Shown here: positions 1 to 64,000 of the stretch, in pieces
Layout of the letters: every line of letters begins with the position of its first letter
How positions within the stretch are numbered: position 1 is the first letter of the stretch
Origin: an uncultured SAR116 cluster alpha proteobacterium
GTDB lineage: Bacteria > Pseudomonadota > Alphaproteobacteria > Puniceispirillales > Marisalimonadaceae
Reading direction: 5' to 3'
NCBI GenBank assembly: GCA_902623995.1
Contig: CACNWE010000002.1
Coordinates: forward strand, 62,001 to 126,000
DNA: 64,000 bases
Made by a program: the position numbers and the translations under genes
The notes under the pieces: model-generated
Told to the model about the DNA's origin: nothing
The model's input: only the letters and a program-made list of their open reading frames with translations
Database searches by the model: none

Positions 1-581
1 TCAACTGACGGACCGGATGCCCCATTACCACAATCCCATACTATTGTTTTTTCGTTGAGTTGACCTTCAATATTTTTAAGAGGCTTTATAATTTCATTAA
101 TATAGTTTTCAAATATGTTGACAGATTTCGAAAAACCATCATATGTTTTTGTATAACCTTTATTTGCAAAATTACCTAGTTTTTGAATATCTTCTCCAAA
201 GAAAGAGTTTTGATTTAAAACTATTTTAAAACCATTATAATTTTTTGGATTATGACTTCCAGTTACTTGTATTGCTCCATCTGCTTTATAATAATTACTT
301 GCAAAATAAAGCATTGGTGTTGGGCCCAGCCCAATTCTATAAATTTCGCAACCAGAATTTTCTAGTCCTTCAGTAAGTTTTTCTTCTAAAACTGGGCTAG
401 ACAATCTACCATCCATTCCAACTACAATTAATGGATGTTTCTTCTCTGGATATTTTTTTTTGATTGTAATGCCAAAGAAAAAACCAAGCATGAAGGCGTC
501 TTTTTGTGTTAAGGTTTTCTCATAAATACCTCTAATGTCGTAGGATCGAAGAATTGTTTCGTTAAAAGTGTGCTTAAACAT
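1..581 (-). CDS. phosphomannomutase/phosphoglucomutase, N-terminal part (runs off window)
   Basis: Alpha-D-phosphohexomutase that interconverts hexose 1- and 6-phosphates for sugar-nucleotide synthesis. Reading the minus strand from the ATG at 581 gives about 193 residues beginning MFKHTFNETILRSYDIRGIY. The DIRG start motif, the active-site phosphoserine loop TGSHNP and a later DCGNGASG segment identify the family. The gene is cut by the window start, so its C-terminal domains are not seen. Its ATG overlaps the galU stop as TGATG, which suggests translational coupling. Mannose versus glucose preference cannot be decided from this fragment. Confidence 0.9.
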   Translation of the reverse strand, partial: MFKHTFNETILRSYDIRGIYEKTLTQKDAFMLGFFFGITIKKKYPEKKHPLIVVGMDGRLSSPVLEEKLTEGLENSGCEIYRIGLGPTPMLYFASNYYKADGAIQVTGSHNPKNYNGFKIVLNQNSFFGEDIQKLGNFANKGYTKTYDGFSKSVNIFENYINEIIKPLKNIEGQLNEKTIVWDCGNGASGPSV

Positions 582-1447
582 CAATTTTTACTAACTATTT
601 CATGTTCTAGCCAACTTTTAAGGTTCTGTTTCATTTCTGGCCTTTCAATAGAAAAACGAATGTTAGCTTGTATAAATCCTAATTTAGACCCACAATCATA
701 TCGCTCTTCTGAAAATTTATATCCCACACAATTAGATGAACCTATTCTACTTGCTATAGCGTCAGTAAGTTGAATTTCATTACTAGCACCCCTATTTTGT
801 TGTTCTAAGACATCAAAAACGGCTGGTTCTATAATGTATCTACCGACAACAGCCATATTGCTAGGAGCATTTTCTGTGGATGGTTTTTCAACAAGGCCTA
901 AAATTTCAGTAATATTATCCATTGAGTTTCCAGGAGATATTACTCCATATGAAGATACATCTTTTTTGTCTACATCCATTACAGCAAGCATATTGCCAGA
1001 ATTGTAATTATCAATCATTTCCTTAATCGTATTACCACCATAAATTAAGTCATCAGCAAGAATTATAGCCACCGGTTCATCTCCAATCAAATGTCTTGCA
1101 CACCATACAGCATGACCGAGACCAGCTGGTTCTTGTTGTCTTACATAAGCAAAAGATCCAGGGATTTTTAGCATTTCTTGCGCAGTCTTGAGAGTTTGTC
1201 TTTTTCCTTTTGAAAGTAAGTTATTTTCCAGTTCAAAAGAATGATCAAAATGATTTTCTATAGCTGATTTGCCCCGACTAGTAACAAAAATAAATTGGTC
1301 AATACCTGCATTAGCCGCTTCTTCCACTGCATATTGTATAAGTGGTTTATCAACTATAGGAAGCATTTCTTTAGGCATTGACTTAGTTGCAGGAAGAAAT
1401 CTAGTACCCAATCCACCAACTGGAAAAATTGCCTTCTTAATTTTCAT
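581..1447 (-). CDS. galU: UTP-glucose-1-phosphate uridylyltransferase
   Basis: Makes UDP-glucose from glucose 1-phosphate and UTP. The 288-residue length is normal for GalU. The N-terminal nucleotidyltransferase motif GGLGTRFLPATKSMPKEMLP is complete, and PLIQYAVEEA and the later GLVEKPS segment follow as in the family. It is divergent from ugd, whose enzyme uses UDP-glucose, and is followed on the same strand by the phosphohexomutase with a one-base overlap. The three genes therefore cover glucose-6-phosphate to UDP-glucuronate. Confidence 0.96.
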   Translation of the reverse strand: MKIKKAIFPVGGLGTRFLPATKSMPKEMLPIVDKPLIQYAVEEAANAGIDQFIFVTSRGKSAIENHFDHSFELENNLLSKGKRQTLKTAQEMLKIPGSFAYVRQQEPAGLGHAVWCARHLIGDEPVAIILADDLIYGGNTIKEMIDNYNSGNMLAVMDVDKKDVSSYGVISPGNSMDNITEILGLVEKPSTENAPSNMAVVGRYIIEPAVFDVLEQQNRGASNEIQLTDAIASRIGSSNCVGYKFSEERYDCGSKLGFIQANIRFSIERPEMKQNLKSWLEHEIVSKN

Positions 1448-1548
1448 TCACAAATCCTATAAATTAGTATAATAGTTAATATGGTAATTATTTTTTTATT
1501 TTCAATTAGTTAATAACTTCTCATTTCTCAAATATAAGAGGATATATC

Positions 1549-2868
1549 ATGAAAATCACAATGTTAGGTACTGGCTACGTTGGATTAGTGTCTGGAACTT
1601 GTTTTTCAGAATTTGGCTTTGATGTATGTTGTATAGACAAAGATAAAGACAAAATCACAAACTTAAAAAAGAATGTCATACCTATTTATGAACCGGGTCT
1701 TGAGAATTTAGTAAAAAAAAACAAAGATGCTAATCGGCTCACTTTTAGTAGCGATGTAAAAAAAAATATAGCAAACGCAGACATTGTCTTTATTGCAGTG
1801 GGAACACCAGCAAGACGTGGTGACGGTCATGCTGATTTATCATATGTTTATGAAGCTGCAGAAGAAATAGCAAATAATTTAGTGGGCTATACAGTAGTTG
1901 TTACTAAGTCTACGGTACCAATTGGAACAGGAAACGAAATTAAAAAAATTATTAAAAAAACAAATCCCAAAGCTAAATTTGATGTAGTTTCTAATCCAGA
2001 ATTTTTGAGAGAAGGTAATGCTATTGAGGATTTTATGAGACCAGACAGGGTTATTGTTGGATGTGAAACTGAAAAAGCTAAAGAATTAATTTCAAAAATA
2101 TATAAGCCACTGTACCTAATTGAAACCCCAATTTTATTTACTGATCTAAAAACAGCAGAGTTAATTAAGTATGCAGGCAATGCATTTCTAGCTGTTAAAA
2201 TTTCATATATTAATCAAATGGCAGATTTATGTGAAAAGGTTGGGGCGGATGTTCATGATGTTTCACAAGGTATCGGTCTTGACAAAAGAATTGGTAGTAA
2301 ATTCTTGCATCCGGGGCCAGGTTATGGTGGATCTTGTTTTCCAAAAGACACTCAAGCTCTTGTAAAAACAGCTAATTACTATGGCTCGAATATTTCTATA
2401 GTAGAAAATGTTATAAATTATAACTCTCAAAGAAAAATAGATATGGCAGATAAAATAATTTCTGCTTTAGGAATAAATTATAGTAATAAGAAAATATCTA
2501 TCCTAGGGTTAGCATTCAAACCAGAAACGGATGATATGAGAGAAAGTCCGTGTCTAGATATTATCCCCAAACTTCAAGAAAAGAATTTACAAATCTCTGC
2601 ATTTGATCCAGTAGCAATGGATGAAGCAAAAAAATTATTAAAAAATATCCAATTTGCAGAAAGTATTGAAGATTGCATCAAAAATAGTGATGCACTTGTA
2701 ATTTTAACTGAGTGGAATGAGTTTAGAAGTTTGTCACCGGAAAAATTAAAACAACATATGAAAGGAAATATTTTAATAGATTTAAGAAATGCTCTCAATC
2801 CAGATAGTTTCCTTGAAAGTGGATTGAACCTTATTCAAGTAGGAAGGCCAATTCTTCCTAACCAGTAA
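1549..2868 (+). CDS. ugd: UDP-glucose 6-dehydrogenase
   Basis: NAD-dependent four-electron oxidation of UDP-glucose to UDP-glucuronate. The 439-aa protein has the N-terminal Rossmann motif GTGYVGLVSG, the VVTKSTVPIGTG segment, the NPEFLREG motif near residue 150, and the catalytic Cys263 within GPGYGGSCFPKDT. The start is preceded by AAGAGGATATATC, a usable Shine-Dalgarno. It faces galU across about 100 bp that should hold both promoters. Its 3' end overlaps the convergent proV gene by 11 bp. Confidence 0.96.
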   Translation: MKITMLGTGYVGLVSGTCFSEFGFDVCCIDKDKDKITNLKKNVIPIYEPGLENLVKKNKDANRLTFSSDVKKNIANADIVFIAVGTPARRGDGHADLSYVYEAAEEIANNLVGYTVVVTKSTVPIGTGNEIKKIIKKTNPKAKFDVVSNPEFLREGNAIEDFMRPDRVIVGCETEKAKELISKIYKPLYLIETPILFTDLKTAELIKYAGNAFLAVKISYINQMADLCEKVGADVHDVSQGIGLDKRIGSKFLHPGPGYGGSCFPKDTQALVKTANYYGSNISIVENVINYNSQRKIDMADKIISALGINYSNKKISILGLAFKPETDDMRESPCLDIIPKLQEKNLQISAFDPVAMDEAKKLLKNIQFAESIEDCIKNSDALVILTEWNEFRSLSPEKLKQHMKGNILIDLRNALNPDSFLESGLNLIQVGRPILPNQ

Positions 2869-3910
2869 TATTTGTCCCAAGTGATTTGGGTCTTTTCATG
2901 CCCTCAATTAGATTAACCATTTCAATCTTTCCAGTAACTTTACCTTTTGAGTTTTCAATTGTAACTGGCTTTGAGGGTGCATCTGACATTATTTGAAGTA
3001 TATCTTCTAAAACCATATCTTCTTTAACAGTAGCACCAGAGCTTTTTGTATTTGTTGGTGTCATGATTGATTTTGCTTGAATGACCCTTGCTCTATTAAT
3101 ATCTTTTATAAAATCAGAGACATATTCATCTGCAGGGTTCATTATTATTTCTTGAGGATCGCTGTCCTGAACCATGCTTCCATCGCGAAGAATTGCTATT
3201 CTATCTCCAATTTTAAGAGCTTCATCAAGATCATGTGTAATAAATATTATAGTTTTATGTAATTCGCTCTGAAGATCTAAAAGTATATTTTGCATTTCTG
3301 AACGAATTAATGGATCTAAAGCAGAAAAAGCTTCATCCATTAGGAGGATTTCTGCGTCTGTTGCCAGCGCTCTTGCAAGTCCCACTCTTTGTTGCATGCC
3401 ACCTGACAGCTGTCCTGGATAATATGTTTCGTAACCATCTAAGCCAACTCTTTTAATCCATTTTTGAGCTTTTTCTGACCATTCATCTTTAGAAATATTT
3501 TGGATTGCAAGCCCATAACCAACATTTTGTAAAATGGTTTTATGTGGAAATAAAGCAAACTTTTGAAAAACCATAGACATATTATTTTGTCTGAACTGAA
3601 TAAGTTCTTTGGAAGTTAAATTTAGGATATTTGTATCGTTAAACAGTATTTCACCACTTGTTGGTTCTATCAATCTATTTAAATGTCTTATCAGAGTTGA
3701 TTTGCCTGAACCAGAAAGACCCATGACAACTTGTATTTTTCCTTTGTCAATATTTAGATTTATATTATTTAATCCAAGAACACAGTTTGACTTCTCAAGG
3801 AGCTCGTCTTTACCAATTCCATTTTTCACCAGATCAAGTGCATTTTTATCACCATCTCCAAAAATTTTATAAAGTTGATTTACTTTGATTAATATATTTT
3901 TTGAATTCAT
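2858..3910 (-). CDS. proV: glycine betaine/proline-type ABC transporter, ATP-binding protein
   Basis: ATPase of a QAT-family importer for quaternary amines. The 350 residues contain Walker A GLSGSGKST, signature LSGGMQQRVGLARA, Walker B EILLMDEAFSALDP and the switch histidine in FITHD. A C-terminal extension of about 90 residues resembles the CBS-type regulatory region of ProV/OpuAA proteins. It is the last gene of proX-proW-proV, four bases after proW. Substrate (glycine betaine, proline betaine, DMSP or choline) cannot be fixed from the ATPase. Confidence 0.93.
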   Translation of the reverse strand: MNSKNILIKVNQLYKIFGDGDKNALDLVKNGIGKDELLEKSNCVLGLNNINLNIDKGKIQVVMGLSGSGKSTLIRHLNRLIEPTSGEILFNDTNILNLTSKELIQFRQNNMSMVFQKFALFPHKTILQNVGYGLAIQNISKDEWSEKAQKWIKRVGLDGYETYYPGQLSGGMQQRVGLARALATDAEILLMDEAFSALDPLIRSEMQNILLDLQSELHKTIIFITHDLDEALKIGDRIAILRDGSMVQDSDPQEIIMNPADEYVSDFIKDINRARVIQAKSIMTPTNTKSSGATVKEDMVLEDILQIMSDAPSKPVTIENSKGKVTGKIEMVNLIEGMKRPKSLGTNITG

Positions 3911-3914
3911 TATA

Positions 3915-4802
3915 TTAATCCTTACCTTCGTTCCTATATTTTTGCATTCTCAGTCCGAATTTTTGTGTAACTCTGTCAAAAATAATTGCTAATATAACGA
4001 TAGCAAGACCATTCATTAATCCTAGAGCTAAATACTGATTTGAAATTGCTCTTAAAACTGGAAGGCCAAGACCTTTAACACCAATCATAGATGCTATTAC
4101 CACCATTGCTAAAGCCATCATTATTGTTTGATTTACACCAGCAAATATAGTTGGTAGGGCCAATGGCATTTGAACTCCTAATAATTTCTGCCAATAATTT
4201 GCTCCAAATGAGTCTGCTGCTTCTAAAACGTCTTTATCCACCAACCTTATGCCTAAATTCGTTAAACGAACAATTGGTGGAATAGCATAAATACATACTG
4301 CAATTAATCCAGGAACTTTTCCAATACCTAAAAGCATCACAACTGGTATTAAATACACAAAACTAGGAATTGTTTGCATGACGTCTAAAACAGGAACTAT
4401 TGCTGCTTGCACTTTATTACTTCTTGCCATTGCAATACCTAGTGGTATACCAATTGCTATACATAGAAATGTGGCTACAAGAATAATGGCTAATGTTGAC
4501 ATTGTGTCTTCCCACATACCGAAATAACCAATCAACATAAAACTCAAAAAAGTTCCAACAACTATTAATATGGATCTTGAGCCTATCCAAGCAAGTAAAA
4601 GAATACTAAATATAATAATAGGCCAAGGGGTATTAATAAAAAGCTTTTCGAACCATACTAAAAACATCAGTAGTGGTTCAAAAAATTCTTCAATAGCTTG
4701 GCCATAAGTTCTTGAAAAATCAGTGAATGCGAAATCTACAGTTTTCTTAAACTCTCTTAGATCAGATCTGCTCATGTCAGGGAAATTAAAAAACCAATCC
4801 AT
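3915..4802 (-). CDS. proW: glycine betaine/proline-type ABC transporter, permease
   Basis: Inner-membrane permease of the same importer. The 295-aa protein has an amphipathic N-terminal stretch, then about six hydrophobic segments. The EAA-type loop lies around EAADSFGANYWQKLLGVQMP, which contacts the ATPase. An AGGAA ribosome site sits before ATG 4802. It follows proX after a 76-bp gap that contains a stem-loop. Confidence 0.93.
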   Translation of the reverse strand: MDWFFNFPDMSRSDLREFKKTVDFAFTDFSRTYGQAIEEFFEPLLMFLVWFEKLFINTPWPIIIFSILLLAWIGSRSILIVVGTFLSFMLIGYFGMWEDTMSTLAIILVATFLCIAIGIPLGIAMARSNKVQAAIVPVLDVMQTIPSFVYLIPVVMLLGIGKVPGLIAVCIYAIPPIVRLTNLGIRLVDKDVLEAADSFGANYWQKLLGVQMPLALPTIFAGVNQTIMMALAMVVIASMIGVKGLGLPVLRAISNQYLALGLMNGLAIVILAIIFDRVTQKFGLRMQKYRNEGKD

Positions 4803-4826
4803 TTTGCATTCCTAAGATTAAAAAAA

Positions 4827-4863
4827 ATAATCACTACCTAAATAATTTAAAGGCAGTGATTAT
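4827..4863 (-). promoter_or_regulatory. intercistronic stem-loop between proX and proW
   Basis: On the transcribed strand, arms at 4851-4863 and 4827-4839 form a 13-bp stem with one G-U pair around an 11-nt loop. It lies after the proX stop and before proW. Hairpins in this place are commonly found to stabilise the 3' end of binding-protein mRNA or to attenuate the downstream genes; that role is inference here. There is no long U-run, so it is not a strong terminator. Confidence 0.6.
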
Positions 4864-4878
4864 GAAATTTAGTTCAAA

Positions 4879-5895
4879 TTAAAGACCAGCTTTAATCTTT
4901 TTAGCCACGTCTGCAGAAACCCATTTTTCCCAAACGCTTCCGTGTTTTTCTAAAAACTCGAAAGCCGCATCTTTTCCAGATGCTTTTTGTTCAGTCATAA
5001 AAACAAGCATTCCGTTCATTATTTCACCTGGATAAACTCTGTTTGTAATGTAATTCATAGCGACACCAGCATTCTTTTTAAAATTTGCTGATACTACACT
5101 ATTAACTTCAGACTTAACCCAAGAAGATTTTTGTGGATTAGCGCACTCTTTCTCTGGCTTCACAATGCAGTTATCCCAGTTGTCTTTGCCACCAAAAGGT
5201 ACACCAAAGTCTAATTTGTGCATTTTATATTTTCCAATCATAGATGTTGGTGACCAGTAATAGCCAAACCAATTTTCACCTCTCTCAACAGCCTTCGCCA
5301 TTGAACCATCTAAACCAGCAGCACTTCCTGGATCAACAAGAACCCAACCTTTTTTCTCCATTTCAAAAGCTCTAAAAAGGTTAGCATTAGCTAATTGGCA
5401 ACCCCAACCTGCGGGACAACCAACAAAAGCTCCCTTAGATTTGTCTTCAGAGTATGGAAAAAGATCAGGTCTATTTAAAACATCTAAAGCTGTCTTAAGC
5501 TCTGGGTGTTTTTTAATAGTGTGAGGAGGAAGCCACCAACCTTCACCTAAACCAGTAATTGGACCTTTGTTAGCAACAATTAATCTGTTTTCACCAACAG
5601 CTTTTTTTAATGGAACTGCAACTGCATTAGCCCAAAGCTCTGGAGCAACATCAGGTGATCCTTTCTCGTTCATTGAGGTAAAAGTAGGCATGGTAGCACC
5701 TGAAACCAGCTCAACTTCACATCCATAACCTTTTTCTAATATTATCTTATCTACATTGGCCATTAATTCAGCGGATGCCCAATTCATCTCTGCAATAGTT
5801 ACTTTACCACATGCAGCGTTACCAATTGTAGCCCAACTAAGGCCTACGGCTACGGTTGCTGCCATAGTAAATGCAGCTCCGAATACCCTTTTCAT
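4879..5895 (-). CDS. proX: glycine betaine/proline-type ABC transporter, substrate-binding protein
   Basis: Periplasmic binding protein that delivers substrate to ProVW. The 338 residues start with a signal peptide (MKRVFGAAFTMAATVAVGLS... NAACG, cleavage near residue 27). The OpuAC-type fold is indicated by the early MNWASAEL segment and by many aromatic residues (GEGWWLPP, GYYWSP, SVWEKW) of the kind that form cation-pi boxes for trimethylammonium or dimethylsulfonium groups. An AGGAG site precedes ATG 5895. First gene of the operon; the nearby metF-like and dmdA-like genes make methylated osmolytes a plausible substrate. Confidence 0.92.
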   Translation of the reverse strand: MKRVFGAAFTMAATVAVGLSWATIGNAACGKVTIAEMNWASAELMANVDKIILEKGYGCEVELVSGATMPTFTSMNEKGSPDVAPELWANAVAVPLKKAVGENRLIVANKGPITGLGEGWWLPPHTIKKHPELKTALDVLNRPDLFPYSEDKSKGAFVGCPAGWGCQLANANLFRAFEMEKKGWVLVDPGSAAGLDGSMAKAVERGENWFGYYWSPTSMIGKYKMHKLDFGVPFGGKDNWDNCIVKPEKECANPQKSSWVKSEVNSVVSANFKKNAGVAMNYITNRVYPGEIMNGMLVFMTEQKASGKDAAFEFLEKHGSVWEKWVSADVAKKIKAGL

Positions 5896-5914
5896 TTTAT
5901 TCTCCTGTTTCCGC

Positions 5915-5929
5915 TTGTAATAATTACAA
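5915..5929. promoter_or_regulatory. palindrome in the proX leader
   Basis: A perfect 15-bp inverted repeat, TTGTAATAATTACAA, lies about 20 bp upstream of the proX start, just 5' of its ribosome site. It could be an operator or a small leader hairpin. In such AT-rich DNA a palindrome of this size may be fortuitous. The rest of 5930-6165 is AT-rich spacer between divergent genes, with no other clear signal. Confidence 0.3.
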
Positions 5930-6165
5930 ACCTTGATTAATTAAATTAAAGTAAATTGAATTAAAAATTCAAGAATCATAATAACAAGAAAACTGCACTA
6001 ATTGCAAATCACTATAATTGAAAATAACTATTAATATAGTCTAAATACTTGATATATATAGATAATATTTTTTTAGAAATTTTGAGATTATATATATAAA
6101 TTTTTATTTAACTTTATTACTTATTTACTTATATTTCCTCATTTTTATTGTTATATATTTATAAG

Positions 6166-6714
6166 ATGTTTGAAGATTTTACACCATTTATAATAGCTTT
6201 AGTAGTAACATTCAGTTTTATGATATGTATTGCTATATGGAATAGTATAAATGCTCCCCAACCCCCAGAAAAAGCACCTCCAATAGAACCAGGTCCATCT
6301 AGAACTAGAGAAATTCTTGCACGATTTAGTGAGTTCTACATGAATTTAAATCCTGAAGAAGGAATAATTTTTGATATTGACCTTCTGCCAGATCCTAAAC
6401 AGCATATAATACATGCTCTCTACGTTGGTTTTGATGAAAGTGAAAATGATGATGAGAAATCAGCTATTGAGAGAGGTCTTAGAGCAATTGTTACATTTCA
6501 GGAAAGAGTTGGTGAATTACCTGTTAAAAAGGAAATGTTAGAAATAGAAAAAAATTTATCTATACCCAATTCTGAAGAAGATGAAACAAACACACTTGAC
6601 ACATCTAATGTCAATATTTTAAGTGAAGAAGAATTTCAAAGATATTCTGTTTTAAGAGACCAAGAATTAGAAACGCATTTTCAACACTTAAAAATTCAAA
6701 CTACTGAAGAATAG
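6166..6714 (+). CDS. single-pass membrane protein of unknown function
   Basis: About 182 residues from ATG 6166 (an upstream in-frame TTG at 6148 is possible). One N-terminal TM helix (PFIIALVVTFSFMICIAIW) is followed by a proline-rich linker (NAPQPPEKAPPIEPGP) and an acidic soluble domain. I do not recognise a family. It ends nine bases before the alpha/beta hydrolase gene, so the two are probably co-transcribed. Confidence 0.75.
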   Translation: MFEDFTPFIIALVVTFSFMICIAIWNSINAPQPPEKAPPIEPGPSRTREILARFSEFYMNLNPEEGIIFDIDLLPDPKQHIIHALYVGFDESENDDEKSAIERGLRAIVTFQERVGELPVKKEMLEIEKNLSIPNSEEDETNTLDTSNVNILSEEEFQRYSVLRDQELETHFQHLKIQTTEE

Positions 6715-6723
6715 GAAATAAAT

Positions 6724-7536
6724 ATGTCCATTTTTAAAATTGATGATCAAAACGAAATTTATTATGAATATGTTCCACCTAAAAATGGAGGCTTTACTTG
6801 TGTCTTTGTAAACGCTTTGACTGGCGATGTATCTGCGTGGAACGGGTCTATTGGTGAAAATTTAATTAAAAATAACGACGGTTATTTAGTATATAACTTT
6901 AGAGGGCAATCAAGAAGTAAGTTTGAAACTAATTTAGATTTAAGCGCTGAATTAATAGTAAGTGACCTTGTAAATTTAGTTAATTTCATCAATCCAAAAA
7001 ATATGGTTTTAGTTGGGTTGTCAATAGGCGGGCTTTATGCTGCGATGTCTTTATCAAAAGGTGTTGAAGCAAAAGGTTTAGTGCTTATAAATACTTTGCG
7101 AAAGCCCAGCGAAAGACTAAATTGGATAAATAATGCAATGGCCAATGCTGTAAAATTTGGTGGAACTTCTCTTATCTTAGATATGACATTACCAGTAATA
7201 GCTTCACCAAAATTTTTATCTAAAATGAAAGAAAATGCTCTAAAATATGAGAATTATCTTGGATTGGATGACTATAATGGGGTATCAAAACTTATGCATG
7301 GTGGATTTACAACAAATTGGGATTTTGATTGGAGTAAACTTGACTTACCCGTGTTGGTTTTAACAGGGCATTTTGATAAAGTTTTCAGAATTGAAGATGA
7401 CATAAATAATTTGATAAAAAATATGAAAAATGTCAAAAGAATTGAAGTTCCAGAATGTGGACATCTAATACCTATAGAGGATCCAGAATTATTTTCATAT
7501 CACTTAAGCGGTTTCATAATATCTCTTAAATATTAA
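6724..7536 (+). CDS. alpha/beta hydrolase
   Basis: 270-aa serine hydrolase-type protein. It shows the nucleophile elbow GLSIGG (Ser in VLVGLSIGGLYAAM), a candidate acid in LTGHFDKVF and a C-terminal His in CGHLIPIEDPE, in the expected order. An AGGAAA sequence precedes ATG 6724. Members range from 3-oxoadipate enol-lactonases to carboxylesterases, and the substrate cannot be assigned. It ends two bases from the convergent methyltransferase. Confidence 0.85.
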   Translation: MSIFKIDDQNEIYYEYVPPKNGGFTCVFVNALTGDVSAWNGSIGENLIKNNDGYLVYNFRGQSRSKFETNLDLSAELIVSDLVNLVNFINPKNMVLVGLSIGGLYAAMSLSKGVEAKGLVLINTLRKPSERLNWINNAMANAVKFGGTSLILDMTLPVIASPKFLSKMKENALKYENYLGLDDYNGVSKLMHGGFTTNWDFDWSKLDLPVLVLTGHFDKVFRIEDDINNLIKNMKNVKRIEVPECGHLIPIEDPELFSYHLSGFIISLKY

Positions 7537-7538
7537 TA

Positions 7539-8186
7539 TTATTTTTTAAGAATAATAGTTATATCATCCTTAAGTAGATTATGCTTTACAACCTCAGGAT
7601 CACAAAAATTTCTCTCGCATATTTTTTTTATCCAAGATAATTCAGTATAATAAAGTTTTTTTTCTATTTTTCTTTTTTCCTTCATTAGACAATTAAAAAT
7701 CATAGCTTTTCTAACAAATTTCCAATTATTTGTAAGATTTTTGATTATATAGTCTTCCCATAAAGATATATCATTAGTTGGTGTAAGATTGTATGTTCCA
7801 GACATAACGACGTAATCAGTATAATCAAAAGGCAATGCACTAATTCCAAATTTTACATTTACAAAATCTTTATTGTTTTTGCAAAAATTAATGATTTTCT
7901 GATTTATATCAAACCCATGATATTTAACTTTGTCATCTAAGTTTCTTTCTTTTAAAATTTCGTAAAATCTACCATATCCACAACCAATATCTGCAATTGA
8001 GAATTCGTCACTTTTTGCGTTTTGTAATATTTTATCTAAAATTATATTTAATCTAAGGTCTTGTGATAGTTTACTATTCCAAAATACTCCTTTAGGAGTA
8101 TTATTAAAAGTATCAAAACGTTTATCATAAATGTTAGATATTTGTTTGTTAAGTAATTTATAAATAAGTAATTTTATAAATGTCAT
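7539..8186 (-). CDS. SAM-dependent methyltransferase-like protein
   Basis: 215 aa with a class I SAM-binding motif I (IADIGCGYGRFYEIL), an acidic residue after the next strand (YHGFDIN) and a motif IV-like segment YVVMSGTYN. The substrate is unknown. The N-terminal region is lysine-rich with no signal peptide. It stands alone, convergent with the hydrolase and divergent from purT. Confidence 0.7.
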   Translation of the reverse strand: MTFIKLLIYKLLNKQISNIYDKRFDTFNNTPKGVFWNSKLSQDLRLNIILDKILQNAKSDEFSIADIGCGYGRFYEILKERNLDDKVKYHGFDINQKIINFCKNNKDFVNVKFGISALPFDYTDYVVMSGTYNLTPTNDISLWEDYIIKNLTNNWKFVRKAMIFNCLMKEKRKIEKKLYYTELSWIKKICERNFCDPEVVKHNLLKDDITIILKK

Positions 8187-8238
8187 TCAATTACATTAAG
8201 CTAGAATATAGTCAATTTAAACTTAAAAGGGTTATTAC

Positions 8239-9378
8239 ATGAAACAAATTTTATTGTTAGGTAGTGGTGAGTTAGGTAAAGAATTAGTAATTAGCCTCAA
8301 AAGAATTGGATGTAATGTAATAGCATGTGATGCATACGAAAATGCACCTGCTATGCAAGTCAGTGATAAGAATGAAGTTTTTAACATGCTTGATAAAGAA
8401 AAATTAAACGCAGTTATAAATAAACATAAACCAGATTTCATAGTTCCAGAGGTTGAAGCAATTGAAACAAGCGTTTTAATTGATGCTGAAAAAAATGGCT
8501 ATAACGTTATACCCTCAGCAAAAGCTGTAAATTTAACAATGAATAGAGATAGAATACGTGATAGAGCAAAATATTTAGGATTAAAAACTGCTAATTTTGC
8601 GTATGCAGAAACTGAAGAGGAATTAATTTTAGAGGCTAATAAAATTGGCACAAAGGTAGCAGTTAAACCAGTTATGAGCTCTTCTGGAAAGGGTCAAAGT
8701 TATGCAAATTCAGAGGATGAATTAAAATTATCTTGGAAATTTGCACTCGAAGGTATGAGAGGAAACAGGAAACGTGTAATAGTTGAAGAATTTATAGATT
8801 TTGAGTACGAAATTACTCTTTTAACAATTTTAGAAAAATCTGGTAAAGTTACGTTTTGCAACCCTATCGGACATTTTCAAAAAAGAGGTGATTATCAGTA
8901 TAGTTGGCAGCCAACCGAATGCTCACAGGACGTAATTAGAAAGGCTCAAGAGGCTGCAAAAAAAATGGTCTTAGATTTAGGTGGATCAGGTATATTTGGG
9001 GTAGAATTTTTTATTGATAAAAAAGAAGAGGTAATTTTTAGCGAATTAAGCCCTCGTCCACATGATACAGGAATGGTCACAATGTTTACTCAAAATTTTA
9101 GTCAATTTGATATTCATGCCAGAGTTTTATTGGGAATGCCATTACCAGAAATTAAAATAAATCAATCTGGTGCTAGCCATGTGATCCTAGCAGAAGAAAA
9201 TGCTTCGGGTAACTATGTCATTGATGGTGTTGAAGATGCACTTGAAGATAAAAATGTAGATTACAGAATCTTTGGAAAACCATTTTTAAAATCATATCGT
9301 CGAATGGGTGTTGTTTTAGCTCCAACTTTAGAGAAGGCGAAAAAGGCAGCTAATAAAATTTATGTGAAAGAAATTTAG
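8239..9378 (+). CDS. purT: formate-dependent phosphoribosylglycinamide formyltransferase
   Basis: ATP-grasp enzyme that makes formyl-GAR from GAR, formate and ATP in purine synthesis without formyl-THF. The 379 residues begin with LLGSGELGKELVISLKRIG and contain EVEAIET, the P-loop-like VMSSSGKGQS and the ATP-grasp metal region FGVEFFIDKKEEVIFSELSPRPHDTGMV (given here only to locate it), all typical of PurT. It lies close to the C1-metabolism genes metF/dmdA; formate use links it to C1 supply. Confidence 0.93.
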   Translation: MKQILLLGSGELGKELVISLKRIGCNVIACDAYENAPAMQVSDKNEVFNMLDKEKLNAVINKHKPDFIVPEVEAIETSVLIDAEKNGYNVIPSAKAVNLTMNRDRIRDRAKYLGLKTANFAYAETEEELILEANKIGTKVAVKPVMSSSGKGQSYANSEDELKLSWKFALEGMRGNRKRVIVEEFIDFEYEITLLTILEKSGKVTFCNPIGHFQKRGDYQYSWQPTECSQDVIRKAQEAAKKMVLDLGGSGIFGVEFFIDKKEEVIFSELSPRPHDTGMVTMFTQNFSQFDIHARVLLGMPLPEIKINQSGASHVILAEENASGNYVIDGVEDALEDKNVDYRIFGKPFLKSYRRMGVVLAPTLEKAKKAANKIYVKEI

Positions 9379-9401
9379 TTATATAAATTATTGATTATTG
9401 T

Positions 9402-10292
9402 TTATTTAAAATTTGAAATAACAGAGGCTATTTCTTTTTCTTGTTTGTATCCCATTAAATGAATTCCACTAACGCCTTTAATCGATTTATATTTTTCTAT
9501 TAATTCTATACAAATTTTAATACCTTCAAGGCTTTCGTTATTAGATTCTTCAATTCTATTGATTATTTCCTCAGGTATGTTGATACCAAAGAGATTTTTG
9601 TTCATCCATTTAGCACTTTTTGCAGATTTAATTACTCCTAATCCGATTATGAAATAAGCTTTGTCAGTAATATTTAATTCATTTAACTTTTGCATATAAC
9701 TTTTTAGAATATCTTTCTCGAAAACGTATTGTGTTTGAAAAAATTCGACACCAGCTTCAATTTTTTTTACTAAGTTTAAGCCATCAAAATCATTGTTAAT
9801 TTTAAATGGAGTATCTGCTCCACCAATGAAAAATTCTGGTGCATCATTAATTTTCCTTCCAGAAGGATACATTTTTTTTGTTTTAATTTCGTGAGCAGTT
9901 CTCAATATACCAATTGTATCTAGATCTCTGACTTCTTTGGTATCTGGTTGATCCCCCCCTTTAACCTCATCACCATACAAACAAAGAATGTTTGGAACAT
10001 CCAATGCCCACCCACCAAGTAGATCACCTTGTATTGCAATCCTATTTCTGTCTCTCGTGGTGAATTGTAAAATTGGTTCAATGCCATTTTGAGCAAGAAT
10101 TGCTGCTGTCGCAAGAGCTGACATATGAGATTTTGCCCCAGCTCCATCAGTAACGTTTATAGCATCAGCTAGACCGTTTAGACATTCTACTTCATCTATA
10201 ACAACATCCTTATTGCCAGAATCTGGTGGGGAGGTTTCAGCCGTAAAAACAAATTTATTTTCCTTAAGTAATTTTCTTAATTTACTTTTCAT
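9402..10292 (-). CDS. metF: methylenetetrahydrofolate reductase-like protein
   Basis: FAD enzyme interconverting 5,10-methylene-THF and 5-methyl-THF. From ATG 10292 (MKSKLRKLLKENKFVFTAE) the length is about 297 aa, normal for MetF. TAETSPPDSG, TTRDRNRIAIQGDLLG and QYVFEKDIL match family blocks. An in-frame start at 10343 would add 17 residues that look non-native. It is divergent from the dmdA-like gene with only 51 bp between starts. This suggests a joint role: methyl-THF from demethylation is oxidised by this enzyme. A non-canonical MetF paralogue serving demethylation rather than methionine synthesis is possible. Confidence 0.85.
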   Translation of the reverse strand: MKSKLRKLLKENKFVFTAETSPPDSGNKDVVIDEVECLNGLADAINVTDGAGAKSHMSALATAAILAQNGIEPILQFTTRDRNRIAIQGDLLGGWALDVPNILCLYGDEVKGGDQPDTKEVRDLDTIGILRTAHEIKTKKMYPSGRKINDAPEFFIGGADTPFKINNDFDGLNLVKKIEAGVEFFQTQYVFEKDILKSYMQKLNELNITDKAYFIIGLGVIKSAKSAKWMNKNLFGINIPEEIINRIEESNNESLEGIKICIELIEKYKSIKGVSGIHLMGYKQEKEIASVISNFK

Positions 10293-10343
10293 AAAAAATG
10301 TCCAAAGTAATTTATAGATATTGTTTAATTGGGGTACAAACAA

Positions 10344-11447
10344 ATGTCTAATAGTTTTTTAATTAACACATCTAATAGAATTAGAAGCACACCATTTACT
10401 TCTAGAAATGAGCTAGCAGGCGTTAAAAAATATACAGTCTATAATAACACATTATTACCGACAATATTTAAATCATTAAAAGAAGATTATTATCATCTAA
10501 TAAAAAATGTTCAGTTATGGGATGTTTGTGCCCAAAGAATTATTGAAGTTAAAGGCAGTAAATCTTTGTCATTAATGCAATATCTTTTTTGTAGAGATTT
10601 CTCTAATATTTCTTCTGGTAAAGCATATTACGCACCAATAGTTAATTTTGAAGGTGGGTTATTAAATGACCCAGTTGTTTTTTGCATCGCTGATAATCAT
10701 TTCTTGATTTCTTTATCTGACTCAGACTTGTTTAATTGGGTCTCTGCAATTAATAATTCAAAAGAATTTTATTCTGAAGTAAAAGAAACCGATATATTTA
10801 CAATTGCTATTCAAGGACCAAAATCTAATGAATTAGCTCAAAAAATCTTTGGTAAAGAAATACAAAACTTAAAATATTTTAATTTCATAAAACTTCCGTT
10901 TAATGAAGAAGAAATTATGATTTCGAAAACAGGTTACAGCAAACAATCTGGTTACGAAATTTTACTAATTAATCCAAATAAAGCAATTATTTTGTGGGAC
11001 CTAATAATGGAAAAAGGCAAGGAATTTAAAATTCGGGTTGGGTGTCCAAATATGATTGAGAGAGTAGAGAATAATCTTCTCAGTTATGGAAATGAGATGA
11101 CACTTAAAGACACACCCTATGATTGTGGGTTAGGAAATTTTTGTAATCTTAACTCAGATTATGAATTCATTGGAAAATCTGCTTTATTGCAACAAAAAAA
11201 AGTTGGGTTTGAAAAAGATATATTTAAAATTCAGTTCGATTATAAAAGAGAAAATAAACAAATTTTTTTCAATAATCTTCCAGTATACAAAGAAGATGTA
11301 GAGATAGGAAGAGCAACCTCAATTGTTTGGTCACCTAAACATTCTAAATATGTAGGTTTTTTAATTGCATCAAAAAATATTGTGAATAACTTAAATGATT
11401 ATTATATTTTAGATAAAATTAATTTTGATTTATCACATATCACATAA
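10344..11447 (+). CDS. dmdA: DmdA/GcvT-family THF-dependent demethylase
   Basis: GcvT-fold protein transferring a methyl group to THF. About 367 aa from ATG 10344. Several segments agree with what I recall of marine DMSP demethylase DmdA: RIRSTPFTSR at the N terminus, YTVYNNTLLPT, LWDVCAQRIIEVKG, YAPIVNFEGGLLNDPVV, AIQGPKSNELA and GCPNMIERVENNLLSYGNEM. The specific assignment over other GcvT-like demethylases (for example dimethylglycine or sarcosine) is inference. The start at 10344 is preferred to 10329 because MSNSFLINTSNRIRSTPF fits the family N terminus. Last chromosomal gene before the tRNA-Gly island. Confidence 0.7.
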   Translation: MSNSFLINTSNRIRSTPFTSRNELAGVKKYTVYNNTLLPTIFKSLKEDYYHLIKNVQLWDVCAQRIIEVKGSKSLSLMQYLFCRDFSNISSGKAYYAPIVNFEGGLLNDPVVFCIADNHFLISLSDSDLFNWVSAINNSKEFYSEVKETDIFTIAIQGPKSNELAQKIFGKEIQNLKYFNFIKLPFNEEEIMISKTGYSKQSGYEILLINPNKAIILWDLIMEKGKEFKIRVGCPNMIERVENNLLSYGNEMTLKDTPYDCGLGNFCNLNSDYEFIGKSALLQQKKVGFEKDIFKIQFDYKRENKQIFFNNLPVYKEDVEIGRATSIVWSPKHSKYVGFLIASKNIVNNLNDYYILDKINFDLSHIT

Positions 11448-11465
11448 AAATATTTATATAGATTT

Positions 11466-11540
11466 TGGAGTGGGCGAAGAGATTCGAACTCTCGACATTT
11501 TTGTTGCCAACGAGATGCTCTACCACTGAGCTACTGCCAT
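11466..11540 (-). pseudogene. degenerate tRNA-Gly-like copy at island left end
   Basis: Aligns without gaps along its whole length with the intact tRNA-Gly at 29580-29654, including the T-arm, D-arm and encoded CCA. The acceptor stem is broken (5' ATGGCAG against 3' CGCCCAC), the anticodon stem has two mismatches, and the anticodon reads GGC instead of GCC. A functional tRNA is unlikely. It is best read as the remnant produced by tRNA-targeted integration or duplication, marking the left end of the element. Confidence 0.8.
11472..11499. repeat. left attachment-site core (28 bp, perfect copy at 29586-29613)
   Basis: Identical over 28 bases to 29586-29613, covering the tRNA T-arm and variable region. 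The homology continues with mismatches through the rest of the tRNA. This is the best candidate for the recombination core used by the integrase; the exact crossover cannot be placed within it. Confidence 0.75.
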
Positions 11541-11605
11541 TGTTCCTGTGTATTCAACTGCAATTACTACGATAGAATATAATGAAAAAGGAGTAAAGAT
11601 GCTCG

Positions 11606-11747
11606 TCTTTTGTCTACCTTTTTGTACTCTGCCTTTTATAATTAACGATAAGAAATGCCCATTCAAGGTCCACCCGGGGGGTGTATGCATAGGCACATAA
11701 TTTAGATCTCGTTTTATGTTGCAACGTTAGTTGTACAAGTAACTAAT
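11606..11747. repeat. 142-bp direct repeat, copy 1
   Basis: About 89% identical to 13893-14033 in the same orientation, with one indel and roughly 14-16 substitutions by eye. Conserved sub-blocks are CCTTTTATAATTAA, GGGGGTGTATGCATAGGCAC and a terminal palindromic block TTAGTTGTACAAGTAACTAA. CACCC/GGGTG can pair as a tight hairpin. No ORF is conserved between the copies. Its first bases resemble the start region of the integrase gene (see 28360-29502). Confidence 0.8.
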
Positions 11748-12288
11748 TTGCTTTAGTTTTTTTGAAATTCAGCATCCATTTCTCAAAAACTAATATTGCT
11801 TCATCCATATCAGTAGTTTTGTTTGGATGATTTTTTGCTCTTCCTAACATGGTGGATACAACATTAACCTGATATTTTTTGTCTCTAGCTTTTATTGCAT
11901 CTATTGTATAGGTTGCTTTTTCTTTATTCATAAATCCGAGTCCTTTTAGAGTTGTCTCGGGCTTGTAATCTGAATATAGAGATAAATTAAGAGGCTTTAA
12001 CTTTTCCTGACAGTCTTGCTGACTCATTGGCATATTGTCTATAAGATCAAAAATAATATCAGGTTCTAAAGATGAGTATTCCTTTTTTAAAGTACCATCA
12101 TAACCTATTAGTTTGATAGAAAAATTAAGACCCTTTTTTCTGAAAGACATTAATTTGATATGCCTTTTATGAAATTCTTTTATATGCTTTTGGTAAAGTT
12201 CTTTAGATTTTTTGTAGTTATTTTCTCTGTAGCAAGTCGTACATAACAAAAGTATTCTACATTTCCATTTGTATTTCGTTAAATCCAT
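11743..12288 (-). CDS. DUF4174-like protein with extra C-terminal region
   Basis: 181 aa. Residues 5-100 follow the pattern I recall for DUF4174: YKWKCRILLL, an IGYDGTLKKEY block near 61-71 and LIDNMPMSQQ near 82-91. Residues 101-181 form a second part (AKNHPNKTTDMDEAILVFEKWM) that I do not recognise. The function of DUF4174 is unknown. Unlike many members it has no clear signal peptide. Its stop lies inside or beside the end of repeat copy 1. It is the leftmost gene of the island. Confidence 0.7.
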   Translation of the reverse strand: MDLTKYKWKCRILLLCTTCYRENNYKKSKELYQKHIKEFHKRHIKLMSFRKKGLNFSIKLIGYDGTLKKEYSSLEPDIIFDLIDNMPMSQQDCQEKLKPLNLSLYSDYKPETTLKGLGFMNKEKATYTIDAIKARDKKYQVNVVSTMLGRAKNHPNKTTDMDEAILVFEKWMLNFKKTKAN

Positions 12289-12304
12289 TATTCATTAATT
12301 TGTA

Positions 12305-12457
12305 TTAACTATTTTCCGGATCAACAATATCACTTTCAGTTTTACTAATTTGATCTTTCTTTTTTTTCATTTTGCAAACTTCTTTTAGAGCTAGACCAGC
12401 CATTACTCCTACGCCCATACCTATAATAGTGCCCTTTATTATTCCTAATCCAAACAT
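12305..12457 (-). CDS. small membrane protein, 50 aa
   Basis: Reads MFGLGIIKGTIIGMGVGVMA..., one glycine-rich hydrophobic helix, then a lysine-rich and acidic tail ending DPENS. A good ribosome site (TTAGGAGTTTAAA) precedes ATG 12457, and the stop is TAA at 12305. It follows the 38-aa ORF directly (the TAG of that ORF is part of its SD), so they look like a two-gene unit. Function unknown; glycine-zipper-like helices occur in small membrane toxins and holins, but nothing further supports that. Confidence 0.55.
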   Translation of the reverse strand: MFGLGIIKGTIIGMGVGVMAGLALKEVCKMKKKKDQISKTESDIVDPENS

Positions 12458-12466
12458 TTTAAACTC

Positions 12467-12583
12467 CTAATTTTCTATCCATGAAATAAATTGATAAAAA
12501 CCAAAAAGAATACCAAAAAAAACATAAAGTCTGACTTGAGATCTCAATATTGGTATAACTATGATTTTTTGTATTATTGACAT
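12467..12583 (-). CDS. possible small membrane protein, 38 aa
   Basis: Reads MSIIQKIIVIPILRSQVRLY then a hydrophobic helix VFFGILFGFYQFISWIEN. No clear ribosome site precedes ATG 12583. Coupling to the 50-aa ORF downstream is the main support. Could be chance. Confidence 0.35.
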   Translation of the reverse strand: MSIIQKIIVIPILRSQVRLYVFFGILFGFYQFISWIEN

Positions 12584-12736
12584 AGTAATTATTTAATCTA
12601 TTTTAAATAATATTCAATATCACTAATATTATCAAAAAAAATTATGTTTGTTGCGTAGAGAATTTTAGAAGTTATTTAAAGTTTGGTAGATTGATAATTC
12701 CTGTATATTTTCAAAAATAAATTTAGAACTTATCAA

Positions 12737-13090
12737 TCAACTTCTATAATCATGAAGAACAATTCCTCTATTGTTTCTATATTTAGTGTTATAATTTTTT
12801 CCTACTTTTGGAACTACTTTCTCTTCAATTATTTTTGGACAAGCTTTGTTAGCATTTTCATCTTCATATTCAAATGTACTTGTTAATCTATGATTTTTTT
12901 TGTTCCAGACTTGGGCAACAGTTCTTCTTACCAATCTTGCTTTAGATAATTCTTTCTTTATATCTTCTGTCCATACTTCTTCTTCAAAAGTTGCCATCCA
13001 CTGCTCCAATTCAACCTTTGTCACAAACTCTAGCTCTATGCAATTCATGAATAAAGTCTCTTTAGTTATTGGTTTTACCATGTATTTCAA
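12737..13090 (-). CDS. hypothetical protein, 117 aa
   Basis: Soluble protein with no recognised domain. The first two-thirds is acidic and Trp-containing (VELEQWMATFEEEVWTEDIK); the C terminus is basic (GKNYNTKYRNNRGIVLHDYR). ATG at 13090, with an alternative at 13081. No strong ribosome site. Isolated in the left arm of the island. Confidence 0.5.
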   Translation of the reverse strand: MKYMVKPITKETLFMNCIELEFVTKVELEQWMATFEEEVWTEDIKKELSKARLVRRTVAQVWNKKNHRLTSTFEYEDENANKACPKIIEEKVVPKVGKNYNTKYRNNRGIVLHDYRS

Positions 13091-13221
13091 CTATAAGTAT
13101 GCAAATTAAATACGCAAAAACATTAGTATGAATGCAAATAAACGATTTTATTTCTTTCAAATTTAACCTAATTTATTATATACATTAAGTACTCAATTCA
13201 TGATTTGAAACACAGAAAACA

Positions 13222-13866
13222 ATGAAAATTTTATTTAAAATATTTATACTTTTACTTTTTACGTTGATTATCCAAAACAAAGCATTTTCTTACAGCAAAT
13301 ATTCTGGAAAAGTAAGTGTAACTGTTTCTGTAAGTAAAGCAGATAAATCAGATGACACAAGTGCAGGAGTTAAAACAGAGGCTTCAGCAAATAAAAGTAT
13401 AGAAAATATTACTAACTCAAGCAAAGATAATGCACCTACTAGTAAAACTACAGAAAAACCATCCGTTCAAGACAACTCTAGTGAACAATCATATTCATAT
13501 GACAATAACAACAATGCGTCAGATGATAATTATGATAGAAATAATAATTTTGGAAATAAAATAAATGGCTATAAATCTAGTGAAAATTATGAAATAGCTG
13601 AAGAAGAAAGATTATTTGATACTATTAAAAATTTTAAAAATGAAGAGAGTTTAAATAAGAGTGATTTAAAAAGATTAGATAGTTTAGTTAATAGAAGAAT
13701 TAAAGAAATTGCTAAAAAAATTAAATTCAAATTTGATAAAGATGATGAAAAACGATTTTTTGAATTTACAGAAAAAATAAATTATGACATTGAAATAATT
13801 GAGAAGAAAGCTGAATTAGTTGATTATGTTCAAAAGACTTTTGAAGTAATGGGATTAATTCATTAG
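13222..13866 (+). CDS. secreted low-complexity protein
   Basis: 214 aa. A clear signal peptide (MKILFKIFILLLFTLIIQNK, cleavage near AFS-YS) is followed by about 95 residues rich in Ser, Lys, Thr and Asn (SYDNNNNASDDNYDRNNNF), then a charged helical C-terminal half that looks like a coiled coil. No enzymatic motif. A surface-exposed or adhesive role is only a guess. It ends 27 bp before repeat copy 2. Confidence 0.65.
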   Translation: MKILFKIFILLLFTLIIQNKAFSYSKYSGKVSVTVSVSKADKSDDTSAGVKTEASANKSIENITNSSKDNAPTSKTTEKPSVQDNSSEQSYSYDNNNNASDDNYDRNNNFGNKINGYKSSENYEIAEEERLFDTIKNFKNEESLNKSDLKRLDSLVNRRIKEIAKKIKFKFDKDDEKRFFEFTEKINYDIEIIEKKAELVDYVQKTFEVMGLIH

Positions 13867-13892
13867 ACCGATCAACAGTGAAAAAATTCTTA

Positions 13893-14033
13893 TCTTTTGT
13901 CTACCATTTTGTATTCTGCCTTTTATAATTAATGATAAGAAATACCATGCAAGGGCCACCCAGGGGGTGTATGCATAGGCACGTAATTTAGATCGCATTT
14001 TATTTTGCACCGTTAGTTGTACAAGTAACTAAT
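13893..14033. repeat. 142-bp direct repeat, copy 2
   Basis: Second copy of the sequence at 11606-11747, 2.3 kb away. On the minus strand this copy contains ACAAAATGGTAGACAAA, identical over 17 bases to the start region of the integrase gene, then a stop three codons later. The shared terminal palindrome and CACCC/GGGTG hairpin are conserved. Confidence 0.8.
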
Positions 14034-14083
14034 CTACTTCTAATTCAGCTTCAACAGCAGATGCATATTATTTGTATAGAAAT

Positions 14084-14113
14084 AAAAAACCCCACGTAGC
14101 TATACATGGGGTT
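14084..14113 (-). terminator. rho-independent terminator of the exonuclease operon
   Basis: On the minus strand AACCCCA pairs with TGGGGTT, extended by TAC/GTA around a short loop, followed by TTTTTTATTT. It lies 26 bp beyond the stop of the last gene (14139) and closes the 17217-14139 operon. Confidence 0.85.
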
Positions 14114-14138
14114 AATTTGTAAATCATAAAACTTATAA

Positions 14139-14600
14139 TCAGTGTTTAGTTCTATTCTTAAATTGTGTTCCTTTATTTTTAACCTTCTCTAAGTTTACAA
14201 GTTGTACATAATCGCTCATTGCCCTAACAAGACTAAAACATTCTGCAGATCCATCACTCATGTAATCTATTACTGAGGTGATGTTAATATCATACTCTTC
14301 ACCTAACTCAGTTATTTTAATGTCTGTAGGTAGCTCTCGATAATCTTTGTAGTTTGTTCTCATACGAACAAAATTTATGTATGACTCTAAAAGTATTGTT
14401 AACCTATGCAAGAGATCATTATTACTTAAATGAAGGTACTCTAGAAGGTTAAACATCCCATAGATAAATATTGACTCTTTATCTATATCGTTATCATCAA
14501 GTCGATCAATTAACTTACCAAACTCACTGTCAATTTTAGCAAGTTTGGAGGTTTCTTCTGGGGTGCTTCCCTTGACCCATTTCTCAAAATCAAACTTCAT
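14139..14600 (-). CDS. unknown 153-aa protein, tandem paralogue B
   Basis: Paralogue of the preceding gene. Shared features: an N-terminal F..W..G motif (FEKWVKGSTPEE), KL..ID, then DKESIFIYGMFNLLEYLH near residues 40-57 and RL.ILLE.Y..F. A Ser/Asp-rich loop before a Cys (DGSAECFSLVRAMSDYV) is also shared, and both proteins end in TKH. Predominantly helical, no signal peptide. I do not recognise the family. It starts three bases after its paralogue stops and is the last gene of the operon. Confidence 0.75.
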   Translation of the reverse strand: MKFDFEKWVKGSTPEETSKLAKIDSEFGKLIDRLDDNDIDKESIFIYGMFNLLEYLHLSNNDLLHRLTILLESYINFVRMRTNYKDYRELPTDIKITELGEEYDINITSVIDYMSDGSAECFSLVRAMSDYVQLVNLEKVKNKGTQFKNRTKH

Positions 14601-14603
14601 AAG

Positions 14604-15065
14604 CTAATGCTTCGTGTCTGTTAGAGTAAATAACAATAGATTTTCACGATCAGAATACACCATGTTCTCTATGAAATTTGATAAGCACTCAACTAAGTTA
14701 TAACAATCAGGGCTTCCACCCAAATCAGGATCAAAAAAACCATGCAAATGAATTTCTGATCGATCAAGAAAAGTTGTAATTGCAAGAGGTTTTAGATTGC
14801 AATCCTTATAATGTGAACTATTGCTTAAAAAAATCTTATATGTTTCAAGAAGTATCCTTAATCTGTCTAAATATCTTCGCTCATTCATATGGAGATAATT
14901 AAGCAAGTTTAACATTCCGTAAATAAAAATAGACTCTTTATCAATGCTTGGAAAATCATCGTTTAATTCACAAATAAATATCTTCATTCTCTGATCAATA
15001 TGCTTAAGTTTAATTGCATGTATTTCATCATTACCGTCTTTCCAACGTTTAAAATTCAAATACAT
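14604..15065 (-). CDS. unknown 153-aa protein, tandem paralogue A
   Basis: Same length as the neighbouring paralogue, with moderate identity by eye (roughly 30-35%) concentrated in DKESIFIYGMLNLLNYLH. Other matching points are FKRWKDG, KLKHIDQRM, RLRILLETYKIF and SPDCYNLVECLSNFIENM. No catalytic signature is evident. The start is adjacent to the stop of the 250-aa HNH/DUF3223-like gene, so translation is probably coupled. Paired paralogues in an operon often form heteromers, which is inference here. Confidence 0.75.
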   Translation of the reverse strand: MYLNFKRWKDGNDEIHAIKLKHIDQRMKIFICELNDDFPSIDKESIFIYGMLNLLNYLHMNERRYLDRLRILLETYKIFLSNSSHYKDCNLKPLAITTFLDRSEIHLHGFFDPDLGGSPDCYNLVECLSNFIENMVYSDRENLLLFTLTDTKH

Positions 15066-15818
15066 TTAAACCCCCATTGCAGAAAAAAGATTAAATTGGG
15101 CTGAGTGATTACCTGCAACAGGGACCTGAATTTCACTAGTTGCTGCAGATGTAACATTTTTAAACTTATAGGAAGCCCCTAGTTTTTGATTTAACTCTCT
15201 TGATACAAGAGACACATGCCCATCATTCAAAAATCGAGCATGATATTTTAAGAATTCATACTTGAAATCTGCATTATCAAAAGCAAGTTCTCCAAGATGA
15301 TCATATTTAAAAAGATTATCATCAAGTTCTGCTCCTTTACTTTTAAGAAAGCTATCACAAATAATATTAAATTCGTAAGGATGTTCATGGTGCAAGTGCA
15401 GATCCTTTTTTGGATAAGTGTTGCCTGTCTTTTGACAAACTAATCCAATTTTTTGAATTATCTTTTCTTTCTTGAAAAACACCTGATCTTTAACGATCTT
15501 TCGACATAATTTGTGCAGTATATCTCTTAAATTAAGATTCACTTTAATTGCGTTGTTTTTAACTGAAAAAGGAAAAAGCTCCATATTTTCACCAATAGCA
15601 GCAAAACATTTATTATTATAAATAGGATGTCTTGTGACTATAAATTTCTCTGGTCTAATACATTTAGACTTTAGAGGATGATTATTAAAAATCTGCTCTA
15701 GGTTCTTCCTAGAGCAAATATCTTTAATCTCACCTGCAACTGGTACAGTTTTTAGAAGGTAATTAGACCAGTCTAATACAGTATCCATTTTGGTTTCAAA
15801 TATTGAATTTCTATTCAT
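15066..15818 (-). CDS. HNH/DUF3223-like putative nuclease component
   Basis: 250 aa. The segment CQKTGNTYPKKDLHLHHEHP (residues 128-147) followed by FNIICDSFL, and later FLKYHARFLNDGHVSLVSRELN (location 189-210), fits the general plan of DUF3223 or HNH-like proteins: C-x-x-TG turn, His-rich metal site, helix, then YH..A.L....N. Candidate metal ligands are C128, H141, H143, H144 and H146. The first 110 residues have no recognised domain. It starts one base after the ExoI-like gene, indicating a tight operon. Nuclease activity is inferred, not demonstrated by a canonical full HNH motif. Confidence 0.55.
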   Translation of the reverse strand: MNRNSIFETKMDTVLDWSNYLLKTVPVAGEIKDICSRKNLEQIFNNHPLKSKCIRPEKFIVTRHPIYNNKCFAAIGENMELFPFSVKNNAIKVNLNLRDILHKLCRKIVKDQVFFKKEKIIQKIGLVCQKTGNTYPKKDLHLHHEHPYEFNIICDSFLKSKGAELDDNLFKYDHLGELAFDNADFKYEFLKYHARFLNDGHVSLVSRELNQKLGASYKFKNVTSAATSEIQVPVAGNHSAQFNLFSAMGV

Positions 15819-15819
15819 G

Positions 15820-17217
15820 TTATACCTCCAAAAATAATTTTGGGTTAGCTTTTAAGGCAAGTACACGAGCTTTGTATTCATTTAGATTATCTATAACCTC
15901 TTTAGACCATTTTGGATCAGAGCACACTTCATCATACGACTTCATAAATGAATCAAAAGTTACTCTTGATGCTTCAGGCTTTTCCAATTCGGATAATTCA
16001 TAATCTAAGACATTTTGAATCTCTTTGTTACTCATTACATCTCTATAATTATGAAGCATAATTATTTTAGCGTTCATGCCTAATCTATGATCTTCAAACT
16101 CATAACAAAGTTGATTTTTTGTTTTGGGATCACTGTCATGGAAAAGTTTAGAAATATAACTATCATTAGGCGAATGAAAGCCATCCTCATTATGATAAAT
16201 ATCACTAAAAACTCTTTCTTTCGGTTTCGAGTATTTAACTCTCATTTCTTCTTTTTTTGCCTGAATATACGCATCATCCTGTCGCAAAGTTTTTATTACA
16301 TGTTCAATTTTTCCATCAGGATAATTCGAGTAATGCTTTTTGAAAGTATTAGAATTATTTGGAAATAAAATAATAATACCTTTTGTTTTCATCACAGATA
16401 TTTTTACTTTTGATTTTAATTCACTGACTAATTCAGAAACTTCCCCGTCCCAATTAAACTCATCAGGAATTGTTATCATTATGTCCCAATTGTTCCAGTC
16501 ATAATTACTTAACCTACTTACTAACTGTGTACTAGGTCCATAAGTAGGTGAAAGTGTTGGCTTCATTAGTAATGGACTGTCTAATAATTCAAATCTATTA
16601 GCCTCGATTGACACATAATTAATTAATGAATTAATTTCTGGAACTATTTCATCAACTAAATGCTTAGATGTTATTGTTGTTAAGCAATCATCATCAGCAT
16701 GATGTTTCTCTTCTTCATTTTGAAGTTCCAAGCTAATTGTATTTAACGATAAACTATGTTTTCCTGTTTGATTGTTATAAAAATGAAACTTATCAGGTCT
16801 TAATGCTATTGCAGCTTTAAAAAAGTCCAAAGTTTCAAATATATTTCTATTCGAAGTCCGGTGAGGTGGAAACAAATTATCAAATGCATTTTGGTTAAGT
16901 ACCATAAGATCAAATTTAGAATGATGAAATGCAAGAGTTGGACTTGTTATTGACTTTAACCTGTTATCAATAAATTTAGCACCTTCATATTCGGTTACTC
17001 TATCTGGTGCATTTAAATCTTCCAAACTTGTATTTTGAACTGCTATTGCAGGTGGATCAGCAATTGTAGTTGAGTTAGGCTTAATTCTTTTTAAAATCTT
17101 ATGATTATGAAAATTTTCTACATCTGGAACTTCACCATATTCTGTTATTCCTACTCTTCCATGTAGCTGTGTTGTTTCTGTGTCTATATAAGTAATATTA
17201 TTATTAATATAAGTCAT
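15820..17217 (-). CDS. exonuclease I (SbcB)-like DEDDh exonuclease
   Basis: 465 aa, similar in length to E. coli ExoI (475). DEDDh residues are visible: D12 and E14 in YIDTETTQL, D103 in AFHHSKFD, H172 and D177 in KHHADDDCL with the H-x4-D spacing of SbcB. ALRPDKFHFY matches the ExoI block ALRPEGINWP, and DSYISKLFHDSDPKTKNQL resembles its C-terminal FFSDADR region. It should degrade single-stranded DNA 3' to 5'. It is much diverged and sits at the head of an island operon with unknown genes, so a defence or element-replication role is more likely than housekeeping recombination. Ribosome site TTAGGAG before ATG 17217. Confidence 0.75.
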   Translation of the reverse strand: MTYINNNITYIDTETTQLHGRVGITEYGEVPDVENFHNHKILKRIKPNSTTIADPPAIAVQNTSLEDLNAPDRVTEYEGAKFIDNRLKSITSPTLAFHHSKFDLMVLNQNAFDNLFPPHRTSNRNIFETLDFFKAAIALRPDKFHFYNNQTGKHSLSLNTISLELQNEEEKHHADDDCLTTITSKHLVDEIVPEINSLINYVSIEANRFELLDSPLLMKPTLSPTYGPSTQLVSRLSNYDWNNWDIMITIPDEFNWDGEVSELVSELKSKVKISVMKTKGIIILFPNNSNTFKKHYSNYPDGKIEHVIKTLRQDDAYIQAKKEEMRVKYSKPKERVFSDIYHNEDGFHSPNDSYISKLFHDSDPKTKNQLCYEFEDHRLGMNAKIIMLHNYRDVMSNKEIQNVLDYELSELEKPEASRVTFDSFMKSYDEVCSDPKWSKEVIDNLNEYKARVLALKANPKLFLEV

Positions 17218-17256
17218 TTTTTATACTCCTAAGGTATATTTCTTGTTGAGTTTAAG

Positions 17257-17345
17257 GAGAAAATGAGTTACATTTATATTGTGAAATATGGGGTTATAAC
17301 TCATGATCTCATAACTAAGGGTGGGCATTTTGTCTGCCCTTTTTT
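17257..17345 (+). ncRNA. candidate small RNA 1 with intrinsic terminator
   Basis: Plus-strand sequence with an 8-bp inverted repeat ATGAGTTA (17263-17270) / TAACTCAT (17297-17304), then a GGGCA...TGCCC hairpin followed by six T (17323-17345). No plus-strand gene lies upstream that would need this terminator, so an independent transcript is suggested, divergent from the ExoI-like gene. A 32-codon ORF from ATG 17263 is possible but has a poor SD spacing. Confidence 0.4.
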
Positions 17346-17353
17346 AATGGATT

Positions 17354-17764
17354 TTAAGTAAAATATTTAATGACATTTTCTTCATCCATTAAAATAGTTT
17401 CGTCCACGTCATTCACATTTACGAGAATGAAAGGACAATTTTCTTCGTTTTTTTTATATCCCCAGAGACAATATACTTTCTTGTATTTTGGAGAGATAAA
17501 TAATTTTTGTAGATTAAAATGATACTTTGGATTTGTTGTAATATAAGCCTCGAGTTCCATTTGTTCTTCAGTTTTTCCATTTCTTAAACAAACTGCAAAT
17601 GTAAATTCACCATAATTACCATTTTGTGTAATTCTAAACTTATGTTTTATGTGGTTTAGATTATGTCTTATCAAATCATGTAAAACTATGTCACCTTGTC
17701 TTAAAATTATATCAACAGTGTCTTCAGTAAATTGATTGATTACACTTTCATTATCATCAAACAT
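17354..17764 (-). CDS. hypothetical protein, 136 aa
   Basis: Soluble, mixed-composition protein with no recognised domain. It has an acidic N terminus, a central beta-rich part (YGEFTFAVCLRNGKTEEQME, then KKVYCLWGYKK) and an acidic end. ATG 17764 lies inside the end of the upstream 60-aa gene (8-bp overlap), so the two form a coupled pair. The short upstream/longer downstream arrangement recalls toxin-antitoxin pairs, but no family match supports this. Confidence 0.6.
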   Translation of the reverse strand: MFDDNESVINQFTEDTVDIILRQGDIVLHDLIRHNLNHIKHKFRITQNGNYGEFTFAVCLRNGKTEEQMELEAYITTNPKYHFNLQKLFISPKYKKVYCLWGYKKNEENCPFILVNVNDVDETILMDEENVIKYFT

Positions 17765-17939
17765 TAGTATTTCCAGAATTTGATTTTTGAAGAGAAGTTT
17801 CTAAGAACAAGACAAATTCTCTTATTTTCTCTTTTTTGATATGTGTAACAAGTGGGCCTTGAAACAATTGGGATTTGTAGAATCTTATTAAAGAAGTAAG
17901 GTTATCTTCTTTTTTATAAACATTAATATTGTTTTTCAT
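17757..17939 (-). CDS. hypothetical protein, 60 aa
   Basis: Small basic protein (MKNNINVYKKEDNLTSLIRF... HIKKEKIREFVLFLETSLQK) predicted to be mainly helical. GAGGTAAAAA before ATG 17939 is a good ribosome site. Overlaps the following gene by 8 bp. No family recognised. Confidence 0.55.
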   Translation of the reverse strand: MKNNINVYKKEDNLTSLIRFYKSQLFQGPLVTHIKKEKIREFVLFLETSLQKSNSGNTNV

Positions 17940-17974
17940 TTTTTACCTCATAATACTAAAAATTAATCTTGATT

Positions 17975-18071
17975 TAAAAGGCATCTTTAGTAATATGGGC
18001 CTTGTGAGGAGCTTCATTACTAAATGATGCTTTTAAAAAAAGAGCAACTATAATGGTTGTTCTTTTTTTTT
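17975..18071 (+). ncRNA. candidate small RNA 2: long hairpin plus intrinsic terminator
   Basis: A long imperfect stem (arms 17975-17994 and 18016-18035, about 18 pairs with two single-base bulges, 21-nt loop) is followed by a terminator hairpin AGAGCAAC/GTTGTTCT (18041-18063) and a run of nine T ending at 18071. Both read on the plus strand, with no upstream plus-strand gene. The long arms could instead act at the DNA level as an operator for the minus-strand gene pair starting at 17939. Confidence 0.45.
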
Positions 18072-18104
18072 ACCAAATTTAATTTAGCCCTGTCAAGTAA
18101 GTTC

Positions 18105-18266
18105 ATGAATAAAATTAAATTATTTTTCTTTATGGATCCAAAGATTGCAGATATATCGAATTTAATTTGCTGGATCCCAGTGAACTACATGTATTTTTAT
18201 TACTTGATGAATGTATTTTTATGTGTTAAATTGATCAAAATAAATTTACATACACCTCTAATTTAA
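18105..18266 (+). CDS. doubtful small hydrophobic ORF, 53 aa
   Basis: Begins MNKIKLFFFMDPKIADISNL and contains one hydrophobic stretch (VNYMYFYYLMNVFLCVKLI). No clear ribosome site, and the codons reflect AT-rich DNA. It ends 15 bp before the next gene. Listed because the 18072-18281 gap otherwise holds only the upstream region of that gene. Confidence 0.2.
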   Translation: MNKIKLFFFMDPKIADISNLICWIPVNYMYFYYLMNVFLCVKLIKINLHTPLI

Positions 18267-18281
18267 TTATGGTAGTGATAA

Positions 18282-19175
18282 ATGAATGAAATAGATGTAA
18301 CATATTTAACTGACGCTAAAAGAATTAATGTTTGTAGGGATTTAAAACTTTGGACGTTAGAGCAATTTAGTCAAAGCTTATCCGGTATGGTTAGTACCAG
18401 AAGCACCCAATTAATGTGTAGTGAAGACTCAAGGCTTAAACCACCATTAATACAAGCATTATCCTCTGTTTTTGAAAAGCCTGAATATCAATTTCTCGCA
18501 GAAATACCAAAAACCTACATCTTCAATGGTCGATATATTAACTCTGGTAGACTTTTCGCAAATGTTTTACAGAGTAATCCAATCATTGACGTAAAGTGGG
18601 GGGAGGCACATATTACTGACAATAAATCATTCGAACATTTACTGTCATTAATTGATGACTCTCATTTTAAAATAGGTCCTTTGACTGGTGAAGCTGACAA
18701 TAAATTATCATCAAATATTTCTTTTCAAGGTAGATTTCAATCTTTCGAAAAAAATAAATCTGCTTTTGATGATTTTTGTTCAAAAAATGAAGTTCAGGTT
18801 TGGGGTATCCCAGTGTTCAAAGTCTTCAAAATTTCTGAAATGGAAGTGCCCCCTGAGCAAGCTTCGTTTATCTGGAAAACAGGCGTTATTATAGAGTTTT
18901 ACAGATATCAAGAAGAGGTTGAAAAAGGTGGCAGATTTAATTTTCCCACACATGCAAATACTGTTGGTGAAGAACAATATTACGTTGATAACAAATATTT
19001 TGGCAACGAACCTAGATTTGAAAAACGTGCATTAGACTCAAGGCAGGATTTATTAACTGATGGTAACGTTAATTTTGGATCTTTGGAAATAGATAAAATA
19101 CTTTATGATAAATCAACTGCAACAGTTGCAAGAGCTTTACCCAACACTAAATCAACTGAAGAAAATAAATATTAA
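18282..19175 (+). CDS. unknown protein with possible N-terminal HTH
   Basis: 297 aa. Residues 10-65 (DAKRINVCRDLKLWTLEQFS ... SEDSRLKPPLIQALSSVFE) have the rhythm of an XRE-type helix-turn-helix, though weakly. The remainder is a mixed alpha/beta region with no recognised motif (QVWGIPVFKVFKISEMEVPP, WKTGVIIEFYRYQEE). It is transcribed away from the candidate regulatory hairpins at 17975-18071. A regulator with a sensing domain is one reading. Confidence 0.6.
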   Translation: MNEIDVTYLTDAKRINVCRDLKLWTLEQFSQSLSGMVSTRSTQLMCSEDSRLKPPLIQALSSVFEKPEYQFLAEIPKTYIFNGRYINSGRLFANVLQSNPIIDVKWGEAHITDNKSFEHLLSLIDDSHFKIGPLTGEADNKLSSNISFQGRFQSFEKNKSAFDDFCSKNEVQVWGIPVFKVFKISEMEVPPEQASFIWKTGVIIEFYRYQEEVEKGGRFNFPTHANTVGEEQYYVDNKYFGNEPRFEKRALDSRQDLLTDGNVNFGSLEIDKILYDKSTATVARALPNTKSTEENKY

Positions 19176-19177
19176 TA

Positions 19178-19855
19178 CTAGTTTATTGATTTTCTTTTTA
19201 GATCTTTGATGGAATAAGTCTTATCTCTCCATACAAATGTCTCAAATCCATCCCCTGTACTCATAAATTGATAAACTTCATCTAGTGTTAGATAATCTAT
19301 AAACATTTTAGATGGATATTCATAAGTAGGTGTAGAAATTTCAGTTCTTGAAAATGGTTCATAAGAAACATCATCAATTATATATACAGAATTAACTTCT
19401 GCGTAATGGCATGGACTTCCACAACTAACTAAATCATGTGTACTAACTTTTATTGCATTTAACTCCTTCATCAAGAAAGGAGTGTAATAATCATAAGTTT
19501 CTAATAAAATTATGAGAGGAGTATGATACCAACTTCTGCAATCGATGACTGACTGATCTTTCCAATTAAACTGAAGACCATAAAAATTTTGGATTTTTTT
19601 ATTTTCAATTTCTACTGCTTTGATTTCAACTTTACTTGCACCTTCCCTTTTCAAAATTGTAGATGGTATATAGATATGTTCATCTTCTTTTATAATTTTA
19701 AAGTCTTCAAACTTGATAATTTTGTTTTCAAAGAAGGCTGAAGCATGTTCATAGCATTCATCTGTAAGGTGGTTTCTAGTTTTTGCATTAGCAGCAGTAA
19801 CTGCTAATGCAACTAGGAGGTTAATAAATGAAAAGTAAAATACTTTTAGGTTCAT
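19178..19855 (-). CDS. secreted protein of unknown function
   Basis: 225 aa with an N-terminal signal peptide (MNLKVFYFSFINLLVALAVT, AANA-KT cleavage). The mature part has four cysteines (DECYEH, DCRSW, SCGSPCHY) that could form disulfides in the periplasm. No family recognised. Convergent with the 18282 gene, two bases apart. Confidence 0.65.
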   Translation of the reverse strand: MNLKVFYFSFINLLVALAVTAANAKTRNHLTDECYEHASAFFENKIIKFEDFKIIKEDEHIYIPSTILKREGASKVEIKAVEIENKKIQNFYGLQFNWKDQSVIDCRSWYHTPLIILLETYDYYTPFLMKELNAIKVSTHDLVSCGSPCHYAEVNSVYIIDDVSYEPFSRTEISTPTYEYPSKMFIDYLTLDEVYQFMSTGDGFETFVWRDKTYSIKDLKRKSIN

Positions 19856-19934
19856 AGTGATTATTATGAATTTAATTAAGTCTTGATTATGTATGAAATG
19901 AGGTAAGTTTGTGACAACTTACTTAAAACAATAT

Positions 19935-20444
19935 TTAGTAAGCATAAGACTGACTACCAAAAATGTATCTGAGTGTATTAACTATAAATAAGTAAACAGG
20001 AAATAAGTATGGTGTTAAATTTTGAGCGATTGGTTCAATAATGGGGAATAAAGGTAAATAAAAACCTTTATCTAAGACTAGCTTTAATAAAGGTATAAAT
20101 CCTAAAATCGCGATAATAGGGCACAAGTAAACAGCAGTATTCAAAATATATTTTTTAAATCTAAATTTTGATGATGTAATTTCTGATGATATTTTAAAAA
20201 CTCGAAAAGCATTTATGTTACACCACAAAACCATAAGTATTACCAAAGCAAGAGTTACGAAAAACAAAAGTTCACCCATGTAAAGTAGAGTAATAGAAGG
20301 ATTAGAAGTTAAATGTATTTGAATGTACTCAGCTACAAAGTTAAGACACATAAAATAAGATATTACCAAAGGTAAAACCCCAAAGTACCAAAACCATCTA
20401 TTCAATTTATTCATAATCAATATTTGATCAGTCATAATATACAT
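19935..20444 (-). CDS. multi-pass membrane protein
   Basis: 169 aa with about four hydrophobic segments (WFWYFGVLPLVISYFMCLNF, LLYMGELLFFVTLALVILMV, YILNTAVYLCPIIAILGFIP, LFPVYLFIVNTLRYIFG). ATG at 20444, with in-frame alternatives at 20435 and 20411. No family recognised. About 80 bp upstream of the signal-peptide gene on the same strand, so possibly co-transcribed. Confidence 0.6.
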   Translation of the reverse strand: MYIMTDQILIMNKLNRWFWYFGVLPLVISYFMCLNFVAEYIQIHLTSNPSITLLYMGELLFFVTLALVILMVLWCNINAFRVFKISSEITSSKFRFKKYILNTAVYLCPIIAILGFIPLLKLVLDKGFYLPLFPIIEPIAQNLTPYLFPVYLFIVNTLRYIFGSQSYAY

Positions 20445-20487
20445 ACTATCATGAACGGGTGGTTATATAAAGTCTTAGGAAGTTAGT

Positions 20488-20847
20488 ATGAGAAGTCTGT
20501 TTGAAAGCTTATTCACAACCAAAGATATAGTTAGGGCAAAGTATCCAAATGGTTGGGTTGGTTGGTTAAATGATAAAATGTCTGATGATGATGATGGCAG
20601 ATTAACTCGTTTCACCACTATGGATGGAAGGTACATGTATATCATAGTTGAGCGTTTAATTGATTATGGTTTTAGACCTCCAGAATTGATAGATGATACA
20701 ATCCATTTTCACGATTTTTATTTAAATGTTTATGAGTTCCGTGATTATGCTAAATATGATTGCTCAAAATATTACTCTAAAGCACCAGAATGGCTAAACA
20801 TACAACCTCAGCCTGAAAAAAAACTTCAAGAAATTGTTGAGCTTTGA
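20488..20847 (+). CDS. hypothetical protein, 119 aa
   Basis: Soluble, acidic and aromatic-rich (KYPNGWVGWLNDKMSDDDDG, DTIHFHDFYLNVYEFRDYAKY). No recognised domain. ATG 20488 after TTAGGAAGTTAGT, a usable ribosome site. No gene is seen in 20848-21002, which is AT-rich spacer before the convergent polymerase-like gene. Confidence 0.6.
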   Translation: MRSLFESLFTTKDIVRAKYPNGWVGWLNDKMSDDDDGRLTRFTTMDGRYMYIIVERLIDYGFRPPELIDDTIHFHDFYLNVYEFRDYAKYDCSKYYSKAPEWLNIQPQPEKKLQEIVEL

Positions 20848-21002
20848 CTAGATGCTTACGCTTTTAATGGTCTTGATTATTCATTTAATTCTTAAATTGT
20901 CTTACTTCTAATAAGTTTTATTTTGAACTTTCTAAATAATTTATAAATATATGTTTCTGGTACAATTAATAAAAACTTAGTTTAGGTAATGTTAACTAGA
21001 GT

Positions 21003-22367
21003 TTATTTATTTCTGTTTAACCATAAATCGTTTCTTTTATTGTAAGAAGAGTATGGACCACTTGAAGAAAGTATATCTGATAAATCTTCGCTTTCACTAA
21101 TCTCAGATATACTATGTGTTGCTACTAACTCTCTAGATATACCAATATCTCTGTGGAACCTCTCATAAAAGCCACGTCTCATTGCTTCTTCAAGCTCACC
21201 AGAATTTCCAAATGCATGGTGCATAATAAAACTATCATGAATGGGTAGTGCAGGATAATCCATTTTTGCAAATTGCAGCATTATACTTTCTGCAATAATA
21301 CTATCCTCAAATTGTAATCTGTTTCCTAAGCCAGTGAAAAATAGATTTCTAATAGGTTTATGAGCATTTAAAATTGCTTTTCTTAACTCTCTCCATGACA
21401 TCCCTATTTCATCAAGGTTTAGTTTAGATGGTTTACTATTCAATTCTGTATTAGCTTGAAACATTGCATTGAATGCTTCTTTAACAGTTTCACGATGTTC
21501 AGGTCCAAGAACTCGAGAATAGGCATCCTCACTTCCCAATTCATGATTATAAAGTGAATAAATCATATTTGGATTAAGCTGAGAGAAATCATGTTCTTGT
21601 GTTAGTTTTGAGTTAATAGTTATGTAAGGTCTATATTCACTCGGAACGTTTTGCCACCATCCTCTGTAAAATCTACCCCCTTCCCCAAATGAATTATTTA
21701 TGAAAATACGAGCTAAGACTTTTTGCGATAGATCAATTGGTTCTTTATCATCGTCTATTAACAATCTTTCTTGTAAAGCTTTGTATTCTTCATCCTTAAT
21801 TCTTAGATCAATCATATGTCGTGAAAAGCATGTGTTTATTTTCTTAAGGTTATCTCTCCACAATTCTGTATCCTCATCTTCTGAGTAAGATACTAGTATT
21901 CTTTTTTTATCAACAATGTTTCTTAGAAAGATAGTATTCGCATTAAGATTAGGTTTTAACGTAATAGCTGGATGTCCATCTAGTTGATCAAACATCTCTG
22001 ATAATTCATCTGTAGCTTTGAAGCGTGTTAAGCTTCCTTCCATTTTAATGTGATTATAAAGACCTTCTTTTGTAATTTGAATAAGGCTGAGTTTTTGAAG
22101 ACCGTCAAAGGCTTGTATAACCATTCGATAAGTAAGATTTGGATCACGATATATTTGAAGTGCTGAGTAGTAGTTTTTATTCTTTTGAATTGATGAATGA
22201 TAATCTTTATGTGCAAAGTGTTTCTTCCACAGATCAATTAAGAGATAGCTTACTGCGTAATTAAATCTAGCTTGTTCTTGTTCAGTTCGTGATCTAATCC
22301 TTTGTTCTTTTGCATCAATGTTGTGTGATACTTTTACGCATAATTCTTCGAATGAGTTCATACGCAC
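21003..22367 (-). CDS. compact family-A/T7-like polymerase palm protein
   Basis: 454 aa (GTG 22367, or ATG 22361). Residues 70-115 look like a winged helix. FGEGGRFYRGWWQNVP (227-242) precedes motif A, HDFSQLNPNMIYSLY with D260, which resembles Pol I DYSQIELR. Motif B follows as R292-ETV-K296-EAFNAMF, with the R-x3-K spacing of Pol I and T7 RNA polymerase. Motif C is ALPIHDSFIMHH with H377-D378-S, as in T7 RNA polymerase HDSF. No 3'-5' exonuclease domain is present, and only about 30 residues separate motifs A and B. It may be a replication, priming or transcription enzyme of the element; which nucleic acid it makes is unknown. Confidence 0.65.
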   Translation of the reverse strand: MRMNSFEELCVKVSHNIDAKEQRIRSRTEQEQARFNYAVSYLLIDLWKKHFAHKDYHSSIQKNKNYYSALQIYRDPNLTYRMVIQAFDGLQKLSLIQITKEGLYNHIKMEGSLTRFKATDELSEMFDQLDGHPAITLKPNLNANTIFLRNIVDKKRILVSYSEDEDTELWRDNLKKINTCFSRHMIDLRIKDEEYKALQERLLIDDDKEPIDLSQKVLARIFINNSFGEGGRFYRGWWQNVPSEYRPYITINSKLTQEHDFSQLNPNMIYSLYNHELGSEDAYSRVLGPEHRETVKEAFNAMFQANTELNSKPSKLNLDEIGMSWRELRKAILNAHKPIRNLFFTGLGNRLQFEDSIIAESIMLQFAKMDYPALPIHDSFIMHHAFGNSGELEEAMRRGFYERFHRDIGISRELVATHSISEISESEDLSDILSSSGPYSSYNKRNDLWLNRNK

Positions 22368-22451
22368 TATCTACAATAAAGAGTAATTTTTAACAATAAG
22401 GATTGTAATATTAACTAATAGGAGAACCCAGCAGGTCTATACTAAGAACAG

Positions 22452-22790
22452 TTAATTATATACTAGATAAATATAATTCATTAAAATCTCTATTGGATTC
22501 AACAAAGGATTTACAATCATAGCAAATATAATAATAGATAATATCGAAAAGTATTTAAAGTATTCAAAGAGATGATTTTCATCTTCAATAATTACATCTT
22601 TGCCTTCTACAACATATCTTTTTGGCGTTATTTCACCTTTTATCTTACCAAGTCTAATTAAATTGTTACGGATGGATTTTTGGCTACGGTTAATGTTTCT
22701 ACAGATTTTATAAATAGAATAGCCTTCTTCGAACATCTTAAGAAGTTCAGTGGTTTCCTGTTTTGTATATCTTCCCACTCTTCTAGGCAT
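22452..22790 (-). CDS. membrane-anchored HTH protein
   Basis: 112 aa. Residues 1-50 (RYTKQETTELLKMFEEGYSI, then YKICRNINRSQKSIRNNLIR) look like a homeodomain- or resolvase-type helix-turn-helix. Residues 80-110 are a hydrophobic segment (FSILSIIIFAMIVNPLL). This architecture fits a DNA-binding protein tethered to the membrane. ATG 22790 has no obvious SD. Upstream of, and on the same strand as, the polymerase-like gene (84-bp gap). Confidence 0.6.
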   Translation of the reverse strand: MPRRVGRYTKQETTELLKMFEEGYSIYKICRNINRSQKSIRNNLIRLGKIKGEITPKRYVVEGKDVIIEDENHLFEYFKYFSILSIIIFAMIVNPLLNPIEILMNYIYLVYN

Positions 22791-22915
22791 ATATTACTAA
22801 TATCATTGTTCAATAATTGTCTCAACATAAGTATGAGTTTGATTCATTCTTGCATGGTCGGATTTTTTTTAATATCATTTATATTCAAAATTTTAAATAA
22901 ATTAAGATCGCTCGA

Positions 22916-25093
22916 ATGTTAAAAAAATTATTTGTTCTGTTTATTTTATGTACTTTTCCAAATGCATTATTAGCTAAAAATGCATCAGAATTTTATGAAA
23001 ACGAAGATTATGATGCAGCCTACAGAGCTGCTTATGCAGACGCACTTGATGGAGACCCAGAAAGTAGTTTTATAATAGGCAAAATTTTAATTGATGGAAA
23101 AGGCTCTGCTGATGAAAACCTCAATAAAGGTATTCAATTCATAACATCAGCAGCAGAATCAGATTATTTAAAAGCTGTTATTTTTTTAGCCAAAGATTAT
23201 GAAGAAGGAAAATATGCTTCCAAAAGCTCTTCTAAATCACTTAAATACTACGAGCAATGCGAAAAACTTGGAGGCCCACGTTCTTGTAATAAAAAAGTTA
23301 CAAGTCTTAGAAAAAAATCTTTTGGTGCTATTAGTAAAAAAAGTTGTGTGAGATACAACAAAAAGGATATGGAAAATTTTTATAATATAGGACAATGCAT
23401 CGTCAGAAATTATTTAGAAGGCAATGCTTCATCTTATTTTTTAAAAGCTTTTGATAATGGCAACAAAGGAGCTTATTTATTAGCCTCTGAAAGGATGTTA
23501 AAAGAAAAAGATATTAACTTAATGCCATTGGTTAAAAGAATTCCGGAATTTAAAAGACAGGCATCTAAGTCCCAAAAAACAAAATTTATAAAACAAATAA
23601 AACGTTATGGATATGATGGAAGTTTTTGTGGAAAGCCAAAGAATAAAAGTTCTAAAAAAAATATGTTTGCGAAACCTAAAACCACTGGGGGTAATAACGC
23701 AGCTTGTGCTTTAGCAGCAGAAGCTGGGGATCCAATAGCTTTACCAATAGCGTATGAGTGGTGGAATAATGGTTCAAAAGGATTTCCAAAATCAAAGAAA
23801 TATGCACAGCAATTGATGGAAAATTTAGAAAGCAACGATGATGTTGATATAGCTAGTATTTTAAGAAAATTTGAGAATGATCCTAAAAAACATTTTAATA
23901 AAGCTATGGAATATATTAAATCTAATCCTCTAGCTTTAAAGATTGTTAGTAAGGAACTAAAGTTAGAAATTGAATTAATAGCAAATGGAGAAGCTCTTAC
24001 TTTTGCAAGCTCATTCCGAGACATTGCTGACGTTATTGAATACATAGATTGGAGAGCAGTCGATCCAAAAGTGTTAGCAAAATTTTATCATCTTTATAAA
24101 TTAGATCTTCTTGAACAAGAACATGATGGTGACTTAGATACACCAAGAGTTAAAAAAAATCTAAAAAAAATACCTTTTAAAAAGTCATTCGTAAGTAACT
24201 TGACTTCCCTTAAAAATGGAGGGGAATTGGCATATAATTATATGACTTCAGTTATTTTTGAAGATTGTAAAGCATTAGATTATGCCTTAAAAAACAATGA
24301 CGAGTTAGATATTCCAATGGACTTGATCCAAGAAGCCCAATCAACTTTAATTAACAAATGTGATCTAAATATTGCAAAAAAATCTATTAAAGAATTATTA
24401 AGAGTAGCCAAGAGAGATCTTGATTCTGTAAAAATCATTATTGAAAAAAAATTGAACAAAAAAAGACTAGACTGTAATGATTATAATGACTTTCTTCAAT
24501 TCAACAGAAATGATCCAAGTGATTTTGAAATTGATTATGATAGGAACAACGACATGTGTGTAAAATTTCCTGTTGTTTCCTATAAACTTGCAACCAAAGC
24601 TTACAAAGAAGAGCAATATGATGAAGCATATGAATATGCACTTAAAGGATGCGAGAATGAAGACCATCCATCTAAAGGATGTGATTTACTGGCAATGATG
24701 ATAATAGAAGGAAAATCATCAGCAACATCTGGTATGACTTATGATGATAAGATGATTGAAGCTATTGCATATGTTACAGAGGGTAGTGAAAAAAAAGACA
24801 TAAACAGTACAGCATTCTTACACAGTATCCTGAATCAACCTATGTTGTTTTCAAAATATTCTAATAATAAAATGGCAGATAAACTATTACCAGATTTAAA
24901 AAAATCCAAAAAACTTTCAGCTAAAATTCAGGTTCAACGGGCTTGTTTTTCTGCAGATCCAATAAAGGCATTACTCACAAATTGTAGACCTGCTTGTGCT
25001 TGGGCAAAGAAAACAAATAAGAAAAAAAATATTGATGTTGTGTCTAGATATTTGTTGCAAGATATAATTAATCAAAACGTATGTAAGCAGTAA
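22916..25093 (+). CDS. secreted Sel1/TPR-like repeat protein
   Basis: 725 aa. The signal peptide MLKKLFVLFILCTFPNALLA is followed by Sel1-like helical repeats, e.g. EDYDAAYRAAYADALDGDPE and SFIIGKILIDGKGSADENLN, and again near the C terminus (EEQYDEAYEYALKGCEN, KGCDLLAMMIIEGKSSA). About 16 cysteines, several in pairs, suggest disulfides in an oxidising compartment. It is convergent with the vWA-like/coiled-coil/protease operon. The protease has the same kind of N-terminal repeat, which suggests shared partners in the envelope. Confidence 0.75.
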   Translation: MLKKLFVLFILCTFPNALLAKNASEFYENEDYDAAYRAAYADALDGDPESSFIIGKILIDGKGSADENLNKGIQFITSAAESDYLKAVIFLAKDYEEGKYASKSSSKSLKYYEQCEKLGGPRSCNKKVTSLRKKSFGAISKKSCVRYNKKDMENFYNIGQCIVRNYLEGNASSYFLKAFDNGNKGAYLLASERMLKEKDINLMPLVKRIPEFKRQASKSQKTKFIKQIKRYGYDGSFCGKPKNKSSKKNMFAKPKTTGGNNAACALAAEAGDPIALPIAYEWWNNGSKGFPKSKKYAQQLMENLESNDDVDIASILRKFENDPKKHFNKAMEYIKSNPLALKIVSKELKLEIELIANGEALTFASSFRDIADVIEYIDWRAVDPKVLAKFYHLYKLDLLEQEHDGDLDTPRVKKNLKKIPFKKSFVSNLTSLKNGGELAYNYMTSVIFEDCKALDYALKNNDELDIPMDLIQEAQSTLINKCDLNIAKKSIKELLRVAKRDLDSVKIIIEKKLNKKRLDCNDYNDFLQFNRNDPSDFEIDYDRNNDMCVKFPVVSYKLATKAYKEEQYDEAYEYALKGCENEDHPSKGCDLLAMMIIEGKSSATSGMTYDDKMIEAIAYVTEGSEKKDINSTAFLHSILNQPMLFSKYSNNKMADKLLPDLKKSKKLSAKIQVQRACFSADPIKALLTNCRPACAWAKKTNKKKNIDVVSRYLLQDIINQNVCKQ

Positions 25094-25098
25094 GTAAA

Positions 25099-25812
25099 TT
25101 AATCAATAACTTCAGTTTGAAAATCAATTTGAAGACCTGTTTCATTTCCATTAAGTTTTAAATCATTCCAAAATTGCAATGTACTTTTGCTTCTATTTGG
25201 ATTTATAAAAGTAACATTAGGTAATGAGATTTCAGATAAATCATAGTTTTGGGTTATTTTTACAAAGTTTTTATTGAATGATTTTTTATCGTTGGGATCT
25301 ACATCATATGGTAAAAGAGAATGGAAAATATAAGTTGTTTGATTACTTAGGTTTCTTCCTCTGTAATAATTATCGAGACTTGATAGATGGTCAATGACAC
25401 TGTATTCATCACCACCTTTTGCTAACTCAGTTTGTATTATTTTGCTATATTTATTTTTAAAAATAACCATATCTTTTTTTGCAACTTGTGCGCTGCAATC
25501 AGTATCAACTAACTTGTCTAGAAAATTTTTTTTTGGACATCCCGGGACACATTGATCAATTTGAATTCTCGCATTTTCATTTGTGTGCGTAACAATTCTT
25601 ATTTTATCTCCTGCATTAAAACTTTGACTAATTTTATTTAAACCATTTATAAAAGCTCTCTTATCGTCATTATTTTGGTAACTTTGCCCAAATATGTTAA
25701 CTACTATTGGTTTGGTTTTTTCTTCTTTTAGACAATATTTTTCTGAAGCTAACGTTCCAAAGCTCATCATACTTAATATAAAAAGAATTGTAATACCTTT
25801 ATACAATTTCAT
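25099..25812 (-). CDS. secreted possible vWA-fold protein
   Basis: About 237 aa from ATG 25812 (MKLYKGITILFILSMMSFGT, a signal peptide). The mature part has the layout of a vWA-like Rossmann fold: KPIVVNIFGQSYQNNDDKRA, GDKIRIVTHTNEN, then TTYIFHSLLPYDVDP and VTFINPN. The first strand lacks the canonical MIDAS DxSxS. A CVPGCPKK cluster suggests a disulfide. The start lies inside the end of the upstream membrane-protein gene (14-bp overlap), so they are coupled. A longer in-frame start at 25905 lies in that gene and is unlikely. Confidence 0.6.
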   Translation of the reverse strand: MKLYKGITILFILSMMSFGTLASEKYCLKEEKTKPIVVNIFGQSYQNNDDKRAFINGLNKISQSFNAGDKIRIVTHTNENARIQIDQCVPGCPKKNFLDKLVDTDCSAQVAKKDMVIFKNKYSKIIQTELAKGGDEYSVIDHLSSLDNYYRGRNLSNQTTYIFHSLLPYDVDPNDKKSFNKNFVKITQNYDLSEISLPNVTFINPNRSKSTLQFWNDLKLNGNETGLQIDFQTEVID

Positions 25813-27076
25813 AACCTTCCTCTTTAAAATAATCAGGAGAAGCTTTTTTTCTACTATCATTATTAGCGTCTCTAAAAATTCTAATCTTTTCATTAAAAAC
25901 GTCATTTACCTGAGTTTTGAAATCGGAGATGAAATAATTTAGCTCATTAAGCTCATTATCTATTTCATGTAAGGTATCTTCTGCCATTTCACGATTTTGT
26001 TTAATTTTTGTATGTAGATCAGATTGCTTTTTATCGATACTAGCGATTTTATCATCAAAAGCTTTTTTTACCTTGAATAGCGCACTTCGGTCTTTATCAT
26101 AACTTCTTTGTGCTTTTTCATAATCAGGATGACTGTCATGTCTTACAAAAGATGCTACAAAACCACATACATAAACTGCAACGTTTATAAGTAAAAGAAA
26201 CATACCTTCAGGGCCTAAATTTACTTGCATTAATGTATCAAGCATACTGGGTGAGCTTACTGCTTCATTGAGACCCGGTGTGTCCGACTTTAGTAGTTTA
26301 TCTACATCAATATTAAATCCTTGATCGTTTTGATTATTTATTGAAACAAACGCTTGTCTCATTTTAGATAAATAAAATACTAAGACAACAACTAAACTAT
26401 TTAAAACACCCATAGATAAATAAGTATTTGCTTTGGAGACAGGTACTTCTTTTGATTGAGTCCTTTTAAAGGATGAACCTGTAATGTGTGCAAAGAAAAC
26501 TAACATTGCGCCCACACCAGTGGCCACAATAATCGATATTAATTGACTTGATTCAAAGAAAAGCTCAAATGCAAGACTATTCACAAAAACTTCTGCAAAG
26601 GCTAGTAAAATCATAAAAGGAACATAAAAATTTACAAACTGAGTGCTCAAGGGTCTTTGATTTACCTGAATTTTTATTGCTTGTAACGTTCTGTATGAAT
26701 CGTTTGCTTTTACTCTCACTTCTTCATATTTGCTACTACTCTCTCCAACAAGTTTTTGAATTTGTTCTCTTTCATTTTCGTGCAATTGGTCGGTTTCATC
26801 TAAAGATTTTGGCAATTGAAAATCTAGCTTTCTCAATACCTCGTTTTTTTCTTTTTCAAGTTTTGATATTTGTTTTTTTGCATCAGTTGAGAATTTTGAA
26901 TAAGCCTTAACAAGCTTATTTTTTTCTTCTAATTCAAACTTTGTCATAGATTTTGATGAAGAAGATGGGGAATTGGTTTTTCCCATTTCAGCGCCTTTTC
27001 TTTCAAGACGGTTTCTTTCTTGATCGTCTAATTTCAGCAGTCTTTCTAAAGACGATTTTGATATTGCACTTTTCAT
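25799..27076 (-). CDS. four-TM coiled-coil membrane protein
   Basis: 425 aa. An N-terminal charged coiled coil (about 45-135) is followed by four predicted TM helices near 150-172, 178-198, 218-238 and 291-311, with a loop of about 50 residues between TM3 and TM4. A second coiled coil runs from about 318 to 410 (RSYDKDRSALFKVKKAFDDK and on). Both termini are probably cytoplasmic. I do not recognise the family. It starts two bases after the protease gene stops and overlaps the vWA-like gene, so it may be the membrane hub of a complex with the secreted proteins. Confidence 0.7.
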   Translation of the reverse strand: MKSAISKSSLERLLKLDDQERNRLERKGAEMGKTNSPSSSSKSMTKFELEEKNKLVKAYSKFSTDAKKQISKLEKEKNEVLRKLDFQLPKSLDETDQLHENEREQIQKLVGESSSKYEEVRVKANDSYRTLQAIKIQVNQRPLSTQFVNFYVPFMILLAFAEVFVNSLAFELFFESSQLISIIVATGVGAMLVFFAHITGSSFKRTQSKEVPVSKANTYLSMGVLNSLVVVLVFYLSKMRQAFVSINNQNDQGFNIDVDKLLKSDTPGLNEAVSSPSMLDTLMQVNLGPEGMFLLLINVAVYVCGFVASFVRHDSHPDYEKAQRSYDKDRSALFKVKKAFDDKIASIDKKQSDLHTKIKQNREMAEDTLHEIDNELNELNYFISDFKTQVNDVFNEKIRIFRDANNDSRKKASPDYFKEEGYEIV

Positions 27077-27078
27077 AT

Positions 27079-28347
27079 CTACTTATACTTATAACAAAAA
27101 ATTCTACCAACTTCACGTTTTGCAATCAAACCAATCTCATCAGAGTCAAATTTTGTTGATCTATTCGTTGATCTGATTTTTACTATATTAGTCTCATCAA
27201 TCCATTTTTTCAACTGTACAGAAGATATCATCAAATTCATTGTGATGTTAGATATAAACACTTCATCTGCAATTTTATTACCATATGCCTTTTGAATTAA
27301 TTTTTTTACGTTATAACCACCAATTGTTTGACCCCTTATTAGACCATATTTTCCAAACACAGGTCCCCCGCTATTTCCACTTGCAATTGGAACACTCATT
27401 AAAACCCAGTTTGAATTAATTTTTTGGGTATTTATTAGCATCCCATTAGTAAGTGTAACAGAATCACTTTTTATAATTTCTGACGTAACTGGAAATCCAG
27501 CTGCATATAACGTCTCTCCAACTGTATGTTTTTTTGTATCAAATCTGGAGTAATATGGTGTCTTAGCATCCACTTTTAAAATAGCACTGTCCATCTTAAT
27601 ATTTGATCTTAATAGTTTCCCAACTCCCACCATCGAATTATAAACTATATCAATTTCTACACAATTTTTTATGACATGGTGATTTGTCAAAAAATGTCCA
27701 TTAGCAGAAATTGCAAACCCAGAACCCATACCGCTAGCAACAACATTTTTATTTATTTTAGGAAATATTTTTTTCCATGAATTCTTAACTTTCTCACTAA
27801 TAAGATAATTATCGTTTGTATCAATTTTTTCAGAATATTGATTTTCTAATGGTTCTGTTTGCTTAGGCTTTTGAAGTAATTTTTCTTTATTTTTTTGCTC
27901 AGTAATTTTTTTGTTTTTAGGTTTTTCAAATAATTTTTTTTTCTTTGTATTTTCAGCATATTTATCTTTATATTTTTTATAATTTGCACATTTAGATTTG
28001 ATATATTCAATTTTTGCAGGTTTAAAATATAGACCGCCTCTTTTATTATATTGGCTTTTTAAAAACTCAAAAGAACGGGCGTTACACATCTTAGCTGATA
28101 CTTCAAACCAATAAAAGGCTTCATCTATATCTCTACGTTTACCTTTTATAAGAAAAATTCCTAAATCTCGAGCTGCTTCACTATCACCTTTTTTTACTAA
28201 AGATTTTAACTTTTCAAACGCTAAATTTATTTTACCGTTATCATAGTCTTTTACAGCTTCTGCTCGTTTTGACTTAAATGAGTCAGAAAAAGATTGAGTG
28301 GTAATTAACAAACTCAGTATAAATAAAATATTTATTACAAATTTCAT
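27079..28347 (-). CDS. secreted trypsin-like serine protease with N-terminal Sel1-like region
   Basis: 422 aa. Signal peptide (MKFVINILFILSLLITTQSF), Sel1/TPR-like segment at about 25-120, Lys-rich linker at 120-175, then a trypsin-fold protease. The catalytic triad is H224 (FLTNHHVI), D253 (KMDSAILKV) and S326 (ASGNSGGPVF). No PDZ domain follows, unlike DegP. First gene of a three-gene operon with the coiled-coil membrane protein and the vWA-like protein, 13 bp after the integrase stop. Periplasmic or surface proteolysis is expected; the target is unknown. Confidence 0.85.
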   Translation of the reverse strand: MKFVINILFILSLLITTQSFSDSFKSKRAEAVKDYDNGKINLAFEKLKSLVKKGDSEAARDLGIFLIKGKRRDIDEAFYWFEVSAKMCNARSFEFLKSQYNKRGGLYFKPAKIEYIKSKCANYKKYKDKYAENTKKKKLFEKPKNKKITEQKNKEKLLQKPKQTEPLENQYSEKIDTNDNYLISEKVKNSWKKIFPKINKNVVASGMGSGFAISANGHFLTNHHVIKNCVEIDIVYNSMVGVGKLLRSNIKMDSAILKVDAKTPYYSRFDTKKHTVGETLYAAGFPVTSEIIKSDSVTLTNGMLINTQKINSNWVLMSVPIASGNSGGPVFGKYGLIRGQTIGGYNVKKLIQKAYGNKIADEVFISNITMNLMISSVQLKKWIDETNIVKIRSTNRSTKFDSDEIGLIAKREVGRIFCYKYK

Positions 28348-28359
28348 CTATAAATATTC

Positions 28360-29502
28360 TTAAATTTTACTCATCTCATCAAGCAAATTTTTTAAAGAAA
28401 ATCCGTATCCGTAGTTTTCACCTACAGATTGATTTGACCATCCCCCTATTTGATCAATCATTTCGCTTGGACAATTAGTTGCTCTCAACCTATCTCGCAT
28501 ACTATGTCTAAGACTATGAATAACACATCTATCCGCAGTTCTGGGTCTGAGCCATTTATTTAATGCAGCACTAGCTGAGTTCGTATAGCAATAATCTTTC
28601 ACGGTATAATGTGGAAAAGCAAACTCACCCTTTACATTCATGAGTATTTGTTTAGCAGCCCATAGTGATGATCCAACAAGTGGTATCTGTCTTTGACTAG
28701 ATTTTGTTTTAAGTCTTCTTGCAGAATTTGGTGTGATATTTAAATAAGGTATCTCTTCATCCAATTTTATATCACTAATTTTCAAACCAAGAGCTTCAGA
28801 TAATCTCATACCAGTATCTGATATAAGAGCAATTAACCATCTATTAGGGTCATTGATCTTCATGCACTCTTTTTGAATGTCTCTAATAATGTCTATTGGT
28901 ATTGGTTGACGTTTTATAGAGTCTTCAAGATCTGGTATGTAGGTCTTAGCAAAAGCATTTTTAAAACTTAATCCGTATTCTTGAATAGATAAATTTATGA
29001 TGGCTCTTACGATGGCGAATACTCTTTTCACTGTTGAAGAGACAAGTCCCCTATCTAGTAAATGATCTCTAAATTGAGCTGCATCAGTCGTTGAATAATC
29101 ATTTAAATATCTGTCCTTTAATAGGGCAATAACGTCTCTTACAGCCCTTCTAGCGGCTCTAAAAAAGATCTCACCCTTTCCTTTTCCTTTTAACTTAAAA
29201 TACGTTTGAAGAGCGTCTGAGAGCTTTGGATTTTGCGCTCTTTTTTGGGGTGTTTGATGGGTAAATTGATAAGGAAATAGGAGTATATTTTCATCTTTTA
29301 CTCGCAAGTAAAACCAATGTTGATTTAATTTGTGTAACAGATTTTAGCTTTGATAAAATGCATCTTTAATAGACTTAGTTTTCAAGCTTTGTACAATGCG
29401 ATTTTGCGAATAATGTTGGCGCACATCTTTAGGAATTTGTTTAGAGAAATAATACACACCTCTTTTTTGGAAGATATATTTACATCCTAATTTGTCTACC
29501 AT
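28360..29502 (-). pseudogene. tyrosine recombinase/integrase with in-frame stop
   Basis: Phage-type integrase of about 380 codons from ATG 29502, beginning MVDKLGCKYIFQKRGVYYFS, a start I recall from alphaproteobacterial island integrases. A single TAA at 29344-29346 interrupts it after codon 52; the frame continues normally on both sides (AFYQS-stop-NLLHKLNQHW). The catalytic part is intact: Arg in DTGMRLSEALGL, HxxR in HSLRHSMRDRLR, and a final Tyr in GGWSNQSVGENYGYG. A downstream TTG at 29307 could give a 315-aa product. Either a recent CAA-to-TAA mutation, a sequence error, or restart. Lies beside the tRNA-Gly target. Confidence 0.85.
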
Positions 29503-29579
29503 TTTGTCTACCCATCAAAAGTTAATACTTCTAAAAGGTTGAATATTTAAGGAAATCTAGGCATCCCGCCGAAGTCGAT

Positions 29580-29654
29580 TGGAGCGGGCGAAGAGATTCG
29601 AACTCTCGACATTCTCGTTGGCAACGAGATGCTCTACCACTGAGCTACGCCCGC
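29580..29654 (-). tRNA. tRNA-Gly (GCC)
   Basis: Complete cloverleaf: acceptor stem GCGGGCG/CGCCCGC, D-arm GCTCAGTGGTAGAGC, anticodon stem TCTCG/CGAGA with loop TTGCCAA (anticodon GCC) and T-arm with GTTCGAATC. T is the discriminator base and CCA is encoded. It is the integration target of the island; the integrase reads away from its 3' side. Confidence 0.97.
29586..29613. repeat. right attachment-site core (28 bp)
   Basis: Perfect copy of 11472-11499, lying inside the intact tRNA-Gly gene. Together the two copies define the element ends. Confidence 0.75.
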
Positions 29655-29718
29655 TTAATAGTGTTGAAATATAGCATTCTAATTAATAGTATCAAGGAAA
29701 AACAAAAAAAAATTTGTC

Positions 29719-30858
29719 TTACTGTTTTTTTATAAAATTATTTATATTCTCAGATATATAATTGATCTCATCTTCTTTTAAGTATGGGTGCATCGGGAGA
29801 GATAAAACATTTTTAGATAAATAATATGTCGTATTTAAACCACTTTTTGAAACTGGAAATTTATTATAAGGTTTGTGCTCATTGAGAGGTATTGGATAAT
29901 AAACAGCAGTAGGGATATTTTTTGATTTTAAATATTTTTGGAGATTGTCTCTATTAATGTTTTCTGGAAGTAAGACTGTATATTGAGCCCAACTACTTTT
30001 GAAATTTTTGTTAATTTTCGGTAATTCAATGCCTAGATTTAGAGAGTTTAAAATTTTATTATAATTATCAGCTACTACCTGCCTTCTTTTTAATTCTTCT
30101 GGAAATATTTCAAGCTTTTCTAATAAAATAGCAGCTTGAATTGTAGACATACGAGCATTCATACCTATTCTATCGTATTCATACCTTTTTTTTCCCATCC
30201 CGTGTATATGAGAAGAATTTGCTATTTCATAAATTTCTCTATTATTTGTAAAAACTGCCCCTCCGTCACCATAACATCCTAGCGGCTTTGCAGGAAAGAA
30301 AGATGTTGCAGCTACTTCAGATAAATTACCAACAATATTATCTTTATGTATTCCTCCAAAAGATTGTGCAGCATCGTCAAGGACCCATAAATTATTATTT
30401 TTTGCAAAATCATTTATTAAATCCATCTCTGCTGGTTGGCCAAACAAACCAACAGACATTATACCTTTTACATTAATACCCATATCTTTTGCAGTCTTCA
30501 GAGTGTCAGAGAGTTTGGTTGGATCTATATTGAAAGTGTCACGCTTAACATCAATAAAAATTGGAATGGCACCAACTAAAGGCATCACTTCGGCAGACGA
30601 AGCAAAAGTAAAAGCAGGAACAATCACACCCTCACCTGGTTTAATTTTTAAGCCAAGTAGAGATAATAATAATGCGTCTGTTCCACTAGAACAACACAAC
30701 ACATGCTCAGAGCCTGTAAATGAACTTAGCTTATCTTCAAGTTCCTTTACCTCTGGACCTAAAATATATTGTCCATGATCAAGAACCTGATTAATACGCT
30801 TATCTATTTTATCTCGAATTAATTTTTGTTGGGCATTAAGATCAATAAATGGAATCAT
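29719..30858 (-). CDS. DegT/DnrJ/EryC1/StrS-family sugar aminotransferase
   Basis: PLP enzyme that transaminates a keto-sugar nucleotide. 379 aa with SSGTDALLLSLLG, VIVPAFTFASSAE, the Asp motif VLDDAAQSFGG and the PLP lysine K191 in SFFPAKPLGCYGDGGAV. It overlaps the preceding Gfo/Idh dehydrogenase gene by 4 bp. This pair resembles WbpE/WbpB, which make UDP-2,3-diamino-2,3-dideoxyglucuronate derivatives; that specific route is inference. First gene right of the island. Confidence 0.88.
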   Translation of the reverse strand: MIPFIDLNAQQKLIRDKIDKRINQVLDHGQYILGPEVKELEDKLSSFTGSEHVLCCSSGTDALLLSLLGLKIKPGEGVIVPAFTFASSAEVMPLVGAIPIFIDVKRDTFNIDPTKLSDTLKTAKDMGINVKGIMSVGLFGQPAEMDLINDFAKNNNLWVLDDAAQSFGGIHKDNIVGNLSEVAATSFFPAKPLGCYGDGGAVFTNNREIYEIANSSHIHGMGKKRYEYDRIGMNARMSTIQAAILLEKLEIFPEELKRRQVVADNYNKILNSLNLGIELPKINKNFKSSWAQYTVLLPENINRDNLQKYLKSKNIPTAVYYPIPLNEHKPYNKFPVSKSGLNTTYYLSKNVLSLPMHPYLKEDEINYISENINNFIKKQ

Positions 30859-31826
30859 AAATCCACCCTATTCTCTAAAATTTTTTTGTCTATCATATCC
30901 ATAACAGTTTGAACTTTTACAGCTTCTTTATCATCTGTTAAAGGTCTTTTTCTTGAAAGTACACAATCTATAAATTCTTTTAATTCACTTTTAAGTGGCT
31001 CGTTTTCTTGAATTTTAATTTTTTCAATTGGTAAGAACTCAATCTCATTTTTAGATGTTACAAATGATGGATTATAAAGTAATTTTTCTGACCAAGTTTT
31101 TGTGTCGTCAAAAATGAGTGAGCCTTTTGTTCCAATTACAGAAAATTTATGTTCTTTGTAAGGACACATCCAATCAGAATTAATTATTGCAGTTACACCC
31201 TTTGAAAATGATAACTTAACACTAACTGCATCTGGTCCGATGTTGTTATGATGATGAATTGAATGAACATTTACTTCGATAGGCAATTCTTCTGTAATAG
31301 AAAGTATCATAGAAATATCATGGGCTGATAAATCATAAATCACAGATTCTTTACATCTAATAGAACCTAGAGCTTGACGATTTGCTCGAATGTTTTGTGT
31401 AACACCTATTTTCCCATTTTTAATAAGTTCTTTCATTTCTATAAATGCATTATGATAATTTAGTAAATGTCCTACCATTAAAACTCTATTTTTATTTGTA
31501 GCTAATTCTGAAAGTTTTTGTGCATCGGGCAATGACAAACAAAATGGTTTTTCTATAAATACATCCTTATCATTTTTTAGAGCTTCGATGGCCAAATCTT
31601 TATGTGTTATTGCGGGTGAAGCAATTACAATTGCGTTGATATTTTGATTTTCAAAAATTTTATCGAGTTCGAAAGTTGGCAACATATAGTCATAACTAAG
31701 TTCTTCTGATAAATTTGATTTTGAGTCATATATACATGCTAGATATCCCATTTGATGTAAATTTCTAGCTATATTCTTCCCCCAGTTACCACAGCCAACT
31801 AAAGCAATATTTAATTCTCTTATCAT
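30855..31826 (-). CDS. Gfo/Idh/MocA-family oxidoreductase
   Basis: 323 aa NAD(P)-dependent sugar dehydrogenase. N-terminal Rossmann motif NIALVGCGNWGKNIARNL, the EKP motif (KDVFIEKPFCLSLPDA) and a His/Asp region (YDLSAHDISMIL) typical of the family. Its stop overlaps the start of the DegT aminotransferase gene, so the product probably supplies a 3-keto sugar to that enzyme. Confidence 0.87.
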   Translation of the reverse strand: MIRELNIALVGCGNWGKNIARNLHQMGYLACIYDSKSNLSEELSYDYMLPTFELDKIFENQNINAIVIASPAITHKDLAIEALKNDKDVFIEKPFCLSLPDAQKLSELATNKNRVLMVGHLLNYHNAFIEMKELIKNGKIGVTQNIRANRQALGSIRCKESVIYDLSAHDISMILSITEELPIEVNVHSIHHHNNIGPDAVSVKLSFSKGVTAIINSDWMCPYKEHKFSVIGTKGSLIFDDTKTWSEKLLYNPSFVTSKNEIEFLPIEKIKIQENEPLKSELKEFIDCVLSRKRPLTDDKEAVKVQTVMDMIDKKILENRVDL

Positions 31827-31861
31827 TTTACAATATAATTTTCACTTTAGTTAAAATATTA

Positions 31862-31880
31862 TCTATATTTTAAATATAGA
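31862..31880. promoter_or_regulatory. 19-bp palindrome upstream of the thioredoxin-like gene
   Basis: TCTATATTT-T-AAATATAGA is a perfect inverted repeat in the divergent intergenic region between the Gfo/Idh and cnoX-like genes. Possibly an operator. In DNA this AT-rich the significance is modest. Confidence 0.3.
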
Positions 31881-31977
31881 CACTTTTGTAATTGGTCAAT
31901 TGTAGTATTTTGTAATAAAATGTTGAAATATAATTTACTCATAACCATATCAATTTCTGTGTTGAGGAGCTCGAATA

Positions 31978-32880
31978 ATGGAAAATAATGATATAATCTC
32001 TACAACTAGCAATATCATAAATGTAAATGAAGAAACATTCATGAGTGAAGTTATAGAATCTTCTAATATAAAGCCAGTCATTGTTGATTTTTGGGCTCCA
32101 TGGTGTGAGCCATGCAAAACTCTTACACCGTTATTAGAAGATGCTGTTAAAGGTTATAGACAAGAACTAATTTTAGCCAAAATTGATATCGATCAAAATC
32201 AAAATATTGCTGCACAATTGAGAATTCAATCTATTCCCACAATTTATACTTTTTTTGAAGGTAAAGTGGTTGATGGATTTCAAGGAGCTAAATCAAATAG
32301 TGAAATAATCGAATTTGTTAAAAAATCAGCAAGTTTAAATGGCCCTGGACAAGAAGTTGAAGATTTAATTTTAAGTGCAAAAGAATGTATAGAATTGAGG
32401 GATTGGAACAGTTCTTTAGAAATTTCTCAAAAGATTTTAGAAAAAGATCCAAAAAACCATATTGGTTTTGGAAATCTTATTCGCTCAATGATTGGTTTGG
32501 ATAAATTTAAAGAAACAAGAGAACTAATAAATAATTTAGCTACAGAAATTAAAAACTCAAAGTCAGTTGAAGATGCAATTTCATTGCTCGAAACTTCTGA
32601 GAAGGCATTTAAAGCAAAAGGAAATATCGAAGATTTGGAAAAAAAACTAAAACAAGAACCAGATAATTTAGATTATCTATTACAAATGGCAGTTGCTTTA
32701 TTTGGTATAGGTAAAATTGAAGATTCTTTTGAAATGCTTTTGAAATCAATTAAAATAGATAAGGAGTGGAATGAACAAGCAGCTAGAAAGCAGTTGCTGG
32801 AATTTTTTTCGTCAGCAGGCATTGAAGCTAAAGAGACTATTATTGCCAGAAAAAAACTAGCAACCTTGTTGTTTTCTTAA
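31978..32880 (+). CDS. thioredoxin-TPR co-chaperone (CnoX/YbbN-like)
   Basis: 300 aa. A thioredoxin domain (about 15-120) with active site WAPWCEPCKTL keeps both cysteines, as in alphaproteobacterial CnoX. It is followed by a helical TPR region with repeats such as KDPKNHIGFGNLIRSMIGL and EPDNLDYLLQMAVALFGIGK. Such proteins protect substrates from aggregation and overoxidation and pass them to GroEL/DnaK. Ribosome site GAGGAG before ATG 31978. Heads a same-strand run with the LON-domain and DUF971 genes. Confidence 0.85.
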   Translation: MENNDIISTTSNIINVNEETFMSEVIESSNIKPVIVDFWAPWCEPCKTLTPLLEDAVKGYRQELILAKIDIDQNQNIAAQLRIQSIPTIYTFFEGKVVDGFQGAKSNSEIIEFVKKSASLNGPGQEVEDLILSAKECIELRDWNSSLEISQKILEKDPKNHIGFGNLIRSMIGLDKFKETRELINNLATEIKNSKSVEDAISLLETSEKAFKAKGNIEDLEKKLKQEPDNLDYLLQMAVALFGIGKIEDSFEMLLKSIKIDKEWNEQAARKQLLEFFSSAGIEAKETIIARKKLATLLFS

Positions 32881-32895
32881 TTTGGATAAATTTAA

Positions 32896-33552
32896 ATGAA
32901 TGATAATCTTAAACAAAAATTAAAATTACCAGATATTATTCCAATATTTCCATTGAAAGGTGTCGTAATGTTTCCAGATACTTATCTTCCATTGAATATT
33001 TTTGAACCTCGTTATTTAAAAATGATAGATAAGGCTATTTCAAATGAAAATAGATTAATTGGTATGATACAACCTAAAAATTCAAATGAAAAAGATGACA
33101 CACTAAGTCTTCACAAAATTGGATGCGCTGGTAAAATTGTAAAATTCGAAGAAACTGACGATGATAGATATTTAATTACTCTTAAAGGTTTGATTAGATT
33201 TAATTTAATTTCGGAAAAAGCTAATGACCAAGAATTTAGAGAAGCAAATATTAATTGGGAAAATTTTAGTAATGATTTGAACACAAATCTGAAATCCTCA
33301 GATTTTAGTACTTTAAAGATAACTCTAAAAAATTTTTTTAAGATAAAAAACATTAGAGCAAACATGGACATAATTGATACATTTAATGAATATAATTTTG
33401 TAGATCAAATAACTATGATATGTCCTTTAGCAAATAACGAAAAACAATTATTACTAGAAACAACTTCTATTTTAAAAAGAAACAAGTTATTACAAACCAT
33501 ATTGGATAGCTACATTAACGAAGAAAATATTTCCGATTTAAGCAAACATTAA
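32896..33552 (+). CDS. LON N-terminal substrate-binding domain protein
   Basis: 218 aa matching the stand-alone Lon N-terminal domain: IIPIFPLKGVVMFPDTYLPL, NIFEPRYLKMIDKAI and the GCAGKIVKFEETDDDRYLIT block. No ATPase or protease domain follows, so it is not Lon itself. Commonly found next to ybbN-like genes in alphaproteobacteria, as here (15 bp downstream). Confidence 0.9.
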   Translation: MNDNLKQKLKLPDIIPIFPLKGVVMFPDTYLPLNIFEPRYLKMIDKAISNENRLIGMIQPKNSNEKDDTLSLHKIGCAGKIVKFEETDDDRYLITLKGLIRFNLISEKANDQEFREANINWENFSNDLNTNLKSSDFSTLKITLKNFFKIKNIRANMDIIDTFNEYNFVDQITMICPLANNEKQLLLETTSILKRNKLLQTILDSYINEENISDLSKH

Positions 33553-33593
33553 AAAGTGAAGTTTGAACTCTTAGGTTTTTTAAAAGGAATGAC

Positions 33594-33920
33594 ATGGAAG
33601 TTTTACCTACTTTAATTCAAAAAAGAAATAATGGTAAATATTTATTAATTCATTTTGATGATAATTCAAAGTATAATATTTCTTCAGAATTATTGAGGGT
33701 GGAAAGTCCATCTGCTGATATACAAGGTCATGGCGGTCCCAAAATTGTGGTGAGAAACAAAGGAAATGTTTTAATTGATCAAATTGAACCTGTAGGTAAT
33801 TATGCCATAAGAATTATTTTTTCTGACAATCATTCATCAGGCATTTACAGTTGGGGATTATTATATGATTTTGGAAATAATCATGACAAATATCTTAAAA
33901 AATATTATAATTCTCTGTAA
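33594..33920 (+). CDS. DUF971 (GBBH-like N-terminal domain) protein
   Basis: 108-aa stand-alone domain with WGLLYDFGNNHDKYLKKYY at the end and the early LIHFDDNSKYNISSELLRVE block. The family resembles the N-terminal domain of gamma-butyrobetaine hydroxylase and is often linked with Fe-S maintenance genes. Convergent with the ubiH-like gene, one base apart. Confidence 0.85.
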   Translation: MEVLPTLIQKRNNGKYLLIHFDDNSKYNISSELLRVESPSADIQGHGGPKIVVRNKGNVLIDQIEPVGNYAIRIIFSDNHSSGIYSWGLLYDFGNNHDKYLKKYYNSL

Positions 33921-33921
33921 A

Positions 33922-35124
33922 TTAAATTGATGCTAAATCTCTAAATATATTTTTAAGGTTAGTTTTATTTAAATTTTCCATACCTCTCGTTAACAATGAC
34001 TGTGTTTTATTTGAAGTCGAAGTAAATCCAAAAAACATTAGGTCTGTAAAAACTGACATTGAAATATTTCTTGGTAATCTCTCTTTCTTGTAAAAGTCTA
34101 AAATTGATACATCGCCAAGATCATTTCCAACTCTTAAACAATTTTGTATTGCGGTTAATGCAGCAACACAATCTCTTAAGGATAGGTTAAGTCCCTGTCC
34201 TGCCAATGGATGGATTGAGTGAGCGGCATCACCTATCAAAATTGTTCTATAAGATGTTGGATTGAGTACAAGATTTAAGTTAAGATCCCAATAAGACAAT
34301 TTATTATCTATTTTATTTATTTTTTTTACAGGACTAAAATTAAGATTAATCTTTGAAAAAAACTTATTTAGTTCATTACATATAAAATGCTCTGGACTTT
34401 CTTTTGATATGATTTTTTTAAGCTCGCTTTTTTCAATGCTTTGAATAAAATTCACAAGGTTTTTACTTTCATATGGAAGTATTCCAATTGGACCAATATT
34501 CGTAAATGCTTGAATAGCTGTTGAATTGTGATTTTTAGATTGTTTTAAAAAACCAGAAATTGCAATGTGCTTAGTTTTTTTGTTTATAGTATTTATTGAT
34601 AGTAATTTTCTTAGATAAGAATTCTTTCCGTCTGCTGACAAAACTAAATGTGTATTGATAAAAGTTTTATTTTCTAAATATAAGGTTCTTTCGAATTTGT
34701 TGCATTTAGTATTAGTAACAAAACTTTTGTACTGTTTAATACCTTTTAGTTGTTCTTCTATAGAAATTAAAACAACGTCATTTTTGATTATCGCACCAAG
34801 TTCTTTTTTTGAATCAACTTTGTCCCATTCCAATGGCGATGTATAATTAGGACCAAACACTTTTATATTTTGAACTGAAGTATAATCGTTTTTTTTAAAT
34901 TTTTTTAAAATATTTAAATTTTTCATCAATTCTAAACTGGTTTTATTATAAAAAGTTGTTCTAAAATCATCTTTTGATTTTAAATTTGGCTTAATCCAAC
35001 CTATATCACTTAACTCGAACATATTTGAATTTTTTAACAACAAAACCATCATAGCCCCTGTTATTCCTCCTCCAACAACACAAATTTTATGAAAATTTTC
35101 CTGTGATAAGTCTTTAATATTCAC
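33922..35124 (-). CDS. FAD-dependent UbiH/UbiF-family monooxygenase
   Basis: 400 aa flavoprotein hydroxylase, probably for ubiquinone ring hydroxylation. It has the N-terminal dinucleotide motif VVGGGITGAMM, a DG motif (SADGKNSYLRK) and the FAD-binding GDAAHSIHPLAGQGLNL. Which ring position it modifies cannot be told from sequence. Confidence 0.88.
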   Translation of the reverse strand: MNIKDLSQENFHKICVVGGGITGAMMVLLLKNSNMFELSDIGWIKPNLKSKDDFRTTFYNKTSLELMKNLNILKKFKKNDYTSVQNIKVFGPNYTSPLEWDKVDSKKELGAIIKNDVVLISIEEQLKGIKQYKSFVTNTKCNKFERTLYLENKTFINTHLVLSADGKNSYLRKLLSINTINKKTKHIAISGFLKQSKNHNSTAIQAFTNIGPIGILPYESKNLVNFIQSIEKSELKKIISKESPEHFICNELNKFFSKINLNFSPVKKINKIDNKLSYWDLNLNLVLNPTSYRTILIGDAAHSIHPLAGQGLNLSLRDCVAALTAIQNCLRVGNDLGDVSILDFYKKERLPRNISMSVFTDLMFFGFTSTSNKTQSLLTRGMENLNKTNLKNIFRDLASI

Positions 35125-35224
35125 TTATGATCTCATTTATTTAGATAACACAATTATAATAGTTTTAAATTTTACCAGTATAATATAAATAAATAAATGT
35201 AAAAAATTATCAGAAGGTTCTAAG

Positions 35225-36430
35225 ATGGTGAACTCAGATTATAATATTTTAAAGGACTGGATGTTTGGGAAACTTACATCTCTCTTGGAGAATATTGAGC
35301 CTAATCCTAAATACCCAGTCTTAAAAATGTCCTTAGGTGAACCTAAATTAGGAGTTCCAAACTTTACAAAAAAAATTTTAGAGGCGAATTATAAAGATTG
35401 GACAAAATATCCCCCAAGTGAAGCAATACCAATTCTTGGAAATAGTATATTAAATTATATAAAAAGAAGATACCCGGGCGCAGATAAACTTATAAAATTA
35501 AATAAAAATATTGTTCCTGTTCCAGGAACAAGAGAACCTTTACATCTTGTAGGTTTATTAGCAAAAAATTTAAAAGCTGGCAAAACAAAAGCTCTAGTAA
35601 CTAATCCATTTTATCATGCTTGGTTGGCAGGAAGCATATCAAGTGGATCTAAAATACATTGGCTAAACTCTCTACCACAAAACAATTATTTACCAGACAT
35701 TTCAAATTTACCTGAGGATTTGTTAAATTCTTCAGTTATAATGTATATTTGTTCCCCATCTAATCCTCATGGTAGTGTTGCTTGCATAGATTACTTAAAA
35801 AAGGCAATACTGCTTGCTAGAAAACATAAATTCATTTTGGCTATTGATGAATGTTATAGTGATATCTATAGAATGAACAAACCTAAACCGACTGGTGGAC
35901 TAGAGGCGGCCCTAAGTTTAGGAAAAAGTCTAGAAAATTTAATAATTTTTAACTCTCTGTCAAAAAGAAGTAATGCGTGTGGGATGAGGGCTGGCTTTAT
36001 TGCTGGAGATGAAAAAATAATTGAAAACTACAAGTTGTTGGTTTCAAATGGCGCTTCGCCAGTCCCAATACCTATTCAAAAAGTTGCAAGTGCATTGTAT
36101 GATGACGATAATCATCAAGTTGAGGGTTGTTTACATTATGACAAAAACTTTGAAATAGCAGAAAAATATTTAAAACCGTTTTATAAAGATTTTATAATTC
36201 CAGAAGCAGGTTTTTTTCTTTGGTTAAAAGTGAATGACGATACAAAAGCAGCCAAGGATTTATGGGAAAAATTTTCTCTTAGGGTCATGCCAGGTAGTTT
36301 TATGGCGAAAGATGTGAATGGTGTTAACCCCGGCAATGGATACTTAAGGATATCCCTAGTAGACAACAAAGAAGTTATTGAGGAAACAATGAGACGTATT
36401 TGTTTATTTTTAAAAATGGATGTTATGTAA
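35225..36430 (+). CDS. dapC: class I aminotransferase, probable succinyldiaminopimelate transaminase
   Basis: 401 aa PLP aminotransferase. YPPSEAIPILGNSILNYIKR, YICSPSNPHGSV, the Asp in AIDECYSDIY and the PLP lysine in FNSLSKRSNACGMRAGF are visible. The opening LSLGEPK-type motif and YPP... block fit DapC of lysine synthesis. dapF lies 14 kb away. Assignment against other class I enzymes is likely but not certain. Confidence 0.8.
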   Translation: MVNSDYNILKDWMFGKLTSLLENIEPNPKYPVLKMSLGEPKLGVPNFTKKILEANYKDWTKYPPSEAIPILGNSILNYIKRRYPGADKLIKLNKNIVPVPGTREPLHLVGLLAKNLKAGKTKALVTNPFYHAWLAGSISSGSKIHWLNSLPQNNYLPDISNLPEDLLNSSVIMYICSPSNPHGSVACIDYLKKAILLARKHKFILAIDECYSDIYRMNKPKPTGGLEAALSLGKSLENLIIFNSLSKRSNACGMRAGFIAGDEKIIENYKLLVSNGASPVPIPIQKVASALYDDDNHQVEGCLHYDKNFEIAEKYLKPFYKDFIIPEAGFFLWLKVNDDTKAAKDLWEKFSLRVMPGSFMAKDVNGVNPGNGYLRISLVDNKEVIEETMRRICLFLKMDVM

Positions 36431-36446
36431 TAATAAAGATTGAGAT

Positions 36447-38810
36447 ATGGAAAAAAAGAGTATTTATATTAAAACAACAAATAAAATATTGTCTTCAATT
36501 TTATTTTTAAGTTCTATATCGTTTTTTTTAGTTTTATTTTCATTTAATCCTGAAGACCCAGGTTGGGGTGTTGTTTCTGACAATATTCCAAAAAATTTTT
36601 ATGGTGAAATAGGTTCATTCTTCTCTGGATTAGTTATAAGAGAATTTGGTATTTTACCTGGATTATTTCTTTCCTCAATTTTATTTATGTGGTCTTTAAA
36701 AATATTCAATGAAACTGTAATATCATCATTTAAAACAAAACTTTTTACAATAGTCTTTATGACTATTTTTAGTTCTTTAGGAGGTACTTATATCGAGATT
36801 CATATAATTCAAAAATTGAATCTAAATTTACCAGTTACAAGTCAAACAGGTATGTCTGAGTGGTTATTGTCGAATTGTTCTAATAAAATCTCTAATTTGA
36901 TAGGTTTTGACATCATTTTATCTCAAACATTTTTAGGGATATCATCTCTAATTATCTCTTTATTCCTATTTTTTTGGATATTATCCACAGGCGAAAAAGA
37001 AATAAAATTTTTTAAATTTTTTTTTAAACCTATCTTTTTACCTTTACTTTGGATATTAACTATGTTTTCAAATTTGTTTTTTTACAGCGATAAAAAATTG
37101 GAAGTTGAACTAGAAGAAGAGAAAAAAGGCATCAGTTTTTTAAGCAAAATTAAAAATAAGTTTTTTAAATTAAAAGGTAATTCGATAAGCAGAAAAAAAC
37201 CTAAAGTAAGAAAAACACCAATTTTAATAAAAAATACACAAAATGAATTATACATAAAGAAAAAGACAGAAAATAACAAGCTATATCAAGATGACTTACC
37301 TTTAGGATCAGAAGGCGGATTTATTTTACCATCTGTAAGCTTACTGAATAATTTTAAAGAAGATATAAAAATTCCTAGTAAAGAAACCCTTGATATGAAT
37401 GCAAAAGTTCTTGAAGGAGTTTTGTCAGATTATTCAATTAATGGAAATATTGAATCTGTTAGGTATGGTCCAGTTGTAACTAGATATGACTTACAACCAG
37501 CACCTGGATTGAGAAGCCAAAGAGTAATATCTTTAGCTGATGATATTGCTAGATCAATGTCAGTTGAAGCGGTACGGGTAGCAATGGTTCCAGGTCAAAA
37601 TGTAATTGGTATTGAGTTACCAAATAAATCCAGAGAAACAGTGATTTTGAGAAATATTTTAGAACATGAGGAATTTCAAAATTCAGATTTTAAATTACCA
37701 GTCTGTCTTGGTAAAAATATAGCAGGATATCCAATTGTTGCTGATCTAACAAGAATGCCGCATTTACTAGTTGCTGGAACAACTGGTTCGGGTAAATCTG
37801 TTGGAATAAATGCGATGATTTTATCATTATTATTTAGACATACCCCAGATACTTGTAGACTTATTATGATTGATCCCAAAATGTTGGAATTATCAGTTTA
37901 TGATGGTATTCCCCATCTACTAACACCAGTAGTAACCGATCCGAATAAAGCAATTATTGCTTTAAAATGGGCTGTTAGAGAAATGGAAACTAGATATATG
38001 TCTATGAGTAAGCTTGGTGTTAGAAATATTGACAGTTATAATGAAAGATTAATTCAAGCAAGAAAGAAGGGTGAAATCCTCTCAAAAAATATTCAAGTTG
38101 GTTTCGATCCAGAAACTGGCCAACCAATTTTTGAGGATCAACAGATAAGTTTAACACCTCTACCTTACATTGTAGTAATAATTGACGAAGTTGCAGATTT
38201 AATGTTGGTTGCTGGAAAAGATATAGAGGCTACAGTTCAGCGATTAGCTCAAATGGCTAGAGCGGCAGGAATACACGTTGTGATGGCTACACAAAGACCT
38301 TCCGTTGATGTAATAACAGGAACAATCAAGGCTAACTTTCCAACTAGAATTTCATTTCAGGTTACAAGTAAAATTGATAGTAGAACAATTTTAGGAGAAC
38401 AAGGTGCTGAACAACTTCTTGGCAGAGGAGATATGTTATATATGTCAGGAGGTGGAAAAGTGACACGTGTACACGGCCCTTTTGTAGAAGATGATGAAGT
38501 TGAAAACATCACAAAATTTTTATCTGATCAATCTAATCCAGATTATGATGAAAGTATTACGGAAGAACCTGAAAATATTTCTTCAAGTGAGTTAGATAGT
38601 TTTAACAACAAAAATGGTAGAGATGAATTATATGATGAAGCCGTTTCTTTAGTTGTAAGAGAAAGAAGGGCAAGTACTTCATTTATTCAAAGACATTTGA
38701 AAATAGGTTATAATAGAGCAGCTACTATAATTGAAAAAATGGAAGATAATAATATTGTGTCCAAGCCAGGTAGAGCTGGAAGAAGAGAAATTCTGATAGA
38801 GGATAATTAA
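36447..38810 (+). CDS. ftsK: DNA translocase FtsK
   Basis: 787 aa, the normal alphaproteobacterial size. The N-terminal part (1-220) has four hydrophobic helices for the divisome. A basic linker (RKKPKVRKTPIL) follows, then the motor with Walker A GTTGSGKS near residue 444, IVVIIDEVADLM (Walker B) and TQRPSVDVITG. The C-terminal winged-helix gamma domain (STSFIQRHLKIGYNRAATII) binds KOPS sites. It moves chromosome ends to dif for resolution by XerCD. Confidence 0.97.
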   Translation: MEKKSIYIKTTNKILSSILFLSSISFFLVLFSFNPEDPGWGVVSDNIPKNFYGEIGSFFSGLVIREFGILPGLFLSSILFMWSLKIFNETVISSFKTKLFTIVFMTIFSSLGGTYIEIHIIQKLNLNLPVTSQTGMSEWLLSNCSNKISNLIGFDIILSQTFLGISSLIISLFLFFWILSTGEKEIKFFKFFFKPIFLPLLWILTMFSNLFFYSDKKLEVELEEEKKGISFLSKIKNKFFKLKGNSISRKKPKVRKTPILIKNTQNELYIKKKTENNKLYQDDLPLGSEGGFILPSVSLLNNFKEDIKIPSKETLDMNAKVLEGVLSDYSINGNIESVRYGPVVTRYDLQPAPGLRSQRVISLADDIARSMSVEAVRVAMVPGQNVIGIELPNKSRETVILRNILEHEEFQNSDFKLPVCLGKNIAGYPIVADLTRMPHLLVAGTTGSGKSVGINAMILSLLFRHTPDTCRLIMIDPKMLELSVYDGIPHLLTPVVTDPNKAIIALKWAVREMETRYMSMSKLGVRNIDSYNERLIQARKKGEILSKNIQVGFDPETGQPIFEDQQISLTPLPYIVVIIDEVADLMLVAGKDIEATVQRLAQMARAAGIHVVMATQRPSVDVITGTIKANFPTRISFQVTSKIDSRTILGEQGAEQLLGRGDMLYMSGGGKVTRVHGPFVEDDEVENITKFLSDQSNPDYDESITEEPENISSSELDSFNNKNGRDELYDEAVSLVVRERRASTSFIQRHLKIGYNRAATIIEKMEDNNIVSKPGRAGRREILIEDN

Positions 38811-39428
38811 TTGCAGATTTTTAAAATCAAATTAAATTTTTTTTTCTATGTCTTATTTTTAATTTTGAATTGTCAAACAGCTTATACTCTTGAAGAAAAC
38901 AAATCAGCAACATCACAAATTGAAAAATTTTTTAACAATCTTATTACACTAGAAGCAAATTTTATCCAGGTAAGTCCTTCAGGAAACGTTAGTAATGGTA
39001 AAATATATTTGGATTTACCAGGTAAGTTGAGAATTGATTATGAAAATCCTAATAATCTCCTAATAACCTGTAAGGGATTTTGGATAGTGATTCAGGATAG
39101 AGAGACTAAAACAACTAACAATATTCCTGTCAAAAGTTCTCCATTTGCTATTTTGTTAGAAAACAAGTCATTTTTAAAAAATCAAAACATTAAAACAGAA
39201 TATAGCATTGAAGCAGGAATAGTCTCATTAAAAATAAAGAGCCAAAACAATGATAAGAAAGAAGGTTTAGTTTTAGAATTTACAGAAAATCCGCTCAGCT
39301 TAAAAAAATGGGTAATTCAAGACTCATTGGGAGAAAATACAACTGTATTGATACAAAATGCAAAATATAATAATGAACTTTCTCATTTATTGTTTTTCCC
39401 AGATAATTTTCCTGAGCCAACCAATTGA
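38811..39428 (+). CDS. lolA: outer-membrane lipoprotein carrier LolA
   Basis: Periplasmic chaperone for lipoproteins. 205 aa with an N-terminal signal sequence (FYVLFLILNCQTAYT), LEANFIQVSPSGNVSNGKIY, PGKLRIDYENPNNLLIT and WVIQD.LGENTTV, all LolA blocks. The start is TTG 38811, directly after the ftsK stop, so translation is probably coupled. ftsK-lolA order is common in alphaproteobacteria. Confidence 0.9.
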   Translation: MQIFKIKLNFFFYVLFLILNCQTAYTLEENKSATSQIEKFFNNLITLEANFIQVSPSGNVSNGKIYLDLPGKLRIDYENPNNLLITCKGFWIVIQDRETKTTNNIPVKSSPFAILLENKSFLKNQNIKTEYSIEAGIVSLKIKSQNNDKKEGLVLEFTENPLSLKKWVIQDSLGENTTVLIQNAKYNNELSHLLFFPDNFPEPTN

Positions 39429-39441
39429 GTACTATCAGATA

Positions 39442-41391
39442 ATGTCAGTAAATGATCTATTTATAAAAGGAAATAGGCTCTTTTTAGAAAAAAATTTTTT
39501 TGGAGCAATAGATGTATATAAAGAGATTTGGATTAAGTTTCCTAAAAATAAAAGATTAGAAGATGAAATAAATAAAAAGATAAAAAAATTTAAACAACCT
39601 ATAGCTCAAACGTTTTCAAAGACAGAAATTGAGAATTTTTTTAATCTGGAGAAATTTGGGAAATCATCGATTGTTATTAGAAAACTCTCAGACACTTTAG
39701 AAAAAAACAAAAATGATATATTAACTATTTCGTTATTAGCTAATTTTTGCTCTCTTGAGGGAAATTACAATAAAGCTATTTACTTTCATAGATTAGCTAT
39801 TCAAAAGCATCCTCTAGAAAGTGCATTTTATCTTAATCTCTCAGATACAATGGTAAAAATTAACAAATTGGAAGATGCCTTAAATGTTTTGTATTATGCA
39901 AAGATATTATCTCTTAAAAATAAAGATATAGATCACAAAATAGCTAAGCTATTAACTGATTTAAAGAGATTTTCAAAATCAAACGAAATTTATCAAGAAT
40001 TAATTGATTATCAAAAAATTAGTAAAGATGTAATTTATAGTTATTGTGATAATTTAATTAAGTATAAAAAAGAAGATGATGTTATACTGTTTATTCAAAA
40101 ATATGAAAAGAAAAATGAAATAGACAGCACACTAAAATCAATATTAGGTTTAGCTTACTTTAAAAAAAAACAATTTAAATTAGCTAAGTCATTTTATTGT
40201 GATTCTATAAATCTAAACAATAAAAATAGTAATACACACACATTATTAGGGGATAATTTTTTAGCAGTTGGTGATTTTGATAACGCAAAACTTTGTTATA
40301 ATAAATCACTTCAGATAAAGCCTAACAACAAGATGGCATTAAATAATTTAGCCTCCCTATATTATTTTAAAGGTGACATAAGTGAAGCTGAAAAAATCTA
40401 TGAATTATCTATTAAACATAATAATAATAATAATAATGACGCATATTATTACTTGGCTCAATGTCAATTAGCACAAGCTAAGTTTAGAAAAGGTTGGAAA
40501 AATTATAAATACAGATGGTTTGCAAACCAATTTAACTCAAAAAAATTAAACACAAACTTACTAGAATTTAATCTTAACAAGAATAAAAAAAATCTACTTT
40601 TATGGAGTGAACAAGGTGTAGGTGATCAAATTCTTTTTTTAAGATTTTTAAAAAAATTAGAACCTTATGTAGATAATTTATTCATTAAAATTGATTCCAG
40701 GCTTCATGAAATAACAAAAAAGATTTATCCAAATATAAGATTTTTAGAAAAAAATGAAAATTATAAAAATTATACTATTGACTATCAATTACCTATGGGT
40801 GATTTGGGGTACTTATTTGTAAAAGATGCTTCATATCTAACCAAATTTAAAAACTATTTAATAGCAGAAAAAAGTTTGACAAATGAATTGAAAAACAATT
40901 TTCAAACAAAAAAGAAATTTATTTGTGGTTTGTCTTGGATTAGTAAAAACGAAGATATAGGAGAAAAAAAAAGTATAAGTTTAGAAATTTTAAAACCTAT
41001 TTTATCTATGGAAAATATAGAATTTTTAGACTTACAGTATAATGATACAAATGACGAAAGAGATAGATTTTTTAAAAATACTGGTATAAAAATAAGGAAA
41101 ATAGAACATATAGACAATTTTAATGATTTGAATGGTTTAACCTCACTAATTGATTTATGTGATTTTGTGATTACAGTTAGTAACACTAATGCTCATATAA
41201 GTGGAGCATTAGGTAAAGATACATTCCTTTTATTACCAAAAGGAAAAGGTAAACTTTGGTATTGGAGTTCGCATAAAGATAGATGTTTTTGGTATAATTC
41301 AATACAAATTATTGAACAAAAAAACATAGATAGTTGGGATTATCCAGTTGAAAAACTTAAAAAAATAATAAAGGAACGAACTAATGGATAA
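39442..41391 (+). CDS. TPR protein with C-terminal glycosyltransferase-like domain
   Basis: About 649 aa from ATG 39442 (a longer ORF from 39358 overlaps lolA and is not preferred). Residues up to about 370 are TPRs, e.g. HTLLGDNFLAVGDFDNAKLC and MALNNLASLYYFKGDISEAE. The rest (LLLWSEQGVGDQILFLRFLK, then LIDLCDFVITVSNTNAHISG) is typical of the TPR-linked ADP-heptosyltransferase-like domain seen near polysaccharide genes. Overlaps the next glycosyltransferase gene by 8 bp. Confidence 0.75.
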   Translation: MSVNDLFIKGNRLFLEKNFFGAIDVYKEIWIKFPKNKRLEDEINKKIKKFKQPIAQTFSKTEIENFFNLEKFGKSSIVIRKLSDTLEKNKNDILTISLLANFCSLEGNYNKAIYFHRLAIQKHPLESAFYLNLSDTMVKINKLEDALNVLYYAKILSLKNKDIDHKIAKLLTDLKRFSKSNEIYQELIDYQKISKDVIYSYCDNLIKYKKEDDVILFIQKYEKKNEIDSTLKSILGLAYFKKKQFKLAKSFYCDSINLNNKNSNTHTLLGDNFLAVGDFDNAKLCYNKSLQIKPNNKMALNNLASLYYFKGDISEAEKIYELSIKHNNNNNNDAYYYLAQCQLAQAKFRKGWKNYKYRWFANQFNSKKLNTNLLEFNLNKNKKNLLLWSEQGVGDQILFLRFLKKLEPYVDNLFIKIDSRLHEITKKIYPNIRFLEKNENYKNYTIDYQLPMGDLGYLFVKDASYLTKFKNYLIAEKSLTNELKNNFQTKKKFICGLSWISKNEDIGEKKSISLEILKPILSMENIEFLDLQYNDTNDERDRFFKNTGIKIRKIEHIDNFNDLNGLTSLIDLCDFVITVSNTNAHISGALGKDTFLLLPKGKGKLWYWSSHKDRCFWYNSIQIIEQKNIDSWDYPVEKLKKIIKERTNG

Positions 41392-42079
41392 CGTGATTGA
41401 CCTTGCAGTTGGATTTGATCAAAAAGAAGCCGTGGCATATCACGCTTTTGTTCAAAGTGTTATAGAGAAGACTTCAATTCCAGTTAGGTTCATGCCTTTA
41501 AACATAAAATCTTTATCGGGATATAGTGAATTGCATACTGATGGAAGTAATGAGTTTATTTATTCTAGATTTTTAGTTCCATATCTAATGAATTTTGATG
41601 GTTGGGCAATATATGTAGATGGAGATATGATTTGTGTTGAAGATATAAAAAAACTTTGGGATTTAAGAGATGAAAAATACGCTGTTCAAGTTGTTCAACA
41701 TGATTATAAAACAAAAATAGCCAAGAAATATTGGGGAAATAAAAATGAGGATTATCCAAGAAAAAACTGGTCAAGTGTTATTATTTGGAATTGTGCTCAT
41801 GAAAAGCACAAAATATTGACACCCAATTTCATTCAAAATCAACCTGGAGCTTTTTTACATCGTTTCAATTGGTTAAATGATGAAGAGATAGGAAACATAG
41901 ATAAAAAATGGAATTGGTTGGCTATGGAATATGAAGAAAAAGATGATGTTAATTTAATTCATTATACTATAGGAACACCTTGTTTTGAGGAATATAGTAA
42001 CAAAAGTTTTTCATCTTATTGGGAAAAGTCATTTTTTAATTTGTTAGATGGATATTATAAAAAAGAAATTTTAAAGTAA
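41384..42079 (+). CDS. GT8-like glycosyltransferase
   Basis: 231 aa with IDLAVGFDQKEAVAYHAFVQ at the N terminus and the metal-binding DxD in AIYVDGDMICVEDI. WNWLAMEYEEKD and NLIHYTIGTPCFEEY give the C-terminal His region. Probably transfers a sugar to a surface glycan; donor and acceptor unknown. Start ATG 41384 lies inside the TPR gene. Confidence 0.78.
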   Translation: MDNVIDLAVGFDQKEAVAYHAFVQSVIEKTSIPVRFMPLNIKSLSGYSELHTDGSNEFIYSRFLVPYLMNFDGWAIYVDGDMICVEDIKKLWDLRDEKYAVQVVQHDYKTKIAKKYWGNKNEDYPRKNWSSVIIWNCAHEKHKILTPNFIQNQPGAFLHRFNWLNDEEIGNIDKKWNWLAMEYEEKDDVNLIHYTIGTPCFEEYSNKSFSSYWEKSFFNLLDGYYKKEILK

Positions 42080-42085
42080 TTTAAA

Positions 42086-42310
42086 ATGAAAAAAAGTCTA
42101 CGTATTGATATTATGATGTCATGGGAATACGGACTGATTATCTTTTTAATTGGCATATCATTAATTATATATGGTGTTATCCAAGGCAAAAAGAAAAATG
42201 AGGATTTCACTAAGACACCTTTTATTAAACCTACCACTAAGTTAGTTTTTGGCACATTTATAACTATCTTCGGCTTGATTCAATTATTACCATTAATTAG
42301 ACTATTATGA
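42086..42310 (+). CDS. small two-TM membrane protein
   Basis: 74 aa with two hydrophobic helices (YGLIIFLIGISLIIYGVIQG and LVFGTFITIFGLIQLLPLI) separated by a charged loop. It starts 6 bp after the glycosyltransferase gene and ends overlapping the convergent 42305 gene by 6 bp. An internal ATG (MMSWEYG) is an alternative start. No family recognised. Confidence 0.55.
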   Translation: MKKSLRIDIMMSWEYGLIIFLIGISLIIYGVIQGKKKNEDFTKTPFIKPTTKLVFGTFITIFGLIQLLPLIRLL

Positions 42311-43114
42311 TTTATTTTCTTTTTCTTCCTTTATTCTGGTGATAAGTTCAAAAGACCATTTACTATCTTTTCTATTTCCTTTTTTATGATCCATGAATTT
42401 TCCTAATACACTTGATACAAAGACATGATCGTCATTTTTGACGTTTACTAAACCATGACTGGTTATATCAAAATTTTTTATACCTTTATTTTTTTCTAGA
42501 TTTTTTCTTACAACATCAAAGATATAACTATCATGCCATTCTTTTTCTTTAAACAAATCACCATCATCATACATTTTCATCATATTCTGCCAAAAAATTT
42601 TATGTATTGGATGTTCGGTATTAAATATTAAAAAGCCACATTCAGAATAGGTTAAATGTTTGATTGAAATATTTTCTCTACCTAGATATGACATATAAGT
42701 AATGTCAGATATTAGTGTATCAAGAAATTCTAATGGAATTTTTTTGTATGTCTTTATATCCGCATCTAGCCAGATTAAGTATTTAGCTTTTGTATTTTTA
42801 AGTGCTGATGAAATCGCATACACTTTATGAGCAAACCTAAAAACATTAAAACGAAAATCATCAGTATACTTTTCTTTATCCTTAAATTTTTCAATAAAAT
42901 ATTTATATTCTGGAACATATTCATAAAAATCTTTAATTATAATTTTAGGTTTTACTGCACTATCATCTAAGTTTGAGCTTTTTTCAATAAATGCCGTTAA
43001 CGTAATTTCATCAGGCCAGTTAGCAAAAAAACTATTAATCATCTCAACACCGTATGGATGCTTGTTCAAATTAAAAGTAGTTACCGCACTATATTTATTA
43101 TTTGGTATTGACAT
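42305..43114 (-). CDS. glycosyltransferase-like protein with DAD motif
   Basis: 269 aa. An N-terminal nucleotide-sugar-like fold (YSAVTTFNLNKHPYGVEMIN), then YLIWLDADIKTYKKIPLEFL with a DxD-type motif and ECGFLIFNTEHPIHKIFW, a pattern seen in polysaccharide glycosyltransferases. Donor unknown. Same strand as, and 13 bp downstream of, the 43128 gene. Confidence 0.65.
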   Translation of the reverse strand: MSIPNNKYSAVTTFNLNKHPYGVEMINSFFANWPDEITLTAFIEKSSNLDDSAVKPKIIIKDFYEYVPEYKYFIEKFKDKEKYTDDFRFNVFRFAHKVYAISSALKNTKAKYLIWLDADIKTYKKIPLEFLDTLISDITYMSYLGRENISIKHLTYSECGFLIFNTEHPIHKIFWQNMMKMYDDGDLFKEKEWHDSYIFDVVRKNLEKNKGIKNFDITSHGLVNVKNDDHVFVSSVLGKFMDHKKGNRKDSKWSFELITRIKEEKENKS

Positions 43115-43127
43115 TATTTATCATCGC

Positions 43128-44027
43128 TTAAATTTGAAAATTATTTATCGTTTTCCAAGCTAATCCACTTTTTATTTCTTCTAGTTTAAATTGACAGTAA
43201 GAAAGCCATTTACATAATTCTTCCCTTTTTGGCTCATTTTCAAAAATTGGGTTATTCAAACCATATTTTAAATCTGAAAGTTTGAAACTTAAACTATAAC
43301 AGCAATTATGTTTATCAACAATTACTGGTATACCTTTTAGAACAGCATCTAGTGCTACTTGACTATTATAAGCAATTACAATTGAAGCTTCATTTAAATC
43401 ATCTTCTAAGGAAATATTTTTAGCCTCTTCGTTTTCTTTCAAGCCTATATATATGCCTTTTGAGTCAACTATAGGTTCATTTGGTTTTGCCCGAATTTTT
43501 ACTTTTTTAAAATCTTTTGATGATAGAGTTACTTTGAGAAAATTAATTATGTTCTTCTCCCAATCATTCTCATTAAAATACCAACAAATTGCGTTAGTGG
43601 GAGGAATAATTAAGATATTATTTCCTCTTTCAGAAAAACTTCTCCATGGCATTATAGAGTTATCTTGAGAAAAAAACTTTTCCCATCTAAAATTCGTTAC
43701 TTTTTTTAAATTATTAACAGTATGTTTATTTTTCGAAATTCTTAACCAAAAGTCATCTTTATAACCTCCATTGAAATAAGCATGATCAATATAATATCTA
43801 TCTAAATTTTTATTTGCAGCCTCTTTTAGAAGATGACCAGTTCCTCTCAGGATACCTTGAGTAGCTATAGCATCTATGTTCGCAGGTATTCCATTTTTTA
43901 AAAAGTTGTTTATGTGAACAATTTCAGATTGCCAACCTTTTATGTGTGTATTAACAGCATTTGAAAAGATACTGACAATTTCAGCAGTTAATTGTTTATC
44001 AGTAATATAGGAAATTAATGTTTTCAT
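43128..44027 (-). CDS. capsule/surface-glycan synthesis-like protein
   Basis: 299 aa. No strong motif. The C-terminal part (VKIRAKPNEP, SIVIAYNSQVALDAVLKGIP, VIVDK) resembles GT-B fold glycan-processing proteins in which a Ser/His site binds the nucleotide. Upstream of a glycosyltransferase-like gene on the same strand and divergent from asnB. Confidence 0.55.
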   Translation of the reverse strand: MKTLISYITDKQLTAEIVSIFSNAVNTHIKGWQSEIVHINNFLKNGIPANIDAIATQGILRGTGHLLKEAANKNLDRYYIDHAYFNGGYKDDFWLRISKNKHTVNNLKKVTNFRWEKFFSQDNSIMPWRSFSERGNNILIIPPTNAICWYFNENDWEKNIINFLKVTLSSKDFKKVKIRAKPNEPIVDSKGIYIGLKENEEAKNISLEDDLNEASIVIAYNSQVALDAVLKGIPVIVDKHNCCYSLSFKLSDLKYGLNNPIFENEPKREELCKWLSYCQFKLEEIKSGLAWKTINNFQI

Positions 44028-44135
44028 ATGTATTAATTAAAATATTTTTAAAAGATTTTAAATTTAATTTTTGATATATTTAATTTTTTTAACGTAAATT
44101 ATTTTAATTAATAATAATTATCTTATAGGTTTCTA

Positions 44136-45839
44136 ATGTGTGGAATTTATGGAATATCTGAGAGAAACCTTTCTTGGGTAAAATCATATATGCGCAAGTG
44201 TCATTACAGAGGACCTGACAACAATAATACTTACTGTGATGAAAACGTTACTTTAGGACATAATTTACTATCAATTACAGATACTCCATCACAAGGAATT
44301 CAACCATGGAAGACAAATAAAGGAAATATTTTAATTTATAATGGAGAAATCTTTAATTATCATGATCTTTGTAATCGATATAAAAAGTTCAAACCAAAAA
44401 CACAATGCGATACCGAATTATTAGCGTGGGGTCTTGATGAATTTGGAATTGATTTTTTAGAAGAAATTGATTCTATGCATGCTTTCGCTTTATGGGATAT
44501 AAAAAAAAAGCACCTTATCTTAAGTAGAGATCATGCAGGCATCAAACCCTTATACTATTCTCTAATACAAGGTATTCTTGTTTTTGGATCTGAAGCCAAA
44601 GGATTGCTTGATATTGTGCCAGGTTCCAGAAATATAGACTATACAGCATTTGCATGCTGGAACATCTCTGGTTTGAATATATCAATTAATAGTTTTTTTA
44701 AAGGTATAAAAAAAATAATGCCTGGTGAGACTCTGAAATACGATATTAAAACTAAAAAATTAACCCAAATAAAACGAAATATTATATTAGGTGGCAAAGG
44801 GTTATCATTTAATGAAGAAGAGTTTAGAGAAGTATTTGACAAAACAATTCAAGAAAGTTTAATTGGCACAAGACCAATTGGAACATTTCTGAGCGGTGGA
44901 CTTGATTCAGCAATGATTGCTATTCATGCTGAGAAATATACAAATCAGAAAACATTTACTAATCATATTCAGCCTTGTCCAGCTGATCCTAATGAAGATT
45001 ATAATTCTGATAGCTCTGAAGCAAAAAAATTAGCTCATGATTCTGGTTTTAATCATACAATGGTTGTTCACTCACCTAAATTATATGCAAAATATTGGAA
45101 GACTAGTGTCGAAGCTTTAGAAGAGCCGCTATATAATCCTAGCATACCAATGTACGCACATATGAATGATGTTATGAGTAAACATGGAATTGTAATAACT
45201 TTAGCAGGTGATATGGGTGATGAGATACTTTGTGGTTACCCCTCATATATAAATGCTTACAGACAAAATTTTAAATCACATAGAGAATGCGTATTGTTTT
45301 GGCTTACTAAAAGATTGATAAGACCACCATCATTTAAAATGAAGATAAATATAAATGAATTGATAGACTTACTAATTGATACAATTTTTCCAGCATCTTT
45401 ATGGGATAAAGATGACCCTGTATCAAGCTATATGAGATTAGATCAGCAGGGCTTATGTTCAGAGGACTATTTTAGAAGAAATGATAGACTAGGAATGCTT
45501 TACTCAATGGAAGGTAGATTTCCATTTGCCAGTAAAAAAATGATTAGCTATTGCATGAATATTCACTCTTCATTTAAGATGAATAATACATTAGAAAGTT
45601 TAAAAAGTATTAGTAGGAATTCCTACCAAAACATCTTACCACAAAGCATAATTGAAAAGTCAAAAACTGGCTGGACCGCACCAATAAATTTATGGAGATT
45701 CCAGTATAAAAAAGAATGTAGTGAAATAAATAGAATTGCTAGACAAATAACTGATATAAAAAAATTACCCGAAGATAAAAGATGGGCACCTTTACTTCAT
45801 TTTATGACGTGGAAAAAAACTTATAATATGAATTTTTAG
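44136..45839 (+). CDS. asnB: asparagine synthase (glutamine-hydrolysing)-family amidotransferase
   Basis: 567 aa. The class II glutaminase domain starts MCGIYGI with the catalytic Cys2. YRGPDN, YNGEIFN and the CDTE segment follow. The synthetase domain has the PP-loop FLSGGLDSAMIA near residue 250 and LAGDMGDEILCGY. In glycan clusters such proteins often amidate sugar carboxylates or build special residues instead of making asparagine; context favours this, but plain asparagine synthesis is possible. Confidence 0.85.
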   Translation: MCGIYGISERNLSWVKSYMRKCHYRGPDNNNTYCDENVTLGHNLLSITDTPSQGIQPWKTNKGNILIYNGEIFNYHDLCNRYKKFKPKTQCDTELLAWGLDEFGIDFLEEIDSMHAFALWDIKKKHLILSRDHAGIKPLYYSLIQGILVFGSEAKGLLDIVPGSRNIDYTAFACWNISGLNISINSFFKGIKKIMPGETLKYDIKTKKLTQIKRNIILGGKGLSFNEEEFREVFDKTIQESLIGTRPIGTFLSGGLDSAMIAIHAEKYTNQKTFTNHIQPCPADPNEDYNSDSSEAKKLAHDSGFNHTMVVHSPKLYAKYWKTSVEALEEPLYNPSIPMYAHMNDVMSKHGIVITLAGDMGDEILCGYPSYINAYRQNFKSHRECVLFWLTKRLIRPPSFKMKININELIDLLIDTIFPASLWDKDDPVSSYMRLDQQGLCSEDYFRRNDRLGMLYSMEGRFPFASKKMISYCMNIHSSFKMNNTLESLKSISRNSYQNILPQSIIEKSKTGWTAPINLWRFQYKKECSEINRIARQITDIKKLPEDKRWAPLLHFMTWKKTYNMNF

Positions 45840-45888
45840 GATTAATTACCTCTAAAATTTATAAAAATATTTTTATAAAGAAACTTTT

Positions 45889-46797
45889 TTAACTTATCCT
45901 AATTAAATTTAATAAAGCTTGGTATAAAGTATTTTTAAATTTTTCAAAATTACACTTTTCTAAAGTGTGATTTCTAATTTTTTCATGATCTATATTTTGT
46001 AAATTTTGTTTGATGGATAGAAAATCTATATGATCGTTCTCTTTGTATAATATGTGTGCGAATTGACTTAGTGTATTCGTAGGGTACATCCATGCTTGCA
46101 ACATTGTAATTCCGCCACAAGCTGCTATTTCTTGTGCAACCATTCCTTGTGTTTCTCTATGAGTTGGAAAAAATATATCTGTTTTTCTATAATATTCAAC
46201 TATTTCATTAAAGGGTAGAAATTTTGCAATTTGTACATTTGTTTTTGTTATTTCTGGTGTCAATCTATTTAATTCTATTCCTTTTGATGTATGATAAAAT
46301 ATTCGTAAGGGTATGTTAGAATTTTTAATTGAATCAAAAATTTTATTTATTGATTTAATCGATACTTCCCTTTCATTTTCATTTTGGTATTTAAAATGAT
46401 CAATATAAATTGTAAGTTTGTCATCATTATACTTTTCAGGATAAAGTTCATCAGAAATTATATATTTAGGTAAATATACATAATGATCATACAACTTTTT
46501 TTTTGATGGTAGAAAATAAAAATATAGATCTTCAAAATTAGTTCTTGGATCCATGCCACTATCGCCCATATCGACAAGTTTTTTACAATATGGTAAAATT
46601 TTATTTGGATCTAATTTTCTTTTAACTATTGACCTAATACCAACAAGAATTATTATATCATATTTTTTTTGGGGGTAGCCTTTTATTATATCTATTTCAA
46701 ATTTATTTTTATAGTATGACAAAGCTTTGTTAAAGGCTTTAATTGTTATTTTTTCCCATGGTCCATTAGTAAATTTTGTTAGGCAAATTTTGATCAT
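45889..46797 (-). CDS. GT4-like glycosyltransferase
   Basis: 302 aa. The C-terminal half has the retaining GT-B pattern: IAKFLPFNEIVEYYRKTDIF, then FPTHRETQGMVAQEIAACGG with the E-x7-E-like donor-binding motif. The N-terminal half is less conserved (YDIIILVGIRSIVKRKLDPN). Its start overlaps the stop of the upstream FkbM gene by 4 bp. Confidence 0.7.
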   Translation of the reverse strand: MIKICLTKFTNGPWEKITIKAFNKALSYYKNKFEIDIIKGYPQKKYDIIILVGIRSIVKRKLDPNKILPYCKKLVDMGDSGMDPRTNFEDLYFYFLPSKKKLYDHYVYLPKYIISDELYPEKYNDDKLTIYIDHFKYQNENEREVSIKSINKIFDSIKNSNIPLRIFYHTSKGIELNRLTPEITKTNVQIAKFLPFNEIVEYYRKTDIFFPTHRETQGMVAQEIAACGGITMLQAWMYPTNTLSQFAHILYKENDHIDFLSIKQNLQNIDHEKIRNHTLEKCNFEKFKNTLYQALLNLIRIS

Positions 46798-47699
46798 TTT
46801 TTTATTAAAAAAATATCAATAGTTGTTTTTTTTTGTAAAGTTTTTTTTATTAAATTTATTGTTTCGTCTAAATTAATTATTTTTAGATTGTCATATTTCA
46901 CATATTGAAAATTATTTGATAATGTTTTTATAAAATGTATTATATCATTTTCAGGATTATAATTGATTATTTCAATCTGAATTGATTTTATTGACAAGTT
47001 ATTTAAATCATTAAGTAATTTTAACTCGCTACCCTCTATATCAATTTTTATAAAATCAATACTTTCTAAAGAATTTTTCTCACAAAAATTAGTGAGTGTA
47101 CTTGAAGTCATTGTGGTATAATTTTTAAAATCTGTAGAAAAATCTTTTACCGTATTCATTGTAGCAATTTCATTTGTGATTTCTTGAATCCCATTTTGAT
47201 TTGAAATTATTAGGTTATATGGAAGTACAAATTTTGATATAGATGGGTTATATTTTAAATTTTTTAATAATATTTCATAGTTTTTTTGTGAGCCTTCAAT
47301 GCTGTAAATATTAGTTTTTTTAAATTCTTTTGCTAAAGATAAGCTGTATTCTCCCCAACAAGCTCCAAGGTCAATTATTACTTCAGGGTTTATCTCATAA
47401 TTTTTAATAAAAGATATTGTGTTTTTCACCTCTGAGATATAGGGAGATCCAGATCTTTTTAAGAAAAAAAAGGTATCAAGTTTAAATTTTATATCATCAA
47501 TTAATATACAAGGATCATTTTTCTCGAAGATAATATTGTTTTGAAAATCAAAAAATCTTAGATATTGAGAAGTATTTTTTAGAAGTTGTAAAATAAGTTT
47601 TGCTCTTAAAAATTTATTTTCATTATTTAAAAGAAATTCATCTTTATTTTTATTTATTATTGCATTGTTAGTTCTTTTAATAAATTCTTGATATTCCAT
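46794..47699 (-). CDS. FkbM-family methyltransferase
   Basis: 301 aa SAM-dependent methyltransferase. Motif I is VIIDLGACWGEYSLSLAKEF and the FkbM signature block is SIDFIKIDIEGSELKLLNDL. An N-terminal extension of about 100 residues is helical. Likely O-methylates a sugar of the surface glycan. Coupled to the GT4-like gene downstream. Confidence 0.8.
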   Translation of the reverse strand: MEYQEFIKRTNNAIINKNKDEFLLNNENKFLRAKLILQLLKNTSQYLRFFDFQNNIIFEKNDPCILIDDIKFKLDTFFFLKRSGSPYISEVKNTISFIKNYEINPEVIIDLGACWGEYSLSLAKEFKKTNIYSIEGSQKNYEILLKNLKYNPSISKFVLPYNLIISNQNGIQEITNEIATMNTVKDFSTDFKNYTTMTSSTLTNFCEKNSLESIDFIKIDIEGSELKLLNDLNNLSIKSIQIEIINYNPENDIIHFIKTLSNNFQYVKYDNLKIINLDETINLIKKTLQKKTTIDIFLIKK

Positions 47700-47798
47700 A
47701 ATAAATGATTATTCCAGAAAAATTTTTAATATAATTAGGATATATTCTAATAATGTAACGTTTTGATAAATTTTATGATATATGTTTGAATGTAGCAC

Positions 47799-48599
47799 AT
47801 GACAAAAGAAGCTGAAATATTTAAATCAAAAAATTTGTTAAATTATGAAGAATTAAGTGTAAGCGACTTCAATAAGTTCCCAGCATTAACAGGTATATAT
47901 AATTTTACTGCGGGGAAATATGAGTTTAATCTTATTTGTATAAAAAACGATGATACGTCAGTTGTGTCGTATTTTTGGAAAGGTCATCATGATAAAGTAG
48001 GATTAGATCTATGGTCTAAAATCACAGAAAATGAGGGCGTATTTATTGATGTGGGGTCTCATACAGGCCTATATACTATTGTAGGGTTACTCTCTAATAA
48101 AAATAATTTTCTTATATCAATTGAGCCAAGCTTTATTAACTTAGGAAGAATGAAATCAAATTTAAGATTAAACAATCTTTTTAAAAATAATTCTTGTTTT
48201 TTGGGAGCTGCATCAAATTATTCAGGTCAAGGTTTATTTATGAGTCATCCTGACAAGACATTTACATCAAAAGGAGGTAGGATTGCATCGTCGGGAGAAA
48301 AAATTAATGTAATTAAACTTGATGACATTTCAATAAGTGGAAATAAAAAAATTAATGGGATAAAAATTGATACTGAAGGAGAAGATTATAAAGTTTTATT
48401 GGGAGCGGAAAATATTATAAAAAATTTTAAACCACATATAATTATTGAAATGAGAGAAACTAACAAAACAGATATCATTGAATTTCTTTCAAAGTTTAAT
48501 TATCAATTCTATATTATATCAGAAAAAATCGTTCCTTTAGAATTACAAAACTATAAAATTCAAAATGTAGCTAATATTTATGCCTCAGTTAATAGTTAA
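47799..48599 (+). CDS. FkbM-family methyltransferase
   Basis: 266 aa with motif I FIDVGSHTGLYTIVGLLS and the FkbM block INGIKIDTEGEDYKVLLGAE. Divergent from the other FkbM gene with 99 bp between starts. The substrate is probably a glycan residue. No clear SD before ATG 47799. Confidence 0.8.
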   Translation: MTKEAEIFKSKNLLNYEELSVSDFNKFPALTGIYNFTAGKYEFNLICIKNDDTSVVSYFWKGHHDKVGLDLWSKITENEGVFIDVGSHTGLYTIVGLLSNKNNFLISIEPSFINLGRMKSNLRLNNLFKNNSCFLGAASNYSGQGLFMSHPDKTFTSKGGRIASSGEKINVIKLDDISISGNKKINGIKIDTEGEDYKVLLGAENIIKNFKPHIIIEMRETNKTDIIEFLSKFNYQFYIISEKIVPLELQNYKIQNVANIYASVNS

Positions 48600-48855
48600 A
48601 ATTTTCAAGTAAAAAATAAAAATTATCATTTTTGAAATAGTTACCTTTTTTAATTAATGTTCAATTATTATAATGTAGGTTGGTGATGTATAAAAGGTGT
48701 TCATAATTAAAACTATCTAAAAAAGGTAATAAACTTATTATTTTTTATATTTTAAGGATGAAAAAAGAATATAGTAACGACAACTTCAACACTTGTAGAT
48801 TTAAATCAAGTCTAAAAATTTTTTTATGGTCATATAAAGAATAGGAAGAGGTTAA

Positions 48856-49514
48856 ATGTTTAAACATATTATTGCTGATGGCAAATAATGGACAGTATTT
48901 GAACCAGATAAAGCTACAATTTTAAAAAGTAAACAAATTGATTTTGTAAGAAAAGATGCAAAATACATAGAATATATATTATCCATATCAGACACATTTG
49001 ATAACGCTATTGATTGTGGAGCTTGCTACGGCTTTTGGACATATTTGTTACAACCCTACTTTAGAAATATATATGCTTTTGAACTAGTAAATGCTCATAG
49101 AATTTGTTTTTTAAAAAATATGGAAAATTTTAATATTAGTAACTATAAACTATTTCCCTTTGGATTGGGTAATAAAGCAATTAATTGTTCAGTTGGTAAT
49201 AATGTGTGGGCAATTGAAAAATTTGGATATGCAGCATTCAATGCTCATGTCATTGAAGATAAAAATGGTGATGAAAAATCAGGACTTTAGACTCTTTTAA
49301 TTTAAGCAATATTAGTTTTATTAAAATTGATGTTGAAGGTTATGAAATTAATCTCTTAAAAGGGGCTTATGAAACAATTAAAAGAGACAAACCAGTAATT
49401 TTTATTGAGAAAACAATAACAAACGATAATGATCTAGTAAATTTTTTAAATGATCTTGGATATGATATTTTTAAAGAATTTGAAAAAGATATTTTGTTTA
49501 AAAAAATTAAATAG
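48856..49514 (+). pseudogene. FkbM-family methyltransferase pseudogene
   Basis: Starts with AGGAAGAGG and ATG 48856 (MFKHIIADGK), then an in-frame TAA, continues as WTVFEPDKATILKSKQIDFV and an FkbM motif I region (IDCGACYGFWTYL), then breaks near 49285 by a frameshift. The other frame continues TLDSFNLSNISFIKIDVEGY, the FkbM signature, to TAG 49514. Two independent lesions make a dead gene likely. A 28-codon ORF starting near 48759 just upstream may be part of the same decayed region. Confidence 0.85.
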
Positions 49515-49825
49515 ATATTTTTCAGTCAAAAATTTAGTTAATTATTTTTAAAAAATCTTCCTTCAAAAAAAAGATTAGAAAGCTTGTTTGACTGTTATCG
49601 TCATTATGAAATAACTCAAAAAAAGTCTCCCAAATAGATTAGATTGTTATAGCCCTTCCTTTTTAATTTTATCAAAATTCAATGAAATGAATTGATGAAT
49701 TTAAGGTACGTAGATTTTAGCAGTTTGTTTGGTTGAAGATTTTACCCTTTACCTTTCTGTTTAATCAAAAAAGAATTTAAAGAAAAAGTTAAAGATTATC
49801 TGAAACAAAGTAAAGGTTTACTATA
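49515..49825. other. decayed, apparently non-coding stretch
   Basis: No intact ORF. Plus-strand translation gives protein-like pieces broken by stops, e.g. SLFDCYRHYEITQKKSP and FCLIKKEFKEKVKDYLKQSK, consistent with a lost gene at the end of the glycan cluster. No RNA or terminator recognised. Confidence 0.5.
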
Positions 49826-49942
49826 ATGGATTTGTTAATTTCTATTTTCGTTGCGTTTCTTATTTTAATATGTATTTTGCCAGTAGGTATTATAGTTCAA
49901 AGATTAGTGATGTGTGCGTTTAAATGTTTGGAAAAAGAATGA
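49826..49942 (+). CDS. possible small membrane protein, 38 aa
   Basis: MDLLISIFVAFLILICILPV followed by GIIVQRLVMCAFKCLEKE: one TM helix and a short charged tail. No good ribosome site. Lies between decayed DNA and xthA, so it may be chance. Confidence 0.3.
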   Translation: MDLLISIFVAFLILICILPVGIIVQRLVMCAFKCLEKE

Positions 49943-49976
49943 ATATTTGGGGTAATTTTGGGGTAAAGGATTTTAA

Positions 49977-50762
49977 GTGAGAATTGCAACTTGGAATATT
50001 AACTCTGTAAGGCTACGTATACATCATGTTTTGCGTTTTATAAAAGAACAGAATATAGATGTTATGTGTCTACAGGAAACAAAAACTACTGACGAAAACT
50101 TTCCAAGTGAGGATTTTAGAAAAGTGGGAATGAAATACCAATATTACAGAGGAGAAAAATCCTACAATGGTGTTGCTATTGTTTCAAAATTTGAATTAAC
50201 AGACCCAGGATATATAAATTGGTGCAAAAAAAACGATACTCGACACATTTATGTGAAGATAAATAATAATATTGAACTTCATAATTTTTATGTACCTGCA
50301 GGTGGAGATGAACCAGATATTTCAATTAACCCAAAGTTTGAGCATAAAATTTCTTTCATTAATGAAATGAAAAATTATTTTTTATCTGATACAAAAAAAA
50401 ATAAAATTTTAGTTGGTGATTTAAATATCGCCCCTTTAGAACAAGATGTATGGTCACATAAACAATTACTCAACGTGGTATCGCATACCCCAATAGAAAC
50501 AGAAACTTTATTAGACATAATTCAAACTGGTGAATGGGTAGACATAATGAGAGAATTTGTTCCACACAATGAAAAACTTTATTCTTGGTGGTCATATCGC
50601 AATAGAAATTGGGAAATTTCAAATAGAGGAAGAAGACTTGATCACTTTTGGATATCAAAAAATTTATTTTCATTAGTAAAATCAGGTGTTATTTATAAGG
50701 ACACTAGGTCATGGGAAAAACCTTCGGACCATGTACCGATTATAGTTGATATTGATATTTAA
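49977..50762 (+). CDS. xthA: exodeoxyribonuclease III
   Basis: 261 aa Mg-dependent AP endonuclease and 3' exonuclease of base-excision repair. RIATWNINSVR, VMCLQETK (catalytic Glu), ILVGDLNIAP (Asp/Asn), RRLDHFWIS and KPSDHVPIIVDI (catalytic His) are all present. GTG start at 49977. Confidence 0.95.
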   Translation: MRIATWNINSVRLRIHHVLRFIKEQNIDVMCLQETKTTDENFPSEDFRKVGMKYQYYRGEKSYNGVAIVSKFELTDPGYINWCKKNDTRHIYVKINNNIELHNFYVPAGGDEPDISINPKFEHKISFINEMKNYFLSDTKKNKILVGDLNIAPLEQDVWSHKQLLNVVSHTPIETETLLDIIQTGEWVDIMREFVPHNEKLYSWWSYRNRNWEISNRGRRLDHFWISKNLFSLVKSGVIYKDTRSWEKPSDHVPIIVDIDI

Positions 50763-50785
50763 AAACAAAAATGAAAGCTTAAATT

Positions 50786-51598
50786 TTGAAAATACCATTT
50801 ATAAAAATGCATGGTTTAGGAAATGATTTTATTATTTTTGATAATATAAAGAATTCTATAATTCATGACTCAAAATTTATAAATAAAATATGTAACAGAC
50901 GCTTAGGAATTGGATGCGATCAAGTTTTGATTATTGAAAACACAAATACGCCTGAAAATTTTAAAGTTAAAATGTATAACTCTGATGGTTCGGAAACTGG
51001 TGCTTGTGGCAATGGTACAAGATGCGTAGCTGATTATCTGATGAAAAAGAATGACCTAAATTCTGTAACTATTAAAAGTATTAGTGATGACTTAGTTTGT
51101 TCTAAAACTGATAATTTAGTTACTGTAAATATGGGTGTGCCCAAGTTTAGCTGGAATGAAATACCATTATCAAAAGATCAAAATACACAAAATGTCAAAT
51201 TAGATGAGTTTGAAGCTTTCTGTTTATCAATCGGAAATCCACATGCAGTTATATTTATAAACAACTTAGAAGAGCTTGAGAATTTAAATATAAACTCTAT
51301 TGGTCCAAGGTTAGAGAAAAATTCTATTTTCCCTGAATTTGCAAATATTGAATTTGTATCTGTCTTAGAGGATAAATCTCTAAGAATGAGAGTTTGGGAA
51401 AGAGGAGCAGGCATGACCTCAGCATGTGGATCTGGAGCGTGTGCAACATTAGTAGCAGCTTCTTCATTAGACAAAAGTGCTAAGGAAAATAAAATTGTTT
51501 TAGACGGTGGAGATTTATTTATTAAGTGGCTTAATAATGGATCAGTAACTCTTTCTGGAGATACTGAAAGAGTGTTTGAAGGGTTTATTAGTGAATAA
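50786..51598 (+). CDS. dapF: diaminopimelate epimerase
   Basis: 270 aa; converts LL- to meso-diaminopimelate for lysine and peptidoglycan. Two catalytic cysteines lie in SETGACGNGTRC and TSACGSGACAT. HGLGNDFIIFDN and GNPHAVIFINN are family blocks. TTG start at 50786. Its stop is followed directly by the ATG of the mtaB-like gene. Confidence 0.95.
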   Translation: MKIPFIKMHGLGNDFIIFDNIKNSIIHDSKFINKICNRRLGIGCDQVLIIENTNTPENFKVKMYNSDGSETGACGNGTRCVADYLMKKNDLNSVTIKSISDDLVCSKTDNLVTVNMGVPKFSWNEIPLSKDQNTQNVKLDEFEAFCLSIGNPHAVIFINNLEELENLNINSIGPRLEKNSIFPEFANIEFVSVLEDKSLRMRVWERGAGMTSACGSGACATLVAASSLDKSAKENKIVLDGGDLFIKWLNNGSVTLSGDTERVFEGFISE

Positions 51599-52891
51599 AT
51601 GAAAATTACTTCAAAAAATAAAAACTCTTTACCTGACATCAAGACTTTTGGATGTAGGCTAAATATTTGGGAAAGTCAGGTTATTAGTGACCTTGCCAGT
51701 CAGAATGGTCAAAGCGATTTAATAATTTTCAATACATGTGCTGTAACTAGTGAAGCCGAACGTCAAGCAAGACAGGCAATAAGATCTTCTAAAAGAAATA
51801 GACCAGATGCTCAAATTTTGGTTACAGGTTGTGCTGCTCAAGTAGATCCTCAAAAATGGAATTCCATGCCAGAAGTAGATTTTGTAATAGGTAATAAAGA
51901 AAAGCTTGATGAAGATTTTTGGAAGAGATTTATACCAGAAGATAGTTCTTATCAAAATCAAAATGTATTTGTTCAAGATATTATGAAAGTAAAAAGTACA
52001 TCTGGGCATCTTGTTGAATCATTCAACAAACATACACGTGGTTTCGTTCAAGTTCAAAATGGATGTGATCATAGGTGTACATTTTGTATTATTCCATATG
52101 GAAGAGGCCCTAGTAGGTCAGTATCAACTCAAGATGTTATTAACTCTATTAATTCTTTATTAAAAAATGGAGTAAAAGAAATTGTTCTTACTGGAGTTGA
52201 TTTAACATCTTGGGGTATTGATATTTTTGGGAAGCCAAGTTTAGGATTGTTAGTAAAAAAAATTTTAAAAAATATCCCAAATTTGTGTAGACTAAGATTG
52301 TCTTCCATTGATCCAGCTGAAGTTGATTTTGACTTGATGGATGCATTTGAGCATGAAGAAAGACTGATGCCTCATATTCATTTATCTATTCAACATGGTG
52401 ATGACATTATTTTGAAAAGAATGAAAAGAAGACATCTTTATAGAGACGTAATTAATTTTGTAAAAGAAGCAAAAAGACGAAGAAATGATATTGTGTTCGG
52501 AGGTGATTTTATAGCTGGCTTCCCTACTGAAGATGAAAAAGCTCACCAAAAGAGTATGCAACTTATTACAGAAGCTAACATTACATATATTCATGTCTTT
52601 CCATACTCTAACAGAAAAAATACTCCAGCATCAAATATGCCACAAGTACAAAAGAAAATTATTCAAAAAAGAGCTAAAGAACTGAGAGATTTAGGTGAAA
52701 ACCAACATAATAAGTTTTTAGTAAGTCAGATTGGAACCACTCAAAAAGTTTTAGTAGAAAATAATTCAGTCGGACATTCTACAAATTTTTCAAAAATAAA
52801 ATTAAAAGAACATGTTGAAGCGTGCACAATTGTTTCTACAAAAATTTTAGAAATTAACCCTGATGGGTTGCTAGGAACTATCCGAAATTGA
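51599..52891 (+). CDS. mtaB: MtaB-like tRNA methylthiotransferase (radical SAM)
   Basis: 430 aa MiaB-family enzyme. The N-terminal cluster-binding domain starts KTFGCRLNIWES with FNTCAVT and TGCAAQ. The radical SAM motif is NGCDHRCTFCIIPYGRGPSR (CxxxCxxC). GCRLN rather than GCQMN favours MtaB (2-methylthio-t6A37 synthesis) over MiaB. Immediately after dapF and 25 bp before ftsY. Confidence 0.88.
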   Translation: MKITSKNKNSLPDIKTFGCRLNIWESQVISDLASQNGQSDLIIFNTCAVTSEAERQARQAIRSSKRNRPDAQILVTGCAAQVDPQKWNSMPEVDFVIGNKEKLDEDFWKRFIPEDSSYQNQNVFVQDIMKVKSTSGHLVESFNKHTRGFVQVQNGCDHRCTFCIIPYGRGPSRSVSTQDVINSINSLLKNGVKEIVLTGVDLTSWGIDIFGKPSLGLLVKKILKNIPNLCRLRLSSIDPAEVDFDLMDAFEHEERLMPHIHLSIQHGDDIILKRMKRRHLYRDVINFVKEAKRRRNDIVFGGDFIAGFPTEDEKAHQKSMQLITEANITYIHVFPYSNRKNTPASNMPQVQKKIIQKRAKELRDLGENQHNKFLVSQIGTTQKVLVENNSVGHSTNFSKIKLKEHVEACTIVSTKILEINPDGLLGTIRN

Positions 52892-52916
52892 AATTGATAA
52901 AAAAGAGTCAAATTTA

Positions 52917-53849
52917 ATGGCATTAAATTGGTTTAAAAAATTAAAGACTGGATTAAGCAAATCGGCATCTAAGGTGGAAGGTGCGATTGCCTCTATAACT
53001 GGGAAAAAAACAATTGATCAAGAAACACTTTATGATATTGAAGATCAGTTAATATTAGCTGATCTTGGTGTGGAAGTTGCTGGTAGGATAGCAAAAAAGA
53101 TTAAAGATCAGAAATTCGAATTAAATAAAAATAAAGAAATAGAAAAGACACAAATCGCAAAAACTTTGGCTGAAGAAATTGAACAAATTTTACTGCCTCG
53201 TGAACAAAATCTTTATGAAAAAGTTAACTCTAAACCACACGTTTTACTTTTAGCAGGCGTCAACGGTTCTGGAAAAACAACTACTGCTGCTAAAATAGCA
53301 GAAAAATTTAGACTTGAAAAAAAATCAGTTGTTTTAGCCGCATCAGACACTTTTAGAGCAGCTGCCGTAGAACAGTTAAAGATGTGGGGAAAAAGAGTTG
53401 GTGCACAAGTGGTATCTGGAGAAGAAGGAGGAGATTCAGCGGCTGTAGCTTTTCGAGCATTTGAATTAGCAAAAAAAGAAGATATTGATATTGTAATTAT
53501 TGACACAGCTGGAAGATTGCAAAATAAAAAAGATTTAATGGAAGAACTAACAAAAACCTGTCGAGTTGTATCAAAATTAGATCACGATGCTCCACATCAA
53601 AAAGTTGTAGTTTTAGATGGCACTGTTGGACAGAATGCACATTCTCAATTAAAAAGCTTCGATGAATCTATAGGTTTAACAGGTATGATAATTACAAAGT
53701 TAGATGGAAGTGCAAAAGGTGGAGTAGTTGTATCTTTAGCTGAAAAATTCGAAATTCCTATTCATGCAGTTGGTGTTGGTGAAGGATTAGATGATCTACA
53801 AATTTTTGAAGCTTCATCATTTTCAAAAGCATTAGCTGGTTTGGATTAG
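52917..53849 (+). CDS. ftsY: signal recognition particle receptor FtsY
   Basis: 310 aa SRP GTPase. An N-terminal helical domain is followed by G1 LLAGVNGSGKTTTAAKIA, DTFRAAA, DTAGRLQNKK (G3) and TKLDGSAKGG (G4). The acidic A-domain is short, as usual in alphaproteobacteria. Docks SRP-bound ribosomes at the inner membrane together with Ffh encoded 140 bp downstream. Confidence 0.96.
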   Translation: MALNWFKKLKTGLSKSASKVEGAIASITGKKTIDQETLYDIEDQLILADLGVEVAGRIAKKIKDQKFELNKNKEIEKTQIAKTLAEEIEQILLPREQNLYEKVNSKPHVLLLAGVNGSGKTTTAAKIAEKFRLEKKSVVLAASDTFRAAAVEQLKMWGKRVGAQVVSGEEGGDSAAVAFRAFELAKKEDIDIVIIDTAGRLQNKKDLMEELTKTCRVVSKLDHDAPHQKVVVLDGTVGQNAHSQLKSFDESIGLTGMIITKLDGSAKGGVVVSLAEKFEIPIHAVGVGEGLDDLQIFEASSFSKALAGLD

Positions 53850-53868
53850 TGATTTCTTTCAGTTAGGC

Positions 53869-53895
53869 TTGACTTGATTGATAAAGTTCTATACT
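53869..53895 (+). promoter_or_regulatory. candidate promoter upstream of ffh
   Basis: TTGACT and TATACT spaced by 15 bp, shorter than the optimal 17. A GC-rich hairpin-like segment (GCGCGTCC-TTGA...TCAA-GCACGGGCG) follows at about 53929-53956 in the leader and stands out from the AT-rich surroundings. It is not a recognisable 4.5S RNA. Confidence 0.4.
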
Positions 53896-53989
53896 GAAAA
53901 ATAAATTTATTGTTAAAGATTAATAAACGCGCGTCCTTGAGTTTCAAGCACGGGCGTATTCGTGGTTATAATAACTATTTGGTTTTAAA

Positions 53990-55510
53990 ATGTTTGAAAA
54001 CTTAACTGATAAACTTGGAAATGTTTTTAAAGGACTCACCAAAAGAGGAGCTCTCTCCGAAAGTGATGTTGAAAATGCACTTAAAGAGGTTCGAACAGCT
54101 CTATTAGAGGCTGATGTTGCTCTATCAGTCGTCAGAGAATTTATTGATAAAGTTAAAGTTAGGGCAGTTGGTGAAGAAGTTCTTAGATCAGTTACACCTG
54201 GTCAGCAAGTTATAAAAATTGTCAATGATGTTTTAATAGAAGTTCTTGGCTCATCAGAATCAGAGCTATTAATAGACCACGCTCCTCCTGCAGTCATATT
54301 GTTAGTTGGTCTTCAGGGTTCTGGTAAAACCACAACTGCAGGTAAGTTGGCTTTTCATTTGAAATCAAAAAAAAGAAAGAAAGTTATGCTTGCATCGCTT
54401 GATATTTACAGGCCTGCAGCTAGAGAACAACTTAGGATATTAGGTGAACAAGCAGAAGTTTTAGTACTTCCAGAAATTGATGGTGAAAGCCCAGAGAAAA
54501 TAACAAAAAGAGCAATGGCCGCATCTAAAGTACAGGCAATAGATGTATTGATACTCGATACAGCAGGTAGAACGACACTTGATACAGCCATGATGTCTGA
54601 GGCAAAAGAGGTTTTTAAATTATCTAAACCATCCGAAACTTTATTAGTTGCAGATGCAATGACAGGTCAGGATGCAGTCCAGACAGCAAAAGCTTTTTCA
54701 GAACTAATAAAAATATCAGGAGTTGTTTTAACGCGGTCTGATGGTGATGCAAGAGGAGGTGCAGCACTATCAATGAGATCAGTAACTGGGTGCCCTATAA
54801 AATTTGTTGGTATTTCTGAAAAACTAGACGGATTAGAACCATTTTATCCAGATAGAGCGGCTGGTAGAATTTTAGATATGGGTGATGTTGTCTCACTTGT
54901 AGAAAAAGCTGCAGAGACTATCGCAGAAGAAGACGCTGCCCAAATAATGAAAAGAATGTCACAGGGCAGTTTTGATATGAATGATATGTTAAAACAAATT
55001 GGACAGTTAAAAAAAATGGGAGGTTTAGGTGGAATAATGTCCATGCTTCCAGGTATTGGTAAGCTCCAGAAGCAAATGGCTGCCAATAATTTTAATGATA
55101 AAGCAATTTCAAAACAAGAAGCTATAATTTATTCTATGACAAAAAAAGAAAGAGTAAATGTTTCTCTTTTAAATGCTTCTCGTAGAAAAAGAATTGCTTC
55201 AGGATCAGGAACAACTGTCTCTGATGTAAATAGACTTGTGAAACAACAACAAGATATGGCTCGTATGATGAAAAAAATGGGTAAAATGGGTGGTCTTGGT
55301 GGATTAAAAAATATGATGTCTTCACTTGGAGGAGCAAGTCCAAATCCTGGATTAGGAGATGGTCAAAATTCAGTTATGGATGCCAATAAAATGGCAGAAT
55401 TACAAAAAATGATGGGCGGTAATATGCCTAATCTAGGTAAGATGGCAAATCGATTTGGAGGTATGGGATTACCAGGGTTAGGTGGTAAACCATCTAAAAA
55501 AAGAAGATAA
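53990..55510 (+). CDS. ffh: signal recognition particle protein Ffh
   Basis: 506 aa. N and G domains with VGLQGSGKTTTAGKLA, DTAGRTTLDT and TRSDGDARGGAALS. The C-terminal M domain is rich in Met and Gly (MARMMKKMGKMGGLGG and on) and binds 4.5S RNA and signal sequences. First gene of a run with rpsP, rimM, trmD and rplS. Confidence 0.97.
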   Translation: MFENLTDKLGNVFKGLTKRGALSESDVENALKEVRTALLEADVALSVVREFIDKVKVRAVGEEVLRSVTPGQQVIKIVNDVLIEVLGSSESELLIDHAPPAVILLVGLQGSGKTTTAGKLAFHLKSKKRKKVMLASLDIYRPAAREQLRILGEQAEVLVLPEIDGESPEKITKRAMAASKVQAIDVLILDTAGRTTLDTAMMSEAKEVFKLSKPSETLLVADAMTGQDAVQTAKAFSELIKISGVVLTRSDGDARGGAALSMRSVTGCPIKFVGISEKLDGLEPFYPDRAAGRILDMGDVVSLVEKAAETIAEEDAAQIMKRMSQGSFDMNDMLKQIGQLKKMGGLGGIMSMLPGIGKLQKQMAANNFNDKAISKQEAIIYSMTKKERVNVSLLNASRRKRIASGSGTTVSDVNRLVKQQQDMARMMKKMGKMGGLGGLKNMMSSLGGASPNPGLGDGQNSVMDANKMAELQKMMGGNMPNLGKMANRFGGMGLPGLGGKPSKKRR

Positions 55511-55546
55511 ATTTATTAAACAATAACTTAATTATAAGGAAAAAAA

Positions 55547-56215
55547 ATGGCGTTAAAAATAAGATTGTCTAGAGGTGGAGCAAAGAAGAGACCTTTTTAC
55601 AAAATCGTAGTTGCAGAAGCATTGTCACCAAGAGATGGAAAGTTTATAGAAAGATTAGGTTCATATAATCCAATGGTAGCTAAAGACCACGCTGAAAGAT
55701 TAGTTCTTGATGTTGAAAGAGCAAAATACTGGTTATCAAAAGGCGCTCAGCCAACATTAAGAGTTGCAAAAATGCTATCATCTGATGGTTTAGTAAAAGC
55801 ACCTGTGATTAGAGATCAACCAATTAAAAGTGCTCCTGGTAAGAAAAGGCAAGAAAGAGAAGCAGAAGCGGCAGAGAAGTCAGCGGCTCCAGCTGAGGAG
55901 GCTGCTGTAGAAGAAGCACCTGCGGCAGAAGCTCCAGTTGAGGAAGCGGCTTTAGAAGAGGCACCTGCGCCAGCAGCTCCAGTTGAGGAGGCGGCTGTAG
56001 AAGAGGCACCTGCGGCAGCAGCTCCAGTTGAGGAAGAGGCTGTAGAAGAGGCACCTGAGGCAGAGGCTCCAGTTGAGGAAGCGGCTTTAGAAGAGGCACC
56101 TGCGCCAGCAGCTCCAGTAGAGGAGGAGGCTGTAGAAGAGGCACCTGAGGCAGAAGCTCCAGTTGAGGAAGTGGCTAAAGAAGAAACTAAAGCTGAAAAG
56201 GATAAAAAAGAATAG
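55547..56215 (+). CDS. rpsP: ribosomal protein bS16 with long Ala/Glu/Pro repeat tail
   Basis: 222 aa, whereas bS16 is usually 80-120 aa. The conserved core (residues 1-85) begins [21 protein letters not shown] tail from about residue 100 is built of 15-aa units of the type [15 protein letters not shown], followed by a Lys/Glu end. AAGGAAAAAA precedes ATG 55547. Alphaproteobacterial bS16 often has an acidic tail, but a tandem repeat of this length is notable. Confidence 0.95.
55886..56155 (+). repeat. six tandem 45-bp units within rpsP
   Basis: Six in-frame 45-bp units encode residues 114-203 ([60 protein letters not shown] and two further near-copies). A degenerate seventh follows. Much more GC-rich than the flanks because of GCA/GCT/GAG/CCA codons. 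Likely to vary in copy number by slippage. Confidence 0.9.
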
Positions 56216-56222
56216 AATAATT

Positions 56223-56732
56223 TTGTCTAAGAAAAATTTAATTGAAATAGGATCCTTCGTTGGCGTCCATGGTATTAAAGGAGAAGTTAAGCTCAAAAGC
56301 TTTACAGAAATTCCAGAAAATATCTTTTCTTTCAAAGAAATTTTCGTAGAAAGTCTGGAAAATCCAATAAATTTAAAGTTTATTAGAAAATTTAAAAAAG
56401 TATTTGTTTGCAAAATTGAAAATGTTGAAACAAGAAGTGATGCTGAGTTTTTTAAAGGATTAAAGTTATTCATATCTAGAAAAAGTTTGCCAAAACTTGT
56501 TGATGGGGAGTTTTATCATTATGATTTGTTGAACTTTAAAGTTTATAATTTAAGTAAAGAAAACTTTGGTGAAGTTATATCTTTGGAAGATTTTGGAGCA
56601 GGTTTGTTAGTTCAAGTAAAAAAAAATAATAAAACTTTTTATTTGCCAATGGGAAAAGCTTTTCTAAAAAAAATTGATTACAAAGATAAACGAATAATTT
56701 TAGATCTAGAGATAGATTTTATTGAAAATTAA
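56223..56732 (+). CDS. rimM: ribosome maturation factor RimM
   Basis: About 169 aa from TTG 56223 (LSKKNLIEIGSFVGVHGIKG). The open frame extends into rpsP, but the family N terminus starts here, 7 bp after the rpsP stop. SFVGVHGIKGEVKLKS (N domain) and FYHYDLLNFKVYN with LLVQVKKNNKTFYLP (PRC-barrel) are family blocks. Assists 30S head assembly. Confidence 0.92.
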   Translation: MSKKNLIEIGSFVGVHGIKGEVKLKSFTEIPENIFSFKEIFVESLENPINLKFIRKFKKVFVCKIENVETRSDAEFFKGLKLFISRKSLPKLVDGEFYHYDLLNFKVYNLSKENFGEVISLEDFGAGLLVQVKKNNKTFYLPMGKAFLKKIDYKDKRIILDLEIDFIEN

Positions 56733-56746
56733 AAAGGAGATGTTTT

Positions 56747-57433
56747 GTGTGGAATGCAACGGTTTTGTCATTATTCCCAGAAATGTTTCCTGGCACCTTA
56801 GATTTTTCAATTGCAGGCAAAGCTCTAAAAAATAATTTGTGGTCTTTAAAAACTGTTAACATTAGACATTTCTCAAATGATAAAAATGGTAAAGTAGATG
56901 AAGTTCCGTTTGGTGGAGGACCTGGCATGGTCATTAATCCAGAAGTTTTAGATAAAGCTTTAAAGTCTGTTTCTAAAGAAAAAGGTAGAAGAATTTATCT
57001 TTCACCAAGAGGAAAAAAATTTGATCAAGAATTCGCAAATAAATTATCACAAGAAAAAGGTGCTGTTTTTATATGTGGAAGATATGAAGGTGTTGATGAA
57101 AGATTTTTAATTCATAACGAAATAGAAGAAGTAAGTGTTGGAGATTTTGTTTTATCTGGTGGTGAAATAGGTGCTCAATTAATTATGGACGCAACCATAA
57201 GACTTATTCCTGACGTCGTTGGTAATGCCGCAGGATTGATTGATGAAAGTTTTGAAAGACATTTGTTAGAATATCCATTATATACTCACCCAAGAGTATG
57301 GAATAATATGGAAGTACCAGAAGTATTATTATCTGGAAATCATAAGAAAATCCAAATGTGGAAGTTAAAGATGTCTGAAAGTCTTACAAAATTAAGGAGA
57401 CCAGATTTATGGTCAAAATATATTAAATCTTAA
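56747..57433 (+). CDS. trmD: tRNA (guanine37-N1)-methyltransferase
   Basis: 228 aa SPOUT methyltransferase making m1G37. [46 protein letters not shown] and [18 protein letters not shown] (knot region) are diagnostic. GTG start at 56747 preceded by AAAGGAGATG. 14 bp after rimM. Confidence 0.96.
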
Positions 57434-57486
57434 CTAGAAAAATATTTATTAATTTGCTAGAAGTATTTTCACGAAAGGGTAGACAG

Positions 57487-57918
57487 ATGAATGTTATTGA
57501 TAAAATTCAAAAAGATCAGATGGACAAGATTATTGCTGAAAGATCCATACCTGATTTTAGCGCAGGTGATACCATTAAAGTTGATGTAAAAATTGTTGAA
57601 GGTGATAAAGAAAGAATACAAGCATTTGAGGGATTATGTATTGCTCGAAGTGGAGGTGGATTGAACGAAAGTTTTACCGTTAGAAAAATTTCTTATGGTG
57701 AAGGCGTTGAAAGAATTTTCCCAATATTTTCTCCTAAAATTGCTGGAATTACTGTTCTTAAAAAAGGTAAAGTAAGAAGAGCTAAGTTGTATTATTTAAG
57801 AGATAGAAGAGGAAAATCAGCTCGTATTGTTGAAAAAATTCAAGTCTCTAAAAAAGATAGTAAAACTCAAGTTGATGAACCTGTTTCTAAAGAAGTTACT
57901 GAAGATACAACTACATAA
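57487..57918 (+). CDS. rplS: ribosomal protein bL19
   Basis: 143 aa from ATG 57487 ([20 protein letters not shown]); the frame opens at TTG 57454, but the family starts here. [40 protein letters not shown] and [16 protein letters not shown] are conserved. The C-terminal tail is some 25 residues longer than the usual form. Confidence 0.93.
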
Positions 57919-57933
57919 AAGCTCATTAACTTT

Positions 57934-57963
57934 ATCAAAATAAAAATATGTTAATATTTTGAT
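57934..57963 (+). terminator. possible stem-loop between rplS and leuC
   Basis: ATCAAAATA pairs with TATTTTGAT around a 12-nt loop. The stem is AT-only except one pair and is followed by only a few U residues, so it is a weak terminator or an mRNA-end structure before leuC. Confidence 0.4.
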
Positions 57964-57985
57964 TTCAACTTAATGGAGTTCTAAA

Positions 57986-59389
57986 ATGAAGCCCAGAACA
58001 TTATTTGATAAAATTTGGGATTACCATCTTATTAGCACACAAGAAGATGGAGCGTCATTAATCTACATTGATAGACATTTAGTTCATGAAGTAACAAGCC
58101 CGCAAGCATTCGAAGGTTTAAGAATGTCTGGTAGAGTTGTTAATTCCCCCAATAGAACTCTAGCTGTGGCTGATCATAACGTTCCAACAACAGATCGAGC
58201 TGGAGGAATTCAAGAAGAAGAATCTAAGATCCAAGTTGAAGCGTTAGACAAGAATGTGGAAGATTTTGGCATACCATATTTTAATATGATGGACAAAAGG
58301 CAAGGAATTGTTCACGTTATAGGACCAGAACAAGGCTTTACCCAACCAGGTATGACGATAGTTTGTGGCGACAGCCATACAGCAACTCATGGAGCTTTTG
58401 GGGCTTTAGCTTTCGGTATAGGTACATCAGAAGTAGAACATGTTTTGGCTACTCAAACTTTAATTCAAAAGCCAGCTAAAAACATGCTTATTAAAGTTGA
58501 AGGTGAGCTTCAACCAGGCGTTTCTCCTAAAGATTTAGTTCTTGCGATTATTGGAGAGATAGGTACAGCAGGTGGAACTGGGCATGTTATTGAATATTCT
58601 GGAAAAGCTATAGAAAAACTTTCTATGGAAGGTCGTATGACAGTTTGCAATATGTCAATAGAAGCTGGAGCGAGAGCAGGAATGATAGCCCCTGACAAAG
58701 TAACATTTGATTACTTGAGAGATAAGCCCATGTCTCCAAAAGGTAAAGATTGGGATTTAGCATTAGAGTGGTGGCAATCATTGCCTTCAGATGAAAATGC
58801 ATTTTATGATAAGAAGATTACCATTGATGCTAGTAAAATTAAACCAACTGTAACCTGGGGTACTAGTCCGGAAGATGTTGTTTCAATTGATGGTTATATA
58901 CCTGATCCTTCCAAGATTAAAGATGAGGACGCAAGAGCTAAATTACAAAGATCACTTGATTATATGGGATTGAAAGGTGGCCAAAAAATTTCGGAAGTTG
59001 AAATAAATACAGTATTCATCGGTTCATGTACAAACTCTAGAATTGAAGATTTAAGGTCAGCTGCAAAAGTAATCGATGGAAAAAAAGTTAAAAAAGGCAT
59101 AAGGGCAATGGTTGTTCCAGGTTCTGGGTTGGTGAAAAGTCAAGCAGAAGAAGAGGGTCTAAATTTGTTGTTTACTGAAGCTGGATTTGAATGGAGAGAG
59201 CCTGGCTGTTCAATGTGTTTAGCTATGAATGAAGATAAACTTCAGCCTGGTGAAAGGTGTGCAAGTACGTCAAATCGAAATTTTGAAGGCAGACAGGGTA
59301 AAGGTGGTAGAACACATCTAGTTAGTCCTGAAATAGCTGCTGCCTCTGCAATTACAGGCAAATTAACTGATTATAATTCAATCATGTAA
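57986..59389 (+). CDS. leuC: 3-isopropylmalate dehydratase large subunit
   Basis: 467 aa aconitase-family enzyme of leucine synthesis. Fe-S cysteines lie in [17 protein letters not shown] and [46 protein letters not shown] and [20 protein letters not shown] are family signatures. Works with LeuD encoded 16 bp downstream. Confidence 0.97.
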
Positions 59390-59405
59390 TTTTAGAGGTT
59401 TAACT

Positions 59406-60011
59406 ATGGATAAATTTAAAAATATTAGAGGTATAGCTGCTCCATTTAATTTTATAAATGTAGACACAGACAAAATAATTCCTAAACAATTTTTAAAAAC
59501 AATTAAAAGAACAGGCTTAGGGAAACATCTCTTTGATGAGATGAGATTTAATGATGATGGCTCTGAAAAAGAAGAGTTTGTGTTAAATAAAGATCCATAT
59601 AGAAAGAGTAACATCCTTGTTGCAGGTGATAACTTTGGATGTGGTTCAAGTAGAGAACATGCACCCTGGGCTTTATCTGATTTTGGAATAAAATGTATTA
59701 TCTCAACATCTTTTGCTGATATTTTTTACAATAACTCTTTTAAAAATGGTCTTTTACCTATTAAAGTTTCATCTGAAGAAAGAGATGCTTTGTTGGCAGA
59801 TTCAAAAGACATGGAAAATCCTGAACTAGAAATTGACCTTCCATCTCAAGAAATTAGAAGACCTAATGGAGCAGTTATCAAGTTTGAAATCGACCCTTTC
59901 AGAAAAAAATGCTTACTTGAGGGTTTAGATGATATAGGTATAACAATGCAAAAATCTAGTGATATTAAAAAATTTGAAACTAAGATGTCTCATGAAAGAC
60001 CGTGGTTATAA
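59406..60011 (+). CDS. leuD: 3-isopropylmalate dehydratase small subunit
   Basis: 201 aa swivel subunit. [38 protein letters not shown] and [20 protein letters not shown] are diagnostic. Partner of LeuC. Confidence 0.97.
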
Positions 60012-60031
60012 ATAAAAAGTGAGTTGATACA

Positions 60032-61147
60032 ATGCCATCTAATCGTACATTAATGGTTCTACCTGGAGATGGGGTTGGACCTGAGGTTGTTAAAGAAACT
60101 TTACGAGTTGTTGATTGGTTTGCAAAAAATAAAAGTATTAGTTTTAACTTAAAGGAAGGTTTAGTTGGTGGTGCTTCTTTTGATAAATATGGCACGCCTC
60201 TTTCAGACGAAACGTTAGCAGACGCCATTGATGCAGATGCAATTTTATTTGGTGCAGTAGGAGGCCCAAAGTACGATGGAGTTGAATTTGAAAAAAGACC
60301 TGAAAATGGGCTTTTGAGATTAAGAAAAGAAATGGATTTGTTTGCTAACCTTAGGCCTGCCATAGTTTTTCCTGCTCTCGTCGATGCTTCTTCTCTTAAA
60401 TCTAGCATTGTCTCTGGCTTAGATATTTTAATATTAAGAGAGTTAACCGGAGGCATTTATTTTGCAGAGCCTCGTGGAATAGAAGAAATAGATACCCTCA
60501 CAAAAAAAGGTTATGATACTAATCTTTACACCACACCAGAGATTGAAAGAATTGGTAGGGTTGCCTTTGATATGGCAAGAGCCAGAAATAGTAAAGTGAC
60601 TTCTGTAGAAAAAGCTAACGTAATGATGTCAGGTGTTTTGTGGAGAGAAGTGATGACTAATCTTCATGAAAAAGAAGGCTCAGATATATCAATTAACCAC
60701 ATGTATGCTGATAATTGCGCTATGCAACTAGTAAGAGATCCCAAACAATTTGATGTTATTGTTACAGATAATTTATTTGGTGATATTTTATCGGATTGCG
60801 CAGCTATGTTAACCGGTTCACTAGGAATGCTTCCTTCTGCTAGTTTAGGATCTATCGACCAAAATACGGGAAAGAGACATGCTATGTATGAACCAGTTCA
60901 TGGTTCAGCTCCAGATATAGCTGGAAAAGAGTTAGCGAATCCATTGGCAGAACTTTTAAGTTTGTCAATGTTATTTCGTTATTCATTTGAAATGAAAGAA
61001 GAGGCAGATTTAATTGATGAAGCTGTTTCAAGAGCTTTAGATGCTGGACCAAGAACGCAAGATATAATGGCTTCAGGAAGAGTCAAAGTTGGCACGAAAG
61101 GTATGATGGATTTAGTTATCAACAAGTTAGAGGAGTTAACAAAATAA
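60032..61147 (+). CDS. leuB: 3-isopropylmalate dehydrogenase
   Basis: 371 aa NAD enzyme. LPGDGVGPEVVKE, LRELTGGIYFAEPRG (catalytic Tyr), VEKANVMMSG and DNLFGDILSDCAAMLTGSLG are conserved. Ends directly at the asd start. Third step-specific enzyme of the leucine pathway. Confidence 0.97.
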   Translation: MPSNRTLMVLPGDGVGPEVVKETLRVVDWFAKNKSISFNLKEGLVGGASFDKYGTPLSDETLADAIDADAILFGAVGGPKYDGVEFEKRPENGLLRLRKEMDLFANLRPAIVFPALVDASSLKSSIVSGLDILILRELTGGIYFAEPRGIEEIDTLTKKGYDTNLYTTPEIERIGRVAFDMARARNSKVTSVEKANVMMSGVLWREVMTNLHEKEGSDISINHMYADNCAMQLVRDPKQFDVIVTDNLFGDILSDCAAMLTGSLGMLPSASLGSIDQNTGKRHAMYEPVHGSAPDIAGKELANPLAELLSLSMLFRYSFEMKEEADLIDEAVSRALDAGPRTQDIMASGRVKVGTKGMMDLVINKLEELTK

Positions 61148-62176
61148 ATGTCTTATAATGTTGCTGTTGTTGGTGCTACAGGTGCCGTTGGTAGAGAAAT
61201 GCTTCAAACATTGTTTGAAAGAAAATTTCCTGTAAAAAACATCTACGCTCTTGCTTCAAGATCTTCTGTTGGTAAGGAAGTATCATTTGGTGACGACAAA
61301 ATACTAAAAGTTAGTTCAGTTGATGATTTTAATTTTGAAAATGCGGATATTGCTCTTTTCTCAGCAGGATCAGACATAGCAAAAAAATTTGGTCCAAAGG
61401 CAGGAGTTAAAGGTTGTATAGTTATTGACAATTCTTCTTGTTTTAGGATGGATGACAAAGTCCCTTTAATTGTACCTGAAGTTAATCCTGAAGCGATTAA
61501 CAGTTATAAAAACAAAAATATAATTGCAAATCCTAATTGTTCAACTATCCAACTAGTCGTTGCTTTAAAGCCAATTCATAAAAAATTTGAAATAACAAGA
61601 GTTGTTGTCTCCACTTACCAAGCTGTTTCAGGAGCTGGAAAACCAGCTATGGACGAACTTTTTAATCAAACAAAGGGTGTTTTTGTTCACGATCAAGCTA
61701 AACCAGAACAGTTTACTAAAAAAATAGCATTTAATGTTATCCCTCATATTGATATTTTTATGGATGATGGGTTTACGAAAGAAGAGTGGAAAATGAGGGT
61801 TGAGACAAAAAAAATATTAGACCCTAATATTGATTTGGTTGCGCATTGCGTAAGGGTTCCAGTATTTATTGGTCATAGCGAAGCGGTTTTTATTGAATGC
61901 AAAAAAAACATTGATGAAAAAAATGTTAGAAGCTTATTAAGAGATGCCAATGGTGTAACAGTGGTAGATCACCGAGCAGATGAAGGATATGTAACTCCCG
62001 AGGAGGTGGCTGGTGAAGACGATGTTTACATTAGCAGAATCAGAAAAGATCCTTCAGTAAAAAATGGTATTGTTTTTTGGTGTGTTGGAGATAATTTAAG
62101 AAAAGGTGCGGCATTAAATACTGTTCAGATAGCCGAATTGCTGGTAAGCAAAAAAATTAAAGGAGTTCCACTTTAA
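61148..62176 (+). CDS. asd: aspartate-semialdehyde dehydrogenase
   Basis: 342 aa NADP enzyme shared by lysine, threonine and methionine synthesis. AVVGATGAVGREMLQTL, the catalytic Cys in IANPNCSTIQLVVAL and VSTYQAVSGAGKPAMDEL are present. ATG 61148 follows the leuB TAA immediately. Supplies the DAP pathway that includes dapC and dapF in this window. Confidence 0.97.
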   Translation: MSYNVAVVGATGAVGREMLQTLFERKFPVKNIYALASRSSVGKEVSFGDDKILKVSSVDDFNFENADIALFSAGSDIAKKFGPKAGVKGCIVIDNSSCFRMDDKVPLIVPEVNPEAINSYKNKNIIANPNCSTIQLVVALKPIHKKFEITRVVVSTYQAVSGAGKPAMDELFNQTKGVFVHDQAKPEQFTKKIAFNVIPHIDIFMDDGFTKEEWKMRVETKKILDPNIDLVAHCVRVPVFIGHSEAVFIECKKNIDEKNVRSLLRDANGVTVVDHRADEGYVTPEEVAGEDDVYISRIRKDPSVKNGIVFWCVGDNLRKGAALNTVQIAELLVSKKIKGVPL

Positions 62177-62210
62177 TGTTTAAAATTAATATAATTTCAA
62201 AATAATTATT

Positions 62211-63140
62211 ATGGAATTTATCTGGATTTTTGCCGCAATTTTTGCTGCCGCCTGCCAAACTGCCCGTTCTGCATTTCAAAAAAATATGATCTCCAAATTA
62301 GGAGAATATGGAGCCGCCTATATTAGATTTTGTTATGCTTTACCTTTTACCTCACTTATTTGGCTAATTTGGATAAGCATTCCAGGAAATAATATTCCTG
62401 ACCTTTCTTTATATTCGCTATTTTTATGTTTATTGGGATCAATTTTTCAAGTTTTATTTACTTACGTTCTTATGAAAGTTTTTGCACATAAAAACTTTGC
62501 CACGGGAATTGCATTTTCTAAAACAGAAGTAATTCTTATTGCTTTTTTGGAGATCATAATTCTAAGTGTTACTTTCTCTACATCTATAATGTTAGGTATA
62601 ATACTAGGTGTTATATCTGTATTATTATTATCTTATGCCAAAAAAGCAGACAGTATTTTAAAAACCTTTAAACTTCTAATTAATTCAATTTTATCTGTAG
62701 GTACTCTTGTAGGTCTTTTATCCGGATTACTTTTAGCTGCCTCTGTAGTTACATTTAGAATGTCGATTATATCACTAGAGGCCCCTCTTTTAGATAAATC
62801 ACTTTTTATTTCGTTTATAGCGATTGTTTTTCAAACTATATTGGTAGGTTTGTATCTCGTAATTAATAAAAGAGACCAATTTTTAGCTGTTATTAAATAT
62901 TGGAAACCTAGTCTGCCAGCTGGCTTATCTGGGACAGGAGCAACATTTGGATGGTTTGTAGCATTTGGACTAACAACAGCGGCTGAAGTAAGGGCAGTTG
63001 GGCAAATAGAATTAATTTTTTCAATTTTAATTTCAGTCATTTTTTTCAAGGAAAAGATTAAAATTACTGAACTTACAGGTATTATTTTACTTGGTTTATC
63101 AATTTTAATTATTATTTTTGAAGAAAATTTAAAATTTTAA
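62211..63140 (+). CDS. EamA-family (DMT) transporter
   Basis: 309 aa with about ten hydrophobic helices in two EamA halves. The N-terminal repeat starts FIWIFAAIFAAACQTARSAF; the second half contains GLSGTGATFGWFVAFGLTTA and VRAVGQIELIFSILISVIFF with the family Glu. Substrate unknown (metabolite or amino-acid exporter). Confidence 0.82.
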   Translation: MEFIWIFAAIFAAACQTARSAFQKNMISKLGEYGAAYIRFCYALPFTSLIWLIWISIPGNNIPDLSLYSLFLCLLGSIFQVLFTYVLMKVFAHKNFATGIAFSKTEVILIAFLEIIILSVTFSTSIMLGIILGVISVLLLSYAKKADSILKTFKLLINSILSVGTLVGLLSGLLLAASVVTFRMSIISLEAPLLDKSLFISFIAIVFQTILVGLYLVINKRDQFLAVIKYWKPSLPAGLSGTGATFGWFVAFGLTTAAEVRAVGQIELIFSILISVIFFKEKIKITELTGIILLGLSILIIIFEENLKF

Positions 63141-63205
63141 ATTTTAGATTTGAATTTTTTATTTATTTAGTTCATTTATTTAAATAACCTAATGACGAGA
63201 TTAAT

Positions 63206-63592
63206 ATGAGTAGACAAAGACCACTTTCACCACATCTTCAAATATACAAACCACAAATAACTTCTATGTTGTCAATTCTTCATAGAGCAACGGGTATAGC
63301 ATTATCAATAGGAAGTGTAATTTTAGTGCTATGGATTGTAGCGCTTACTTTAGGTGAAAACACTTATTTAATATATTCAAATCTAATTAATAATTGGTTT
63401 GGCAAATTGATAATTTTTGGTTTCACTTTTGCTTTGTTTTATCATCTTAGTAATGGTATTCGGCATCTTTTTTGGGATGCTGGATATGGATATGATTTAA
63501 AACATGCCTATATTTCAGGCTTGGCTGTAATAATTTCTTCGTTGTTATTGACTTCTATGACATGGTTAATAGTCTATTTGAGAATTGTTTAA
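63206..63592 (+). CDS. sdhC: succinate dehydrogenase cytochrome b556 subunit
   Basis: 128 aa membrane anchor with three TM helices. RPLSPHLQIYKPQITSMLSI and HRATGIALSIGS form the quinone/heme region; the heme-ligand His lies in LFYHLSNGIRHLFWDAGYG. First gene of an sdhCDA(B) operon that runs off the window. Confidence 0.94.
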   Translation: MSRQRPLSPHLQIYKPQITSMLSILHRATGIALSIGSVILVLWIVALTLGENTYLIYSNLINNWFGKLIIFGFTFALFYHLSNGIRHLFWDAGYGYDLKHAYISGLAVIISSLLLTSMTWLIVYLRIV

Positions 63593-63627
63593 AGTATTGT
63601 CGATAATTTAATTTTTTAAAGAAAGTA

Positions 63628-63972
63628 ATGAAAATGCAATCTAAATCTCACGGTGTTGTACACTGGAAATTACAAAGAATTTCAGCAATTGCAATGATAC
63701 CTCTCGTTATTTGGTTTATTTCTTCTCTTACATTTAGCTTAATCAATAGCTATGAACAATCTGTTGCTTGGTTGCAGAATCCATTAAACGCAACCGGATT
63801 GGTTCTTTTATTTGGGACTTTATACTTTCATGCTGCATCAGGATTACAAGTTGTTATTGAAGATTATGTACATAATGAGGGGTTGAAAATTATGTCCATA
63901 ATACTTATAAAATTATTATCTATTCTTTTGGGTGTTTTATCAATTCTTTGTGTTTTGAAAATTTATTTATAA
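63628..63972 (+). CDS. sdhD: succinate dehydrogenase membrane anchor subunit
   Basis: 114 aa with three TM helices. HGVVHWKLQRISAIAMIPLV and LYFHAASGLQVVIEDYVHNE are typical SdhD blocks with the heme His and quinone-site Tyr/Asp. 35 bp after sdhC. Confidence 0.92.
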   Translation: MKMQSKSHGVVHWKLQRISAIAMIPLVIWFISSLTFSLINSYEQSVAWLQNPLNATGLVLLFGTLYFHAASGLQVVIEDYVHNEGLKIMSIILIKLLSILLGVLSILCVLKIYL

Positions 63973-63987
63973 TTAGAAAGTTATTTT

Positions 63988-64000
63988 ATGTCTGAATATG
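63988..64000 (+). CDS. sdhA: probable start of succinate dehydrogenase flavoprotein gene
   Basis: Only ATG TCT GAA TAT G is in the window. Its place 15 bp after sdhD, behind an AGAAAG sequence, is the only evidence. Confidence 0.45.

Follow-up and report, generated by a model that had tools for sequence, protein, structure and literature searches.

We identified, within a 64,000-nucleotide stretch of the genome of an uncultured SAR116 cluster alphaproteobacterium (the window), an integrative island that encodes a minimal family-A polymerase of the family phrog_4756, which is a probable member of the TV-Pol family. An earlier note on this DNA had described a compact polymerase-palm protein with family-A/T7-like motifs on a mobile island. 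We confirmed that observation as a whole, from the open reading frame (ORF) and its motifs to their conservation and the mobile island, and the interpretation placed on it was supported as well, with a palm fold found, both catalytic Asp residues invariant and a real hybrid character. The note had offered four functions (minimal DNA polymerase, RNA polymerase, primase or template-independent polymerase) without choosing among them; the evidence favors a primase/polymerase for replication of the element. The note was made without knowledge of TV-Pol, the name under which proteins like this had been reported in 2008.

The polymerase ORF occupies positions 21003 to 22367, as had been reported, on the minus strand, which had not been stated. 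It encodes 454 amino acids (aa) when counted from a GTG, the numbering used here, but the ATG at 22361, giving 452 aa, is the likely real start, since several close homologues begin at the Met at residue 3 (MNSF...). D260-F-S-Q (motif A), R292-x3-K296-EAFNAMF (motif B) and H377-D378-S (motif C) are at the residues given earlier, and these motifs (D260, R292, K296, H377 and D378) are beyond chance. The N-terminal domain (residues 1 to 130) is encoded at 21978 to 22367 and the polymerase core (residues 131 to 423, from the VIA-align ranges) at 21099 to 21977. Within the core, the hairpin Arg R232 (GGRFY..WWQN.P, aligned to GRLS..LQNIP of Pol I) lies at 21672 to 21674, the motif A catalytic Asp D260 at 21588 to 21590, the motif B or fingers RxxxK at 21480 to 21494, and the motif C catalytic Asp D378 at 21234 to 21236, all on the minus strand. 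Pfam and NCBIfam scans agreed with the earlier statement that the polymerase has no exonuclease domain. A different contig of this genome (G000:C26) carries a second copy, 63% identical.

The polymerase matched phrog_4756, a PHROGs family of unknown function (E 1.8e-37, residues 43 to 401), and nothing meaningful in Pfam, NCBIfam or PADLOC. The best Pfam match (TPR_Sec16, E 0.04) was dismissed as chance, as was ribosomal protein L20 (E 0.18), the sole match of the single sequence in a phmmer search of the PDB; no match to any chain of the PDB was obtained with the A1 profile at E up to 10. The family model matched 47 of 136 genomes of the order at E <= 1e-10 and none of 14 control genomes, and a sample of the phylum contained the family in 24 of 398 genomes (1e-5); 23 of these, the own genome included, belong to the same class and 1 lies outside it. 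A scan of named genomes gave 303 relatives in 359 candidate stretches, and the best 80 of these, giving 79 loci, were mostly from SAR116 and Rhodobacteraceae. A viral scan with the single protein gave nothing, and a later profile scan of viral contigs gave 52 relatives in 129 stretches; tblastn against phage records returned 118 matches at E up to 10, many of them weak. When eight homologues or candidates were tested singly, seven were phrog_4756 (ICP1 gp100, p092 of Shewanella phage KASIA, the qdvp001 and J2-1 proteins and three bacterial proteins) and the eighth, Ma-LMM01 gp030, was phrog_34692. To our knowledge, this branch has no known activity. A literature search, with subscription journals mostly outside its scope, showed no study of it among the papers listed, and the phrog_4756 family does not appear in the accessible parts of PMC11348598 and PMC7824862.

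For the conservation analysis we took profile hits at E <= 1e-10 of at least 380 aa, leaving out shorter and weaker ones. This gave 158 sequences, with some loci present twice, and removal at 75% identity left 81 rows, seven of them from phages. The earlier note had staked its reading on the conservation of D260 and D378; these two residues and K296 are identical in 81/81 homologues, as are R246 and Y283. Counts for other positions are R292 (80, one Lys), R232 (80, one His), H377 (80), D281 (76) and S379 (67). The polymerase and an 87%-identical homologue, the closest tested pair, had a dN of 0.062 and a dS of 0.55, which indicates purifying selection. We also built a tree from the palms of 51 viral and 74 cellular members (125 in all; viral contigs supplied 44 of the viral ones). 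Its viral/cellular label changes about 8 times versus a shuffled mean of about 40; many deep branches are weak and the placement of long rows is unsure. Viral and cellular sequences are largely separate, with several exchanges, and viral descent was rejected.

The predicted structure contains the palm fold whose absence would have spoken against the earlier reading. All 50 of the VIA matches listed belong to the family-A DNA polymerase/T7-mitochondrial RNA polymerase superfamily, while Foldseek against the PDB found nothing under 0.001 (best, 1.3e-3). The palm is RRM-like and carries the two conserved Asp residues, as the TV-Pol description requires, with D378 between strands 374 to 376 and 379 to 383. 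Ahead of it is a beta-hairpin (strands 219 to 222 and 230 to 234) bearing R232, and the fingers, which in TV-Pols are inserted behind the first strand of the palm, carry D281 and the RxxxK and have a helix at residues 289 to 304. Helices 165 to 183 and 192 to 203 of the model are candidates for the two antiparallel helices of the TV-Pol thumb. At the N terminus, DSSP assigned helices at 29 to 52, 64 to 68 and 80 to 92 and strands at 58 to 60, 96 to 100 and 114 to 118. Winged-helix regulators (PerR, Fur, the CodY C terminus and ZitR) occur among the Foldseek rows only at E >= 0.1, and these rows presumably cover the polymerase's N-terminal part. The element order and these rows hint at the winged-helix-like N terminus proposed earlier.

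Profile comparisons bore out the hybrid family-A/T7 character. With hhalign, the 81-row profile aligned to six single-subunit RNA polymerases at E 3.2e-5 (probability 72.5%) over 100 columns, all of them near motif C, and to 25 bacterial Pol I sequences at E 0.0033 (probability 9.8%) over 188 columns that run from the hairpin past motif A to motif C; these E-values are those of single comparisons, for which Pol I versus RNA polymerase gave 0.54 and integrase controls gave 0.2 to 0.43. In the Pol I alignment the hairpin Arg is in register, as are motifs A and C, and WWQN(V/I)P stands opposite LQNIP, with motif B misaligned. None of 30 members matched the Pfam model of Pol I (PF00476) at E up to 1, and 1 of 30 matched PF00940, at E 0.16 only, short of its gathering score. 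A PF00940 search matched 6 of the 398 genomes of the phylum; it gave no match in the own genome, but its controls gave none either, so this result is little informative.

Residues of the sugar gate set the family apart from Pol I. Two fingers positions were counted from the conserved Lys, with no structural alignment behind them. The first, K296+8, which is Tyr in Pol I and T7 RNA polymerase (T7 Tyr639), is Asn in 42, Gln in 25, Phe in 7 and Tyr in 0 of the 81 rows; the second, K296+4, presumably the F762 position of Pol I, is Asn in 52 and Phe in 1. The residue equivalent to Pol I E710 in the hhalign alignment, N265, is His in 41 rows, Asn in 26, Phe in 5, Gly in 3, Tyr in 3, and Gln, Met and Glu in 1 each. 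E710 is given as the sugar-gate Glu position of Pol I in the accessible part of PMC7581432. Because the sugar-gate residues of Pol I are lost, we predict lower selectivity against ribonucleotides, and ribonucleotide use by this branch is plausible.

These results bear on the possibility that the protein is a small single-subunit RNA polymerase, with genes of the island or of phages as its templates. The profile is nearest to such enzymes at motif C, the HDS triplet and the near absence of Glu at the E710 position agree with this role, a mitochondrial RNA polymerase heads the VIA rows (in a tie with DNA polymerases), and one homologue matches phrog_414, "RNA polymerase," at 0.0055. However, the protein is about half the size of the known enzymes examined (among six rows, the four longest have 830 to 879 aa), its hairpin is Pol I-like with QN(I/V)P, and the Tyr639 position of T7 holds Asn or Gln in 67/81 rows. 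We consider this explanation unlikely.

The mobile island proposed earlier was confirmed by a tRNA repeat, an integrase and an empty site in relatives. It spans about 18.1 kb (11466 to 29654), from the integration site at tRNA-Gly(gcc) (29580 to 29654, minus strand) to a degenerate tRNA-Gly copy at the far end (11466 to 11540, minus strand) with a 28-bp exact match and the rest imperfect. This copy is nearly full-length and, at 40.2 bits as a tRNA, is still above the Rfam tRNA cut-off. A tyrosine (phage-type) integrase gene (28360 to 29307, minus strand; Phage_integrase 1e-14, phrog_1 2e-35) lies upstream of the polymerase gene on the same strand. In 2 of 29 relatives' loci, L232 and L233, the left-flank gene is 11 and 83 bp from the tRNA; in the remaining 27, the left flank was not seen within the sequence available, at most 1.5 kb. 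The tRNA-Gly site is an apparent integration hot spot, with second, partial copies on the same contig in G067, G002, G009, G036 and G020.

The island has 19 non-nested ORFs of at least 100 aa. Pfam searches (limits E 10, 0.01 and 1) matched none of them to a helicase, primase or SSB family, and no D5-type helicase of the kind expected beside a PolA-SSB primase was found among these 19. The neighbor at 20488 to 20847 was considered as an SSB partner in an operon, a proposal that is unsupported because the gene is convergent, not codirectional, and has no Pfam match up to E 1. Near the polymerase gene we found no iterons or clear origin, only few and weak repeats, and promoter-like sites were not above shuffles (14 versus a mean of 15.5).

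The island also carries an ExoI/SbcB-like DEDDh exonuclease gene (15820 to 17217, minus strand; RNase_T 7.4e-7, Exonuc_X-T_C 1.2e-6) that matches PADLOC RTasSbcB at 2.5e-13 and lies in a block common to L081. A module at 22916 to 28347, common to L069 and L082, looks like conflict-system cargo. It encodes a trypsin-like peptidase that matches Sel1 weakly, a long protein with the look of a secreted one, and two others. Such cargo, together with the type I restriction genes of L153 (Leisingera aquimarina, where the polymerase gene lies near an integrase gene), the helicase and PLD genes of L167 and the RTasSbcB match, would suit a defense or counter-defense polymerase, carried as cargo and performing template-independent or abortive DNA or RNA synthesis. 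The polymerase itself has no PADLOC match up to E 1, it recurs with an integrase while other neighbors vary, and it is found in lytic phages, and we regard a defense role as quite improbable.

We examined the neighborhoods of relatives in two locus sets that share at least four loci besides the window. In the first set of 28 loci (27 named loci of at least 15 kb, from 79 fetched, plus the window), an integrase of at least 200 aa was present in 20, and in 17 of these 20 it lay upstream on the polymerase strand. In the second set (21 loci, window included), 15 had an integrase, only 7 of them with that placement. An integrase of any length was found in 19 of the 27 named loci. A resolvase-like cluster was present in 8 of the 27 and adjoins the polymerase gene in L121, L152, L160, L167 and L170; one of the eight genes was tested with Pfam and matched PF00239 at 9.8e-25. 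Resolvase-like neighbors would fit replicating circles that multimerize. Among the 27 named loci, L121, L141, L149 and L154 have a fragmented polymerase gene or a fragmented extra copy of it, showing that the polymerase is not always kept.

The 52 viral loci include an integrase in 2, a KASIA-like primase in 12 and a single-subunit RNA polymerase in none. ICP1 gp100 has structural genes on one side and the NrdD region on the other; the setting in qdvp001 is comparable. ICP1 has an annotated primase/helicase (gp57) and DNA polymerase (gp58) of its own, and the KASIA annotation lists a Pol I, a primase, a helicase and an RNA polymerase in addition to its phrog_4756 protein. Because phage carriers own a polymerase and a primase, a primase role is not obligatory there. 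As separate observations, one viral contig carries three polymerase copies that are identical over the tree portion (L283, 1849 to 11123), and a GIY-YIG nuclease and a MobE homing endonuclease are annotated directly after the phage polymerase gene in L086 (6103 to 7218) and L089 (6159 to 7214), for which Pfam found GIY-YIG only below the cut-off in the L086 gene and nothing in the L089 gene.

The replicases and primases already owned by phage carriers, along with the ExoI-like nuclease in the same island, could instead point to a role as a second DNA polymerase, in repair, lesion bypass or synthesis linked to recombination and not in initiation. We give this explanation little credence, as the polymerase lacks an exonuclease domain of its own and the commonest neighbors in the named loci are the integrase and the resolvase-like gene.

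We think it probable that the protein is a TV-Pol-type minimal polymerase that primes and copies the excised island. The integrase would excise the island, and the winged-helix-like N-terminal domain would dock the enzyme on island DNA. The palm (D260 and D378 with two metals), the hairpin R232 and the fingers R292 and K296 would then start a strand de novo on the melted template and extend it, so that the circle could be copied, with host enzymes completing the copying, before reintegration or transfer. We infer excision, origin binding, de novo priming and the replication role; the fold, the catalytic residues, their conservation, the island and the integrase are supported by the sequence and the model. 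We counted for the replication role the palm fold, the invariant catalytic residues, purifying selection, the TV-Pol features, the integrase/resolvase setting, the relative CcPol-MP, a primase in the accessible literature, and the lack of Pfam matches to helicase, primase or SSB families among the island ORFs. Counted against it were the lack of a known activity for this branch, the lack of an encoded helicase or recognized SSB partner, whereas CcPol needs MP in the same accessible literature, the modest profile links and Foldseek match, the lack of a clear origin, the phage carriers' own replication genes, the 7/15 integrase placement and the fragmented copies.

A bolder reading, which we offer tentatively and consider somewhat unlikely, is that phrog_4756 forms a distinct class of initiators that work as a single protein. 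In these, a winged helix that binds the origin would be joined to a palm with a rebuilt sugar gate (His/Asn replacing the Pol I Glu, and Asn/Gln replacing the fingers Tyr) and would prime de novo with ribonucleotides or mixed nucleotides, with no SSB or helicase partner. Ocean islands would use such an enzyme, and so would lytic phages such as ICP1, where it would make origin-specific primers alongside a complete replisome. If true, it would be a living intermediate between the DNA and RNA polymerases of the superfamily. A predicted fold and catalytic residues can now be given to a PHROGs family of unknown function that also occurs in phages, including ICP1. Since the family falls between Pol I on one side and the T7/mitochondrial RNA polymerases on the other, its substrate would bear directly on the divergence of DNA and RNA synthesis in the superfamily, and also on the spread of islands in SAR116-like bacteria, to which its nearest named relatives belong.

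Elsewhere in the window, the ORF at 55547 to 56215 (plus strand) reads like ribosomal protein S16 and has a long Ala/Pro/Glu repeat tail with 45-bp DNA repeats, and the genes of a low-GC stretch at 41384 to 48599 look glycosyltransferase-, methyltransferase- and asparagine-synthase-like.

Among known systems, Pol I (PF00476) shares the palm fold, the DFSQ motif A and the hairpin GR..QN(I/V)P with this polymerase but has exonuclease domains that are absent here and a Glu at E710 that is retained in 1/81 homologues, and its Pfam model is unmatched. The T7-like and mitochondrial RNA polymerases (PF00940) share the palm fold and the HDS motif C, where the profile score is best, but they are about twice as long, and the match to them is below the Pfam cut-off.

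The TV-Pol family of minimal polymerases was described in 2008 by Iyer, Abhiman and Aravind (PMC2579912); proteins of this kind were thus predicted then, and this branch still carries the label of unknown function. Our comparison is with the features given in the text of that paper. Five of the eight features described are present here (the RRM-like palm with two Asp, the hairpin Arg, the fingers Asp and RxxxK, an integrase/resolvase/transposase neighborhood and no fused nuclease), and none of the eight failed; we filed the phrog_4756 polymerase as a probable TV-Pol, in the subset with an extra N-terminal domain and integrase/resolvase neighbors. Alphaproteobacteria are prominent in both. Unlike the N terminus predicted there, which is all-helical, the one here has strands, and an ExoI-like gene is present in the island and in one relative, L081, whereas TV-Pol was described without conserved nuclease linkage. 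In Microcystis phage Ma-LMM01 (49 ORFs of 250 to 1100 aa from 150 of 162 kb), the best hhalign alignment was to gp030, which lies beside transposases, with an E of 0.0028 and a probability of 10.8; the second-ranked ORF had an E of 0.02. The TV-Pol paper names no gene. In the accessible parts of PMC7581432 and PMC10061031, CcPol, placed in the TV-Pol group, is a demonstrated primase with its partner MP, which it requires for priming, and other TV-Pols accompany D5 helicases. Like CcPol-MP and the other PolA-SSB primases of SCC elements described there, the present protein is a truncated family-A polymerase on an integrative island; unlike theirs, its island has no D5 helicase or recognized SSB partner, and where CcPol retains the E710 and F762 equivalents, this family has mostly His/Asn (67/81) and Asn (52/81; Phe in 1).
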